Source: Primula veris
Taxonomy: Eukaryota; Streptophyta; Magnoliopsida; Ericales; Primulaceae
Assembly: GCA_963682055.1 (NCBI GenBank)
Contig: OY821745.1
Location: 12,221,501-12,285,500, forward strand
Direction of reading: 5' to 3'
DNA length: 64,000 bases
A program made the position numbers and the translations under genes. Shown piece after piece: positions 1 to 64,000 of this stretch (the stretch's first letter is position 1; every line of letters starts with the position of its first letter). The notes under the pieces were generated by a model that did not search any database, was not told the origin of the DNA, and was given only the letters and a program-made list of their open reading frames with translations.

Positions 1-1920
1 TTGCAGAACCATTACATGCCAACACCGATACAAACATTACCAGTCCATTCCCAAATTGAGACTCTGGAAGATTCGACCAATAATAATAACGACTTACTTG
101 TTTATACAAGAAAAAAGAAGAAGAATCAAGAGGACATAGCGCCACAAACACATCTCGAGCAATGTCATGAGCCTGAACCGAGTCCAGAACCGGAAGAAAT
201 ACAACCAGGTAACATTTTGCCCTCTTCTTTTTCAAGTGAAAATCAAAGTGACGATTTGAATTTACCTATAGCAAAACGGAAAGGAGTCAGATCTAGCACG
301 AATCATTCCATTGCTATTTTTATTTCTTATGATAACCTATCACCAAATTATCGGGCTTTCGTCACAAGTTTAGCAAAACAGATTCCGAAAAATATTCATG
401 AAGCTCTTCAATCTCCTGATTGGAGAGTAGTTGTTCAGGAAGAGATTCAAGCTCTAGCAAAAAATGGTACATGGGAAATCACAGATTTTCCCAAAGGGAA
501 GAAGACGGTTGGATGTCGGTGGATCTTTACGGTGAAATATAGAGTAGATGGAGGAGTGGAGAGATTTAAAGCGAGACTCATTGCAAAAGGGTTCACTCAG
601 TCCCATGGTGTGGATTATGTCGAAACATTTGCTCCCGTTGCCAAATTAAACACAATTACAGTGTTATTATCTCTAGCAGTCAATCAAGACTGGCCCCTTT
701 ATCAACTCGACATTAAAAATGTGTTTCTCAATGGAGATTTGAAAGATGAGGTATATATGGACATACCAACAGTTCTCGAGTCGAAGGAAAATATTAATAA
801 AGTTTGCAAATAAAAAAAAAATTTGTATGGCCTTAAACAGTCCCCTCGGGCCTGGTTTGATCGCTTTACCAAGGCGGTCAAGAAGTGTGGTTACTCTCAA
901 TGTCAATCGGATCATATGTTATTTGTGAAACACTCTCCTGGTGGAAAAATGGCAATAATCATCGTGTATGTAGATGATATTATCCTAACCGGAAATCATG
1001 AGGAAGAAATGTCCAAACTCAAAAAAATTTTGGCCAAAGAATTCGAAATCAAAGATCTAGGAAATCTCAAGTACTTCTTAGGCATGGAAATTGCTCGGTC
1101 AAAGAAAGGTCTAGTTGTTTCTCAACAAAAATATATTTTAGACCTGTTAAAAGATACAGGCATGCTAGGAAGTAAGCCGGTAGATACTCCGATGGATCAC
1201 AATGTCAAACTGGGTAACACGGACGAAAATACCTCAGTTGACAAGGAAAGGTATCAAAAACTAGTGGGAAAACTTATTTACTTGTTTCAGACTAGACCCG
1301 ATATAAGCTTCGGTGTTAGTTCAGTAAGTCGATTCATGAATAATCCATCAGAAGTACACATGAAGGCAGTTTACAGAATACTAAGGTATCTCAAAATGAC
1401 ACCTGGAAAAGGGCTATATTTTGAGAAAACTGTAAATAGAGATGTTGAAATATTCACTGATGCAGATTGGGCCGGGTGTTCGATTGATCGTAGGTCTACT
1501 ACCTCTGGATATTGTATCGACGTGTGGGGAAATCATGTCACATGGCGAAGTAAAAAGCAATCGGTCGTGTCAAGAAGTAGTGCGGAAGCAGAGTTTAGAG
1601 CTATGGCTCACGGAATTTGTGAAGGAATGTGGTTGAAAAGAGTTGACTTAAATATTCCAGTTCATGGTCCTATGAAACTGTTATGCGATAATCAATCTGC
1701 CATTAGTATTGCAAAAAATCCAGTTCACCATGATCGAACTAAGCATGTGGAGATAGATCGAAATTTCATTAAAGAAAATATAAAAAAATGAATACTAACT
1801 CTGGTTTATGTACCCACAAGAATCCAGACTGCAGATATTCTCACAAAAGCTCTTTCAAGACCCAAGTTCGAAGACCTAAAGTCCAAGATCGGTTTAATCG
1901 ACATTTACAACCGAGCTTGA
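1..1920 (+). pseudogene. Ty1/copia polyprotein 3' part: RT and RNase H, two in-frame stops
   Basis: C-terminal part of a copia Pol; the 5' part lies left of the window. One reading frame runs from base 1 to the TGA at 1918-1920. It starts with a linker rich in Pro, Glu and Lys. Reverse transcriptase follows (CRWIFTVKYRVDG, RFKARLIAKGFTQ, then YVDDIILTGN near 966-995, the catalytic YxDD box). RNase H comes last (DADWAGCSIDRRSTTSGYC near 1459-1515, SRSSAEAEFRAM near 1570-1605). A copia tail motif (TADILTKAL) lies near 1830-1857. Two in-frame stops, TAA at 811-813 and TGA at 1789-1791, interrupt the frame without a frameshift, so this is a decayed copy. The RT to RNase H order without downstream integrase is the copia arrangement. 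It is antisense to the neighbouring MATE gene. Confidence 0.93.
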
Positions 1921-1927
1921 GGGAGAG

Positions 1928-2095
1928 TGTTGAATGTCACATTAATAATAAGCATTAATTGTAGTTATAATAACATCATTAATAGTTAGGTGGGAGTTGC
2001 TAGTTTGTAGTTTTTTAGTTACTAATATTTTTTACTTTCTCAACCTATATATTAGGCTTTTATGTATGTGTTGAGTCAGAATAATAAAAACAACA
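1928..2095 (+). repeat. 3' LTR of the copia element (right end uncertain)
   Basis: A purine-rich tract (GAGGGAGAG, 1919-1927) directly precedes TGTTGAATGTC, the usual polypurine-tract to LTR junction. A TATA-like stretch (tatatatta, near 2046) and an AATAATAAAAAC polyadenylation-like region lie inside. Ending at 2095 gives TGTTG/CAACA inverted ends. Ending at about 2113 (TTTCA) is also possible. The TSD cannot be tested because the 5' LTR is outside the window. Confidence 0.6.
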
Positions 2096-2338
2096 TTTTC
2101 TCTAAAAGTTTCACTATTGAATGAATTTTATTTTGAAATTCCCCTTTGACGCTCCTTAGTGAGCAAAGTTGGGTGTGAATAGATGGAGTATCATAATTTA
2201 GAAAAAGGATATATATACTAGAATGTTTTGTAGTTTCTTGTTTCATTTAGAGGGATACCAAATTTGTCTTAGCAGGTATAACAGTATAGAAGTGATCAAC
2301 AAATTGTGAAACTGAGGATCGTGCAATGCAATTTGAAC

Positions 2339-5300
2339 CTGAACATATGTGTTTGCGGCAGGTATGATATGCGCATTGTTTGAGCCAGTAAAAGCTGAAA
2401 AGTATAAATAACTAATTAATATATAATCTATACACAAATTACTTATTAAATAATAATAAAGCAGCATGTATTTATGCATAAGTACGAGCATTGGTCAGTC
2501 CCCATTACCAGTTAGTGCCTGGGCACCGAAGAACCTCGTGATAAACAGCATCGCCACACCACAAACCAATCCAATGAAGACCAGTATAGATATTTGATGC
2601 TGCACTTCATCTTTATCCTGCACCAATATTCCCTAAAATAATCAATATGCAAAGAAAATGACTAGTATTAAAGTATTAGAAAAACATATTTCAAAACATT
2701 TACTTCCAAGTTGCGATTTTCCAATGCATATAAGTTACTCGCGGACTGAGGACTTATAAATGCAAATGGCTAACTTTCATAACAAATGCCTCGTACTATT
2801 TTTAAAACTTGCCAAATGAGTGAAGGAACAATGATGGAAACTCCAAGGTCCAAACCACTATATTTGGACAACTAATCAAGAATGCGTATAACAAAATTAA
2901 TAAAGGGACCAATGAAACAGAGATAGGTTCGGAACTCACAGCCTGCTGAAGTGGTTTAATTAATAAGCTAGTTGAAAATTTTGATAACTAACCTTTCTTG
3001 CAAGTGCATTAGCAACCATATTGGATGTAGCAATTGAAAGGAACATGAAAACATAACTCATATTGTCACATAGCACAGTACCAGGTCCTGCCATTGAAAC
3101 AATAGACATTAAAATTCAAACTAAGAGCTACTTTAGCTGCGTTACTAGTGGTATCATTATAATAATTAATACATCAAAAAATACAAACTCTGCATTCAAC
3201 ATAATGTAGCAGAATGCAAATAGCAAGCTAATTGTTTGTTTGGTATTGGTTTTTAGCCCCATTTTTTTTTCTCCTGTTTATCAACATAAAAATCTGACAA
3301 ATATGGTTAACTTTTGAGTAAAATTTTTTTGAGCTTTTCTGGAGTAAGCACTCAAAAGTTTTAAGCTCTGACAAACCAATTCTTTTATCAACTTAAAACA
3401 TTGTCAACTTTTTTCTCAACTTAAAACATTGTCAACTTTTTTCCCAACTTAATTGCATAGCCAACTTTTCTAATTTAAAGCTTTAAATATTAACACAAAA
3501 TTTGGGTACGTATATAATCCAATCAACAATCACTCACCCATTACTTAAAAAAAATAACCATCTCACCATCTTGCCTTAAGATTACAAATTTGTCACTCAA
3601 ATCCATGAATTCTTATGTCCCTGTCCATAGGATTTTTGGTACCCACATGTGACATCCTGAATATTACTTGCATATACTTGAGACTGAAGAGCATAAGATT
3701 TTTACGACCTTCGTTCCATAGTTTGTTAAAGGAACCATTGTTCAACCAATTTTACACTACTATCGACTCCTTTTTGTTACTCCAAAACAAAAGTTATATG
3801 TCTTTTAATTTCGATAGCAAACACAGCTATGACAATTACAAGTAATACTTAAACATATACCTTTCAACCACACCAAAAGAAACTACAGCTTCTGTAAGGG
3901 AAACTAGCAAAAGGTACAATTTAGAAGACTTATTTATCGATAAGTCAACAAGGTGATCGCTTTTCCACTTGAGTCTTATACATTGACAGTATATAATACA
4001 GATAGGACTACGTCGAACAAGTGAGAGGAGGGAGGATCCTGTTTATTTCCTATTTATTTCATTCGGTTCGTTTGCTTGCGTATAATTACTAAAATAATTT
4101 ACCAAAAGGTAAGGGTTAGAAGACTTATTTACCAATGAGACAAGAAGGTCATCTTTTTCTTACTTAGGTCATATATATCGATATTACTATGCAGTCACAA
4201 TTTTCAGCATACCACGTAGAGCAAGTTAGATAGCCTCCAATTCCATAGTTTTAGAGGCAGTCATCCTACCCCCAAATTTTACAGTATACTAACATCAATT
4301 CCACAGTTTACATGGTAGCATATAAAAAACGAATAGATTCTTGACATTTTGTCTTTTTGCAAAATAATTCGAGTAGTTATATAGAATGCAAGTATGCAAC
4401 CAAACGAAACAAAAATTAACTTATCCAATGATCAATTTCGCAGTACACCTAACAGAATATAAACAAAGATGAGACTTTTGACTTTTTTAGCAAACAAGTC
4501 TAGTAATTATAAGTAAGCTCGGCTCTTGTACCCCATTGAAGGTTGAAACAATGCCATTTCAATGCCCCTTGCCGAAATTCGGTTAATTTTCAAGCATTAC
4601 GAGTTTGTACAAATGTTTATGAACTTTAAAATCTATTCTTGTCAAAATGTATGCTTATATTTCAAATTTAATAAATAAGTATTGGAACATATATACATAC
4701 AAACAGTGACAGAAACATGAATTCTAAATGGGAGGGGGCCGATATTGAATATATTTTTTTATATACCCTATTTGAGTTTTTTTGGGTAACATGGGGACCA
4801 AATGCCATTTTTTGAAGATTTTGATCAAACTGATAGAAAAAACTTACTTTCTTCAATTTGTATCAGAAGGGGGACCTAGTTCCTTCCCTCACAACACATG
4901 TATAGTGACAGAACCAGAAATGTTAGATGGGAGGGGCTGATATTCTATATACTGTAATTCTTTTCATACCATCTATGAGTTTTTTTTCACACATAATAGA
5001 AGGGAGGGGGGAGAACGCTAACATTTGAAGATTTTTCATTAAATTTTATCAAAATAGGAGGTGTTGCGACTTCCGACTGTCTCCACCCAGTTACTTTACT
5101 ACAAACACAACACACATAATATATATAAAAAGAGATAAATGTACCCAAAGCAGCAAGCTCGAGGGAGCTGGTCTGACCGATAACAACCGTATCGATCAAG
5201 CTCATCAACGGTCCACATATCCACAGCCCCGTCGCTGGTCCAGAGAACTTCAATATCTCCACCGTCTGCTCCCACACACCACCATTCTCTCTCCTCCCTC

Positions 5301-5508
5301 CCTCTATCTCACTTTCTATCCTCGGTTCAATATCCACCGTCCCTTCCTCAGATGTAACCTCCACATTCTTCGAACCGCTACATTTGCAAGAAGAACCCAA
5401 GGGGCGTCGACTTGTCAACGTAAGGCGAGGAGGATTTGTAGAACGGAGCAAGCTAACGTTCGGGATTGGGGCGTGTAGGTGGAGAGATATGGTCTTCAGG
5501 TTCATCAT
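2339..5508 (-). CDS. EDS5-like: EDS5-like chloroplast MATE transporter, first four exons only
   Basis: Exons in transcription order: 5508-5145, 3087-2993, 2617-2509 and 2394-2339, joined by GT-AG introns. They give 208 codons in one frame. Exon 1 starts at ATG 5508 (a second ATG follows at once). It encodes a Ser/Arg/Thr-rich leader typical of a transit peptide, then [20 protein letters not shown]. Exon 2 encodes [16 protein letters not shown]. Exon 3 encodes [12 protein letters not shown] and the next membrane segment. Exon 4 encodes [18 protein letters not shown]. This order matches the N-terminal third of EDS5 and its homologue (DTX47/DTX46), MATE carriers of about 540 residues in the plastid envelope; EDS5 exports salicylic acid. 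Exon 4 ends at a possible donor (GTTCAA), but no further exon is visible before the opposite-strand copia LTR at 2095. The rest is either beyond the left edge, with copia in an intron, or lost. Substrate is inferred from family only. Confidence 0.85.
3394..3455. repeat. short tandem duplication in intron 1 of the MATE gene
   Basis: The phrase aacttaaaacattgtcaact followed by a T-run and tc/cc occurs twice in succession, and a third degenerate partial copy (aacttaattgcatagccaact) follows. It is AT-rich intronic sequence with no coding signal. Confidence 0.6.
4700..5060. repeat. two diverged direct copies in intron 1
   Basis: A block beginning gtgacagaa..., passing through gatgggaggggctgatatt, and ending near ttgaagattttgatcaaa is present at about 4705-4850 and again at about 4906-5055, with many substitutions. 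The second copy ends just inside the exon 1 donor side. The repeat could be a small unclassified transposon; no terminal repeats were recognised. Confidence 0.45.
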
Positions 5509-5516
5509 TGTGTCAT

Positions 5517-5580
5517 ATATATATATATATATATATGTATATGTATATGTATATATATGTATATGTACAGAGAGAGAGAG
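5517..5580. repeat. TA/TG and GA microsatellite just upstream of the MATE start codon
   Basis: A (TA)n stretch with interspersed TATG units, followed by (AG)n at about 5569-5580, begins about 10 bases upstream of the ATG at 5508 on the minus strand. In transcript sense this is CT-repeat then TA-repeat, so it probably lies in the 5' UTR or core promoter. Length variation here could affect expression; that is inference. Confidence 0.75.
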
Positions 5581-5769
5581 AATTGAATTGTGGAGGGTTT
5601 TAGACCAGTTAGTTTATTCCAACTTACCAACGTTAATTAACTACAAAAGCTATACTTATTAACTAACCGGCATATGTTTTACTAGTTACATTTTGGTCCC
5701 AACTATTAACTATTTGACGTATGTTACCACGTATCTTATGGTCATGTTTAATGTATGGGGTGTGCCAGA

Positions 5770-6180
5770 AATTTTATTCGGTTCAGTTTCTGATTAACAG
5801 TTTTGATTCGGTTTAGACTTGTGTTTCGGTTTAGACTTGTTACTTTTATTTTTTTTGTTCATTTAAACAAGTTAAAACTCTTATAACATTTTTAAAATTC
5901 GCATTTATATAAATAATAACATTCGAGTTTGCATAGTATATACAGTATAGTAATATTATATAATATAACTAAAGTAATTATCTAGTTTATACATACTCAT
6001 ACAAGATCGGTTTTAAATCCGGTTCGGTTTTAACTTTCGGTTTTGGTTCGGTTTTCAGTTTATTTTCAGAGAACCGAAACCGAACCGAATTATAGTATCG
6101 GTTCCAGTTCAAGTTCGGTTCACTACATTGTTAAATTTAAATCCGAATTGATCGGTTCGGTTCTGTTTCGGTTTCCGATA
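5770..6180. repeat. CGGTT-rich low-complexity tract
   Basis: Many near-repeats of cggttcggttttg and its complement aaccgaaaccgaac occur at 5770-5860 and 6005-6180, with AT-rich DNA between. Plus and minus versions both occur (cggttttcagttt versus gaaccgaaaccgaaccg), so parts could pair as a hairpin. No coding potential or clear element ends were seen. Confidence 0.55.
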
Positions 6181-6700
6181 TTTTTGCCCACCCATAGTCA
6201 TGTTTGTAAATGAGTTGAGCCTTTTTGTTGAAATTTCCGTATTCGCTATCTATGTCCAAGACGGAGCCAGAATTAGTATTTTGGTATTGTACAATAGAAA
6301 GAATAGTGCTTTTATAAATTGTGCAAATACGAGTGCATCCCTTTATTCTACATGGATCGCCCATGGTATGTCGTCCAATCATTTGTAAAAGAACTAATAC
6401 TAAAGAAAAAAGTAATGTCAGTCTAGTAAATGGACTGAAAACAATCACAACTATGTGTTCACGTTCGTTTAATTTTATATTTATGTTTATTTATATAGCT
6501 ATAGTTTTGAGCTAAGACTTTTATCAAAATTTGTCAGAAATTCAAACACTACAGGGTATTAGTGATAAAAATAATTTTTGACATGGGTGGTGTATTATTA
6601 CAAAATTAGTAAAATCATTCCGAAATTTTATCGAATTAGTAAAGTTGCTTAAATCATCACGCTGTGAAATATATATCAATAATTATATTAATAATTATTA

Positions 6701-6862
6701 CTCCATCCGTTCCTGATTAATTGTCCATTACGAAACTATGTGCAATTTTGACCGGTCAATAACTTGTATCAAATTTTCATTTCGACAATTTTGACACATG
6801 TTATAAGTCGGTCAAAATTATACGTAATTTCGTAAATAACAATTAATTGGGAACGGATGGAG
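6701..6862. mobile_element. Stowaway-type MITE (Tc1/mariner)
   Basis: The left end CTCCATCCGTTCC and right end GGAACGGATGGAG are perfect inverted repeats, flanked on both sides by the dinucleotide TA, the Stowaway target duplication. Inner parts also pair (caattttgaccggtcaa and gtcggtcaaaatt). Length 162 bp; no coding capacity. The conserved interior recurs in the related MITEs listed later. Confidence 0.9.
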
Positions 6863-9717
6863 TAATAATAAAATTTATATTTTATGCAAATAAAAGAATA
6901 TGATGAGTTAAATTCAGAAAAATAGTTGATTGTCGGAACTTAATATCATTCATTTTATTCTCTTGATTCATACAGATTGGTAATACGAAAAGAAAGAACT
7001 AGTTAAAGAGACGAACGGTTGTAACCAAATAGCACATGTAAATTAACATATGCTTGAAAATTGGAAAGTTGTACGGTAAGTGCACAAAAGTGACCATGTT
7101 TTAGCTTAGTCTGTTTCATTAGGCTTAAATAGTACTCCTATTCATGCTGCTGAACTTAATGGGTTTCTTTCTGGATTGCTTATTAATTTGTTACCAATTA
7201 GACTTGTTTATGTGTTAACTGAGACTGCTTCTCTCATGATTTGTAATTGGTGGCACAACAAATCCAAGTCTAGAATCAAATACAGTAATATTTGTTATTT
7301 ATTATGCTTATGATTTATGTTGGGTTTGATATTTCACGTGTACCGTGAGCAAAATGCAGTTATATACATTATGGCCAAACAAGGAGCCAAAGGTGCCACT
7401 TGTTTTACCTTCATTCTCAAGATGCTACTTCTTTGAAGAAATTAAATGCTGTGCTTAAGACACTCTGTGTCGTGTTTGGCCGGAAGAATGACCGGAATAG
7501 CTACCATAAAAGCTTTGTTCATGGACTTGCTTTTTGTGTTCCTCCAGTCAATAGAAGGGGCCAGTTATGATTTAAAAAAAAATACGGTAACTAACTAGCT
7601 ATGATCAATTGATCATTTATATCGTGATACAAAAATACTTTTACTAATATAAACGTATTGACTAGTAAGATTCAAACATAACATACCAGTATAAAAACGT
7701 CTGGAACTTGTAGTTAATGTTTTGAATCAATAATGAATGGATGATTGAGACATTGATAGAGATAAGAGAAACGAGTGGTGACTATTAGAGTTTTGAATAG
7801 CGACTTTGAGGGCCACTTGGAAGTTTTGTTTTGCTAACGTCCAACACACCCAAAAAAAAAAACAGAAACAATAAATTTATAATGGCCTATTTTACTTGAA
7901 GAATTACATTAGAAGAAGCGTTGCAGCTTCCCCCTCACTTTCTGTAAATATAAAAGAAAAATTACTATGCTTTAATTATACGTAAATCTTTCGGATTGAC
8001 ATAAAAACCACCTACCTTGTGAACTTCATTACTTTTACCACGGGAAAAAGTTGGGAATTGCACCCCCAAAATTATGATTAAATAAGGATGAGCAAGATTT
8101 TTTCTCCATTCTTAAAGAGTAATATTGTACCACACTATAATTTGAGACTTATGTTAAGAAACCTGATATGTAGCATCATTTATGGTTAAAATTTGACCCG
8201 GTTCCTCGTATTCTCAAAATTCTGACTCCTATGAAATCGAAGACCTAGATCAGAAGATTTGGCGTCAGATTTTCTCTCCAATTCAATGGGTTTATTTCTT
8301 TAATGATATGATTCTGCAATATTGTTTTAATTATAAAGCTAGCTTTATAAATATGAACTTTACGTAAATTTGGCACCCCCATGAACCATTTGTGGCTTCG
8401 CCCATAATGACCTGGGTACTTTCTGAAGCTAATTGCTCACGGTTCTTATGTGTGAGTTATGATGTTCTTACTAAACGGGCACCGTTCTTTAGTAATTAGC
8501 AATCAAACAAGAACGTGAAGTAATTTTGTAGAGTTGGTACTTTGAAAATATCCTCCAGTAAGACACGGGGTGGCGATTTATAGGTGCATAACAAACATAT
8601 GGTTTGGGATATAAATATAATAGAAGTGGTTGAAATCTAGATGTCGTTTGAATAAGGATTTTCCCATATGTTAACTTTTAGAATGATTATTGGTGGATCT
8701 AGTCTGTTATGCTATTTTCGTTCTTACTTTCTGTGTAACCTTGATATACATCTAGACGTATTAAAGTTTAATCTGGAAACTGCACTTTTTGTACTTGCTG
8801 TATGATTTTCAGATTCATATATAATGTCTGGTTTTTTCTCTTTCTAGATTCATAGTCCCAGCACAAGTTCTCTTTCTGATTTGACTTATATAAAGCTTTC
8901 ATATTTTTCTCGATCATGTTTAATTAATTTCCTTAGCTGGACATGGTTTATGAACCACCAGATAATCTCGATTGGAACTTTAGCACTGTGTTACAACAAC
9001 ATTGAACTTTAGAGGTGCTGTCAGATTTTTGTATTCTACATTCTAAAATTAGTTACAAAATTAGATAATAAGTTAAATTTCGCCCGTGTTATTTGTATGG
9101 TTGTTCTGTTTTTTTGCCCACTTGACCACTATGAATCTTGAGTTATGTGAAACCGATAGTGGGAGCACTTACTTAAAAACTGACCAAGTATTTGTACTAT
9201 ATTTACTGGCACAACTTATTTTCCATCTTCTGAGATGTAATTTTGTATTGTAAAAATAGACCACTATATTTTCCATGTATGTATGTGCAGTTCTTACTGC
9301 TAAAGTCATTGACCAAACAAAATTTATGTGGGATGTCTATGGTTGCTTTTTTCTACTTTGCTTGGATGCTGAAGTCAAAGGTACAGTAATTCATAACTTT
9401 CTCAATCAGTTGAGTTAATGTCTTACAGAAAAAGGAATTTCTTCTTCAGGTTTTTTGTAGTCAAGTAGTATTGCTGGCTATTAGATTCTTCTAGATGTGC
9501 TAAAAGTTATGAAAATGCCATCCTATTATAAACTTCATTCATACTATGTATTTAAAATCATACGGCATATGTTTTTTTTGGCAGTACAGCTCGTTTAGGT
9601 GGATTTTTCTCTAAAAGTCCATGTTTTTGATATTTAGTAAACAACATATAAATTTATTTGTAGTGTTGCATAAAAGTTTCTGAAGAGTTTCAAATTTTCA
9701 ATGCATTTTATCTGTTT
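6863..9717. other. AT-rich intergenic stretch without a recognised gene
   Basis: No long ORF with a recognisable family on either strand. A short plus-strand reading near 7145-7290 (starting HAAELNGFLSGLL) faintly resembles a LINE-type RNase H, but it is too short and broken to annotate. The rest is AT-rich with scattered homopolymers. Confidence 0.5.
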
Positions 9718-9733
9718 CCATTACTTGAAAACT
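9718..9733. repeat. SINE target-site duplication, left copy
   Basis: 16-bp direct repeat immediately 5' of the SINE. Its partner at 9898-9913 differs at one position (a/g), so the insertion is fairly old or the site has drifted. Confidence 0.8.
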
Positions 9734-9897
9734 GCGAGCTTGGCGCAATGGTAGAGTTGCACATGGAGGGATTATAAATTCGAGTTGTAGAAGCAGCATC
9801 TGGTAGAAATGTAAGGAAAAACTCTCTACTAAGCCCAAAGTGGTCTCAGCCCTCCCTGGGCCCACGCTTAACGGGAGATTTAGCACAGTGTTTGCGC
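9734..9897 (+). mobile_element. tRNA-derived SINE with 16-bp target duplications
   Basis: The element starts GCGAGCTTGGCGCAATGGTA, which contains an A box (TGGCGCAATGGTAGAG). A degenerate B box (aaattcgagttg) lies about 40 bases on. The 3' body (ccctgggcccacgcttaacg, then ggagatttagcacagtg) resembles the conserved tail of plant tRNA-headed SINEs. The flanks are ccattacttgaaaact (9718-9733) and ccattacttggaaact (9898-9913), a 16-bp duplication with one mismatch, diagnostic of target-primed insertion. There is no long A-tail. It is not a functional tRNA gene: no acceptor stem or anticodon arm can be drawn. Confidence 0.82.
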
Positions 9898-10334
9898 CCA
9901 TTACTTGGAAACTACTTAAGCTAATATTAAATGTTATTTCTTACTTCTTTTAGTTCTATCCACGTGTAGGACTGTCAAAAAATTCAATCGCATTCTATCC
10001 GATCCAATCCGACGGATGACCGAGTGCTATAAAAACATTAAGTAGGGTTGAAACTAATTATGAAATCTGTAGAGAATCAGGAAGTGAGTAAAAGGTTGGT
10101 TTATTTTCAAATGTAACTTAAATTCTGCTTATTCTTGGTTGACTTTGTTACTCTTCCTTGTTTCTTTTTGTTTCATCGGGAAATCCTATATTATCAGGAG
10201 TGGACTGGTAACCGTTCAGCTGTGGTGAGCTTCCATCTTGATTTCCATTATTGACGTATTGCATATGCTTTGTCCTTATAGTAAACTTTCTTTAATGTGT
10301 ATGGACTCATTTGTATTATTTTTTAAAGGTTTGC

Positions 10335-10507
10335 TGTTAGTTTTATTTAACTAGTGACTTATTATAAATATTGAAATTATGACAGTTAGTCAGTTAGCCT
10401 ATTTATACAGCTGGAGATTCATTTGATGAATAAGAAATAAATACATATTTTTCTTCATTTTCTCTCTCTACAAGTGACGATTTTGTCACTTATCATGGTA
10501 TCAAAGC
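10335..10507 (+). mobile_element. copia-type LTR remnant with initiator-Met primer-binding site
   Basis: TGTTAG at 10335 to ...TTATCA at 10495 forms a plausible short LTR with TATA-like and CT-rich leader sequence. Right behind it stands TGGTATCAAAGC (10496-10507), one base off the TGGTATCAGAGC primer-binding site complementary to initiator Met tRNA, used by most plant copia elements. About 230 bases of leader-like DNA follow, then ordinary intergenic DNA with no gag or pol. It is therefore a 5' fragment or a remnant after deletion. Confidence 0.65.
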
Positions 10508-11109
10508 TTAAATGTTAGCATTCCGTTGCGATTTTTCGTATTTTGGATCGACAAAGTACACTCAATTGCTACGTTATTAAGTGCGGTTGTAAGTATTACT
10601 TGTTCTTTCGATTTTTCAGCTTCGAAATTGATCAATATAGGATTTTTCTTGGTATAATTTGGAGATTATTTGTGTTTGTTACATATTTTGAAGAATTTTT
10701 AGGTATTTTGAAGAATTGGACTTGAGCTGAATGTACTCAATTTTTACGGGACAAAGTGTACTTATCTAGCTACTCCCCCGGTTCAAATTCAATGCTTATA
10801 TTTCAGACTGTTCCACTATATAAGTGCTCTTATCATAAAAAATAAACAATCTGTTACATACATATTTGTTCTCTCACATTAATTTAAAAAACAGTTTTGC
10901 TAACATGTGTCCCGATGTCATATTTTAACATACATTTTATTTCCTATCATAATGTACGGCAATTGATATATTATTAATGCATAAACACTTAACTACCATG
11001 TCTTAACATCATTTAATACTTAAAAAATACTATGATTATCTCGGTCACACATATTAACATTTCCCTTTAACAAGTAGGTGAAAAATAATGTTATCATTAT
11101 GCATTTAGC

Positions 11110-11560
11110 CTACTTATTAACCGTTTTTAAATAATTGAATGAAATTATGTATAATTTTAATCGACTTATAATATGTATTAAAATTATTGAAATGAAAAAA
11201 AATTAAACCTAAATCATATAATTTAATATTTGAACTATATGATTAACTTTTGAAAAATTTTATTCCAACAATTTTTATAAAAGTTATTGTCCGATTAAAG
11301 GAGAATGATCTATACACACATAAAAAAACACATTATCTTTACACATCAATCACAATCCTTCATTTACTTACTTTTAATGGTCAAGATTATGTGTGTATTA
11401 TTGTTATTAGATGAACCAATCTTGACCATTAAAAGTAAGTAAATGAAGCGTTGTGATTGATATGTAAAGATAATGTGTTTTTTTATGTCTGTATAGATCC
11501 TTTCCCCCGATTAAAACTGTATATAGTTTGACAGTAAACAATTAACTGGGAAGAGAGCTC
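11110..11560. mobile_element. degenerate Stowaway-type MITE interrupted by a second MITE
   Basis: The interior (gaaattatgtataattttaa, cgacttataatatgta, aaattattgaaatg, then tttgaactatatgattaac) is shared with the Stowaway copies at 13233 and 22395. The right end reads caattaactgggaagagag, a decayed form of the usual caattaattgggaacgg end. The copy is split by the 207-bp hairpin element at 11300-11506. Outer ends are approximate. Confidence 0.6.
11300..11506. mobile_element. foldback MITE with 9-bp target duplication (MULE-like), nested
   Basis: Nearly the whole element is a hairpin. The left arm (gatctatacacacataaaa, ...cacattatctttaca, ...acttttaatggtcaagatt) is matched by the inverse in the right arm, with a short loop (about 11382-11416). 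The sequence CCGATTAAA flanks both sides (11291-11299 and 11507-11515), a 9-bp duplication as made by Mutator-type transposases. The superfamily call rests on TSD length alone. It sits inside an older Stowaway copy, so the order of insertion is clear. Confidence 0.8.
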
Positions 11561-11569
11561 TACTAAATT

Positions 11570-11689
11570 GCTTAAAAACTGTGAAACGTTCCCCCAAACT
11601 TGTCTTTTTATCCTCTCACTAGCTATGGGCTTAAAAACTGTGAAACGTTCCCCCAAACTTGTCTTTTTATCCTCTCACTAGCTATGGGC
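11570..11689. repeat. 60-bp tandem duplication, two near-identical units
   Basis: Units 11570-11629 and 11630-11689 both read gcttaaaaactgtgaaacgt ... cactagctatggg and are identical as far as I can see by eye. The sharp identity suggests a recent replication or repair event. Confidence 0.9.
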
Positions 11690-11794
11690 CTATGGGAAGT
11701 GTGGAATTCCATTTTTCTTTCACTTAATAGAAATCAAAAGTCAATAGATGTGAAGTCAATGAATGACTGATTCGGTGTTAAATAGTGTCATTGT

Positions 11795-12021
11795 TCTCAT
11801 TTAATTATCCATTACGAAATTATGTGTAATTTTGATCGGTTTATAAATTATATCAAAATTATTGAAATCAATTTTTTTAAAATCTAATAATAAAATTTAA
11901 TATTTAAACTATATGATCAACTTTTAAAAATTTTCATTCCGACAATTTTGATATAAATTTTTGACCGGTTAAAATTATACGCAATTTCGTAGTTACAATT
12001 AAATAGAAACGGATGAGGAAG
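11795..12021. mobile_element. degenerate Stowaway-type MITE
   Basis: The ends ctcatttaattatccattacg and (right) acaattaaatagaaacggatgagg are inverted relatives of the intact ends at 6701-6862. The interior has the shared blocks gaaattatgtgtaattttgatcgg and ttttgatataaatttttgaccgg. TA flanks are no longer clear. Confidence 0.65.
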
Positions 12022-12675
12022 TATGAATATATTATTTATTTCATTTCACAACTTGGAAGATTTGGAGACATACATGATGATTTTTTTTTTAAAGAGACAT
12101 TCATGATGTTGATCCCTTGTTTTTATTGTCTTGATGATGTATTTCAATTTTTTTCCTGTTTAGGTAACAGTAAAGGGCAAACTAGTAAAGAATTTACAAT
12201 TTTATTTGTTATTTTTTAAAAATAGACCGGAATAACCATCTTATAAGTCACATTAGAATATTGAGTAGTTTTAAATTTGTCAAAACGAAGAACTTTACAT
12301 ATGTCTGCAAGTTTACTAGTATGAAAGTAACCGGTGAGCTCATCCCTTGGTATACTTCTTGTGTCTGTATGCAAGTTTACTTGTCAATATACATATGCCG
12401 TATTTTGATATTTACAATTTTAAAAGTATCAAACTCACTTCATTAATATTTTATATGTGGCAAGTATTTATTAGGAAAAAATGAGTTGGGAAGAAATATA
12501 TGCACTATCAATTTGCTTGTTCAAAGAAAAGCATTATATTTCCTACCACTTTCATACCAATAATTTTAATGAGCCAGATATACTCAATCAGACTCTCAAC
12601 ACACCAGTATTTAATGTAAATTTAGAATTTCATTTTCATCCCGAAATTTAAGAGTATGCTATTCGGCCATATATT

Positions 12676-12885
12676 TAATATTTTTAATTAATATTTAAGT
12701 TTAGGGTAGTCTCAAATAGGGTTCTATAATATTATATTTAAGTTTTTATTTTGTTGAATCGTCAAATAAAATATATTAAAATTATTAAAATTTTAAATAT
12801 TTTTAATTAATATTTAAGTTTATAGTTGTCTCAACTAGGGTTCTATAAATATTATATTTGGGATTTTATTTTTGTTTTGGTTGGG
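12676..12885. repeat. AT-rich direct duplication, period about 119 bp
   Basis: The phrase tttttaattaatatttaagt followed by a gtctcaaatagggttctata-like sequence is present at 12681 and again at 12800, with several substitutions. No gene or element ends were recognised in 12022-13232 besides this. Confidence 0.55.
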
Positions 12886-13232
12886 TGTCAATTTTTTTTT
12901 AAAAATTACATAAAGGACTGTCTGGTATTCAGTCTGATTGAGTCAGTCTGACTTTATAGCGTTACTGCTTTTATACTGCCTAGTAAAAAGAGGGAACCAC
13001 ACTACGTACCAAATATTGAGTAAGGTAAATCAGTTTTTTTTTCTTATTTTTAACGGATAAATAAGTAACGTGTTTGTTGAGTGATTTTTAAGTTACATTA
13101 TTCAAGGATGGCATGTCCCTAATTCTAAAGTAAAATTTACTTTATCTAACTATATATAGACAATTAATATTGTTCACATATCGGCAATGGAAAAAATAGG
13201 AAATATTGCAGTAATATGATAACATTCTTATA

Positions 13233-13470
13233 CTCCCCCGTTCCTAATTAATTAATTATTATTTACGAAATTATATATAATTTTGACCGACTTATAATAT
13301 GTATCAAAATTGTCGAAATGAAAATTTTCAAAACTGAATCATATAATTTAATGTTTGAACTATACGATTAACTTTTAAAATTTTTCATTCTGACAATTTT
13401 GATACAAGTTATTGACCGGTCAAAATTGCACGTAGTTTCGTAATAAACAATTAATTGGGAACGGAGAGAG
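13233..13470. mobile_element. Stowaway-type MITE
   Basis: Begins CTCCCCCGTTCC and ends GGAACGGAGAGAG, inverted ends flanked by TA on both sides. Total 238 bp. The interior is self-complementary: cgaaattatatataattttg against the right-hand tcaaaattgcacgtagtttcg. Confidence 0.87.
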
Positions 13471-13824
13471 TATCATGTTTTATATCTCTATTGGGAGCAA
13501 ATTTTCAAGATTGTCAAATGCTGCATGAGATAGCAAAGTTTTCTATAGAAGGGATCGTTTTCTACTTCGAAAAGGAAAATAATCCATTTGGATGTTTTAA
13601 TTGTTTATAACAAGGGATTCGACTTTTAAAAAACACTAGATTTATGAAAGATGGTTTCACAACACGCTATCATTTTATCTTTCACTTTACATATAACAAT
13701 TTAACGCGTCAAAAGTAACGTAATTGTTGAGTGATTCTTAAGATGACATGATTTGAAATTGACTTTTATTTTTACCTCATATAGAAATGCAGGCCTGTTT
13801 TACCAATTCTCATTTGTAAAAATA

Positions 13825-14193
13825 CTCCATTCGTCATATATCGATATTAATGCTCCCAATTTTAAATGTTTACCAGTATTTAAATGTCAAAACCTTAAAG
13901 ATGAAAAATTAGTGCATATTAGTTTAACCTTTTCTTTTTTTTTAAATGTCAACCGCCTAAATCAAAATATTGGAGCTCTATATATATGTATGTAAGTTTA
14001 ATCGGTAAATATCTCGTTTTTAAATTGTTGAAATGTAAATTTTTAAAATTTGTTCATATAGTTTAACATTTGAACTATTTGATTAACTTTTGAAAAATTC
14101 GATTTCGACAATTTAGATATGAGTTATAATTTGTCGGTTAAAATTACACGTAGTTTCGTATAGCTCCAACAAATTGGGACGGGACGAATGGAG
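13825..14193. mobile_element. Stowaway-type MITE, longer variant
   Basis: The left end CTCCATTCGTC and right end GACGAATGGAG are perfect inverted repeats with TA at both flanks. At 369 bp it is longer than the others. The right half has the family interior, while the left half (13845-13990) is unlike the other copies, so it may carry unrelated sequence. Confidence 0.75.
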
Positions 14194-14202
14194 TATTACT
14201 TA

Positions 14203-14547
14203 GAGCATCCGCATCTGATATCTCAAAACATATTTTTTCCTAAAATTTGATGATTATACTCTAAAAAGTGACATGCATCAGAAACCCTATAAATTTCTTA
14301 AATTTCAAGAAATATGAGTAATGTATATGATTTTCTGGGTGAATATAAAAATAATAAACTATCATTAGTCCATATTTTTGTGGTTGGAATATTATTATGA
14401 TTATTAAATGATAATAAACAAATAAAAAGAAATAATGTAGGGTTATTATAAAAAAAATTAATAAAGAAGCTGAAATTTTGTATAAATATAAACAGTGATA
14501 TAAAATATGTTAGTTTTAATAAAATGATTAACTTTTCGTTGCTCTAA
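14203..14547. mobile_element. small inverted-repeat element (Tourist-like MITE candidate)
   Basis: The left end gagcatccgcat and right end ...gttgctc are imperfect inverted repeats next to TTA/TAA, the PIF/Harbinger-Tourist target motif. A second, diverged copy occupies about 37645-38175, and there the right end gcggatgctc|tta is a better match. The interiors share aaaatttgatgattat, gtgacatg and gttatgattatta. Confidence 0.5.
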
Positions 14548-14927
14548 CTTAAAATAACTTAAAATAAGAAGTTAAAATTATCAAAGGGCTCGCATCAATT
14601 GAAAGTATACAAAGTCTTAAGGCAAACGTATTTTCAAAAAAAAAGTCAAGGGAAATGAAATCATTTTTTTTATAAGTCAATAAGTAAAAGCTGGCTTATT
14701 CGAGGTGTTTTTTTTTTTGTTTTTTAAATTCGTATAACGTAAGACTTACTATAACTGTTCATGCTGGTCGTGGGGTAAGAAAATAGCTCAGTTTTAAAGC
14801 CGGCAACCACGCAAGAGGGGTTTTTTAAACAATGTTAGTATTTACTAGTGTAGATATAAACTATGTTTGGTAACATATATTTTTTAGTCTAAAATCATAT
14901 TTTTAATTACTATTAGTACACGGGTAA
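14497..14927. repeat. left copy of a 431-bp flank duplication
   Basis: This block, from inside the MITE at 14203-14547 up to GGTAA before the LTR, is repeated at 20698-21128 with, by eye, two substitutions and two single-base indels. It is host flanking DNA and not part of the retrotransposon, because the LTR boundary and TSD fall at its right end. Confidence 0.9.
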
Positions 14928-15620
14928 TGGCGAGCCTGATTTTCTTCCCAAGCTCGGCTTAATCAATTCGCGTCGGCTCCGATCTTCCGAGGTGTCTGTT
15001 GTGGATTGTGTCTGCTTCGGTGACGAGGCGCTCTTCGTGCCTGCACAAGAAACGAACAGGGGTCCGGGGTTGGAACCAGGTTTTCCCTCTCCAACGATCA
15101 AGTCAGTATTAGTGGGGACTGAAAGTAGGAATATAGTTAAAGGTGAGGGATCGGGCCGGTTACAACTTGTGGTGTCGGCTGTCAGATGTCGTATTTAGGC
15201 GGTCCGGGTGATTTTAGCTTTATCTCTCCTCTCTATATTTGTGCGTCCCCCTCTAAGTGGTATTAGTGGGGGTATTTATAGTGTGATCAGAGGTGTATTA
15301 GCCCTTGGATCACTGTACTATCAAGTGTTGATCCAACGGCGTCAGAGTCATTTATGACTCTGACAAGGGTACTGTCCTTTTCCGGGGTCCACAGGGGCTG
15401 GCCTGTGATTGGGCCACATCGATGAAACATATAAAGGGTCCCCCCAGGGAGCTGCAACATTAATTGGGAAAGCGTACTTGATACGCTTCCTAGGCCGGCG
15501 TGGTCACAGACCGGTCCATCCAGATCCGGGGTGATACGTGGCCTATGGTTGACAGACCCGGGTAACATGCTGTGGTGATGGTATTGCCCCGGACGAGGGG
15601 GTGTCGACATTCCCTCGCCA
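14928..15620 (-). repeat. LTR of gypsy element 1, 693 bp
   Basis: Runs TGGCGAG...CTCGCCA with perfect 7-bp inverted ends. It is preceded by GGTAA (14923-14927), identical to the duplication around the solo LTR at 21129. It differs from that LTR at about 17 of 693 positions by my count, mostly transitions. On the minus strand it contains CTATAAATACCCCC, the probable LTR core promoter. Confidence 0.93.
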
Positions 15621-15634
15621 ACAGCTCCCTGTCC
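15621..15634 (-). other. PPT-like primer site of element 1
   Basis: Reading on the minus strand, CAGGGAGC lies a few bases before the LTR start. The same core stands at the equivalent spot in element 2 (26599-26612) and element 3 (42227-42240), which supports it as the plus-strand primer. Confidence 0.55.
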
Positions 15635-16014
15635 GGAGTCGTTGTTAAGGACGAGGTCGGCAAAGATCTCTAATCTTTACGGGGGCTCCGGTCATCCTGT
15701 TCTTACGTCTGGCGGTGTGGAGGTATCTTAACACGGTCTGTCTTGTTGACACGTGTTCTTGTATTCTTTGGATTTTTGACACGTGGAGCACGCCCATCGT
15801 GCATTTATGAGGCGCCGCCCCTGTCTTTTCGATTCTATCAATGCCATCAATGCTAAAACGGCTGATGAGTGACACTTGACGGTTGACCTCTGTTTGCTGT
15901 ACACGTGGGATGCGTCGATTGAGTGGCAGCGGTTATTTGTGGGAGTGTGTGTTATTGAACCGTTGCTGTCTTTTCACCTTCTGGTAAATGTCTTTTCACC
16001 TTCTGGTGGGGGTC

Positions 16015-16022
16015 TATAAATA
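16015..16022 (+). promoter_or_regulatory. TATA box of the antisense gene in element 1
   Basis: TATAAATA, about 117 bases before the ATG at 16132. It is followed by a long CT-rich leader (ctttctcactctctctctaa), typical of plant 5' UTRs. Just upstream, cttttcaccttctggt is present twice. All of this is conserved in element 2 at 26950-27109. Confidence 0.75.
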
Positions 16023-16131
16023 CCCTCAGTGAAATCTCATTTTCACTTTCTCACTCTCTCTCTAAAATTTTCACAGCAACCTATTTTCTCTCCCTTCCCA
16101 TACTTAGCAAAATCACAAACATCCAACCGAC

Positions 16132-18783
16132 ATGGTGATAACTCACGGTGCTGGAAAAGGCCCGATGGTTGCGCCCCAACCTCGGCGCCTGGCAATTATG
16201 GAAAATGCCTTGCCATTCCGGGCAATGGTTTTAGACCCGAGCCTGACCGTGGCCTCGAATGATAATAGCATAATGGTGAGGCTGCATGGGCCCGACCTCG
16301 ACGAGTTTCGACAGCTCTGCGGGATCAGTGAGGACTTCAGGCTCCGGAAATGCGAGAGCGTCGATGAGGTGAATGGGATCGTGGCTGATCCCAACAACAT
16401 GGTGACCCTCTCCCTTTCCACACTCATGTACGGGGGCACTGACCTCCCCATCCCGGAGCTGCTGGCGGAGTTGTGCGCCTGGACGCAGACTCTCCCGTGC
16501 CAGTGGCCACTGCAGGCACACCGCATCTGCGCCGGGATGGAGGCCCTCAACCTCCTATTGGGCCCGGCCCTTCCGGAACCATTAGGGCTGAGGGAGCTTT
16601 TGGCCTGCTACGAGTTTCTGCAGACCGAGCCAAGCTCCCAGTCCAAGAGCAGGCAACCCTACCTGTGATGCCGGGCCCATAACCAGCTGATCACGGGTAA
16701 CTCCGATTCGAATCGGGGTTACACGCAAGACGTGATAGTGGTGGAAGGGCACTGGCTCCACCGCGACGACCTAATTCTTCCACCCAGGCCAGGAAGGGTG
16801 CTTAGCACTAAGGAGAACAAGTTCACGGTGGCCTCGAAGATAGGGGGCCTGGGTGAGCCCAACATCGGGTCGTTGGAGGTGGGTCCAGATGGTACCGACG
16901 TGGGAGCGCGCGATGCTGAGCGCCTCCTGACATGCAGTTCCCCTACTAGTTGTAAGGGGAACGGGTTCATGTGGCCACATAGGACCTTCTGTCCTGTGGG
17001 GTACTCCAGGGAAAGATGGGAGAAAGAGAGGGGTCTAGAGTCGACCCTTCCTCCCAAGATAGTAGAGGAGGCCGATACCGTGGCGGTGTCTATGATGAAG
17101 AAGGCGACGAAGCCGAAGCTGAAGCCAAGCAGCAAGGTGAAGGTCGTGACTGTGGCCTCTTTCGCTCCTGCATCAGCTGGGGTCCTCTGGGAGACCCGGC
17201 CGGATGGTACCGTCCTCCACTATAGGGTGGGGCCGGACGGTACCCGTGTCTACATAGACCAACATGGGAAACCTCTGCCAGAGGCTCTTCCCCTGAGGTC
17301 TAGGGAGCCCAGTGTGAGGAGTCCCCTACACCTGGAAGATATCCCCGTGGAGGCGGAGCCCTCCGGGCCAAGCTTGGGTACCTCACGGACCAGGGTAAAT
17401 TCTTTCTTCGTTTTTACACAATTCCAATTTAACACTTAGCTAGATTTTGCTAATTTTTCCGAATTTTTCTAACTTATTTTTTCTTGTTCTGAACGATGTA
17501 GGTGGTTCGTTCCGATGAGGAGGAGGAGGAGGTGGAAGAGACTGCTGCCGATGTGGGGGGCGGTGGTGAGGAAGAGGAGGTCGTAGAGCCCGAGGCCATT
17601 GAGGAGGAGGTCGCCGAGGCAAGGGATGAGGAGGTTGTCGAAGTGGCTCCTGCTGATGCTAAGGCAAAGGCCTTAGAGAGGTTGGGAGGCTTGCTGGGGC
17701 AGGCGAGGCGTGAACGAGCCACTCGCAAGGCCGAAGCTGACAAGAGAAAGAGGGAGGAGGTGAAGGTCCCTCGTGAGGCAAAGAAGGCCCGGACTGGGGA
17801 GTCTGAGCCGAGGGAGGATGCCGCACCCATCCTGGAGCCTAGGGAGCCGGTGGTCGTCGCCGAAGAGCGAGCGGTGTCAACCACTCAAGCAAAGGGACCA
17901 ATGCCTAGCGCTTCGGGCTCAAGCTCAGGCTCTGGCTCCCCGTCGCCAAGGATGCCTATTCAGACCCCGGAGGAGGTTAAGGCGACGACTGGGGTTCGGA
18001 GCATCATGGAGGGTCATCCCTCTGCTGGCCTGCTTGCTCTGGCTGTGCTCCAGCAGCAAACCATCGAGGCCGACCATCGCGGTCGCGACCTTGCTTCTGC
18101 CATGAAGTCGGCCATGGCCATGATCCCGCAGGTAAAATGTTGTTTTCGTTGTGCCATTCCTGAGTGTTCTTTGTTTATTTCTTAAATTTTTGCTAAGTGT
18201 TTCTCTTCTTTTGTAGGCCTACTTAACGATGAACTAGTACGTCTACCAGCAAGGGCAACTGGTGAGGTCGTGAGCTTCGAAGGCCGAGGCCAGTGCTAAG
18301 CAGGCCGAAGACGCTCTGAAGAGGGCGGAGGGGGCCCAGAAAAGGGCAGAGAGGGCCGAGGGCCTCGTCGAATCTTTGGAAGCTCGGAGAGCTGAGGCCG
18401 CGAAGGCCGGTGCTGCCGAGGAGCGTGCCCAAGCTGCGGTAACAGCTCTGAAGGAGGCTGAAGCAAGCTTGGCCGACAAGGTGAAGGCTGCAGTCGAAGC
18501 CGCTGAGGCAGGAGTGGCTGAGAAAGTGAAGACTGCGGTTCAAGCTGCCGAGGCGGAGATGAGCGCCGCCTTAGAACTATCGACACAGAAGGACTTTAAT
18601 TCCTTCTATGTCGATGGCTGGTCTGAGGCAGCGGCTTTCATGAGGGCGGGACCGGATCATCCGGTGTGGAACATGGAAAACATCATTGTTCCCGTCCCCT
18701 CTGCTCCCATTCCCGAGGTTGTCCCCTTAACCCCTCGAGCCCTCTCAGACGATGAAGCTGATGATGATGAGGGGGCAGCCTAG
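16132..18783 (+). pseudogene. antisense gene of element 1 (three exons, three nonsense codons)
   Basis: Three exons, 16132-17394, 17502-18131 and 18217-18783, with GT-AG introns, all phase 0, giving about 819 codons. Exon 1 starts MVITHGAGKGPMVAPQPRR and holds a block (LPIPELLAEL ... LQAHRICAGMEALNLLLG) resembling the plant domain called putative gypsy type transposon (Pfam PF04195; by memory, not searched). Exon 2 opens with a Glu-rich acidic run and contains Lys/Arg-rich patches. Exon 3 is an Ala/Glu/Lys coiled coil ending near TPRALSDDEADDDE. Stops: TGA at 16666, TAG at 18235 and TGA at 18271, where element 2 has AGG, CAA and TGG. Exon 1 also lacks the short ALNWWG-type insert present in element 2. 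Function unknown; it is transcribed opposite to gag-pol. Confidence 0.85.
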
Positions 18784-18995
18784 GGCTTTTTGTAGTTCTT
18801 TATTTTGTTTTCGATGTAATCTTCTTTCTGCACTTTAGCTTGTAATAGCTTTTGATTAATGAAAACAATTTTGGCCTTTGGACTTTTGTTTATTTCTGTT
18901 TTTTACTTCTATAGTGTGTTCCGTTTATGTATGTGCTCCCAATGAGTGTGCCCTTATGCTCCGGCGTCGGGACACTCATTTTACATAACTCACAA

Positions 18996-19312
18996 CTCGA
19001 ATTAACACAACTGAAAAATTCAAATAAATATAAATCGGGGTGCCGTATAGGCTCGGGTGTTCTGAGACACTTGTGTAATTTAAATGAACTGGAAAATTCA
19101 AATAAATATAGCCGGGATGCCGTATAGGCTCGGGTGTTCTGAAACACGTGTAAGATTTAAATGAACTAAAAAATTCAAATAAATATAATCCGGGGTGCCG
19201 TATAGGCTCGGGTGTTCTGAAACACGTGTAAGATTTAAATGAACTGAAAAATTCAAATAAATATAGCCGGGGTGCCGTATAGGCTCGGGTGTTCTGAAAC
19301 ACTTGTATAATA
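18996..19312. repeat. tandem array in element 1, four units of 77-78 bp
   Basis: Units carry cggggtgccgtataggctcg, then gtgttctgaaacacttgta and an AT-rich half (tttaaatgaactgaaaaatt). Unit starts (cggg) lie at about 19036, 19113, 19191 and 19268. It sits between the 3' end of the antisense gene and the 3' end of pol. The same repeat is present as eight units in element 2. Confidence 0.93.
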
Positions 19313-19422
19313 TAAGTAAAGATAAAACGGGGTAATTGTGAGATGACAACAATTTCATTCATGAAGCCCTCAGGCATATTTACATCATATTTTTATTTAC
19401 ATCAAAACGCAAAGGTCGCGGC

Positions 19423-20696
19423 CTACTGGTAGTACTTCCTCAGGTTGTTGACGTTCCAAGGTCGATCCACCGGGACGTCATTGGGAAGGCGACCCAACAG
19501 GTAGGCCCCATTCCCAACTGCGCCGAGGATTCGATATGGGCCTTCCCAGTTGGGGCCTAACTTGCCGTCGGACTGTACTCTCGTGTTGTTGTTTACTTTC
19601 CGTAATACGAGGTCTTCGTCTTGAAAACGTCTGGCGTTCACTCTTTTGTTATAGGAACGTCCCAGTTCGTTCTTATATTCGGCATTACGGATGGCCGCAA
19701 CTTCTCGTCGTTCTTCAGCATATTCGAGCTCGAGCCCCATCATTTTTTCGTTCAGTCCGTTCTCCACCATGTCGGTTCTGAGAGAGGGGAGCCCGATTTC
19801 TAACGGGATGATAGCTTCCATCTCGTAGGTGAGGCTATAGGGGGTTTGTTGGGTGCCCCGTCTTCTCATCGTTCGGTAGGCCCATAGGACGTGCTGCAGT
19901 TCATCGGCCCATCATCCTTTGGACTCGTCTAGCCTCTTTTTTATTCCGTCGAGAACGGTCTTATTCGACACCTCAGCTTGTCCGTTGCTCTGTGGATATG
20001 AAGGGGTGGAATAACAGCTTTTGATGTGGTACTTCGCGTACATCGCTTTTAATTTAGCTCCGGTGAACTGGCCCCCATTATCTGCGACTATTGAGTACGG
20101 GATTCCAAATCGTGTGATCACATCTCTCCAGAGGAACCTGATCACCTCGGCCTCCGTTATCTTTGCTAATGCCATGGCTTCTACCCACTTCGAGAAGTAG
20201 TCGGTGACCATGAGGAGGAACTTTTTCCCCCCTCCCGGGGCCCGAGGGAATGGTCCGACGATGTCCATGCCTCATTGGGCGAAGGGCCAAGGCGAGGTCA
20301 CGCTGCTCATTTTTTGGGCCGGGGCTCGAGGTATGGGCGCGTATCTCTGACACTTCTCACACCTGAGCACGAATGCTTGGGAGTCCTTCTGCATGAGAGG
20401 CCACCAATATCCGTGGGTCAAGGCTCGGTTGGCCAGCGACCTGCCCCCGGTGTGACTCCCACATGTTCCTTCGTGAATTTCTTCCATGACCCTTACCACC
20501 ATATCAGGATGGATGCAGAGCAGATAGGGCCCAGAGAACGACCTTTTATAAAGTTTATCGCAGGGAGCCAACCAGAACCCCAGTGCATTTCTTCTTATCT
20601 TTTCAGCATCTTTCTTATCTTCGGGGAGGTCTCCGGTGCGGTGGTACTCGATGATGGGGTCCATCCAGCTCGGTTCTGACGGGAGGTCAGTCACTA
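19423..20696 (-). pseudogene. element 1 pol fragment: integrase region, two nonsense codons
   Basis: Minus-strand frame homologous to the last quarter of element 2 gag-pol. It contains the HHCC-type zinc region (EIHEGTCGSHTGG ... CEKCQRY), the integrase core (MDIVGPFP, VADNGGQFTG, NGQAEVSN) and the C-terminal tail (LGPNWEGPYRILGAVGNGAY). Two in-frame stops, just before MDIVGPFP near 20272 (TGG to TGA) and near 19909 (CGA to TGA), are consistent with deamination of methylated cytosine. No frameshift was seen. The reading breaks at 20697, the junction with duplicated flank DNA. Confidence 0.9.
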
Positions 20697-20697
20697 C

Positions 20698-21128
20698 GAT
20701 ATAAAATATGTTAGTTTTAATAAAATGATTAACTTTTCGTTGCTCTAACTTAAAATAACTTAAAATAAGAAGTTAAAATTATCAAAGGGCTCGCATCAAT
20801 TGAAAGTATACAAAGTCTTAAGGCAAACGTATTTTGAAAAAAAAAGTCAAGGGAAATGAAATCATTTTTTTTATAAGTCAATAAGTAAAAGCTGGCTTAT
20901 TCGAGGTGTTTTTTTTTTGTTTTTTAAATTCGTATAACGTAAGACTTACTATAACTGTTCATGCTGGTCGTGGGGTAGGAAAATAGCTCAGTTTTAAAGC
21001 CGGCAACCACGCCAAGAGGGGTTTTTTAAACAATGTTAGTATTTACTAGTGTAGATATAAACTATGTTTGGTAACATATATTTTTTAGTCTAAAATCATA
21101 TTTTTAATTACTATTAGTACACGGGTAA
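20698..21128. repeat. right copy of the 431-bp flank duplication
   Basis: Second copy of 14497-14927, fused directly to the broken pol of element 1 (junction at about 20697/20698, with no clear microhomology beyond one or two bases). It ends in GGTAA before the solo LTR. Confidence 0.9.
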
Positions 21129-21821
21129 TGGCGAGCCTGATTTTCTTCCCAAACTCGGCTTAATCAATTCGCATCGGCTGCGATCTTCCGAGGTGTCTGT
21201 TGTGGATTGTGTCTGCTTCGGTGACGAGGCGCTCTTTGTGCCTGTACAAGAAACGAATAGGGGCCCGGGGTTGGAACCAGGTTTTCCCTCTCCAACGATC
21301 AAGTCAGTATTAGTGGGGACTGAAAGTAGGAATATAGTTAAAGGTGAGGGATCGGGCCGGTTACAACTTGTGGTGTCGGCTGTCAGATGTCGTATTTAGG
21401 CGGTCCGGGTGATTTTAGTTTTATCTCTCCTCTCTATATTTGTGCGTCCCCCTCTAAGTGGTATTAGTGGGGGTATTTATAGTGTGATCAGAGGTGTATT
21501 AGCCCTTGGATCACTGTACTGTCAAATGTTGATCAAACGGCGTCAGAGTCATTTATAACTCTGACAAGGGTACTGTCCTTTTCCGGGGCCCACATGGGCT
21601 GGCCTGTGATTGGGCCACGTCGATGAAACATATAAAGGGTCCCCCCAGGGAGCAGCAACATTAATTGGGGAAGCGTACTTGATACGCTTCCTAGGCCGGC
21701 GTGGTCACAGACCGGTCCATCCAGATCCGGGGTGATACGTGGCCTATGGTTGACAGACCCGGGTAACATGCTGTGGTGATGGTATTGCCCCGGACGAGGG
21801 GGTGTCGACATTCCCTCGCCA
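21129..21821 (-). mobile_element. solo LTR of the element 1 family
   Basis: 693 bp, TGGCGAG...CTCGCCA, flanked on both sides by GGTAA (21124-21128 and 21822-21826). A lone LTR with intact target duplications is the product of LTR-LTR recombination. Together with the duplicated flank to its left, this means the allelic or sister solo-LTR version of the same insertion has been joined to element 1. Confidence 0.9.
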
Positions 21822-22394
21822 GGTAAAATTGAATATGATCACTGGAGTTAGAAATTAATCTTTCATTTGGGTTTAATATTTTAACTGATTGACTTGACAG
21901 CCCCAACTGATGAAAAAGAATTTGTTATTGAGTTTTAGGAAGTTAACAAATTTGTTACTTCTTATATTCTAAATTGTCATTGTTAATTGATTAGGAGATG
22001 ATTGTATAAATAGTTATCAAAACAGCTACTTTACTTTTGAAATGTACAATTTCGTTACAATAATCCTTGTAACTTTATAAGTTATGCATGTTGTAGTTTT
22101 ATTAATCACCAGATATTATAAAAAACATGTTTTTAGTTAATATGATGTATCGTTATCTTAATAAAAACATGTTGTGTTTGCTGTTAGGCTGAAATTTTGA
22201 CCTTCAGCATCTAAATAGTTATACTATAATTTAACGCTACATACTATTGGTGGTAATTAAGTCGTTTTTTACTGCATGGTAAAAGTTGTAGAACAAATTT
22301 TAGTTTTACTGATTTTCATTTTGTTACTGCTTACATGATGAGATATCTGTTATGCTTTTTAGTTATAGGGTTGAAGTGATAATAAACGATAATA

Positions 22395-22628
22395 CTTCAT
22401 CCGTTCACAATTAACTGTCATTTATGAAATTACGTGTAATTTTTATCGGCTTATAACATATATCAAAATTGTCGAAATGAAAAATTTCAAAACTAAATCA
22501 TATAATTTAATGTTTGAACTATATGATTAACTTTTGAAAAATTTCATTCCGACAATTTTGATACAAATTATTAATCGGTTAAAATTACACGTTGTTTCGT
22601 AATTATCAATTAATCGAAATGAATGGAG
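22395..22628. mobile_element. Stowaway-type MITE
   Basis: Left end CTTCATCCGTTC and right end GAATGGAG, flanked by TA. The interior tttgaactatatgattaac and the outer self-complementary blocks match the copies at 13233 and 11110. 234 bp. Confidence 0.82.
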
Positions 22629-23800
22629 TATAAATCAATAATGTAGCTGAGATATCTATGCTTTCGGTATGTAAAATGAAATCGTATAAAATACTAAAAA
22701 GATCAATGCAATGTGGGAGTATTACTAGCTATTTGACTGCACATGGAGTAGGAAAAACCTCAAAAGCATTGTGTAGGTGACGACACTTGCAAGTTGTTAG
22801 CGAATTTAATGAAAATAAAAAGGTCAGTATCTTATATAAAGTTGCTGTAATATTCACTTAACATTAGTCCTTTGTTAAAGATTTTATTTAACTACTATTT
22901 AATGGTTGTTAGTTGGTCATTTTTTATTGATAACGTCTTATGAAATACATCTTTCAGCTATGGAAATTATTTGATAATTGTGAAATTAATAAACACAACA
23001 ATGACGTTAAAAATATCCATTTAAAATGATTTAAAAAAAAAATGATTGCATTCTCAAGTAAAAGATAAGAAACCAAACCAAAATATAGATCCATTAAATA
23101 TATGAAAAGAAGGTATATTATCATGCTTATACTATTGATTATTCATTATTGTTGTAAGCAATAAGCAACCTGTGCTTTGTCCGTTTAATTTGATAATGAT
23201 TAATATCCGAAATTGATACAAGTACACTTTTTATAATACTAGTACTAATTTGCATTTTACATTTTATACCAATAAAGATTTAGTAGATTACAAATTAAAC
23301 AGACCCTTTTTGGAAGCAACAACTTGGTATATGCTTCACTAGTGGAGTACTTTTTGATAGAAGCACTATAGGAGTATTTGATTAGTCACGGGTGAAATCA
23401 CATTGACCTGTCCTATTTCATGTCCCGGATACATTATCTAAACAGTGGTTGATCTACTTGGGAGATGCCAAGAAAACCCCCCATATTTTAAAATAAATAA
23501 ATTTTTACAATGTAAAATTTTATTTATATTATTTAATGTTGGAAAAATGTTGAAAAACATGTATTTTATACATGGTTGTTCCAAGTGGTCAGGAACCACC
23601 TTTGAGTCATTATTCGATGTGACAAATCAGATTTTCTGAAGTCGTACTCAAAGCGTTTGAGTAGCTCGTACGACGACCTTCGCAACGGTATATCGCATGA
23701 CCTATTCGGAGGAAGAGTGTGAATGATAATTGGACTCGAAGGTTGGTACTCGAAAGAGAGAATAAAACGAAATCTGAAAAATGAAAAAGAAAGTGGGATT
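22629..23800. other. AT-rich intergenic stretch, nothing recognised
   Basis: Short ORFs only, none with a recognisable family. No tRNA, rRNA or element ends could be supported here. Confidence 0.5.
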
Positions 23801-23804
23801 AAAC

Positions 23805-24400
23805 CATGAGGGTTATCCCACATTGTAAAATCAAGAGTGATTTTTACACTATATATACAAGTTCATCCCATGTAGTTGTTAAACTAATCAAGTCCACATA
23901 CCCATGAGTGGGTTAGTGTGTACCACACGCGCTCGCTCGGGACTCGGGACTCGGAACCGAGGCCCGCTTGGGTCTCGGGTCTCGTACTAAACTGAAAAAA
24001 GGACTCTTGTATATTTACAAGAGAAGTCCCTAGAGTTCCAGAAAGTTTGAAACTCCAACAGTTATGGAGGTGAATTCTGGAGATGTAACTCCCATAATTA
24101 AATGACCATATTAATTATGCGGTTTCAGAATTCCTCTATAAAGAGGCAGCATTCCCCTCACAATAACACACACGAAAATCTCTCTAAAAACAACATTCTC
24201 TATTTTTTTTTCATAGCATTTTAGAACCAGAGAGAACCACCCAGCAACAGCTCGACCTTGACTCGTCGTCAGTTTCCGGCGAGTCATCGAGACGTTGTAC
24301 CTTGGGATCGAAACGCCAACGCAACCAGAAACATCAAGGTCGTTGGACGAATATCGGTTAAGGGCATACTGTTACACAGTAGCCTTGTCTTTTTTTAATT
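23805..24400 (+). repeat. probable LTR or TRIM remnant (copia-like)
   Basis: The sequence ggttatcccacattgtaaaa with following actatatatacaag, a GC-rich patch of repeated ctcggg, a second TATA-like box (ctctataaagaggcagc near 24135) and an A/C-rich start region (caataacacacacgaaaatc) look like promoter-bearing LTR DNA. I could not define TG...CA ends or a target duplication, and no coding part follows. Confidence 0.4.
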
Positions 24401-25066
24401 CTGTCCATTTTCAATTCTGTCCATTATTTAATTCTGTTATTTACATTCTGTATTTTTTATTTCAGTATTTTCATTTGTTGTCCTTAGCTGTAGTTTTTAA
24501 TTCTGTTTGTACCTTTTTGTAATTTCTTTAAAGTTCTGTTTTTTGCTGTAATTTCAATTATGTAATTTAATTCAGTAATTAGAATAGTTTCAATTCAGTC
24601 CTGTAATTTCAATTTCAATCAGAACAGTCCGGCTGTTAAGTTTATACTTTCCAGTCCGGCAATTTCTATTTATTACAATTCAGTACATCAGATTATTAAT
24701 TGATAATAATCTGATAACGTTTGCTTTAATTACTTATCAGTACCTACATGTTGTAATCGTTAATTTCCTTTCCATTTCGAAATTAATAAAGATTACACTG
24801 GTTTTTGTTTATTCTTGTTTAGTCCTTTAATTATTTTTAATTATTATTTCTTACACGGAAACCAACATTTAAATCGTGATTTAGCCCTATATATTACCCT
24901 ATTTAGTGATACTAGTTCCGTCACTGTATCTAAGTCGGCTATATATATATGCCCTTTAAATTTATGGAATAGAGTTAATATAAATAGATTTTGGATGATA
25001 CTGTGCATGTTTGACATCAATTTTTTATTTATCTTTTTTAACCTTTTAATTTTAAAAAGTCACATA

Positions 25067-25482
25067 CGTTTGGTATCACTCTTTTTTTTTTAGCTTTTAA
25101 AAATCTATATTTTGGAGTAATATAACTAGAAAAACTAAAAGCAAAAAAGTCACACATTTTGAAAATTTTGATAGATTTCTCATCACAATTTTAAGAATTT
25201 AAATGAATATTGATTTTATCTCAACTAAAATTTTATTTGTATATTTGACTTATTACTTGCTCGTTTAAATATGATATTTTAAAAATTTATCAAAAAAATA
25301 TCTTATAAATTTATTTTGATTGAAAAAGCAAAAGATTATTAGTTAATGGCAAAAATCAATATGTTAAAAGTTATCTTTTTCAAGTTTTTGTCAAACACTC
25401 ATGTATATTTTGGAAATCAAGCTTTTTTTTACTGCTTTCTAAAAACAGTTTTTTGACTGAAAAAACTGATAACAAACGGACC
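25067..25482. mobile_element. possible MITE with ends cgtttggtatca / tgataacaaacg
   Basis: The ends acgtttggtatcactctttt and, inverted at the right, ccgtttgttatcagtttttt are similar over about 20 bases. The interior is AT-rich with complementary stretches (agcttttaaaaatc). The target duplication was not clear, so the family is unassigned. Confidence 0.35.
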
Positions 25483-25912
25483 AGTATATACGATAATGCC
25501 CGCACTTATATAAGTTTGTGTTAATATGCTACTAATTTGATTTGTCCGAGTAGTGTTGCGCCTGCTTTAATTATATTTCACTAAGCCAACTTACTAATTC
25601 AGTTAATTTCACTACAACTGAAGATAGAGTCATTACCGATAAAATCTTTCGTCAATCGGTCAAAAGAGAACACGATCAATCTTTTTGTCGCCATATCAAT
25701 GGAAAATATGTGATAGCATTCAATAATCATCATTAATTAAGTCAAATATCACAAGTAAGCTCAATTCAATCCTTGGAGGTGGTTTTTACTAGAGACGGAA
25801 ATTACCTAAATTTGGGTGGATCTGCCGGAAATATTGGGGGATGGAGGTTGATTGTGGGTTTGTATAGAAATAAAGAGATTCGAGAGTTTTTTAAATTATA
25901 TCTTAACATATG

Positions 25913-26598
25913 TGGCGAGCTTGATTTTCTTCCCAAGCTCGACTTAATCGATTTCGCGTTGGCTCCGATCTTCCGAGGTGGTCAGGTAGGCTCCGGCGGT
26001 CAGGTCGTCTTCGTGCCTGCACAAGGAACGAACAGGGGCCCGGGGTTGTTGCCGGGTTTTCCCTCTCCGACGATCAAGTCAGTATTGATGTTAACCGAAA
26101 GTAGGAATATAATAAAGGGTGAGGGACCGGGCCGGTTACAGGTCGGTGTATCCAGTGGTACAGATAGTGTTCAGGGGGTCCGGGTTGTTTAAGCTTTATC
26201 TCTCTTCTCTCTATTTGTGCGTCCCCCACTAAGTGGCATTAGTGGGGGTATTTATAGTGTGATCAGAGGCGTAATAGCCCTTGGATTACTGTACTGTAAG
26301 ATGTTGATCCAACGGCGTCAAGACATTTATGACTCTGACAAGGGTACTGTCCTCTTCCGGGGCCCACTGGGAGGTGGCCTGTGATTGGGCCACGTAGGTG
26401 AAACGTCAGGAGGGTCCCCCGGGGGGGTCAGCAGCATTAATTGGGGAAGCGTACTCGACACGCTTCTTCGGGCCGGCCTAGCTTCACCCCGTTTGGTAAC
26501 GAGCCGGGGTGATGAGACATACACTGTACAGGGCCCCGGTTTGTTTGTTTCTGTGGTGATATCGGTCCGGACGAGGGGACACTGACATTCCCTCGCCA
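25913..26598 (-). repeat. 3' LTR of gypsy element 2, 686 bp
   Basis: TGGCGAG...CTCGCCA with perfect 7-bp inverted ends, flanked on the outside by ATATG. Minus-strand TATA at 26249-26257. It is identical to the right LTR except, by eye, g versus a at 26192/36061 and the 10 terminal bases missing from the right copy. Confidence 0.95.
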
Positions 26599-26612
26599 AT
26601 AGCTCCCTGTCC
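26599..26612 (-). other. PPT-like primer site of element 2
   Basis: On the minus strand, GGACAGGGAGCTAT runs up to the 3' LTR start (TGGCGAGG). The purine-rich core CAGGGAGC is shared with elements 1 and 3. Confidence 0.55.
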
Positions 26613-26989
26613 AGAGTCGTCGTTAGTGAAAATGTCGGTGAGTACCTTCCTCACTTTACGGGGGCTCCGGTCATTCCGTCTTCATGTTTGGCTGTCTAGA
26701 GGCACCTCGGCACGACTCGTCTCTTGATACATGTTCAACCATACATGGATTTCTTACACGTGGAGCATGCCAGTTTCGTAATTATGGGGCGCCGCCTCTG
26801 TCTTTTCAGTTTCTCCAATGTCATTAATGCTAAAACGGCTGAAGGGTGACACTTGGCAGACGACCTCTCCTTGCTGTACACGTGGAGGGCGTGGGTCGAG
26901 TGGTGGCTGTCATTTGTGGGAGTTCGTGTAATGAGCCGTTCTGCCTTTTCACCTTCTGGTAACTGTCTTTTCATCTTCTGGTGGGGGTC

Positions 26990-26997
26990 TATAAATA
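26990..26997 (+). promoter_or_regulatory. TATA box of the antisense gene in element 2
   Basis: TATAAATA in the setting gtctataaataccctcagtg, then a CT-rich leader of about 90 bases before ATG 27110. The 8-base box and its ACCC continuation match the opposite-strand LTR promoter (CTATAAATACCCCC), so it may derive from it. The paired cttttcaccttctggt / cttttcatcttctggt repeats lie just upstream. Confidence 0.78.
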
Positions 26998-27109
26998 CCC
27001 TCAGTGAAAATTCATTTTCACTTTCTCAATCTCTCTCTAAAATTTTCACAGCACAACCATTCTCTCTCTCTCTTCATACTTAGGAGATTTCACCAACCAA
27101 CCAACCATC

Positions 27110-29736
27110 ATGGTTATCAAACACGGAGCCGGAAAAGGCCCGATGGTTGCCCCGCAACCACGGCGTCTTGACGTGATGGCAAACGCCTTGCCATTCCGGG
27201 CGATGGTTATCGACCCCGCCATCTCCGTCGCAGTAAACGACAACAGTATCATGGTCAGGCAGCACGGGCCTGACCTAGAAGAGTTTCGTCAGCTCTGCGG
27301 CATAGGGGAGGAGTTCCGACTTCGAACCTGTGCGACCTCGGACGAGGTGAACGGGATCGTGGCTGATCCCAAGAGTATGGTAACTCTCTCCCTCTCTACT
27401 CTTCTATACGGGGGCACCCACCTCCCCATTCCGGAGCTACTGGCGGAGCTCTGCGCCTGGACGCAGACTCTTCCGTGCCAGTGGCCTCTGCAAGCGCACC
27501 GAATCTGCGCCGGAATGGAGGCCCTAAGTGCCTTGTTGGGCCCGGCCATTCCGGAGCCATTGGGGCTTAGGGAGCTCTTGGCCTGCTACGAATTTTTGCA
27601 GACCGAGCCGAGCTCCCAATCTAAGAGCCGGCAGCCCTATCTGAGGTGCCGGTCTCACAATCAGTTGATCACAGGTAACTCCGATTCGAATCGGGGTTAC
27701 ACACAAGACGTGGTCGTCGTGGAGGGCCCCTGGCTCCTTCGTGACGACCTAATTCTCCCGAACAGGCCGGGGAGGGTGCTGAGCACCAAGGAAAATAAAT
27801 TCACCGTGGCCTCTAAGCTCGGGGGCCTGGGCGAACCCAACACACAGTCGTTGGAGGTGGCCCTAAATTGGTGGGGTCCGGATGGGACCGATGTGGGGGC
27901 ACGCGATGCGGAACCCCTGCTAATCTGTGACTCCCCCACATCCTGCAAGGGGAACACCTTCAAGTGGCCCCACAGGACCTTCTGTCCTGTGGGATACTCC
28001 AGGGAAAGGTGGGAGAAGGAGAAGGGTCTGGAGTCGACCCTCCCTCCCCGGGTGGTTGAAGGTGCCGAAGCAGCCCTCCCTCCCAAGGCTTCGAAGCCAA
28101 AGCCGAAGAAGGGCGGTAAGGCGAAGGCAGCGAAGGCGACGACCGTGGCCTCCTTCGCTCCTTCAACGGCCGGGGTTCACTTTGAGACCCGGTCTGATGG
28201 TACCGTTATCTACTTCCGGGTGGGGGCGGACGGTACCCGCACATACATTGATGCGCAAGGGAAGCCTCTGACAGAGGTTCCTCCCTTTGATTTCTAGGGA
28301 GCCCGCTGTGGGGAGCCCCCTTCAATTAGAAGACAGCCCAACTGAGGCGGAACCATCCGGGCCTGCCTTGGGCACCTCGCGGACCAGAGTAAGTCACTTC
28401 TTGTTTTCTTCAAATTTTCGTTTTTACACTTAGCTAGATTTAGTTATAGTTAATTTCTCTAAATCTAACTCCTTTCTTGTGTGGCCTGTGTAGGTGGTCC
28501 GTTCCGATGAGGAGGAGGAGGCAGATGAAGAGGCTGAGGAGGTGGTAGCTGAGGTGGTTGAGGTTGGGCGCGAAGAAGAAGAAGAAGGGGCGGTCGAAGG
28601 GGTTGCTGAGACGGGGGAGCCCGAGGGGGTAGTGGTCGTTGTCGAGGCCGAGGGGAGGGATGTGGTGGTGACGGGGGAGAGGGAAGTGGCGATCCTGCCT
28701 CCGTCGGCTGGCCCGGACGATTTGGCAGCCCAAGCCAGACTCGATAGGCTGGCCCGCAAGGCCCTATTGGGGAAGAGAAAGGTGGAGGGGACGAAGTCCC
28801 TCCAAGGGGAAAAGAGGGCCAAGGTCGGGGGGAGTAACCCCTCCGAGGTTGTGGTCGTTGAGGGGCCTAGGGGGACGTCGGGCCCCGCTCCAGGCCCTAC
28901 TCAAGGCTCAAGCTCCAGTTCTGCCTCCCCGGCCCACAGGATGCCTGTGCAGACTCCCGAGGAGGTGAAGGCGGCCACGGGTGTGAAGAGCATCATGGAG
29001 GCTCACCCCTCTGCCGGGTTACTAGCTTTGGCTGCGCTCCAGCAGCAAAGCGTCGAGGCTGATCACCGAGGTCGTGACCTCGCCTCCTCCATGGCATCGG
29101 CCATGGCTATGATACCTCAGGTACGTGTAGAGTGTTTTGTATGTTTTCACATGTTTTCACATATTTTTGCTAAGTGTTTTGCCTTTTCCCTTGTAGGCCT
29201 ACTTAATGATGAACCAATATGTCTATCATCAAGGCCAGCTGGTGAGGTCATGGGCCGCGAAGGCAGAGGCTAATGCCAAGCTTGTGGAGGAGGCCCAAAA
29301 AAGGGTGGAGGAGGCCCAGAAAAGGTCTGAGGAGGCCCAACTCAGGGCGGAGAAAGCTGAGGGCCTCAATGCCACGGTTGAGGCTCGAAGAGTCGAAGCC
29401 GTGAAGGCCAAAATAGAGGCCGAGGAGCGTGCCCAGGCTGCGGAGGCAGCCCTAAAAGAGGCCGAGGCTGGCATCACGGACAGGATAAAGGCGGCGGTCC
29501 AAACTGGCCAAGCCGAGCTGAACGCCGCCTGGGCCCAGAAGACACAGAAGGACTTCAACTCCTTCTACGTCGAGGGGTGGTCTGAGGCGGCTGCCTTTAT
29601 GAGGGCGGGATCGGATCACCCGGTATGGAACATAGAAAACATTATAGTTCCCGTTCCCTCAGCTCCCATTCCGGATGTGGTGCCTTTGACTCCTCGAGCT
29701 CTCTCGGATGAAGAGGACGGAGCTAGCCAGAGCTAG
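27110..29736 (+). pseudogene. antisense gene of element 2 (three exons, one frameshift)
   Basis: Exons 27110-28388, 28494-29120 and 29197-29736, introns GT-AG at the same places as element 1. Exon 1 is 1279 nt, one base longer than a whole number of codons. Against element 1, an extra base near 28285 shifts the frame and ends it at the TAG at 28295-28297. Otherwise the gene would be about 814 codons. Exon 1 encodes a probable PF04195-like block (LPIPELLAELCAWTQTLPC, then HRICAGMEALSALLG), a conserved NWWGPDGTD motif and a Lys-rich tract. Exon 2 has an acidic Glu run. Exon 3 is a strong coiled coil (EEAQKRVEEAQKRSEEAQ) ending near RALSDEEDGASQS. A polyadenylation-like aatgaaatgaaa follows at about 29806. 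It sits convergent to gag-pol. No enzyme motif was recognised; function unknown. Confidence 0.85.
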
Positions 29737-29992
29737 GGTAGATTTAGGCTTTTGTTTTCAGTGTAGTTTCCTTTTTTGTACTTAGCATGTAATAGCTTTC
29801 CATTGAATGAAATGAAAAAACAATTTTGGACTTGTCTTTTATTCTTTTATTCTTCTGTTGTTTTGCTTCTATACTTCCGTTGTGATTTATACATCATTCA
29901 TTGTATACATGCTCCCAAATGGGGGGGCCCTTATGCTTCGGCGTTGGGGCACTCATTTCATATACATCATAAATCGAGTTGGCGCGTGTAGA

Positions 29993-30628
29993 AACACTTA
30001 GAGAATTTAAATGAACTGAAAAATTCAAGTAAACATGAACCGGGGTGCCGTATAGGCTCGTGTTCTGAAACACTTAGATAAAATTTAAATGAACTGAAAA
30101 ATTCAAGTAAATATGAACCGGGGTGCCGTATAGGCTCGTGTTCTGAAACACTTAGAGAAAATTTAAATGAACTGAAAAATTCAAGTAAATATGAACCGGG
30201 GTGCCGTATAGGCTCGTGTTCTGAAACACTTAGAGAAAATTTAAATGAACTGAAAAATTCAAGTAAATATGAACCGGGGTGCCGTATAGGCTCGTGTTCT
30301 GAAACACTTAGATAAAATTTAAATGAACTGAAAAATTCAAGTAAATATGAACCGGGGTGCCGTATAGGCTCGTGTTCTGAAACACTTAGAGAAAATTTAA
30401 ATGAACTGAAAAATTCAAGTAAATATGAACCGGGGTGCCGTATAGGCTCGTGTTCTGAAACACTTAGAGAAAATTTAAATGAACTGAAAAATTCAAGTAA
30501 ATATGAACCGGGGTGCCGTATAGGCTCGTGTTCTGAAACACTTAGAGAAAATTTAAATGAACTGAAAAATTCAAGTAAATATGAACCGGGGTGCCGTATA
30601 GGCTCGTGTTCTGAAACACTTAGAGAAA
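29993..30628. repeat. tandem array in element 2, eight units of 78 bp
   Basis: The marker ccggggtgccgtataggctc recurs at 30040, 30118, 30196, 30274, 30352, 30430, 30508 and 30586, an exact 78-bp period. Units differ by only a few bases (gata/gaga; the first unit has aaacatg). Each unit holds a GC-rich half and an AT-rich half (aaatttaaatgaactgaaaa). The long minus-strand ORF through it is a by-product of a period divisible by three. It occupies the gap between convergent gene ends. Confidence 0.97.
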
Positions 30629-30716
30629 CTTTATAACAACAGTTTTCATTTATGAAGCCCACAGGCATAAATTTACATCACATTCTTATTTACACAAAAG
30701 TCATAAAGGCCGAGCT

Positions 30717-33700
30717 CTACTGGTAGTACTTCCTTAGGTTGTTGACGTTCCAAGGTCGGTCGACCGGGACGTCGTTGGGAAGACGACCCAACAGGTAGGC
30801 CCCGTTCCCTACTGCACCGAGGATTCGATAGGGGCCTTCCCAATTGGGGCCTAGCTTGCCGTCGGATTGTATCCTGGTGTTGTTGTTTACTTTTCGTAAC
30901 ACTAGGTCTTCGTCTTGGAAACGTCTGGCGTTAACTCTTTTGTTATAAGAACGCCCCAGTTCGTTTTTATATTCGGCGTTACGGATGGCCGCAACCTCCC
31001 TTCTTTCTTCGGCGTAGTCCAGCTCGAGCCTCATCATTTTTTCGTTAAGCCCGTTTTCCACTATGTCCGTCCTCAGAGAGGGAAGCCCGATTTCTAACGG
31101 GATGATAGCTTCCATTCCGTAAGTGAGGCTATAGGGCGTCTGTTGAGTGCCCCGTCTTCTTGTCGTTCGGTAGGCCCATAGGATGTGATGCAGTTCTGCG
31201 GCCCATCGTCCTTTGGACTCGTCTAGCCTCTTCTTGATTCCGTCGAGCATGGTCTTGTTAGATACCTCGGCTTGTCCGTTGCATTGGGGGTACGACGGGG
31301 TCGAATAGTAGTTCTTGATGTGATACTTTGCATACATCGCTTTTAATCTGACCCCGGTGAACTGTCCCCCATTGTCCGCGACGATTGAGTAGGGGATTCC
31401 GAATCTGGTGATCACGTATCTCCAGAGGAAACGTATCACTTCGGCCTCTGTGATTTTTGCTAAGGCCACGGCCTCTACCCACTTCGAGAAGTAATCGGTG
31501 ACCATGAGGAGGAACTTCTTCCCCCCCGGGGCCACGGGGAATGGTCCGACGATATCCATGCCCCACTGCGCAAAGGGCCAGGGCGAGGTCACGCTGCTCA
31601 TTTTTTGCGCCGGGGCATGGGGTATGGGTGCGTACTTCTGACACTTCTCGCACCTGAGTACGAAAGCTTTGGCGTCTTTCTGCATGAGGGGCCACCAATA
31701 TCCGTGGGTCAAGGCTCGGTTGGCCAGCGATCTGCCCCCGGTATGGCTCCCACACGTTCCCTCGTGAATTTCCTCCATGACACTTATTACCATGTCGGGG
31801 TGGACGCAGAGTAAGTAGGGGCCAGAGAACGATCTTTTATAGAGTTTGTCGTTGGGAGCTATCCAGAATCCCAATGCCGTTCTCCTTATTTTCTCGGCCT
31901 CCTTCTTATCATTGGGAAGATCACCGGAGCGATGGTATTCGATTATGGGATCCATCCAGCTCGGCTCCGGCGGGAGGTCAGTCACCATGTTAATTGTTGC
32001 CTTAGCCTCGATGCTAGGCGAAGGGACATATTCTATGGTGATGACTCTCTCTTTCTTATCACTCATGACCGAGGCTAAGGTCGCTAGTGCATCGGCGTGG
32101 GTGTTCTCGTTTCTGTTGATGTTGATGATTTCTTGATATTCGAAGCTTTGGAGTATTCCGGAAGCGATAGCCACGTAGCTGGCCATTCTGTCGTCCTTCG
32201 TCTGAAATTCACCACTGATTTGGCTGCTGACTAATTGAGAGTCCGTATGCACCAGTATCTTTTTGATTCCGAGGCTTCGGGCCATTTTTAAGCCGGCGAT
32301 AACGGCCTCATATTCGGCCTCGTTATTGGTGGCTCTGAAGCCAAGTTGGATTGACTTCTCGATCACATCCCCTTGTGGAGAGCGGAGCACGACGCCGAGG
32401 CCGGATCCTTTCTTATTTGCAGCTCCATCCGCATGCAAGGTCCAGGTCTCGGGGGCACAACCTATGATGTCGGGGCATTGAGTCGTCCCAGTAAATTCTG
32501 CCACGAAGTCGGCCAGGGCCTGTCCCTTGACGGACGTTCGCGGCGCATAGCTGATGTCGTAGGCGTTCAGGTGGCAGGCCCACTTCATCATTCGTCGAGA
32601 GAGATCCCCCTTTTGGAGTATTTCTCGCACAGGCTGGTCAGTATAGACCACAATGCTGTGTGCAGAGAAATAGTGAGCAAGTTTTCGTGAAGCCACGACG
32701 AGGGCCAGGACGAGTTTTTCCAAAGGCATATACCTAGTCTCGGCATCGAGGAGAGTTTTGCTCACATAATAGATAGGCCGTTGCTCCCTATCGAGTTCCT
32801 TGATGAGGACGGCGCTGACGACAATCTCAGACACGGCGAGGTATAGGGTAAGGACATCGCCTGGGTCCGGCTTAGTTAGAAGAGGCGGACTTCCGAGATA
32901 GTCTGCCAGCTCGGTGAACGCACGCCGGCATTCATCGGTCCATTCGAATCTCTTCTGAGCTTTCAAGGCCGTAAAGAACGGCTTGCATCGATCCCCGAAT
33001 CGGGCAATAAATCGGTTGAGGGCGGCAGCCATTCCGGCTAGCTTTTGTATGTCCCTTCTCTTCTCCGGTGTTTTCAAATTTTTCCAGGCAGAGATCTGGG
33101 ACGGGTTCGCTTCGATGCCGCGGTGGGTCACCATGAACCCCAGGAATTTGCCGGCGCCTACCCCGAAGGCACATTTAGAGGCGTTCAGCTTCAGGTCATG
33201 CCTTCGTATTGTTTCGAACACCTCTCTTAGGTCGGATAGGTGGTCCCTCTCCTGGGTGCTTTTTACCACCATGTCGTCAATATAGACCTCCATGGTTCGG
33301 CCTATATTCTTAGAGAATATCTTGGTGACCATTCTCTGATAGGTCGCCCCGGCGTTCTTGAGTCCGAAGGGCATCACTTTGTAGCAGTAATTTCCCCTTG
33401 GGGTGATGAAGGCAGTTTTTTCTTGATCGGCCTCCGACATAGGTATTTGATGGTAGCCGGAGCAGGCATCCAGGAAGCTCATTCTGGCGGCCCCGGCCGA
33501 AGAGTCCACTATTTGATCGATTTTGGGCAAGGGGAAAGGATCCTTGGGACAGGCTCGGTTGAGGCTCGTGTAGTCGATGCACACCCTCAGCTTCCCGTTC
33601 TTCTTGGGGACCACTACGGGATTGGCGAGCCATCTGGGGTAATAAATCTCCCTGATGGCCCCGGCCAAAAGAAGCTTCTCTACTTCCTCGTTTATGGCAT

Positions 33701-35804
33701 CGGCATGCTCTGGACTGACACGGCGCCCCTTTTGCATCACGGGCTTGGCAACTGGGTTGACGTTAAGTTGGTGGCAAGCGAGGTCGGAACTGATGCCTGG
33801 CATCTCGCTTGGGCCCCATGCAAAATTGTCGAGGTATTGGAGAAGGAGTTCGATGAGGTCGGCGACCTCAGGTTTGGTAAGCTTTGCCCCCACCATAAAA
33901 AAGTGGTCCTCGTCATGCCCCGGGATTTGGATTTTCAGCAGTCCCTCCTCCACCTTGTCCTCGGCCTCAGGCCCCATCTTTTTGTTTAGTTCCCTCAGCA
34001 GCTTAGGGTCCTCTGCCTCAATGTTCATGGCACCTTGGGCCGGCACCATCTTTTTGCCGGAATACACGGCCATGGCACAGCTGCGTGAGATTTTCTGATT
34101 TCCCGAGATGGTTTCCACACCAGACTCAGTTGGGTACTTAACCTTTTGGTGTAAGGTGGAGGAGATTCCATCTATTCCATGGAGCCACGGGCGCCCCAAT
34201 ATCACGTTGTAAACAGAGGGGACATTCACCACCGTGAACTCCACGCCCATAACTTTCGTACCAGTTTTCACGGGCAAGGTTATGTTTCCTTTGGGCCGGA
34301 CCGCCTCCGAGTTGAATCCGTACAGGGGAGGGACGTCGGTTTCCAACTGTTCCTCTTTGAGTCCCATCTTTTGAAAGAGGTCTTCAAAGAGTATGTTGAC
34401 CGACGCTCCTTGGTCAACGAGGATCCGTCCTACTGCGCATAGGCCTATCTGTGCCGAGATAACGAGGGCATCAGTGTGGGGCACGTCCACCCCCACCCGG
34501 TCGAAGTCATTGAAGCTTATATCCAGCTTGGCATCGCGCTTATGCTTTTTCCGGGGGCTCGAGCTTTCTGCAAGACAGACGTGCTGCTTCATCGCCGCTT
34601 CCCGTGCTGAGGTTCTATCCGCCCCATTCTGGCTTGGCCTTTTGGGCCCAGAGTGAATGACATGGCAAATCATCACTGGTGGGGGGAGGTCCCGCTGCCT
34701 CCCATCAACCCCTTCTCCATCTCGATCGGAGTCCCTTCGTGATTTGACATATTTATCCATCAGGCCATCCCGGACCCATCCCTCGAGCCTGGCCTTCAGG
34801 CCATGGCACTCGTTGGTATGATGCCCTCGACCCCTATGGTATTCACATATTTTGTCGTTAGGCCCTGGGGCCGGCTCTTTCCGTAGCGGGAGAGGCCAAG
34901 AGAAGAAAGGCTCGTTCTCAATCTGGTTAAGAAGGTCGACGAGAGGTAGGCGAAAGGTGGTGGAATAGGCAGCGCCCGTCTCCGAGGCGATAGGGGTTTG
35001 ATGCCCACGTTGGGGATCCTCTTTTCTTCTTTTAGGGGCCGGTTGAGGGTTTCTTCCCGTTCGTGGCCGCTCCATCCTTTCCGCTATAGGCCGGTTTCTT
35101 CGAGGGCTCGTCGTGACGAACCGTTCTCCTGGCTGGTCGATAAGGGCTACAGAACGTGTTGCCCCAGCGGATCTCATGTCCTTCTCTATGTCGATATGCT
35201 GTTTTATGAGGGACCTGAGTTGAGGGACAGAGTTAGGGGGGGTCGCGATCATCTCGTTTCGGATCCTGCTCCCAACTACCATGTTTTGCCTGAAGGCAGC
35301 TATGGCAGTGGAGTCGGGGCAGTCTGCGCATTCGGCATGCTTCAGCCAAAACCGACTATCATAATTCTCGAGGGTCTCTTTAGATTGGACCCTCACTTGA
35401 TAGAGTTGTTCCGGTTGGGCAGCTCTCTCCTTCAAGTTTATGAACCGGTGTGCGAAGTCATAAGCTAGGTCGTCCCAACAGTGGATAGAATTGATGGGCA
35501 GGGACTGGAACCACTTACTAGCGAGCCTCCCCAGGCTAGCGGGAAAGCACCTGCACATTAATTGGTCAAGGTGTGACCAATGGTTCATCTGGTATCGGTA
35601 GTGTCGGAGATGAGCCTCTGGATCAGAGTCCGCGTTGAAGGTTTGGAGGATAGGGGCGATAAAGTTCCGGGGGGAGACACTGTATTCAATTTCGTCCGAG
35701 AACGGGGTGCTGCGGGTCGAGGCCACAATTTTCAACGCTGCCTCACCAGCTGCATCGTGCCGTCCACGGCGGCCACGTCTCCGTGTCCTAGATTTTCTTC
35801 CCAA
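30717..35804 (-). CDS. gag-pol polyprotein of gypsy element 2, N-terminally truncated
   Basis: One open frame of about 1,695 codons with no internal stop. The first codon reachable here is TTG inside the LTR, so the natural ATG and gag N-terminus are lost in the deletion at 35790. Approximate residue positions: Gag capsid 50-200; zinc knuckle of C-x2-H-x4-H-x4-C form (CEYHRGRGHHTNEC) near 319; protease (ILVDQGASVNIL) near 462; reverse transcriptase 690-870 with catalytic YIDDMVV near 841; RNase H (HADGAANKKGSG) near 1122; integrase zinc region near 1340 and catalytic core from about 1412 (WGMDIVGPFP, VADNGGQFTG); integrase C-terminus to 1695. RT before RNase H before integrase is the gypsy order. 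Transcription would start in the right LTR. Intact apart from the lost start; replication in cis is unlikely without the primer site. Confidence 0.95.
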   Translation of the reverse strand: MGRKSRTRRRGRRGRHDAAGEAALKIVASTRSTPFSDEIEYSVSPRNFIAPILQTFNADSDPEAHLRHYRYQMNHWSHLDQLMCRCFPASLGRLASKWFQSLPINSIHCWDDLAYDFAHRFINLKERAAQPEQLYQVRVQSKETLENYDSRFWLKHAECADCPDSTAIAAFRQNMVVGSRIRNEMIATPPNSVPQLRSLIKQHIDIEKDMRSAGATRSVALIDQPGERFVTTSPRRNRPIAERMERPRTGRNPQPAPKRRKEDPQRGHQTPIASETGAAYSTTFRLPLVDLLNQIENEPFFSWPLPLRKEPAPGPNDKICEYHRGRGHHTNECHGLKARLEGWVRDGLMDKYVKSRRDSDRDGEGVDGRQRDLPPPVMICHVIHSGPKRPSQNGADRTSAREAAMKQHVCLAESSSPRKKHKRDAKLDISFNDFDRVGVDVPHTDALVISAQIGLCAVGRILVDQGASVNILFEDLFQKMGLKEEQLETDVPPLYGFNSEAVRPKGNITLPVKTGTKVMGVEFTVVNVPSVYNVILGRPWLHGIDGISSTLHQKVKYPTESGVETISGNQKISRSCAMAVYSGKKMVPAQGAMNIEAEDPKLLRELNKKMGPEAEDKVEEGLLKIQIPGHDEDHFFMVGAKLTKPEVADLIELLLQYLDNFAWGPSEMPGISSDLACHQLNVNPVAKPVMQKGRRVSPEHADAINEEVEKLLLAGAIREIYYPRWLANPVVVPKKNGKLRVCIDYTSLNRACPKDPFPLPKIDQIVDSSAGAARMSFLDACSGYHQIPMSEADQEKTAFITPRGNYCYKVMPFGLKNAGATYQRMVTKIFSKNIGRTMEVYIDDMVVKSTQERDHLSDLREVFETIRRHDLKLNASKCAFGVGAGKFLGFMVTHRGIEANPSQISAWKNLKTPEKRRDIQKLAGMAAALNRFIARFGDRCKPFFTALKAQKRFEWTDECRRAFTELADYLGSPPLLTKPDPGDVLTLYLAVSEIVVSAVLIKELDREQRPIYYVSKTLLDAETRYMPLEKLVLALVVASRKLAHYFSAHSIVVYTDQPVREILQKGDLSRRMMKWACHLNAYDISYAPRTSVKGQALADFVAEFTGTTQCPDIIGCAPETWTLHADGAANKKGSGLGVVLRSPQGDVIEKSIQLGFRATNNEAEYEAVIAGLKMARSLGIKKILVHTDSQLVSSQISGEFQTKDDRMASYVAIASGILQSFEYQEIININRNENTHADALATLASVMSDKKERVITIEYVPSPSIEAKATINMVTDLPPEPSWMDPIIEYHRSGDLPNDKKEAEKIRRTALGFWIAPNDKLYKRSFSGPYLLCVHPDMVISVMEEIHEGTCGSHTGGRSLANRALTHGYWWPLMQKDAKAFVLRCEKCQKYAPIPHAPAQKMSSVTSPWPFAQWGMDIVGPFPVAPGGKKFLLMVTDYFSKWVEAVALAKITEAEVIRFLWRYVITRFGIPYSIVADNGGQFTGVRLKAMYAKYHIKNYYSTPSYPQCNGQAEVSNKTMLDGIKKRLDESKGRWAAELHHILWAYRTTRRRGTQQTPYSLTYGMEAIIPLEIGLPSLRTDIVENGLNEKMMRLELDYAEERREVAAIRNAEYKNELGRSYNKRVNARRFQDEDLVLRKVNNNTRIQSDGKLGPNWEGPYRILGAVGNGAYLLGRLPNDVPVDRPWNVNNLRKYYQ
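35785..35796. other. deletion junction between 5' LTR and gag in element 2
   Basis: The right LTR lacks the last 10 bases expected from the left copy (tggcgagctt in plus-strand writing) and passes directly into gag coding DNA (...tcctag|gattttc). The primer-binding site and leader that should lie here are absent, although the outer LTR ends and TSD are intact. A provirus without a primer site could not have been made by reverse transcription, so the deletion probably happened after insertion. Confidence 0.85.
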
Positions 35805-36466
35805 GCTCGACTTAATCGATTTCGCGTTGGCTCCGATCTTCCGAGGTGGTCAGGTAGGCTCCGGCGGTCAGGTCGTCTTCGTGCCTGCACAAGGAACGAA
35901 CAGGGGCCCGGGGTTGTTGCCGGGTTTTCCCTCTCCGACGATCAAGTCAGTATTGATGTTAACCGAAAGTAGGAATATAATAAAGGGTGAGGGACCGGGC
36001 CGGTTACAGGTCGGTGTATCCAGTGGTACAGATAGTGTTCAGGGGGTCCGGGTTGTTTAAACTTTATCTCTCTTCTCTCTATTTGTGCGTCCCCCACTAA
36101 GTGGCATTAGTGGGGGTATTTATAGTGTGATCAGAGGCGTAATAGCCCTTGGATTACTGTACTGTAAGATGTTGATCCAACGGCGTCAAGACATTTATGA
36201 CTCTGACAAGGGTACTGTCCTCTTCCGGGGCCCACTGGGAGGTGGCCTGTGATTGGGCCACGTAGGTGAAACGTCAGGAGGGTCCCCCGGGGGGGTCAGC
36301 AGCATTAATTGGGGAAGCGTACTCGACACGCTTCTTCGGGCCGGCCTAGCTTCACCCCGTTTGGTAACGAGCCGGGGTGATGAGACATACACTGTACAGG
36401 GCCCCGGTTTGTTTGTTTCTGTGGTGATATCGGTCCGGACGAGGGGACACTGACATTCCCTCGCCA
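35791..36466 (-). repeat. 5' LTR of gypsy element 2, 676 bp, missing 10 bp at its inner end
   Basis: Matches 25923-26598 with one substitution by eye (a at 36061 versus g at 26192). Outer end CTCGCCA abuts the ATATG duplication. Confidence 0.95.
36117..36125 (-). promoter_or_regulatory. LTR TATA box driving gag-pol of element 2
   Basis: On the minus strand CTATAAATACCCCC, followed by a leader with GA-rich blocks (tagagagaagagagata). About 325 bases separate it from the LTR inner end, so it is the likely U3/R promoter. Confidence 0.65.
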
Positions 36467-36471
36467 ATATG

Positions 36472-37644
36472 CATCCGGACACATGTTAAATAAGAACTTA
36501 TTTCTAAAGTAATGTGATAAGGACGTACATTTATGATAAAAAACATGTCAATTGGTTCATGTTTTAACAAATTTTTAAGTATCAATTGTTTAACATCATT
36601 AAATTTTTAAAATAAATGACATTGTCATATTTTAAGTAACAAACTGACTTAATACATATACGCACATTTTAACATTTATCTTGTAAAACATAGCACATCT
36701 TCAATTAAATAACGATAAAAGAAAGTCGCATATTGATCAAAAGTAAGCATATTGATCAAAAGTACTCAATTTACCTGTATGTGCACTCTTTTTTATACGG
36801 TACATATCGGTTAAGACATATATATTATAAGATATCATTCTTTTTAAAATGATAAAGGTTGGTGAGTTTAATAGTTTTCTCTATTTGAGTACATATGTTC
36901 CTATTGAACATGCAAGTTTAACCAACAAATAAGTCTCAACTAAATTTGTGAAAATAAAGTTTTCAAAAGTTAGCAATAAAATTTAAATATTAAATTATAT
37001 ATATAATTGACTTTTTTTAAAATTTATCTTGAAAATTTTGATATGTTAAAATTAGAGATAATTTTGTATTAGAGAATTAAGTGGAAGCACACGGAGTATC
37101 AAATTCTATGAGGTCAACTTATTTATAATAAAAATAACCAAACCAAGAACTAATCTACTAAATGATTACTCACACACGTCTACATATAGAGTCTCACATT
37201 ATTACATAATAAAATATATTAAATGTGTGTTTATAATATGTGTTAAAGAAATACCTTAAATGAATAAATAATTACGCCTACCGAGATGAATAAGAAATAA
37301 TTAGTTGGTGATTCTTATTAGCTGGTGAGCAATATAGAAATAGATTATAGTATTGTATGCGCGTCTTGTCTCTAGTGTGTTGGCAGTTTACCACTGCACT
37401 GCAGGCTCATTTTAGTCTCCATATTCATCAAAAATCTATGGCGGGAATTGCGGATGATTATCCTTTGGGGAATTTATCATTGATCCCCTGCAACCATGAA
37501 TGTTTACTTTGCTTAATAAAGTGATTTTCCGTCTATTTTCTGAAAATATCAAGTTATTTTTCTTTCCAACAACACATGAATAATATTGTAGAATATTTTG
37601 TAAACGTCATGACACAAATTTAGTCATAAACCAGTAGTACATCC
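36472..37644. other. AT-rich intergenic DNA, at most MITE remnants
   Basis: No gene seen. A stretch near 36930-37100 (ataaaatttaaatattaaat, then taattttgtattagagaatt before cacggagta) may be a badly decayed Stowaway, but the ends are not convincing. Confidence 0.45.
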
Positions 37645-38175
37645 GTATCTAATTTCTCAAACATATATTTTTTTTAAAATTTGATGATTATGGTATAAAA
37701 AGTGACATGTATTAGAAAACAAAATTTTCCTCCCGTCCCTAAACAAATGTCACATACGAAAATAAATACAATTTTGACCGATAATTTTTTTATATTTAGA
37801 TTACCGAAAAAAATTATTTCAAAAGTTAATCACGTCGTTTATGGTTATAACTATATGATGAAATTTTCAATTTTTTCATTTCGGTAATTTTGATATGAAA
37901 ATTTTGATGGTCAAAGTTGCATGTATTTTCGTACATGATATTTGTTTAGGGACGGAGGGAGTATAATAATAATAAACTATCATGTGTTCCACATTTTTAT
38001 GGTTGTAATATTGTTATGATTATTAAAAGATAATAAAAAAAATATAGTGTTATTATAAGAAAATTAATAAAAAAAAATGGAATTTTGTGTAAATGTAAAC
38101 AGTTCCTTAAAATGTATAAAATGTGTTAGGTTTGAGAAAATGTTTGAATTAGCTGGTGCGGATGCTCTTAGTTCA
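37645..38175. mobile_element. second copy of the Tourist-like MITE, with a Stowaway nested in it
   Basis: The left part (tctcaaacatatatttttttt ... gtgacatgtattag) and right part (aactatcatgtgttccacat ... gcggatgctc) match the element at 14203-14547. The Stowaway at 37729-37961 splits them. Confidence 0.5.
37729..37961. mobile_element. Stowaway-type MITE
   Basis: The left end CCTCCCGTCCCTAAACAAAT and right end ATTTGTTTAGGGACGGAGGG are nearly perfect inverted repeats over about 20 bp, continuing into acatacgaaaat / attttcgtacat. TA follows on the right. The subfamily differs from the ccgttcc copies. Confidence 0.85.
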
Positions 38176-39589
38176 CTTTGATATTCAGAATATGAGAGTG
38201 TAGATACACAATGACTGTATACATGGGCGGCCAAATACCGTTGGTTGTCCAAGTCTCGGTCTATTTTTTTTTCCAATGCCTATTACCAAAAAAAATAATA
38301 ATAATAATTTTTTGCCCCATACCAGTTTTTGTCCCAGGCCAAAGCCTTACTGGACTTGAGCCTGAGCCGCCCCTGCTCGTGTAAAGACAGTATTGGTATC
38401 CACCTAAAACCTTTATCTACAAATATTACCTGCTGATGTGATGGACTATATAAACTAATTATGAATAAAATAAAAATATAATTTTAATTTAAAAATAAAA
38501 ATGATTGATACACTTAAAGTGCCGTTTCAGCATATGTAAAGCTTTTGGTGTATTTGAACAATGTATATTCTCTAACATTCACATGCAATTGGACCTTGAA
38601 ATGAAGTAACTCCTAGTCCTAGCTTGATGTCCCTCGTTAGTATATTTAGGGTTAACTATAGTTCATTGGCTTCAGTTTTGGATATTTTTTGGTTTTTGAC
38701 ATGAATTTTTGTAGCTTTGATTGGTGTATTAGTTTACTAACCTTATCTTTCTAGTAGTTTGACTTCACTTTTTTTTCTTTTCTTTTTTATGAAAATCGTT
38801 TTTAAGTTGCAATATTTTAGTCTGAATAGTTCAACTTATGATACAAGCTATAAATTGGAAGAATAGCATATTTCAATAAGAAACATACTATAATCTCATG
38901 CCAGCAGGTTCTTGTGTGATCATGTTCGTATGTTCGTGCCATCCTGTTTAATCCTCTGTCTTCGCCAGTGGTGAATACATGATTTTGATCAAGGGTGGCA
39001 AACCATGAAGTAAATATAGATTTTTTTTTACATATCCATTACTCAAAATTACAAAACATCTATAAGTCAGTCATAATTTTCATGAAAAGTAAAACAAGTT
39101 GAACCAAATAGGTTAATGAAAATAAGTCTCATCTCTACAAAATCTTAATCTATATAAAATTCAAAGGCCCTTAATTAGATAAAATCCCAACTAATTGTCA
39201 ACAATACTAAATCCTAAATTCAAAATAAATTTAATTCATTTTTTATAGAATAAACTAGCAAGTGCCGAATAAACAACATAAAAATTCAAACAAACAAAAA
39301 GACGAAGAATTGAAACAAAAAGAAAACTAAGAAAGAAGTAAAAAATACGTATCTTGAATTTTTTTGGCTAAATGTGAGGAGAAGATCGACCACCATATAT
39401 CGGTAGCCTATAAGGAGCTTCATATATGCTATGTATCTTTCCTTTAACGTGTAAACTTTGTGCGGGTGTAAAATTAAAACTAGATTAAGAATAAAAGATT
39501 CATACACTTACCCATTTAAAAGTTCAGGGTGGGCAATTGCCTTCCCTTGCCATAATAAAGATTTGTCCCTCGCCTGTGGGCGATCCTTA
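38176..39589. other. intergenic DNA without a recognised gene
   Basis: Short ORFs only, AT-rich, several homopolymer tracts. No RNA gene or element ends were supported. Confidence 0.5.
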
Positions 39590-40090
39590 TTGTTCATGTG
39601 TTCGTGTGATCCTTTGCGATCTTATTCTCGCACGATCCTGTTTGATCATGTATGATCCCGTGTTTGCGTAATCATTTATCCTAAAACATTATTTTTTGTA
39701 TATTTTAGGAAATTTTCTATTATACAGGAGCATTTATCTTGTGTGATCCTATGTTTAGGCGATCGTGTGGTCTTGTATGATCATGTGTCTGTATCATCCC
39801 GAGTGATCATGTAAGATCATATGTGTATGCGAACATGTGTGATCATGTGTTGGTGCTATCCAGTGTGATCATATGTGATCTCGTATGACCATGTGTTCGT
39901 GTAATCATGTATGACCAATGTCTGTGCAATCTTGTATGATCTTGTATGGTTATATATCTGCACGATCATGTGTGATTTTATATGATATTGTCTCATTAGG
40001 ATCTTTCTGTTCCAATATCTACCGATGTGCCAAACTATTGATCGTGTGTAATCATGTATCCGCATAATCCATCTTGATCGTGTGGGTCCA
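39590..40090. repeat. GATC-rich degenerate minisatellite
   Basis: A roughly 10-20 base phrase built on gtgtgatcatgt / cgtatgatcc recurs dozens of times with variable spacing. GATC density is far above the surroundings. An isolated outlier (cttgtgtgatcatgttcg) is at about 38912. Not coding. Confidence 0.7.
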
Positions 40091-40167
40091 AGAAAGATCG
40101 ATAAGTTGAGTGCACATAATTGTAGGAGATACTATTTCTATTTTGTACTTAATTATTACAAAATACT

Positions 40168-40405
40168 TGTAACGACCTGGTCTTTCGATCGAACGGTCAC
40201 CATCTACTTTCTATCACCAATACTGTCCATTTTGGTCCAATTTTGTGTTCGCTTCTTAGGCCGCACGACTTTAAAAGACATTGGTGATAAAAAGGAGGAT
40301 ACTCCTAATTTATATAGCATGTATGTACTCACATATACAGGCGATTTGTGATAGCACACTATCTGTTTACCACGACATTTCTTTACGGAAATCCGGCCTC
40401 TTACA
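40168..40405. mobile_element. 238-bp solo LTR (TGTAACGACC type)
   Basis: Begins TGTAACGACCTGG and ends CGGCCTCTTACA, with TGTAA/TTACA inverted ends. It is flanked on both sides by ATACT (40163-40167 and 40406-40410). A TATA-like box (tttatatagc) is present. No coding, and no 5S rRNA-like segment as in Cassandra TRIMs. Size and start resemble short plant LTRs of TRIM type. Confidence 0.8.
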
Positions 40406-40410
40406 ATACT

Positions 40411-41669
40411 AGCATTGACTTATTCAAGTTGTTTCCGAAGTGTATATATTGTTAACTTAAGTAAGTAAGTCCTCATCGATGAACTAATTGAATAATTCGT
40501 TTAAAATTAAACTTTGAGAATTAATTTGAAATGGGATAAAATCGTAAATTGGCATATTAGACCTATGTGGGAAAGTTAATGATCAATATATGTTTTACAT
40601 AATTTATAATAATAATAAAAAAAAAAGCTCTTGTGTATGTTTTTTGTCTATAAATGGGTATATATCAATGTAACATCATTAATCAAACTCAGATGGAGAG
40701 AATATAGAGGGAGCATCGCAAATTAAGTATCCTCAGCAATCGTTGTAATCTTTAACGATGACGCAAAGTTTCTTTTTAATTAAAGTGTCAAGAATTAATT
40801 TCCCACAAAGTGTATTTTTTCTTAGATGATTTCCTTTCTCATGATATATGTTTGTAAGTTTTTATATCGGTAAGAGTGGATGAATCCATAATCATACACA
40901 TTAACACATAAGAGCACTCTGAAAGGTCTAATACAAATATTAATTTATGCACCAAAAGGAAATGAGTAGATGTATACCAGTGCAGTATGAGTATAAAAAT
41001 TCTAATATAGACAATTGAGCAGCATTTCTGGCCTCAATTGTATAACTTTAGAAAATGCAGAAAATCTAATAAAAGACACAAGACATTTGAGAGTGCTCTA
41101 ACTGTGCACTAATGTACTAACCTCTCGTGAAAGTGAGCTAGAAGGTTCATCTATAAGATACGGCTCACAAGTGACAAAAATTAAATGACTCAACAAATTT
41201 TTGTTTGTTGACATGTCAAATTTTAATTGGTGGAGTTATGTCATCTGTCATTGAGGTGGATGCATGGAATATTTTCCAGAACCAGTGGCTTGGGTTGTAA
41301 AGTGGATGACAAAGTCGGGGCCCTGATGTAATGTTTAGACCCTTGATTTTGTATCTAAAGGTTTACAAAAGCCCAAATTTATCCATTAAAAATTTAAACC
41401 AAAAAATCTGTGATTTATCTGGGCGGTTGGATGTTGATCGGACGGTCTACAGAACTTATAGCAGTTGCTGCTGTAAATAAATTACAGCTGCCATCCCAAT
41501 CCCCCAAAGCCTAACAAGATGTCATAGTTATATATACACCGCTATTATTATCAGACGATCTGTTGCTATAGTGATAATAAATTGAGTGTCGTTAAATTTA
41601 ATAACAGTTTTTGTTGTTAAAACTGACGATAAATTTAGCGAAACTCAATTTGATATCAGTTTAGCAACA
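40411..41669. other. intergenic DNA up to gypsy element 3
   Basis: AT-rich, no gene seen. The last 170 bases (gttgctatagtgataataaa ... gatatcagtttagcaacaatg) form the left side of the site into which element 3 inserted; they have a CACTA-like look but no ends. Confidence 0.45.
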
Positions 41670-41674
41670 ATGCG

Positions 41675-42226
41675 TGATAAAGCCATAACTTTGGTCGGTA
41701 GCGTTAGGCTTTTCAACTATAATATATAATGAATTGACAATAAACGATGAACACTTGTTGATCTTTATTATTATTCGGCAATTGCCATTGCTCGGACTAC
41801 AATTCTATCACGGTATTTATGCTCGGATTCGTTGCTCGATCCGGAACGTGATCTTTCTCTTCTCTTTGGTGCTCGGTTCTCGATCTTACTCGGTTTGGCT
41901 ATTGATGTGATACGTTCTGATAAGTTTTATCTTTTCTCTCATTCTCTCTATATTTTTTAGATATGTTTTCTGGTCCATTTCTTAGGGGGGATATTTGGCT
42001 ATTTATAGGCAATTATGCCTCCTAGGATGTTGACAAATGTCTCCATCTCATGGGATTTTTCAGACATGGGTCCCTATTTAAGTGGGCTTGGGCTTTTAGT
42101 AATATCCACTCTTATTCTTTATGAAAGGCATGTGACGACCCATTTAAGCATTGGATACCCATCTATGAAGTGTGGGTTGATTGTTACCCGAATAGAATAT
42201 TCGGGTCTAATTTTTATGTTCTATCA
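41675..42226 (-). repeat. 3' LTR of gypsy element 3
   Basis: TGATAAAGCC...TTCTATCA with ATGCG outside. Minus-strand TATA (TATAAATA) at 42000-42007. It pairs with 58045-58596. Confidence 0.95.
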
Positions 42227-42240
42227 AGTGCTCCCTGACT
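42227..42240 (-). other. PPT-like primer site of element 3
   Basis: On the minus strand GTCAGGGAGCACT directly precedes the LTR start TGATAG. It shares CAGGGAGC with elements 1 and 2. Confidence 0.55.
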
Positions 42241-42436
42241 TCCTCGGCGTGGTCTCCTCGTCGAGAGAGTCATGATCGGTCTGTCGAGGATATTGCTTCG
42301 GCCCTGTTCCCAAGATTACATCAAGAGATGCGGTGGATTCAAGACTGTTCCCGGGGGCCCATTTGAGGTCATTAAGAAGTCCTATCTTGGTATCTTTTTT
42401 CGAGGAAAACCATTGATCTTCCCAACATTTATCTAC

Positions 42437-42443
42437 TATAAAG
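42437..42443 (+). promoter_or_regulatory. TATA box of antisense gene a
   Basis: TATAAAG in ctactataaaggtgcc, 50 bases upstream of ATG 42493, a normal plant spacing for a short leader. Confidence 0.6.
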
Positions 42444-42492
42444 GTGCCCCATCCCCCATTATCCCATTTACTATTACTTCGACCGTGACACA

Positions 42493-42804
42493 ATGGCTTC
42501 TCCCCATGGTTTGACAGTAAACAACTCGTCAGATTACGTTGCTCACTTGGAGAATGAGGTCAAGAAGGTTCGCGTCATGAAAAAGAAATTGGCGGACGTG
42601 ACCAAAATGTTGTCTGATATGGACGCGGCTCATCACTTGACGATGACCGACCTGAATTGGGCCTTTGAGCGTATAAAGAGGCTCGAGGCTTCCCTGGCTA
42701 AGGAAAATACAGCAAAAAGGGCCTATAAGCTTGCTTTTAAAGAACTGCATGATCGGTCCAAGCTGGGGTCGGATGATGATGAAGCAGGCTCTTCCTCGGG
42801 ATAA
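42493..42804 (+). CDS. antisense gene a of element 3: small coiled-coil protein
   Basis: 103 codons from ATG to TAA, intact. Starts MASPHGLTVN. The body is helical with heptad-like hydrophobics (YVAHLENEVKKVRVMKKKL, IKRLEASLAKENTAKRAYKL) and ends in an acidic, Ser-rich tail (GSDDDEAGSSSG). An AATAAA follows at 42879. It is a paralogue of gene b: both have MASP, YVAHLE-EV-K-R, RIK-LEAS and KRAYKL in the same order. No enzymatic motif was recognised; an oligomerising or scaffold role is only a guess. Confidence 0.72.
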   Translation: MASPHGLTVNNSSDYVAHLENEVKKVRVMKKKLADVTKMLSDMDAAHHLTMTDLNWAFERIKRLEASLAKENTAKRAYKLAFKELHDRSKLGSDDDEAGSSSG

Positions 42805-43045
42805 TTAATTTTTGTAGTTTTCTTTTCTTTCTTTTCTATTGGGTTTTATCACAAAGTTGTAACTGAATTATTGAAATTAATAAAATAACCCCTTGTTCTC
42901 ATTCTTGTTTGCGTACCTTCCCAATACTTATTGAATGATGTGATTTGGACTTGAATTGTGGCTAATTGGGCATTAAATGTCTTTGAGAAGCTCGAGGGTT
43001 TGTCTATCTTCAAGATGACCTCTGATCTTCCCCGTTACTTCGTCC

Positions 43046-43052
43046 TATAAAA
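43046..43052 (+). promoter_or_regulatory. TATA box of antisense gene b
   Basis: TATAAAA in gtcctataaaaggag, 51 bases before ATG 43097. This spacing argues for ATG 43097 over the in-frame ATG at 43064, which lies before the expected transcription start. Confidence 0.65.
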
Positions 43053-43096
43053 GGAGACTGTACATGTCCTTTTGTATAACTCACCTAACGAATCAA

Positions 43097-43435
43097 ATGG
43101 CTTCTCCTCGTGAAAATAGTGGCGACAATCTTCCTGAATATGTTGCCCATCTAGAGGAGGAGGTTAGGAAAGCTCGTATCCTCGAAAGGAGGGTTGCCTC
43201 TTTAACAATGGAGGCTCGTCGAGCTGCTGATATGGACGAGCGCTTGGAGGCCATGGAGAGTGAATATCAGAGGTCTCTGATCGACAATATTTGGGCTCGT
43301 GCTCGGATCAAAGAGCTTGAGGCCTCTAGAGATAGGCATATTGCTTCCAAGAGGGCTTACAAACTGGTCCTTCAGGAAGTGTTTGCTCGGTCTAAGAGGA
43401 AGCCGAATGACGGAGCATGCCCTTCTACGAAATGA
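43097..43435 (+). CDS. antisense gene b of element 3: small coiled-coil protein
   Basis: 112 codons, intact. Start chosen at 43097 because it gives MASPREN, matching gene a, and because of the TATA position. Coiled-coil body (YVAHLEEEVRKARILERRV, then RARIKELEASRDRHIASKRA) and a short basic and polar tail (RSKRKPNDG). AATAAA at 43504-43509. Tandem paralogue of gene a, about 600 bp apart. Confidence 0.72.
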   Translation: MASPRENSGDNLPEYVAHLEEEVRKARILERRVASLTMEARRAADMDERLEAMESEYQRSLIDNIWARARIKELEASRDRHIASKRAYKLVLQEVFARSKRKPNDGACPSTK

Positions 43436-43909
43436 TTTTTTATTATTTTTGTTGTATTTCCTTTATGTTGACTGCCTCTTCTGTAATGAAGTATCCATCA
43501 ATCAATAAAGACTTCTTTTTCTTGTTTATATCTGAATTATTCTCCCAATGCAATTAATTCTGATTGCGCATGCTTGTGGCTCCATTAATGATTTTTCTTG
43601 GGCCTTGTGCTTGACCTTATCCACTGAATCTTCTGAATCTTTGTATATGGGAACTAATGGGATTTCTTGAGCCCTGTGCACAAATCTTATCCTCTAAATC
43701 TTGGCACTGTTGCACTTCCCTATTTGAATGCTGGCGTAACTGACACGTGTAGAGGCTTTTTAGAGATTTACCTTTTTTAAATACTGGTCTGAACCCAAGC
43801 GTTTCTTGTCAACAGACGCACCTTTTCAATTTCCCATGTTTTCCAGCATCTTTTGACGAACGGTTGCAATTCCCCATATTAATCCTTCCTTAATTTCTCT
43901 ATAAATACC

Positions 43910-43917
43910 TGCTTAAG
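43910..43917 (+). promoter_or_regulatory. TATA box of antisense gene c
   Basis: TATAAATA in tttctctataaatacctg, 82 bases before ATG 43992. Confidence 0.62.
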
Positions 43918-43991
43918 ATATGGATTTCTTCACAATCTCCCCCTTATCTCTCTTCATTATATACAGAATTTTATCTTATAACCTCCTAAAA

Positions 43992-44281
43992 ATGGAAGAA
44001 CAACGAAATCCGCATTGGTTCTGCAAGTGGAGGCTTTTGAAGCCTCATATAGCCATGCTCTAGGGCTGTTGAAGGATGCTGAAGAGGAGTTAAAGGTGAT
44101 GCGTTATCACCATACCGAGATGGTTCGGGAATTGACTTGGCTAAGGTCCGAGCTGGATTATTGCCGACGTGCTCGTCAAGCTCTAGTCGAAGAGAATGAG
44201 GTGTTGAGGGGGAATCCGACATTTAGAGATAGGGATATCTCCGCCGGGCCCTCTCATCGATACCGATCGACTTCCCCCTAG
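43992..44281 (+). pseudogene. antisense gene c of element 3: small coiled-coil protein, frameshifted
   Basis: ATG 43992 opens a frame that stops at about 44062, while the long coiled-coil reading (VEAFEASYSHALGLLKDAEE, LTWLRSELDYCRRARQALVE, tail HRYRSTSP) is in another frame from about 44015 to the TAG at 44279-44281. One indel near 44010 explains both. The position and size match the other small genes of the array. Not clearly homologous to a or b at sequence level. Confidence 0.6.
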
Positions 44282-44282
44282 C

Positions 44283-44665
44283 CTCCCCTTTTCTCTTTTC
44301 TTTCTATTTCTTTTTTTCAATTTTCTTCATTTCTTCATCTTTTCTTTTTCTTCTGTGCATCCTCTTTCTTTTTCTTCATCTTCTCTCTCATCACTCTTTT
44401 CTTCTTTCTTTTCTTGCACTCTTCTTCTTTTCTGTTTAATACTTTGTTCTGTTCTTTTTCTTTTTTCCTTTTTCTCTTCTTCTGCACCACTACGATGTAA
44501 CAATCAACCCTGTGATCCTAAGGGTTTTTTGTTACTTCTAGGGTTTTTGTCATTTTTCATTTTTATCTTCTTGCTTTTCATTTCTTTTTTATGTTCCTCT
44601 TTATCTTTTTCTTCCTCTTCCCCATCGCCTCTCTTTTCGTTATTTCCTTCCTCTTCTTAGCTAGT
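44283..44665 (+). repeat. CT-rich low-complexity tract after gene c
   Basis: Nearly 400 bases of mixed ttctttttc / cttcatctt / ctcttcc on the plus strand. Apparent ORFs rich in Ser, Phe and Leu inside it are composition artefacts. It is probably 3' UTR or intergenic spacer. Confidence 0.7.
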
Positions 44666-45022
44666 TCTGCTGATATAGTCGATCTTCTTTGGCTATGTTG
44701 TCTCCAGTCATAATAGATATATTTTTATTTTTTTTTGTTGCCCTCTGATGTAACAGACCTCTATGTAATAGATTTTCTTTCGATGTTATCTTCGGATGTA
44801 ATAGACCTCAAATGTAGTAGACTTTCTTTTGATGTAATGGACCGTGTTGTATCCCATCTTTATTAATGAGAAGTATCTTTGTCCCTTTATATTGCACTTC
44901 TTTTTATGTTGCACTTGTGGTTTGTCGTTTTTCTGGAATCTGGATCTTTGAACATCTCGTCTTTATTTCCTGCCGAACTGTGATATCAGATGACTGTAGA
45001 CCTATCCCCAGCATTGTCAATC

Positions 45023-45145
45023 ATAGGTGCATGCTCCCAAGCATGGTTGAATAATGTGCATGTTCCCAAGTAATGTCAGGAAATATGCATGCTCCCAAGT
45101 ATGTCAAGAAATATGCATGTTCCCAAGGATTGTCAGACAATATCA
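45023..45145 (+). repeat. four imperfect repeats in the promoter region of gene d
   Basis: The phrase tgcatgctcccaag (or tgcatgttcccaag), plus tatgtcaagaaata-like spacer, occurs four times, ending about 15 bases before the TATA box. The core atgctcccaa also occurs 3' of the antisense genes in elements 1 and 2 (near 18930 as tgtgctcccaa, and 29910 as catgctcccaa). Confidence 0.6.
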
Positions 45146-45159
45146 CATTATCTTTGCTC

Positions 45160-45167
45160 TATAAATA
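45160..45167 (+). promoter_or_regulatory. TATA box of antisense gene d
   Basis: TATAAATA in gctctataaatactcaacc, 99 bases before ATG 45259. Confidence 0.65.
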
Positions 45168-45258
45168 CTCAACCTTTCTTCAGAACATATCTTTTTTCAT
45201 ACTGTGTTTGCTTCTCTTTCATCTCTCATCTCCTTCTGTATAAAAATAACTTTTCCTA

Positions 45259-45738
45259 ATGTCTAAGCCCGTGGTGCGATATCATGCTCAGATGAAGAAC
45301 TTGGACGCTGAGGTATCTCGGGTCCGTCATAGAATGGCTAAGCTTGAGAAGGAGTACAGTGTCCTGGCTCTGAGTTTGTACAACTCACACCCCGAGGAGA
45401 CAATTAAATGGACCGAGATCTCGGCCTTGGGTCGTGAACTTGACCACCTATTGGTGCGTAGGAACACTCTGGCCGACTCCTGGTATGAAGCCGAGGAGAT
45501 TTGGGATCATGCTCAGAATGAGTTTGATAACTGCCCTCAAGGCCTCGGTAGTATGGCTGTTAAAAATGCTCGGCTTAAAGAACAAGTTACTGCCCTTATT
45601 GGGGAGAATGCATACCATGCCTGGGAGAATGAATGCTTGGTCGTCTTGAACGACTCATTTAAAGCTCGGCTAGCTACCTCTGCTCGGGAGATTGCTTCTC
45701 GTTCTGCCAGTTTTGTTGTCCCGCCCTCTGATCCTTGA
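45259..45738 (+). CDS. antisense gene d of element 3: helical protein, 159 aa
   Basis: Intact from ATG to TGA. Starts MSKPVVRYHAQMKNLDAEVS. Predominantly helical, with charged heptad stretches (RVRHRMAKLEKEYSVLAL, ISALGRELDHLLVRRNTLAD, NARLKEQVTALIGENAYHAW) and a Pro/Ser end (FVVPPSDP). No known domain recognised. Plant-like leader and own TATA box suggest an independent transcript. Confidence 0.7.
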   Translation: MSKPVVRYHAQMKNLDAEVSRVRHRMAKLEKEYSVLALSLYNSHPEETIKWTEISALGRELDHLLVRRNTLADSWYEAEEIWDHAQNEFDNCPQGLGSMAVKNARLKEQVTALIGENAYHAWENECLVVLNDSFKARLATSAREIASRSASFVVPPSDP

Positions 45739-45880
45739 TTAGATTAGTCTATTTTTTTGATGTATTTTCCGTTTTGGAACTTGTATTTGAACAGTTGTAT
45801 CTTTTCGTATTTCGTGCCTTTGTCTTGTGAAACGTTGCAACGCCTCGTACTTTGAGCCTTTTTGTAACCTTGAATTTCTT

Positions 45881-45888
45881 TATAAATG
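45881..45888 (+). promoter_or_regulatory. TATA box of antisense gene e
   Basis: TATAAATG in tttctttataaatgctccc, 84 bases before ATG 45965, followed by a CT-rich leader (tctcattttctctctcttgt). Confidence 0.58.
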
Positions 45889-45964
45889 CTCCCTATTGCC
45901 TGTATTTCATTATCCAATCTCATTTTCTCTCTCTTGTTTCTTCTAACTTGCTTTTTTTTTTGAG

Positions 45965-46327
45965 ATGGCTCCCATCACTAGATCTGCCTCCAAAAAGAAA
46001 GCCCTTCTGGAAGAGGAGCCTACCTTCTTGCTATCCCGTCCCCCTGATTTTGGGGAAGAGGATTTAACTCCTCTTCAGTTAAAAGAAATTGAGATGTCGT
46101 GGCTGAAGCATGATCTTAAGTGTGCTCAGACTGAGATGAGGCGGTTCAAGCAGTATTGGCAGGAGGAGAGCGCTGCCCGTTTTGAAGCCGAGCAGAAGTG
46201 CAAGTCTCAATCTTATGCTCTTAAACAAGTGGAGATTGGCATTTCTCATTTGATTAGGGAAAAAGAGCGTCTGGAGGAGCTCTTGGCGAAGAAGGATGTC
46301 GACATGGGGGGTAGTTCGAAGAAGTAG
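45965..46327 (+). CDS. antisense gene e of element 3: small coiled-coil protein, 120 aa
   Basis: Intact. Starts MAPITRSASKKKALLEEEPT, a basic N-terminus, then a coiled coil (LKEIEMSWLKHDLKCAQTEM, EKERLEELLAKKDVD) with tail GGSSKK. AATAAA at 46402-46407. It is the last of the five short genes before the large gene f. No database family recognised. Confidence 0.7.
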   Translation: MAPITRSASKKKALLEEEPTFLLSRPPDFGEEDLTPLQLKEIEMSWLKHDLKCAQTEMRRFKQYWQEESAARFEAEQKCKSQSYALKQVEIGISHLIREKERLEELLAKKDVDMGGSSKK

Positions 46328-47095
46328 GATGTGCAGTATTTCTTGTAAACTTTTCTTTTCCTGTTGTTTTGTTTGTTTGTTTGTATCCCCCGCTGTGGAT
46401 GAATAAAACTTCTGCTTTGCAACTTGATCCTGTCTATTTTATTTTGTATCTGCCTTGCCTTTATATTGATGGTATTGCCTTGCCTTTATATTGATGTCTC
46501 TCAAATACCGGACACCGAGCATGGTACCACGAGGTACACCATGGTTATCCCCCCGGAGAGCGTTGGTAGACTGGACGCTGAAATGCCGCCGAGCTAAGAA
46601 TGGTCTCCGTCCACCTTGTTCGGTGGGCCATTTGTTCGGGTAAGAAATGGTGGGGTGTCGAGGAACTTAATTGGGGGACTTTCTCGGTGTGGCAATAGTG
46701 GTAGCGTATGTTGGAAGATTTTTGTGGTAGGGTCCATGAGCCGTTTATTTAGGTGTAATGATATGAACTGGCTTGGGTAGTGGGATATACTTTCTGACGT
46801 GGCAAGATCTGGAGCCTTAATTTGCTGACATAGTAGCAGTTGGGGACTTTTCTGTGGTTGGAAAAAAGGTGAACCTCTGTCACACGAAAAGGCGGTTATT
46901 ATTTTATTCTTTTTGTAGTTCCACTCCTTTTAACTGTGCGAAATAATCCCTTTAGCTTTTTACCTCATAATTTGCTGAAAAAAGATCTCTTATCTTCTCT
47001 CTCTAGGATTTGTTCTTCCCGCCAAAAATTTGCTGCCTCTCTATCTAGGGTTTGTCGAGAGATTTGCTGCTGCTTTCCCTTTCGTGTTCTCGAAT
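46328..47095 (+). other. spacer and leader before antisense gene f
   Basis: Contains the polyadenylation region of gene e, a short duplicated phrase (ttgccttgcctttatattga, twice near 46450-46495), GC-richer DNA, and near 46980-47090 a pyrimidine-rich leader-like stretch (tcttatcttctctctctagg, tctctatctagggtttg). No convincing TATA box was identified for gene f. Confidence 0.45.
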
Positions 47096-49692
47096 ATGAC
47101 TGTAAGTGTTTTCGAAATATCTATAGGTGATAAATTGTTGTGGTCATGTATGTGGCGTTGATATGTGGTCGTGTTTGCCTATATATGTTTAGTTAGGAGG
47201 TTGATTGGTAGTGTGCCTTCATGTATAGGATTTTTGTTGCATCGGAAAACTTTTGGGTGTCTGGTAATTGGGGGGGGGGGGGGGGTCTCATCGTGTGATT
47301 TGTATGTGGTTAGTATACTGATTGAAATTTTGATGTGGTTAGTATACTGATTGAAATTGTGATGATGTTTGGATAGGAAATTCTGACCCAATGCCTGGCC
47401 CAAGTTGGCTCATTTGTGGAAGAGGACTTTAAGAAGCTCGCCGGGATACCCGCCGACATACATATTCGGCTGCCTGTCTCTGATGAGGAGGTAATGGGAT
47501 TTTTTGCTGCCGGCGAAGTAGCCATACGTTCCTCGGCATTTTTTACTGGGGGTCTTAGACTTCCGTTCACTGCGTGGACAGCGTCGTTCTTCGAGGCCAT
47601 CCAGATCGCTCCGGCCCAACTAGCCCTGAATGGTTACCGTACCCTGAACGGTATTCAAAGTTTGTCGGAGTTGGCCGGGATACCTATCGAACTGAAGGAT
47701 GTGTTCGGGGTCTACAGTTTGAGTTTTCAGTGACGCAACTCTTATTTGAAGACTTTGCGCTCCTTTTCCCGGCTTGTCATCGGTTTGCCGGACACGAACA
47801 AGGAGCATAACCTTGGTGTTGTGATTGCTTCCGGAGAGTGGGGTTGCACCGGACACCAGATTCCTGGACCTGCTACCGCGGCTCCCAATATTCCAGACCT
47901 CGGCGCTCCCAACGTGGAAGCTCTAGTGGCTCTTTGGAATTGGTGGGGGCCTGGACCGACGAAGGATCCGGCGAGCCGTTCTGCTCCTATGTTGTTAGGT
48001 TACCCTACGGGGCCAGTGACAAAGGGGAATCCTGCGCCCGAGATCCCCAAAGTGCCCGAGGAGGAATTCATAAAAGTTGTCAGGTCTCGAAGTGCTGCTC
48101 GGGGAGGGAAAAAGCCCGTTCATTCTAAGCGCCGAGCATCTGATCCTGTTACCGGGACAACGAAGAGGGCTAGGGGGACAGAGACATCGGTCACCGAGGA
48201 GGTTGCTGATGTTGGCACGGGTGTGGGGGTGTTGGCTTCTTCCCAAGGTGATACCACCGAGGATGCTTCTACCCATGCCTGTGTACGTGTTTTTAATTGT
48301 CATCCTGTTTCAGCTATTGACGTCTTCGTCACTTTAATTCTCGTTTGTGTTGTCTTTTAATTCCCTTTTTCGTTGCCTTAATTGTCATCCTGTTTCAGCT
48401 ACTGACTTCTTCTTTGGTTACCCTTGCTCTTGCCCGGTCTATGGGTATTATTGTGTTTCAGGGGTCGTTCGACAACATATTCGGACATATCAACCTCCTG
48501 GTGAACATGGGCGAGGATACGATGACCGTGCCGGTCCTTTCGCCTATCCGTACCGAGGACCCAATAGACCTACCGGTATGCTCGCCCATCCGTACTGAGG
48601 AGGCGAGCGAGCATAGGGCCCCTGAGACTGGTCCTTCGGAGAAGGATGTGAGGGCGGAAGTGGAGGTGGAATCCGGCAAAGAGAGTGCCGTGGATGTTGT
48701 GGTGGGTGGAGAGGATGAGGTTCTCGAGGGACCTGAAAAGGTATTGGTGGACGGGGTTGCAATGACCCGTTACATCGATCGGTGTAGGGGTGAGCTGTTG
48801 GAGCAGCCCCGAGTCTTGAGGATGGGGTATACTGCTCTTAAGCCCCTCATCGTCAAGGATGCAGAGAAAATAGCTGCTCGGCCTGTAATGTCGGTTATAG
48901 AGCAGGCCAGCACTGATGCGCTTCGGGTATGTTGCGCACGTATTTTGTTAGATAAGTCGTGATGCTCTTGTTTTGGCTGGTGTCTGATGTTTCTAAATAC
49001 AGGTCTTCGTGGATATCGTGGTGTTAAGGGATCAGCTATCAGTACTAGAGGCTGAGAAGGAGAAGCTGATGGCCGAAAATAAAGCCTTGACCGAGGATAA
49101 AGCTCAGCAAGTGAAGTTGGTCTCCGAGCTAGAGGCGGAGAAAGAGAAGCTGATGGTCGAAAGCAAAACAACGGCCGAGGAAAAAGCCCAGATGGCGAAG
49201 TTGGCCTCAGATTATGATAAATTGGTGGGAGACAACTTACGCCTGACCGAGGAAATCGAGAAGTTGGGGGCTGAGAAAGAGCATTTGGTCGAAAAATACG
49301 ACCTGCTGGAGGCCGATAACTTGCTCATGGCGGAGGATGTGGAGGCCGGAACATCAGAGGTTGCTGCTCTGAAGGCAGAGCAAGCAGATGAACGGAAAAA
49401 GTTTGCAATGATGGCCAATTTTTCCGTCTTTTGCGCTCATGTCCGAGCTCTAAACTTTGCGAAGGTACCACTGTCAGACCGGGCGTGGTCGGAATTGGTG
49501 TATCCCTGTCCGTAAGGTGCCCCTCCTAAGCCTCTAGATTGGGCCAATCTTCGGGATGAGGAGCTCCCACGGCTACCGGGGCAGACTACATCGACGGCGC
49601 TTCGTCCCCATCCCGGGTCGGTTCCCTCGACTCCACGGTCTACTGCTGCTGCTGTTACTCCCCCACCCGCATCTCCTCAGGTGGAGCCTTGA
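47096..49692 (+). pseudogene. antisense gene f of element 3: relative of the element 1/2 antisense gene
   Basis: Exons 47096-47101 (ATG plus one codon), 47377-48282, 48462-48926 and 49003-49692. All introns are GT-AG and phase 0, lengths divide by three, total 688 codons. Two in-frame stops: TGA at 47731 and TAA at 49513. Exon 2 has the PF04195-like block (LRLPFTAWTASFFEAIQIAP, then QLALNGYRTLNGIQSLSELA) and a VIASGEW ... LWNWWGPGP segment, aligning with LPIPELLAEL ... NWWGPDGTD of elements 1 and 2. Exon 4 is a long coiled coil (LEAEKEKLMAENKALTEDKA, repeated with variation) and a Pro-rich tail. Same strand, position and domain order as in the other elements, so it is an ancestral component. 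Function unknown. Confidence 0.8.
47270..47285 (+). repeat. run of 16 G in intron 1 of gene f
   Basis: Homopolymer of 16 G, followed within 60 bases by a tandem duplication of gtatactgattgaaatt(g/t)tgatg. Length may be a sequencing uncertainty. Confidence 0.8.
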
Positions 49693-49871
49693 CCATTTTC
49701 GTGCGGTATTTTCTATGTAGCTTAGCGTAAAATCTTTTGGTACCCGTATTGTGGGTCTCTTTTGTAACTAGACAGATTCTTTTGGGAAGTGATAATATAG
49801 GTGCTGCATTTTCTTTCTGTTTGGCTCTCCTGGTTAGTTTCCTTGTTTGTGGGGGTTTGTCTTTTGAAGGG

Positions 49872-49878
49872 TATAAAA
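49872..49878 (+). promoter_or_regulatory. TATA box of antisense gene g
   Basis: TATAAAA in agggtataaaaacaaaatc, 43 bases before ATG 49915. Confidence 0.55.
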
Positions 49879-49914
49879 ACAAAATCTTGTCAGGTACCTG
49901 TCAACCCCATTGCC

Positions 49915-50487
49915 ATGGTGGTCTGTACCTCGCCTAGTCATAGCGTAGGCGATGTTATAGATGGTCTTGCGAGATCTAAGGCGTCCCTAACTGCCGAATT
50001 GAATTCTGCGCGTCATGAAATCGAGGGGCTGAACGTTCATATTTCAAACTTGTCGATTCGATTACGGGACTTGGGAGATAAATTCAGCAAGAAGACCACA
50101 TATTATACAGCAAACAAAGGGAAAGCAAAAAAGCTTCTGGGTGCACTTTGGCGTTCTCGTGATGAAGCCCGAGGCTGTGTGACGAGCTTGAACTTGGTAC
50201 TAGGGGCCGTTTTCGAAGACGCGGACCTGCTACTATCCTTCGCCAAAGCGTATTGGGCCCGAGTCCGTGCTTTAGAGGTGCTTGAGCATGTAAAAGGGAT
50301 GCGTGGTGTTGCCCGGGCTGAACGCATGGTTGACGCAATGGCCGGGGTAACAGAGACCACGGCTGCCTTGAACCGAATTGATGCGGTCGTGCAGGAACGT
50401 TTGGGGACGCAAATCGCCTCACTGCGAGATATTCATTTCGTTGATGTCGTAGAGACCTCAGCGTCTGTCGATGGGTTATCGGACTAA
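49915..50487 (+). CDS. antisense gene g of element 3: helical protein, 190 aa
   Basis: Intact from ATG 49915 to TAA. The frame is open further upstream to 49801, but the TATA box at 49872 favours this start. Starts MVVCTSPSHSVGDVIDGLAR. The helical central part (SLTAELNSARHEIEGLNVHI, MRGVARAERMVDAMAGVTET) ends ETSASVDGLSD. No recognised domain. If the stretch before 49915 were coding it could instead be an exon following an acceptor (tcttgtcag). Confidence 0.65.
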   Translation: MVVCTSPSHSVGDVIDGLARSKASLTAELNSARHEIEGLNVHISNLSIRLRDLGDKFSKKTTYYTANKGKAKKLLGALWRSRDEARGCVTSLNLVLGAVFEDADLLLSFAKAYWARVRALEVLEHVKGMRGVARAERMVDAMAGVTETTAALNRIDAVVQERLGTQIASLRDIHFVDVVETSASVDGLSD

Positions 50488-50526
50488 AGATTGAGTAGCT
50501 TGTTTTGTCGCTTTTCTTGTAGCTTG

Positions 50527-50534
50527 TATAAAAA
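50527..50534 (+). promoter_or_regulatory. TATA-like box before antisense gene h
   Basis: TATAAAAA, 186 bases before ATG 50713. A T-rich tract and a possible acceptor (ttttttatag|gcgcatg at about 50605) lie between, so the gene may have an upstream exon. Confidence 0.4.
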
Positions 50535-50712
50535 TATTCGGTTTTTTTTTCTTACCGATGAATATTCATATCTGCCCTTTCTTCCTCGTTTTTCTTTTTT
50601 ATAGGCGCATGTTACTACGTCGCACCAGGCTGGTTCTCCATGCCTAGTTAGTCCGGGGTTAGGACCTACTGGGGCTGCCCGGGACGAGGTCTCATCTGGT
50701 GCGGCTAGTGAA

Positions 50713-51249
50713 ATGCACGCCAAATGGCCTTACATCGTTTTAATGGGCAAATACGTCGAACTGCGTGATCAGTATGCCCGACTTAGGTCCAAGTTGAAAG
50801 CCCAAGCGTTTTCTTTTCGGGAATATGTTCGTCATGCCGAGCATGTTGTTGAGGTTCAGGAGCGTCGTTTAGATCGATATTGGCGTGTAATGGAAAAATA
50901 ACTCGGTAAACTGAAATCGTTAGTTACCCAAGCCAATATGTTGGTGAATTATTTCCGTCTGTCCCGGTTCAGATACGATACTTCTGCGGCTATGATCAAA
51001 GCTCGTAAGCTTCACTTCGACGATGCTCGCCGTAAAGCGGCCTCGGACGTTCACGAGATCGCTAGAGAAGCCGAGTTCTCCGCGCGGCTTAAGACACTGA
51101 GATGCGTTGGTGCTCATACGACCAACTTTGATGCCCTCATTTCTGAGGAGCGTTTTGATGGCGAGGAGACCGATGGGGATACGGCGACGGATGACGAAGA
51201 AGTCAAGCTCGGTCAATTGCCGTCGTGCTCCTCCTGTAGTGGTTCTTAA
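50713..51249 (+). pseudogene. antisense gene h of element 3: helical protein, one nonsense codon
   Basis: One frame of 178 codons from ATG 50713 to TAA 51249, with an internal TAA at 50899-50901 (likely CAA to TAA). The frame is also open upstream to a splice-acceptor-like site near 50605. Helical and basic (YVELRDQYARLRSKLKAQAF, ARRKAASDVHEIAREAEFSA) with an acidic tail (GEETDGDTATDDEEVK) and a Ser/Cys-rich end. It is the last gene before the tandem array. Confidence 0.6.
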
Positions 51250-51526
51250 ATCCATTTCTTTATTACTGGTTGTATCTTGTTGCCTCCGTAATGCGGGCGA
51301 GAACTATTTGCTTTATTCTTTTATTCATGCGTTGGATTGTTTTATTGTCATGTTGTTTCCTTTGATGAGATTGTTGTTCCTTTGTTTTCTGTGCTGGGTA
51401 TTTGATCGGCTTTGTTTTATTGTCGCGTTGCTAGTTCCTTTGATTCTTTTATTTCCTGCATTATTTTTCTAGTTTCTTTTCTGCCTTCGATCCTTGCTCA
51501 TTGGATCAGTTGTTACCTGCATATAT

Positions 51527-51907
51527 TTGAGTATTCCTAGGCATTTTTTTAGACATGCCATGTTGGAAATTTCATAGTATTACTAGGCACAAAGGCCGTT
51601 TGGGAATTTCACAGTATTCCTAGGCACAAAGGCCGTTTGGGAATTTCACAGTATTCCTAGGCACAAAGGCCGTTTGGGAATTTCACAGTATTCCTAGGCA
51701 CAATGGCCGTTTGGGAATTTCATAGTATTCCTAGGCACGTCTGCCGTTTGGGAATTTTATAGTATTCCTAGGCACATAGGCCGTTTGGGAATTTCATAGT
51801 ATTCCTAAGCACATAGGTCGTTTGGGAATTTCATAGTATTCCTAGGCACATAGGCCGTTTGGGAATTTCATAGTATTCCTAGGCACATAGGCCGTTTGGG
51901 AATTTCA
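51527..51907. repeat. tandem array in element 3, about ten units of 37 bp
   Basis: Unit ggccgtttgggaatttcata plus gtattcctaggcacata, exact 37-bp period from about 51590, with one or two degenerate units first. It sits between the last antisense gene and the integrase end, the same place as the 78-bp arrays of elements 1 and 2, but with unrelated sequence. Confidence 0.95.
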
Positions 51908-52012
51908 GCTGCACTCGTTAGACAGCATGATAAGATAATTTATTTATTCAAAAGACAATGTCATTAAGCAAGAGAGGTAAGGTGGCACCTGTATTTGTAC
52001 TGGCGAGAGGGC

Positions 52013-53937
52013 CTAGATGTAATACTTATTTAGGTTAGCCACATTCCAAGAATTTTTCTCCCCTCTGCTATTTTTTAAAAGAACGCTTTTGAGTTTGTAG
52101 GTAACCGGGCTTGTTCTTTTGACGATCTCGTACGGTCCTTCCCAGGTGGGGCTCAATTTTCCATGTATTTCATTGCGGGTATAGACCGTTACACGTCGTA
52201 GCACCAGTTCTCCTATCATGAATTCTTTGGACCCTTTTACTCTCTTGTCATAAGTTTGCTTTACGCTTTGTTGGTATTTCGCTAGGGTAAGGGATGCTAT
52301 CTCTCGTTTCTCGTCTAGCATGTCGAGTTCTTCTCTCATTCTTTGTTCATTGTCTCCCTGCTCGACTAAGGTCGTTCGTAGTGTGGGTAGCCCGATTTCC
52401 GTTGGTATGACGGCCTCGACGCCGTATGCTAAGTTGAACGGGGTTTCCTTGGTGCCCGTCTTCGGTGTAGTTCGGCATGACCATAAGACGTTGAGTAGCC
52501 GCTCGGGCCATCTCCCCTTTGCTTGTTCGAGGGTTGTCTTGATGCCGTCTAGTATTGTTCAGTTTGACACTTCGGCTTGTCCGTTACCCTGCGGGTATGT
52601 CGGCGTCGAGTAGAATTTACGGATACCTAGTTCTTCATACCAGAGCTGTAGATTAGCATCTTTGAACTGGGTTCCGTTGTCAACGACAATAGCGTACGGT
52701 ATACCAAACCTGGTGATGATGTATTCCCAGATGAATTGTTTGACGTTGCTGTCTTTGATTTCTCGGAGGGGTTTAGCTTCGACCCATTTGGTAAAATAAT
52801 CCGTCGCGATGATCAGATATTCCACACTGCCAGGCGCTTTTGGGAGTTTACCGACCAAATCAATTGCCCATTGTGCAAACGGCCACGGAGCCGATACTGG
52901 GGACATCAGAGACGATGTGAGCCGTGGTATTTTGGCAAATCGTTGGCACTTGTCGCAACTTTGGACATATACATCGGTGTCTCGCTTGATATAGGGCCAC
53001 CAATATCCTTGTGTGATAGCTTTGTTGGCAAGGGATCGCCCTTTGATGTGTGCTCCTCAAGATCCTTCGTGGATTTCCTCCAATACTGGCAGTTGCAGCT
53101 CGGGCCGGATGCACAGTAGGTGGAGTCCTCGGTAACTGGATTTGTACAGTTTATCGTCCTCGGATAGCCAGAACCAAGGTGCTTTTCTCGTAATTTTCAA
53201 AGCCTTTATCTTGTCCGTCGGAAGCGAACCGTCTCGTAGATAGCGACTCATGTCATCCATCCATCCTAGCTCGTACTGGATTGACGTTACTCGGTCTATT
53301 CTTCTGGTGATACTTGTGGCTTCCAGAAGTTCTACTACGATCGACCGAGTGTCAGTTAATGTTAATGTCGAGGCTAGGGTTGCCAAGGCGTCGGCATGGG
53401 CATTTTCGGTGCGATTGATTCTTATTAATTCGCACTGTTCGAAAGTGGCCATCAAGCTTTGGACTTTCTCTTGGTAGAGAATCATTCTGTCATCTTTTGC
53501 TTGGTTTCGCCGATGGCTTGATTTACGATCAGCATGGAGTCCGAACTCGCAATTAAGTAGGAGCATCCTAGCGATCGGGCAATGAGCATGCCGTTTATCA
53601 TGGCTTCGTATTCCGCCTCATTGTTGGTAGCTCGGAAGCCCAGTTTGATGCTTTTCTCTATGATGGCTCCTTCGCTAGACTTGAGGACGATCCCTGCTCC
53701 CGAGCCGTCCTTGGTGGCCGATCCATCGACATGTATTTGCCAGTGTGATTGTGGGGATATAGCTAACGGCTCGTCATACCCTTCAGTGAATTCGGAAATG
53801 AAATCGGCCAAGACTTGTCCTTTTATGGCATGTCGGGGTGCGAATTCGATATGAAATTGGGATAGTTCGACCCCCCATACGGCCACTCGGCCACTGATGT
53901 CCGTCCGTCGAAGTGACTCCTTGATATGAAATTTTGT
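52013..53937 (-). pseudogene. element 3 RNase H and integrase, broken
   Basis: Continuation of pol. RNase H (WQIHVDGSATKDGSG, LGFRATNNEAEYEAMINGML) at about 53886-53482; spacer with NRTENAHADALATLAST; integrase zinc region around 53060-52930; core (WAIDLVGKLP, VVDNGTQFKDA, NGQAEVSN) at about 52906-52559; C-terminal tail (LSPTWEGPYEIVKRT) to the stop at 52013. At least one frameshift (near 53500) and in-frame stops near 53935, 53055 and 52557 break it. Its 3' end faces the 37-bp array and the antisense genes. Confidence 0.9.
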
Positions 53938-56310
53938 TTATACTCGGACCTGGTGAGCTATGAAATAGTGCGGCAATTTCCTGGTAGCAACTACCAATGC
54001 CAAGCATAGCTTTTCCAATGGCAGGTATCGGGTTTCGGCTTCAACCAGAGTTTTGCTAACAAAATAGATCGGAAATTGTTCGCGACCTTCTTCTCTTAGG
54101 ATGACTGTGCTCACAGCTGTAGTAGAAACTGCTAGGTAGCATGCCAGGATATCTCCTTTATTCGGCCTTACTAGCAGTGGCACCATCCTTAAATATTCTT
54201 TGAGGCTGTTAAATGAAGCTTCACATTTCGGGTCCCACGCGAATTTTCTATCCTTCTTGAGTGATTCAAAAAATGGCCGTCCCTTGTCTGCGGATCGGCT
54301 GATGAACCTGCTCAGTGCGGCCATCATTCCCGTGAGCTCTTGCACCTGCTTCTTATTCTTGGGTGCTGCCAGGTTCTGGAGAGCTGTGATCTGATCGGGA
54401 TTAGCTTCTATTCCTCGTCGGCTGACCATATGCCCCAAAAATTTTCCTTTGCTAATGCCGAATGCACACTTGCTCGCGTTGAGCTTCAGCTTGTGCTTGC
54501 CCAATGTTTGGAAGACTTCCCTAATGTCTTGGAGATGGGATATGGCCTTTTCAATTTTGACGACCATGTCGTCGATGTATACCTCCATGGTCTTTCCTAT
54601 ATGCTCTCTGCATACCTTCGTTATCATCCTTTGGTATGTTGCTCCCGCGTTTCGTAAACCGAACGGCATTACCGTATAGCAATAGTTTCCCAAAGGCGAT
54701 ATAAATGACGTCTTTTCTTGATCCTCGTGGGCGAGGGGGATTTGGTGGTACCCTGAGTATGCGTCAAGGAAGGTCACCCGTTCTGCTCCCGCTGTGGCAT
54801 CCACCAGTTGATCAATCCTTGGAAGGGGAAAATGGTCCCTCGAGCAGGCTTTGTTAAGATTGGTGAAGTCTATACAGACTCTCTCCTTTCCGTTCTTCTT
54901 AGGAACGACGACCGGATTGGATAACCACTTTGGATAGAAAACCTCCCTTATGGCTCCGGCTTCCAATACCTTTTGGACTTCAGCAATTATAGCCGCTCTG
55001 TGCTGGACAGATACTTTTCTGCTCCTCTGAGCTACTGGCTTGTATTCGGCGTTAACGCTGAGGTGGTGACACACCGTATTAGGGTCTAGGCCTGGCATGT
55101 CTTTGGGACTCCAGGTGAACTTTTCGATGTTGTTGAAGAGGAACGCTTCTAAATCTTCGGATTCCTCTTTAGGAAGGTTATCGCCGATGAGGAAGTAATG
55201 CTCCTCGTCCGTATCCGGAATATACACCTTCCTAAGCTTCTTTCCTACTTGCTCTTCAACAACCCTTTCGGTTTTGGCTATTTGGTTGATTAGCTTTTTC
55301 GTGCTGGTGGGTTGTTCAACAACGACCAGCTGCTTTTTGAGAGCCGCGGTTATGTCTTCGCAGTGTTTGGAATCCTCTTGGCATCCTCTGGCTGTCTCGA
55401 TCTCTCCACTACCATTTGGGTATTTCACCTTTTGGTGGTAGGTCGACGGTATAGCTCTCATGGCATGCAGCCATGGTCGGCCCAAGATGGCATTGTGGCC
55501 GGAGCTGTCATTGACCACTAAGAACTCCACGGGAACTGACACGGATCCGGTGGTAACACTAAGGACGATCTTTCCCAACAGTCTAGTCGTCTCGGATATG
55601 AACCTGATCAGTGTGACGTCAGTCGGCTGTAAGTCTTGGGGCTTGAGCTCCATCTTGTCGAAGAGCTCTTTGTATATGATATCACAAGAGGCTCCTTGGT
55701 CGACAAGCACCCTGCTGACCGTGTCAAGGCCGATTTGAACGCAGAGGTTAATGGCATCCCCATGGGGGTATATCACCCCTTCTTCGTCGAGGTCTGAGAA
55801 AGAAATGGGCGGATGTCGTCTTGGTGTGCATTGCCTTTTAGAAGTCGACGCCTGTGATGCCTTGGCTACTTGGCCAAAATGCGCCAATTGTCGTTGTCTT
55901 GATCGCTCCCCACCCATGCCCTTAGGTCGTGACATATAAACAACGTTGATTGTTTTGCCTTGCCGATTGTTGGCCCCCTCAATGGCCAGTTGTTTGCCTT
56001 TATTCCCAGCGCCTTTGATGAACTTGGTTAAGTAGCCCGCGTCGCCCCACAAGTTCATTTTCCATCGCAGGTTACGACAATGCTCGGTGAGATGGCCGTG
56101 ATCTGCATGATATGAGCAGAAAAGCTTTGAATCTCTCATGTTGGGGAGAAAAGCGATCGGTTGTGGTCGGGAATACCAACTTTCCCTGCATATATCCTTA
56201 AGGATATCTTCAGCAGACCGGTTGAAAGTGTATCTCAGCTCGACCGGTTCGAAGGTGTTTCGGCGCTCCCTCTCTTGGAACCGACCTTGTTGAAGCGGCT
56301 TGGGGGGCAT
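53938..56310 (-). pseudogene. element 3 Gag zinc knuckle, protease and reverse transcriptase
   Basis: 790-codon open frame, the longest intact piece of this pol. It starts after a stop that separates it from gag. Contains the knuckle CSYHADHGHLTEHC (C-x2-H-x4-H-x4-C), protease VLVDQGASCDII, and reverse transcriptase (VCIDFTNLNKA, FLDAYSGYHQIPL, YIDDMVVK at about 54560-54582). In-frame continuity with the gag piece at 56760-56389 shows they were one polyprotein. Closely related to element 2, but clearly a different family. Confidence 0.93.
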
Positions 56311-56388
56311 TAGGTAGGTGAGCTGGAGTGGTTTATGTTCGTTGATCGGTGTTGGGTATGCGATCTGGAGCGGTTTAGGCTCAGGCTC

Positions 56389-57146
56389 TCATTGTCGCTC
56401 TACCCTCCTCGGGACCTCGGAACCTTTGTCCTTTCTGGTCGGGTTGAATGCTTCTCCCTGGTTGTTCCTGGCTCTTTTGCGTCCCACTTGTGCTTCCCTG
56501 ACCGATTCTCTCCTTGGTAGAGTTCGGTTGAGAAGCCGCAATTCATCATTTTTGTCGGTGAGGTGGGTACAGTAGGCTAGCAGGGAGTCGGTGGTCGGGA
56601 AGCTTTTGCCTATGAACTTCCTTCTCGCCCAATAGCCATTAGGGATGGAATTGATAAAGTTTTGGATGGCTATATTATTGGCGTACTGCGGGATCTGGTT
56701 AGCTACGTCGATAAAATGTATGCAGTAGTCGTTGAGCCTTTCATTCGGCTGCATCGTCATTTTTAGAAGGGTTTCGATGCTAACCTTCTTCTTCCGATGA
56801 GCAGCGTATCAGGTGGAGTACGCTCTTAATAGCTCTGTCCAGTTTCTTATGGACCCTCGTGGTAAGTTGTGATACCACGACGAAGCCTCTTGGCCCAAGC
56901 TGTTTTTGAAAAACTTGCACATCAGTGCATTGTCGTCACTCCATAGCTCCATCTTCGTCTTGTAGTGTCGCATATGGTCAATCGGGCAGCTCCTTCCATC
57001 ATAGAGCCTAAACTCGGGGATGACGAACCCCAGAGGATTGCGGTACCGCGTGATTTGCTCGGTACATGGGGTTTCTTGGCATACGTCCCAAGCCTGTTGG
57101 AACGCTTCATCAGGGGCTTGGTAGAGGGGGGGGGGGGGTATCCCCC
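56389..57146 (-). pseudogene. element 3 gag, capsid part, interrupted
   Basis: Minus-strand reading with capsid-like motifs (YDGRSCPIDHMRHYKTKMEL, WYHNLPRGSI, then IHFIDVANQIPQYANNIAIQ). In-frame stops near 56811 and 56387. A run of 13 G (57126-57138) marks the frameshift that separates it from the upstream gag ORF. Ends with basic NC-like sequence (GRKRARNNQGE). Confidence 0.8.
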
Positions 57147-57965
57147 CTAATGCGGTTGTGGGTAGTACCCTACCACGACCCTGTGTTCGGGGTATCTTCC
57201 GTCCTTCGGGTTCATATCGGGGGCATGTTCCGTATGAGTGTTTGGGTGGACGAATGTTGGAGGGATCGTTATTGGGACATTGCCCCCTTGGTGGGGGATT
57301 CTTTTATCTGGTCGCCGGCCTGCCGCTTCCATAGCGGCCCTAAAGGCGGAATCTTCCACGTCATGGCGTGGGTCCTTATCATTATTGGCAGGTTGGATAC
57401 TCAGCAATGTGATGCCGGCTGCTGCCATGGCCGACAGACACGCTGCCAAATGAGCCTGCAGCTGGGCGTTGTTCCTTTCTTCGGCTAATGGAACAACGTG
57501 TTGTACTTCCACCGTGGATGGTGTAATTATCCTCGGTGGGAGAATAGGTGGTCGGGTCAATTGTTCGAGTACGGGATCATCGGGCATGCCAAACCGGTAA
57601 GCTTCATTCGTTGGTAAATGAGGCTGGTGGGAACTGGAGTTGACCGAGGCTGTTGGCAGGGAAACTTTAGAGCTCGGTCCTGCCTGGGGTCCGGGTAATT
57701 GTCTTCTTGCGCGTCTTAATACGGGCAAGTCTCGTTCGTCGTCCGAGGACGTAGGATGTTCTTCGACGAGTCCTTCGAGCTGTTGGGGTTGCTCATTCGG
57801 TTGTTCTTGGTGAATATTGGAGGTTGTTGGTTGGTTTCCGGACTGGATAACATCATATCTGTCGCGGATGGCAAGTAGATCGTTGAGGTCTTGTTGGCTA
57901 ATTTGCACGTTCTGGTTATTGGTTTCTACTATCTCGGGATGGGTTTCTTCTATATTGGTTACCAT
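57147..57965 (-). CDS. element 3 gag N-terminal ORF, 272 aa
   Basis: ATG at 57965, only about 58 bases inside the primer-binding site, as expected for the first ORF. Gln/Pro-rich, low complexity (QPTTSNIHQEQPNEQPQQLE), followed by AHLAACLSAMAAAGITLLSI. Ends at TAG 57147 just before the C-run frameshift, so the ORF is probably a truncated part of gag. The function of this N-terminal extension is unknown. Confidence 0.75.
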   Translation of the reverse strand: MVTNIEETHPEIVETNNQNVQISQQDLNDLLAIRDRYDVIQSGNQPTTSNIHQEQPNEQPQQLEGLVEEHPTSSDDERDLPVLRRARRQLPGPQAGPSSKVSLPTASVNSSSHQPHLPTNEAYRFGMPDDPVLEQLTRPPILPPRIITPSTVEVQHVVPLAEERNNAQLQAHLAACLSAMAAAGITLLSIQPANNDKDPRHDVEDSAFRAAMEAAGRRPDKRIPHQGGNVPITIPPTFVHPNTHTEHAPDMNPKDGRYPEHRVVVGYYPQPH

Positions 57966-58024
57966 TGTTGCTCGTCTAGTAGAGTCTTGGTATTCGACTT
58001 AGAAACTAGTTGGGAACTAGATGT

Positions 58025-58042
58025 TTCCCGGAGACGGCGCCA
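58025..58042 (-). other. primer-binding site of element 3, tRNA-Asp type
   Basis: On the minus strand TGGCGCCGTCTCCGGG starts two bases after the 5' LTR. The 3' end of plant Asp tRNA (…CCCCGGCAACGGCGCCA) pairs with it over the first nine bases and the CCGGG block, a known primer choice in Tat and Athila elements. Confidence 0.75.
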
Positions 58043-58044
58043 TT

Positions 58045-58596
58045 TGATAAAGCCATAACTTTGGTCGGTAGCGTTAGGCTTTTCAACAATAATATATAAT
58101 GAATTGACAATAAACGATGAACACTTGTTGATCTTTATTATTATTCGGCAATTGTCATTGCTCGGACTACAATTCTATCACGGTATTTATGCTCGGATTC
58201 GTTGCTCGATCCGAAACGTGATCTTTCTCTTCTCTTTGGTGCTCGGTTCTCGATCTTGCTCGGTTTGGCTATTGATGTGATACGTTCTGATAAGTTTTTA
58301 TCTTTTCTCTCCTTCTCTTTATATTTTTTAGATATGTTTTCTGGTCCCTTTCTTAGGGGGATATTTGGCTATTTATAGGCAATTATGCCTCCTAGGATGT
58401 TGACAAATGTCTCCATCTCATGAGATTTTTCAGACATGGGTCCCTATTTAAGTGGGCTTGGGCTTTTAGTAATATTCACGCTTATTATTTATGAAAGGCA
58501 TGTGACGACCCATTTAAGCATTGGATACCCATCTATGAAGTGTGGGTTGATTGTTAACCGAATAGAATATTCGGGTCTAATTTTTATGTTCTATCA
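58045..58596 (-). repeat. 5' LTR of gypsy element 3
   Basis: 552 bp, TGATAAAGCC...TTCTATCA, ATGCG outside. Minus-strand TATA (TATAAATA) at 58370-58377. About 12 substitutions and 2 single-base indels relative to 41675-42226 by eye. Confidence 0.95.
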
Positions 58597-58760
58597 ATGC
58601 GTGTGATGATAAACTCACATCTTATTTTAGTGCATATTATACGTATATTATAGTACTAAAATTCTATTCGGGTCTAATTTTTATGTTTTATCAATGCGTG
58701 TGATGATAAACTCACATCTTATTTTAGTGCATATTATACATATATTATAGTACTAAAATT
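58569..58760. repeat. 97-bp tandem duplication spanning the LTR end and flank
   Basis: Units start at 58569 and 58666 (attcgggtctaatttttatg...). Each contains the last 28 bases of the LTR, the ATGCG site and 60-odd bases of flank up to actaaaatt. It therefore arose after the element inserted. Confidence 0.9.
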
Positions 58761-58770
58761 TGAAATTTGT

Positions 58771-58967
58771 TGTAAGATTATTGGACTCTTGGGCTTTTAC
58801 TTAATGGGCCCAGATGAGCTTGTAACCCTAACCCTCTATCTATATAAAGAGGGCTAGGGGTCTTGTATTTGACATCCATTCATATTCATTCATTAATAAA
58901 AGACGATACTGTTCTCCCCTCTCTCTACTTCTATCTCCCTAAATACATAGCTAATAGTTGTATTACA
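58771..58967 (+). repeat. 5' LTR of the right-hand copia element, about 197 bp
   Basis: TGTAAGATTA...TATTACA with TGTAA/TTACA ends, an inner TATA box (ctatataaagagg near 58840) and an AATAAA-like signal (attaataaaagac). It is followed by acacgttatcagcactgctc, the start of internal sequence seen in many plant copia elements. Confidence 0.7.
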
Positions 58968-59625
58968 ACACGTTATCAGCACTGCTCTCGGAGATCGAAG
59001 TACGGATTATAAATTCAATAAATCTTGAGGTTTATCCGGGTTTTTTTTAGGATTTTGCTATATCGACCTTCACCAACATACCGTGCGTAAGGTACCGATT
59101 TTTCAAAACTCATATAACTAGCCTCGTATGTTTGTATTACTACGGCTGCATGCTATATTTCATTTAGATTAATTTGTATTAATCACTGTTGTATGTGATT
59201 TAATTCTGTTAATTAAGATATACAGTGCATGTGATGGTCTGTGTATGCTTTATATATGTCATGTATGTAATATGACTAATGGATTATTCTGTAATCAAAT
59301 ACCATGTAAAGTTGTAGCATGATCACGTGTTACTATAGCATGTTTGTTTGCTACCTGCCATGTACTAGTACTGTACGTTAATGCATTGATAACCATTGAC
59401 AACACGTTGCCTGGTGATAACCCTTGACAAGCATGTTTGTACTGATACTGTACTAAATTTACTAAAAGTATTACAGCAGCATGTTTGTACTAAATTTACT
59501 ATCATGTGTATATATGTTAATGCATGTTTGTATGTTAATATATGTTACTGCATGTTTGTACTGTGATCTGCATAGGCCATCACTGTGACCTTGTTTAAAA
59601 GCTTATATATAAACATAAACATGAC

Positions 59626-59873
59626 ATATGTTAGAATCTTCATGGATTGATTGATAATATTAAATTGATTTGATTTGATATGTTAGAATCTTCATGGATT
59701 GATTGATAATCTTAAATTGATTTGATATGTTAGAATCTTTATGAATTGATTGATAATCTTAAATTGATTTGATTTGATATGTTATAATCTTCATGGATTG
59801 ATTGATAATCTTAAATTGATTTGATATGTTAGAATTTTATGGATTGATTGATAATCTTAAATTGATTTGATTA
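59626..59873. repeat. five AT-rich tandem units of about 46-51 bp
   Basis: The phrase gatatgttagaatcttcatg plus gattgattgataatcttaaa plus ttgatttgat is repeated five times with an optional extra tttga. It lies in the leader/gag zone of the copia element. Confidence 0.85.
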
Positions 59874-60649
59874 TAACACCAAATCTACTACATGATTAGA
59901 TAGATCCTAAAATATATTTACTGCATGTTTATATATATATGGTTAATATAGACAGGTACAATCTATATTTAATTTATTGCCATGTTTATGATATGATAAT
60001 TTGCGAAATCATATATTTTCACATTTAAGTTGGAAAAATTATGAACCTTCCCCAACTAGGCTCACCTATTTGGATACGATGTCTAGGAAAGATATAGGCG
60101 GAAGTCGATATCCTAATGAGGTCGGGTTTTAAGTGGCATTCGTGCCCTCCACCCTCACCGTCTTTCCTGGTCGTTTTTCAAGTAGAGCTACCGAAAGGGG
60201 TTGACTAAATAATAATTTCCCCGAGTGTGTTTATATAGTGATGTATGTTTCGCCGAATTGGTGTTTCAGTATCGACCCGTCGTTCGATCAATGAAAACCG
60301 ATTCACATGAGAAGCAAAACTAATGTTTTCGAACCTGTCGTTTCGAAAAAAAAAAAAAGTTTGTGCTTGTGCAAACCATAAACATATAAACCAGTCGTTT
60401 TATATGATAAATAATCCAGAACTCCCAACACATGTTGGATGCCATCTATGATGAGAAAATTCGCAAAACATACTTGCGAAATGACTGTTTAGACGTGATG
60501 TTATTCCGTCACCACATGTTAGTCACCCTGATGTGTGAAAATTTGATGCCCAAAATTTTTTTTGGATGCCATCTTTGATGAGTAAAACACGAGTTTGTTG
60601 TTACCCTCGAGATGAATGCTAAGGCGTTGATTTTATTCCGTCGCCACAT

Positions 60650-61087
60650 TTGAGACGTGATAACGTCTATGGTGAACAAATGTCTGAAATTGACATATTG
60701 GAGCTATCCTTCACCAAAATACTAGCTTGGAAATTGTATTCCATAAGCAGTATCGTGAATTTATATTCACCATGTTCCTTTATCGCCCATCTGTTATTGG
60801 ATAAGAAAATTACCCCAGTGAGTAGTTTTAATCCTATTGGGTCAATGGCGAATTGTTTGCCTGATATTAATGCTCTTTGTGTATATTTTTTTCCACGAAT
60901 CGAGAACCGAGACAAGTGTTATTTGTCTCGAACTGTCGCGATCCCGATGAATCGCCTAGCCGAGCGAGATTTTAGACAATCGTCAAAATCGAAAACCTGT
61001 GGCTCCAAGACAGTAATTGAAAGGAACAATATGGCCCGTTGTCACAAAGCAAGAGATAATGCTCAAAGAGGCAACTCTATGCTATAA
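60650..61087 (+). other. 145-codon ORF in the copia gag zone, unidentified
   Basis: Open by ATG at 60650 to TAA at 61087. Composition is mixed (IDILELSFTKILAWKLYSIS ... RNNMARCHKARDNAQRGN). I could not match it to copia Gag or any other family. It may be chance in decayed element DNA. Confidence 0.25.
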
Positions 61088-62334
61088 AGACAAAGGTCAT
61101 GCACGGTTACTCCTTAAATAGTTCAAAACTATTATAAAGGTAAAAAAACCGATGCTAATGTGGTTAAAGCTAACTGAAAGGAAACTCTTGAGACCCCCGA
61201 TTTTGTGGCTCAAATGAGTTTGGGACCTTTCTTTATTGATTTTGATAAATCATTGAGCCATTTTTTCGCTCATCTGGATTATGTTTTTCCATTTGGATTA
61301 TTAATTTTCCATTTGGACCATACTTTTGGATTATGGTTTGCCTGTTTACTAAATTTCTCGAAATAATTTAAAGTGTTTTGAGCAAATTCCTTTGACAAAT
61401 GTGACCAAACTTTAAATTATGAAATTTTAGGCAATACTTGTGGTGTAGTTGGTTTTTTGGAAATAGTGGGTAACCATGTACCACATAATTTCACCAACTA
61501 CTTGCCTAAAAGAGTACTCAGTGACAACGATTCTGGACCTGTCGTTCCAATCGAAATCTTTGGTAAAACCAAATTGATTTGTCAAATATGAGGTCTTATA
61601 CTCATGCAGGTCCTGTCGTACCTTGTTGAGTTATAAAATATTCGAGAAAACCAGTGTTATCTGGTAATAGCTCATGAAAGAAATGAAATTTCTTTACATA
61701 GCCTCCACTCAAAAAACGTATTTTAGAGGAGTTGAAATGTCTTTCAAGTGGTTGCTACCACATTCTTTAAAGCATTCAAAGTTACCTTATCATTTCGCCT
61801 GTCGTCGAATGATAAATGATTTAGATGCTAAGACATGATTGTCTGTACTATCATTCGCCTGTCGTCGATTGATAAGAGCATTTTGATATTATGGCATTGA
61901 CCGGATGAGATATTCCCGGGTCAAAAGACGATGCTTGATTTATAATCACATAGCATTTGGATTCTCTCTGAGAATATATTTCGCGATTAATCCGAAATTC
62001 ATGCCATTAATGCTCAAATTTGAAAGACTAGTATGTGTAAAGATCACGAAATGAACTCGTAGAATTCTTGTAAAGAATTGAAGGAGTTATTGTGGACTTA
62101 TCCAACCATAAGACGGACCATAAATATAAATGGTTATGGTTGATGCATCGACAATATGGTCACATTTTAATGTTGTCCACATAAATGCAGCATTTTCCAA
62201 ACTTTTAGCCCTATCATTAAGTTGATGGCTCATGATCCGGATTATCCTGAAAAGTCTAGCCGACTTGATAATTCCGAAGAGTAATAATCGAAATTTCGAT
62301 TTGAATTACTTGAGTTTGGAAATTGAAATTGAAC

Positions 62335-63060
62335 ATCCTGTCGATTATGTTCAGACCCAAATGGACTCACGGAAAGTTTGATGATGCGACTGCAAATGAT
62401 TGCACGCATTTCTTGGTCTTGCGCACCAAGATTTATATTTCCGTATGGGGTTATGCTATTTTGCTGCATTGGTCCGTAATGAGGCCCATAGACACTCAAA
62501 CACCATATGCGTACCAGCTGGTTACTGGTTATGAGCCAGAAGTCTCATATTAACGCGTGTTTGGAGTGCTTAATTAATATTTTGATTGAGCCGCTATAGC
62601 GTTCAAAATATGGACCTCTGAAGGGGACATAAATCGATTATGAATCTCCTGCCTATCATTTGATAGAGTAACCTTGGCAAGCGATCTCTTTACCGCATGA
62701 TATGCGAAAGTGACATCTCTAAGACTGTTATCCCCGTCGTTAGGGGGAGATTTGCACGTTACCGTTGATAAGGAACGACGTGAAATAACGTGGCATAACC
62801 CACTCAGTCTTAGCTTGATCCCCAAAACTGCACTTAGTGATAAGTAAGTGCATAGACTCCCTCAAGTCTACCTAAATGCCAGACGCATTTAATGACTTTA
62901 TGAGATGTCACGAGATCATTTATACCTGCTGCAAAATGCTTGCAAGGATAGACGTCCCTGTCGGACGCCGTGTTCCTGTCGTAACACGTTGCTTTGGCCG
63001 AACCCGCCAAGCAAAGGACGCTGCCGTCGGCCGTCAGTCTGTCATCCTTCCTAAGATATG
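62335..63060 (+). pseudogene. copia integrase relic
   Basis: The reading near 62430-62550 gives VWGYAILLH, a degenerate middle, then TPYAYQLVTGYEPEVSY, resembling the WG-AILHA ... PYQL-TG-EP-VSHL region of copia integrase. Further fragments downstream (GGDLHVTVDKERREITWHNP near 62745-62805) continue it after frameshifts. Not functional. Confidence 0.65.
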
Positions 63061-63419
63061 AGGAAGTTGACCGGTTCTTAATTCGTTCAGCCCCAGAGGT
63101 GGTGAACTGAAACTCGTTTGTCGCACGAGATTATAAAGGATCAAGGAGATGTGTGATTTCCTCCTCATCCTAAGAATCTCGAAATATCTGTCGATCATGA
63201 TATCTTAGACGATATTGAAGCGAAACGAGACTGTCATTGATTACTTGTTCATATATTCGGTGACGACTGATAATATGAGCAAATTATGACAGGGAACCAT
63301 GTACCGTTGCCTGAAGTCAACGTAGAATATACTGGACTAATGGAAACTTGTAATCCAAGTAGACTCCTTAGCAAAAGTGTGTTCGGACCTGTAGCTCCAA
63401 CACCACCAATGTTAAACGA

Positions 63420-64000
63420 GTTCGTTTATTTGGTTATTCGTAAGGAAGAGTGATGAGAATAATGAGATTGTAGAATGCTCGCCTAGTAGCGCAAGGCTTC
63501 TCTCACACCTTGGAATTGATTACGAGATGGTTGATTTCTTCGTAATGGACATTATAACAGTCCCCTACTTTACCAGTTTAGTAGCTTTCGAAAAACTGAG
63601 TATGCAGCCATGAATGTGGTCACGGTTTTATCTCTATGGGGATTTAGACAAAGAGATATAAATGAAGGTCCCTGTGTGACTTCATATGCTTAAATCAAGT
63701 AGTTCCTGACCACGGAACACGATCTCAATTAACTGAGACGTTCACTATATGGATTAATATAATCCGAGCGGATGTGGTATACCGCCTAAGTGAGTACTTG
63801 ATTAGCTTGGGATACTTGAACAAGTATTATGCCCTTGCGTGTTTTATTACGCGATCCATTTTTGGATTTGCCTTCGAGATGAAGGATCTTGGGAAGACAC
63901 GGTAGTGACTCGGCCTGATGATCGAGTCCCGTAAAGATTGAATCTAAGTCCATGATTCATACTACACCCAGAAGGTGTTATGACGTTGTATTCATCATGA
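63420..64000 (+). pseudogene. copia reverse transcriptase relic, with internal deletion
   Basis: Fragments in different frames: RKSDENNEIV, ARL(L)SHTLELITRW for the KARLVAQGF box, GDLDKEIYMKVP near 63645-63680, SEYLISLGYLNKYYALACFI near 63790-63850, then FEMKDLGKTR near 63870-63900. The YVDD box itself is missing: the sequence jumps from FGFAF to EMKDLGKTR. Confidence 0.75.

What the first reader, a model, noticed from the sequence alone, without database searches (positions are those of the whole stretch)
42227..51250. Array of up to eight antisense, separately promoted, mostly coiled-coil genes inside one gypsy retrotransposon
Seen directly: between the 3' LTR and the integrase end of element 3, eight plus-strand units (42493, 43097, 43992, 45259, 45965, 47096, 49915, 50713) lie opposite to gag-pol. 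Six have a TATA box 43-99 bases before the ATG, a seventh has a more distant one, and several have AATAAA behind. Units a and b are tandem paralogues. Most units encode helical, heptad-rich proteins. Known: some Tat elements (Retand, Grande) carry one or two antisense ORFs. Inference: a multi-gene antisense cassette of about 9 kb, retained next to a decayed pol, suggests a function for the element, or a cassette amplified by it.
Basis: partly seen in the sequence, partly recalled or inferred. Interest (0 to 1): 0.9.

Follow-up and report, generated by a model that had tools for sequence, protein, structure and literature searches.

The report
Retrotransposon carrying conserved antisense gene array
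A plant jumping gene carries, on the strand opposite to its own replication genes, a conserved set of about six extra genes for mostly small helical proteins, more than is usually described for its kind.

Summary
Element 3 is one LTR-gypsy insertion (41675-58596, TSD ATGCG) on the minus strand. Between integrase and the 3' LTR lie 9.8 kb with plus-strand genes. I read 16 cassettes in this genome (this one and 15 fetched). Frames b, c, d, e are present in 16 of 16, a in 15, g in 15, f5 in 15 (some copies broken). Pooled pN/pS is 0.22-0.48 in every coding piece (13 copies), against 0.97-2.06 in the other forward frames and 0.47-1.20 in spacers. Exact TATAAA precedes a-e in 63 of 65 cases. Correction: g and h are probably not separately promoted genes. 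g's TATA is kept in 3 of 12 copies, and in 3 of 3 copies read from a large subfamily g has no start codon while its frame stays open from a conserved acceptor-like site. Likely anatomy: five small single-exon genes plus one intron-bearing TRP28-like gene with alternative 3' exons. Antisense ORFs are the rule in Retand elements, so this is an enlarged new variant. Protein function is inferred, not shown.

The parts
41670..41674 (.). target site duplication ATGCG
   Evidence: same 5 bases at 58597-58601
41675..42226 (-). 3' LTR of element 3
   Evidence: pair with 58045-58596, TGATA...TATCA ends
42493..42804 (+). unit a, 103 aa; TATAAA at 42437, AATAAA at 42879
   Evidence: present in 15 of 16 cassettes; pN/pS 0.30
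43097..43435 (+). unit b, 112 aa, paralogue of a; TATAAA at 43046, AATAAA at 43504
   Evidence: 16 of 16; pN/pS 0.22; relative P0004, 75% over full length
43992..44281 (+). unit c; frame 44015-44281 conserved, frame shifted just after the ATG in this copy; TATAAA at 43900
   Evidence: 16 of 16; pN/pS 0.28; start region aligned
45259..45738 (+). unit d, 159 aa, predicted three long helices; TATAAA at 45160
   Evidence: 16 of 16, one partial; pN/pS 0.32; relatives P0001, P0002; at least 150 matches in the genome
45965..46327 (+). unit e, 120 aa, basic N-terminus; TATAAA at 45881, AATAAA at 46402
   Evidence: 16 of 16; pN/pS 0.25
47096..49692 (+). unit f, TRP28-like gene with introns: ATGACT|GT, exon pieces f2 47377-47730, f3 47746-48279, f4 48465-48926, f5 49009-49680; broken by TGA 47731 and TAA 49513 in this copy
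   Evidence: sub-cut-off PF04195 match; splice-site-like borders; pN/pS 0.24-0.48
49678..49682 (+). CAG|GT at the end of f5, phase 0, donor-like (followed by a conserved in-frame stop)
   Evidence: 15 of 15 copies with this end
   Evidence: 15 of 16; acceptor 15 of 15; ATG absent in 3 of 3 copies read from a large subfamily; pN/pS 0.27; relative P0003, 85%
50605..51249 (+). unit h, probably a second, alternative 3' exon of f; acceptor-like TAG ends at 50604; broken by TAA 50899 in this copy
   Evidence: h1 in 14 of 16; pN/pS 0.34 and 0.35 for its two pieces; the first 108 bases are not clearly constrained (0.78)
51489..51969 (.). 37-bp tandem repeats between the cassette and the integrase end
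52013..57965 (-). gag-pol region in interrupted pieces; RT about 54427-54906, integrase core 52562-52906
   Evidence: Pfam matches, ORF list
58045..58596 (-). 5' LTR of element 3
58597..58601 (.). target site duplication ATGCG

Best explanation
An accessory-gene region of a Tat/Retand-type gypsy retrotransposon family, encoded antisense to gag-pol. Shown: the frames are kept in order and orientation in many copies and evolve under purifying selection, so they encoded proteins useful to the element while it was moving. Five small single-exon genes (a-e) have conserved TATA boxes and so are probably transcribed one by one. The TRP28-like gene f has introns; g and h are most likely in-phase alternative 3' exons that give it different helical C-termini (inferred from conserved splice-site-like sequence, phase, and loss of g's start codon). 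Inferred mechanism: antisense promoters make helical accessory proteins independently of the LTR promoter; these oligomerise with each other or with the f product, probably in the nucleus, and help the element's DNA or chromatin step (nuclear entry, integration or relief of silencing). My odds: 0.85 for protein-coding genes serving the element, 0.65 for the f-g-h splice model, 0.25 for the nuclear step.
For: Presence in 13-16 of 16 cassettes for each piece, same order; pN/pS 0.22-0.48 in frame against 0.97-2.06 in the other forward frames; starts and stops aligned; TATAAA before a-e in 63 of 65; AATAAA after a, b, e; full-length relatives of b, d, g; donor-like and acceptor-like sites in 15 of 15, both phase 0, and g without ATG in 3 of 3 copies of one subfamily. 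The nuclear step leans only on the published nuclear location of the Grande product (PMC7264820) and on the TRP28 DNA-binding prediction (PMC11963269).
Against: No transcript or protein was seen. f5 has a conserved stop 12 bases after CAG, so CAG GT may be plain coding sequence. The first part of h is not clearly constrained (0.78). From the acceptor-like site h is open to its end in 6 of 11 listed copies. d has no exact TATAAA in the two subfamily copies where its start is present. PF04195 stays below its cut-off. No helical unit has a recognisable fold relative. Some copies of nearly every unit are broken. Accessory frames are less constrained than pol (0.15).
Confidence: 0.8

Rival explanations
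1. The plus-strand transcription matters as antisense RNA (dsRNA, siRNA or interference with the genomic RNA), and the ORFs are incidental.
For: The genes are antisense to the genomic RNA; the review PMC7264820 (part 2) raises this possibility. No protein was seen.
Against: Frame-specific constraint in every unit and conserved starts and stops are not expected of incidental ORFs. An RNA role in addition is not excluded.
Confidence: 0.05
2. f, g and h are three separate genes, as the first reader listed them.
For: f and g both end in conserved stops; g has an ATG in 12 of the 15 copies that have it; a TATA-like box precedes h in most of the nine aligned copies.
Against: g's TATA is kept in 3 of 12; the ATG is lost in 3 of 3 copies read from a large subfamily while 197 codons stay open from the acceptor-like site; h's listed ATG is private to this copy.
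Confidence: 0.25
3. The units are captured host genes carried along passively, or a host-domesticated function.
For: Several unrelated small genes side by side look like a collection.
Against: The same set in the same order in deeply diverged copies (d down to 68-72% identity) with constraint throughout; no host family recognised by Pfam. A genome search for single-copy host relatives was not possible, since only the 150 best matches were scored.
Confidence: 0.07
4. Chance ORFs in AT-rich spacer DNA.
For: Three of eight units are broken in this copy, and 80-100 aa ORFs are not rare by chance.
Against: ORF excess and constraint tests.
Confidence: 0.01

Closest known systems
Retand lineage elements (Vicient 2025, Mob DNA 16:15, PMC11963269; text parts 1-3 of 5 read; term search)
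   Same: Long pol-3'LTR region with antisense ORFs, usually including a TRP28 ORF, and tandem repeats next to pol.
   Different: 9.8 kb here against 2.9-6.6 kb there; internal region 15.8 kb against 7.4-12.9 kb; five further short antisense genes with TATA boxes. That survey drew ORFs under 600 bp only if they held TRP28, and took 10 kb on each side of RT, so it would miss this element (inference).
Maize Grande gene23 (as told in PMC7264820, parts 1-2 of 3 read; the original paper was not seen)
   Same: An antisense accessory gene between pol and the 3' LTR with a promoter of its own; its product is nuclear.
   Different: One gene there; about six transcription units here. No sequence comparison was made.
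Elements 1 and 2 of the same window (14497-21821, 25913-36469)
   Same: Tat/Retand-like elements with an antisense ORF that aligns with f at 26.7-32.5%.
   Different: No match to a-e, g or h by tblastn at E 0.01.
Antisense genes of retroviruses such as HTLV-1 HBZ (as told in PMC11963269), and anti-silencing proteins of VANDAL DNA transposons (recalled)
   Same: Works like: an element-encoded regulator made apart from the main transcript.
   Different: Analogy only; no sequence relation was tested or is claimed.

Membership tests
Retand lineage (Ty3/gypsy) | RT groups with Retand in a tree | not tested
   RT, RNase H and integrase found by Pfam; no reference set on hand
Retand lineage (Ty3/gypsy) | Long region between pol and 3' LTR | tested here: met
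   9,786 bp; longer than the published range of 2,933-6,566
Retand lineage (Ty3/gypsy) | Antisense coding regions between pol and 3' LTR | tested here: met
Retand lineage (Ty3/gypsy) | TRP28 domain (PF04195) in an antisense ORF | tested here: inconclusive
   12.7-22.9 bits in four copies, cut-off 26.2; no match at E 0.001 in L046 f2-f3
Retand lineage (Ty3/gypsy) | 5-bp target duplication and two LTRs | tested here: met
   ATGCG; LTRs of 552 bp
[quoted passage not shown]
   37-bp repeats at 51489-51969
Antisense accessory genes of the Grande gene23 type | Transcribed from own promoter | not testable with these tools
   Conserved TATA boxes only
Antisense accessory genes of the Grande gene23 type | Coding constraint, as for other element proteins | tested here: met
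   pooled pN/pS 0.22-0.48; pol 0.15, so weaker than pol
Antisense accessory genes of the Grande gene23 type | Nuclear product | not testable with these tools
   no experiment possible

The most novel reading that the evidence does not exclude
A plant LTR retrotransposon family with an accessory genome like that of complex retroviruses: five promoter-bearing small helical genes plus a TRP28-like gene whose in-phase alternative 3' exons (g or h) give isoforms, all antisense to gag-pol, kept by selection across deep subfamilies and exchanged between them by recombination.
Probability: 0.55. Interest if true: 0.75.

Novelty: new variant of a known kind. Interest (0 to 1): 0.62.

Why it matters
Antisense genes are a hallmark of Retand elements, yet their function is unknown, and the survey I read counted mainly ORFs of 600 bp or more. 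A family with at least five further short, selected frames with conserved TATA boxes suggests that this accessory region has been under-read. With shared, lost, duplicated and exchanged units in one genome it also offers a comparative system for asking what these proteins do for a retrotransposon.

Tried and rejected
Scans of viral contigs with g and with P0001 found no relative. Pfam gave no family over its cut-off for any antisense unit. Foldseek of the d model against PDB listed 591 matches with E up to 10, none at E 0.001 or better, mostly generic helical hairpins; the g model is poor (pLDDT 64) and was not searched. Paralogy among the units was rejected except for a/b. A promoter of its own for g was rejected as a family feature. 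I first took the public relatives P0001-P0004 for other species; with more copies read they are 88.7-96.1% identical to copies in this genome, so they may come from this plant or a near relative. The plant was not identified. Paper searches were answered; searches failed, 7 was a term error and 99 met the cap; reading two further papers failed. That no such array is in print therefore rests on two answered searches and two papers read in part, and is not claimed.
Full report
WHAT THE WINDOW HOLDS. Element 3 is a single insertion on the minus strand: 3' LTR 41675-42226, 5' LTR 58045-58596, 5-bp duplication ATGCG on both outer sides. The LTRs differ by 12 substitutions in 552 aligned columns (K2P 0.022; about 0.8-1.7 million years at rates that I recall). 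gag-pol lies at 57965-52013 in interrupted pieces with RT, RNase H and integrase matches. From the integrase end to the 3' LTR there are 9,786 bp. The cassette lies at the same place in the sister copies read, so it belonged to the element before this insertion.

ARE THE ANTISENSE FRAMES REAL? In the window the plus strand has 9 ATG ORFs of at least 100 aa, the minus strand 2, and 300 dinucleotide shuffles average 0.67, maximum 7. TATAAA stands 43-99 bases before six of eight proposed starts; 2000 shuffles reached at most two. Sister copies decide the matter. A genome search with d gave 150 scored matches of 1422 first-look candidates, so a lower bound; by my count 116 of the 150 have no stop inside. 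g also gave 150 scored matches of 1388. I read 15 further cassettes: 8 from across the d list, 4 from its low end, and 3 from the g list.

CONSERVATION. Order and orientation agree in the cassettes read. Of 16 cassettes, window included (in brackets: one unbroken stretch of at least 90% without a stop): a 15 (11), b 16 (14), c 16 (13), d 16 (15), e 16 (11), f2 14 (12), f3 13 (12), f4 14 (11), f5 15 (12), g 15 (12), h1 14 (11), h2 13 (13). L052 lacks a; L039 has lost f2-f4; L049 keeps only a-e within the fetched stretch; L048 ends before h and L046 within it. The window's c and h count as unbroken in these pieces although c is shifted after its ATG and h is stopped between its two pieces. L034 has an extra a-like frame. 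Pol fetched for six copies is antisense to the cassette in 6 of 6.

SELECTION. Pooled pN/pS over 13 copies: a 0.30, b 0.22, c 0.28, d 0.32, e 0.25, f2 0.24, f3 0.30, f4 0.48, f5 0.32, g 0.27, h1 0.34, h2 0.35 (L052-L054 not included). In nine copies the two other forward frames of a-e, f2, f3, f5, g and h give 0.97-2.06, and ten spacer or intron stretches give 0.47-1.20 in any frame. f4 was set in a wrong frame in that control (its true frame gives 0.40). One antisense frame gives 0.31-0.46, in each of these units more than the sense frame; its third positions coincide with those of the sense frame. Pairs with dS above 0.3 have unit medians of 0.14-0.42. Pol pieces of the window and six copies give 0.15 pooled and a median of 0.11: the accessory frames are constrained, but less than pol. 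Choosing copies by their match to d favours intact d, less so the other units. c, d and e in 30 loci (window included) give 0.31, 0.35 and 0.22.

PROMOTERS AND ENDS. Exact TATAAA lies 27-110 nt upstream of a-e in 63 of 65 cases in 13 copies; random windows of these cassettes have it in 7%. In L052-L054 it is found before b, c and e in 3 of 3, but not before d in L052 and L054, where d's start is present. AATAAA follows a in 13 of 13, b in 9, e in 11 (two of these only 4 bases after the stop position), c and d in none; random rate 13%. For g TATAAA occurs in 3 of 12.

ONE SPLICED GENE RATHER THAN THREE. f begins ATGACT|GTAAGT in 7 of 8 aligned copies that have it (ATA in L034), and its further borders are GT/AG-like in most of them (L032 lacks one acceptor). 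At its end CAG|GT is kept in 15 of 15 copies that have that end, and CAG|GTACC before g in 15 of 15; both are phase 0. In L052-L054 g has no ATG before residue 136 counted from the acceptor, yet 197 codons are open; by my count about 60 of the 150 g matches begin at residue 2, and I read three of them. From an acceptor-like TAG the h frame has no stop before the MGK start in 10 of 11 listed copies; the eleventh, L046, has no ATG there. Beyond it h is open to the end (214-215 codons) in 6 of 11. The stretch 50605-50712 is not clearly constrained (0.78), while the 21 bases before g's ATG look coding (0.31, very short). I infer that g and h are in-phase alternative 3' exons of f. The conserved stop at the end of f allows a shorter product too, and means that CAG GT could be ordinary codons.

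WHAT THE PROTEINS ARE. No Pfam family over its cut-off for any antisense unit. f carries a weak PF04195 match, 12.7-22.9 bits in four copies against a cut-off of 26.2, and aligns at 26.7-32.5% with the antisense ORF of element 2. a-e, g and h match nothing in elements 1 and 2 at E 0.01. The d model is three long helices (pLDDT 75) without a significant PDB match. a and b are paralogues; profiles relate no other pair. A public protein set holds full-length relatives of d (71 and 68%), g (85%) and b (75%); they are 88.7-96.1% identical to fetched copies of this genome, so they confirm the frames but not spread to other plants.

RECOMBINATION. The window copy is 93-99% identical to L032 in every gene segment but f5 (89%), and 88% in the LTR; its LTR and f5 are closest to L035 (96%), which is 74% identical around a. 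Copies look like mosaics, as expected from template switching between co-packaged RNAs (inference).

RELATION TO WHAT IS KNOWN. Vicient 2025 (PMC11963269; and a term search) reports antisense coding regions in all recently active Retand clusters, TRP28 in 97% of them, and a pol-3'LTR region of 2.9-6.6 kb. ORFs under 600 bp were drawn only if they held TRP28, and 10 kb on each side of RT were taken. Here RT is at about 54427-54906 and the 3' LTR lies more than 12 kb away, so such elements would escape that survey (inference). Vicient and Casacuberta 2020 (PMC7264820) review antisense genes such as that of Grande, whose product is nuclear. By architecture this is a Retand-type element; RT phylogeny was not tested and the TRP28 test is inconclusive. 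So: a new variant of a known kind, with unusually many accessory frames.

Noticed in passing
window 25913-36469: Element 2: LTRs 99.7% identical, one 1695-aa gag-pol frame, an antisense ORF like f, and nine 78-bp tandem repeats at 29848-30771.
   Followed up: partly
window 14497-21821: Element 1: related to element 2, LTRs 98% identical, only 7.3 kb, with gag and most of pol missing next to the 5' LTR.
   Followed up: no
window 58568-58760: The end of the 5' LTR with its target duplication and flank is duplicated in tandem (two 96-nt copies, 98% identical).
   Followed up: no
window 59574-59875: Tandem repeat of about 52 nt beside element 3.
   Followed up: no
window 11141-13473, 22391-22631, 37729-37964: Several related short inverted-repeat stretches, like miniature DNA transposons.
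   Followed up: no
L034 1057-1386 on the cassette strand: A third a/b-like frame (54.5% to a, 35% to b): copy number of this gene differs between elements.
   Followed up: partly
L039: A copy that lost the TRP28 part of f but kept a-e, g and h.
   Followed up: partly
L001 1501-1656: The only stretch reported for PF04195 in the genome, 29.2 bits, over the cut-off, on another chromosome (150 of 990 candidates scored).
   Followed up: no
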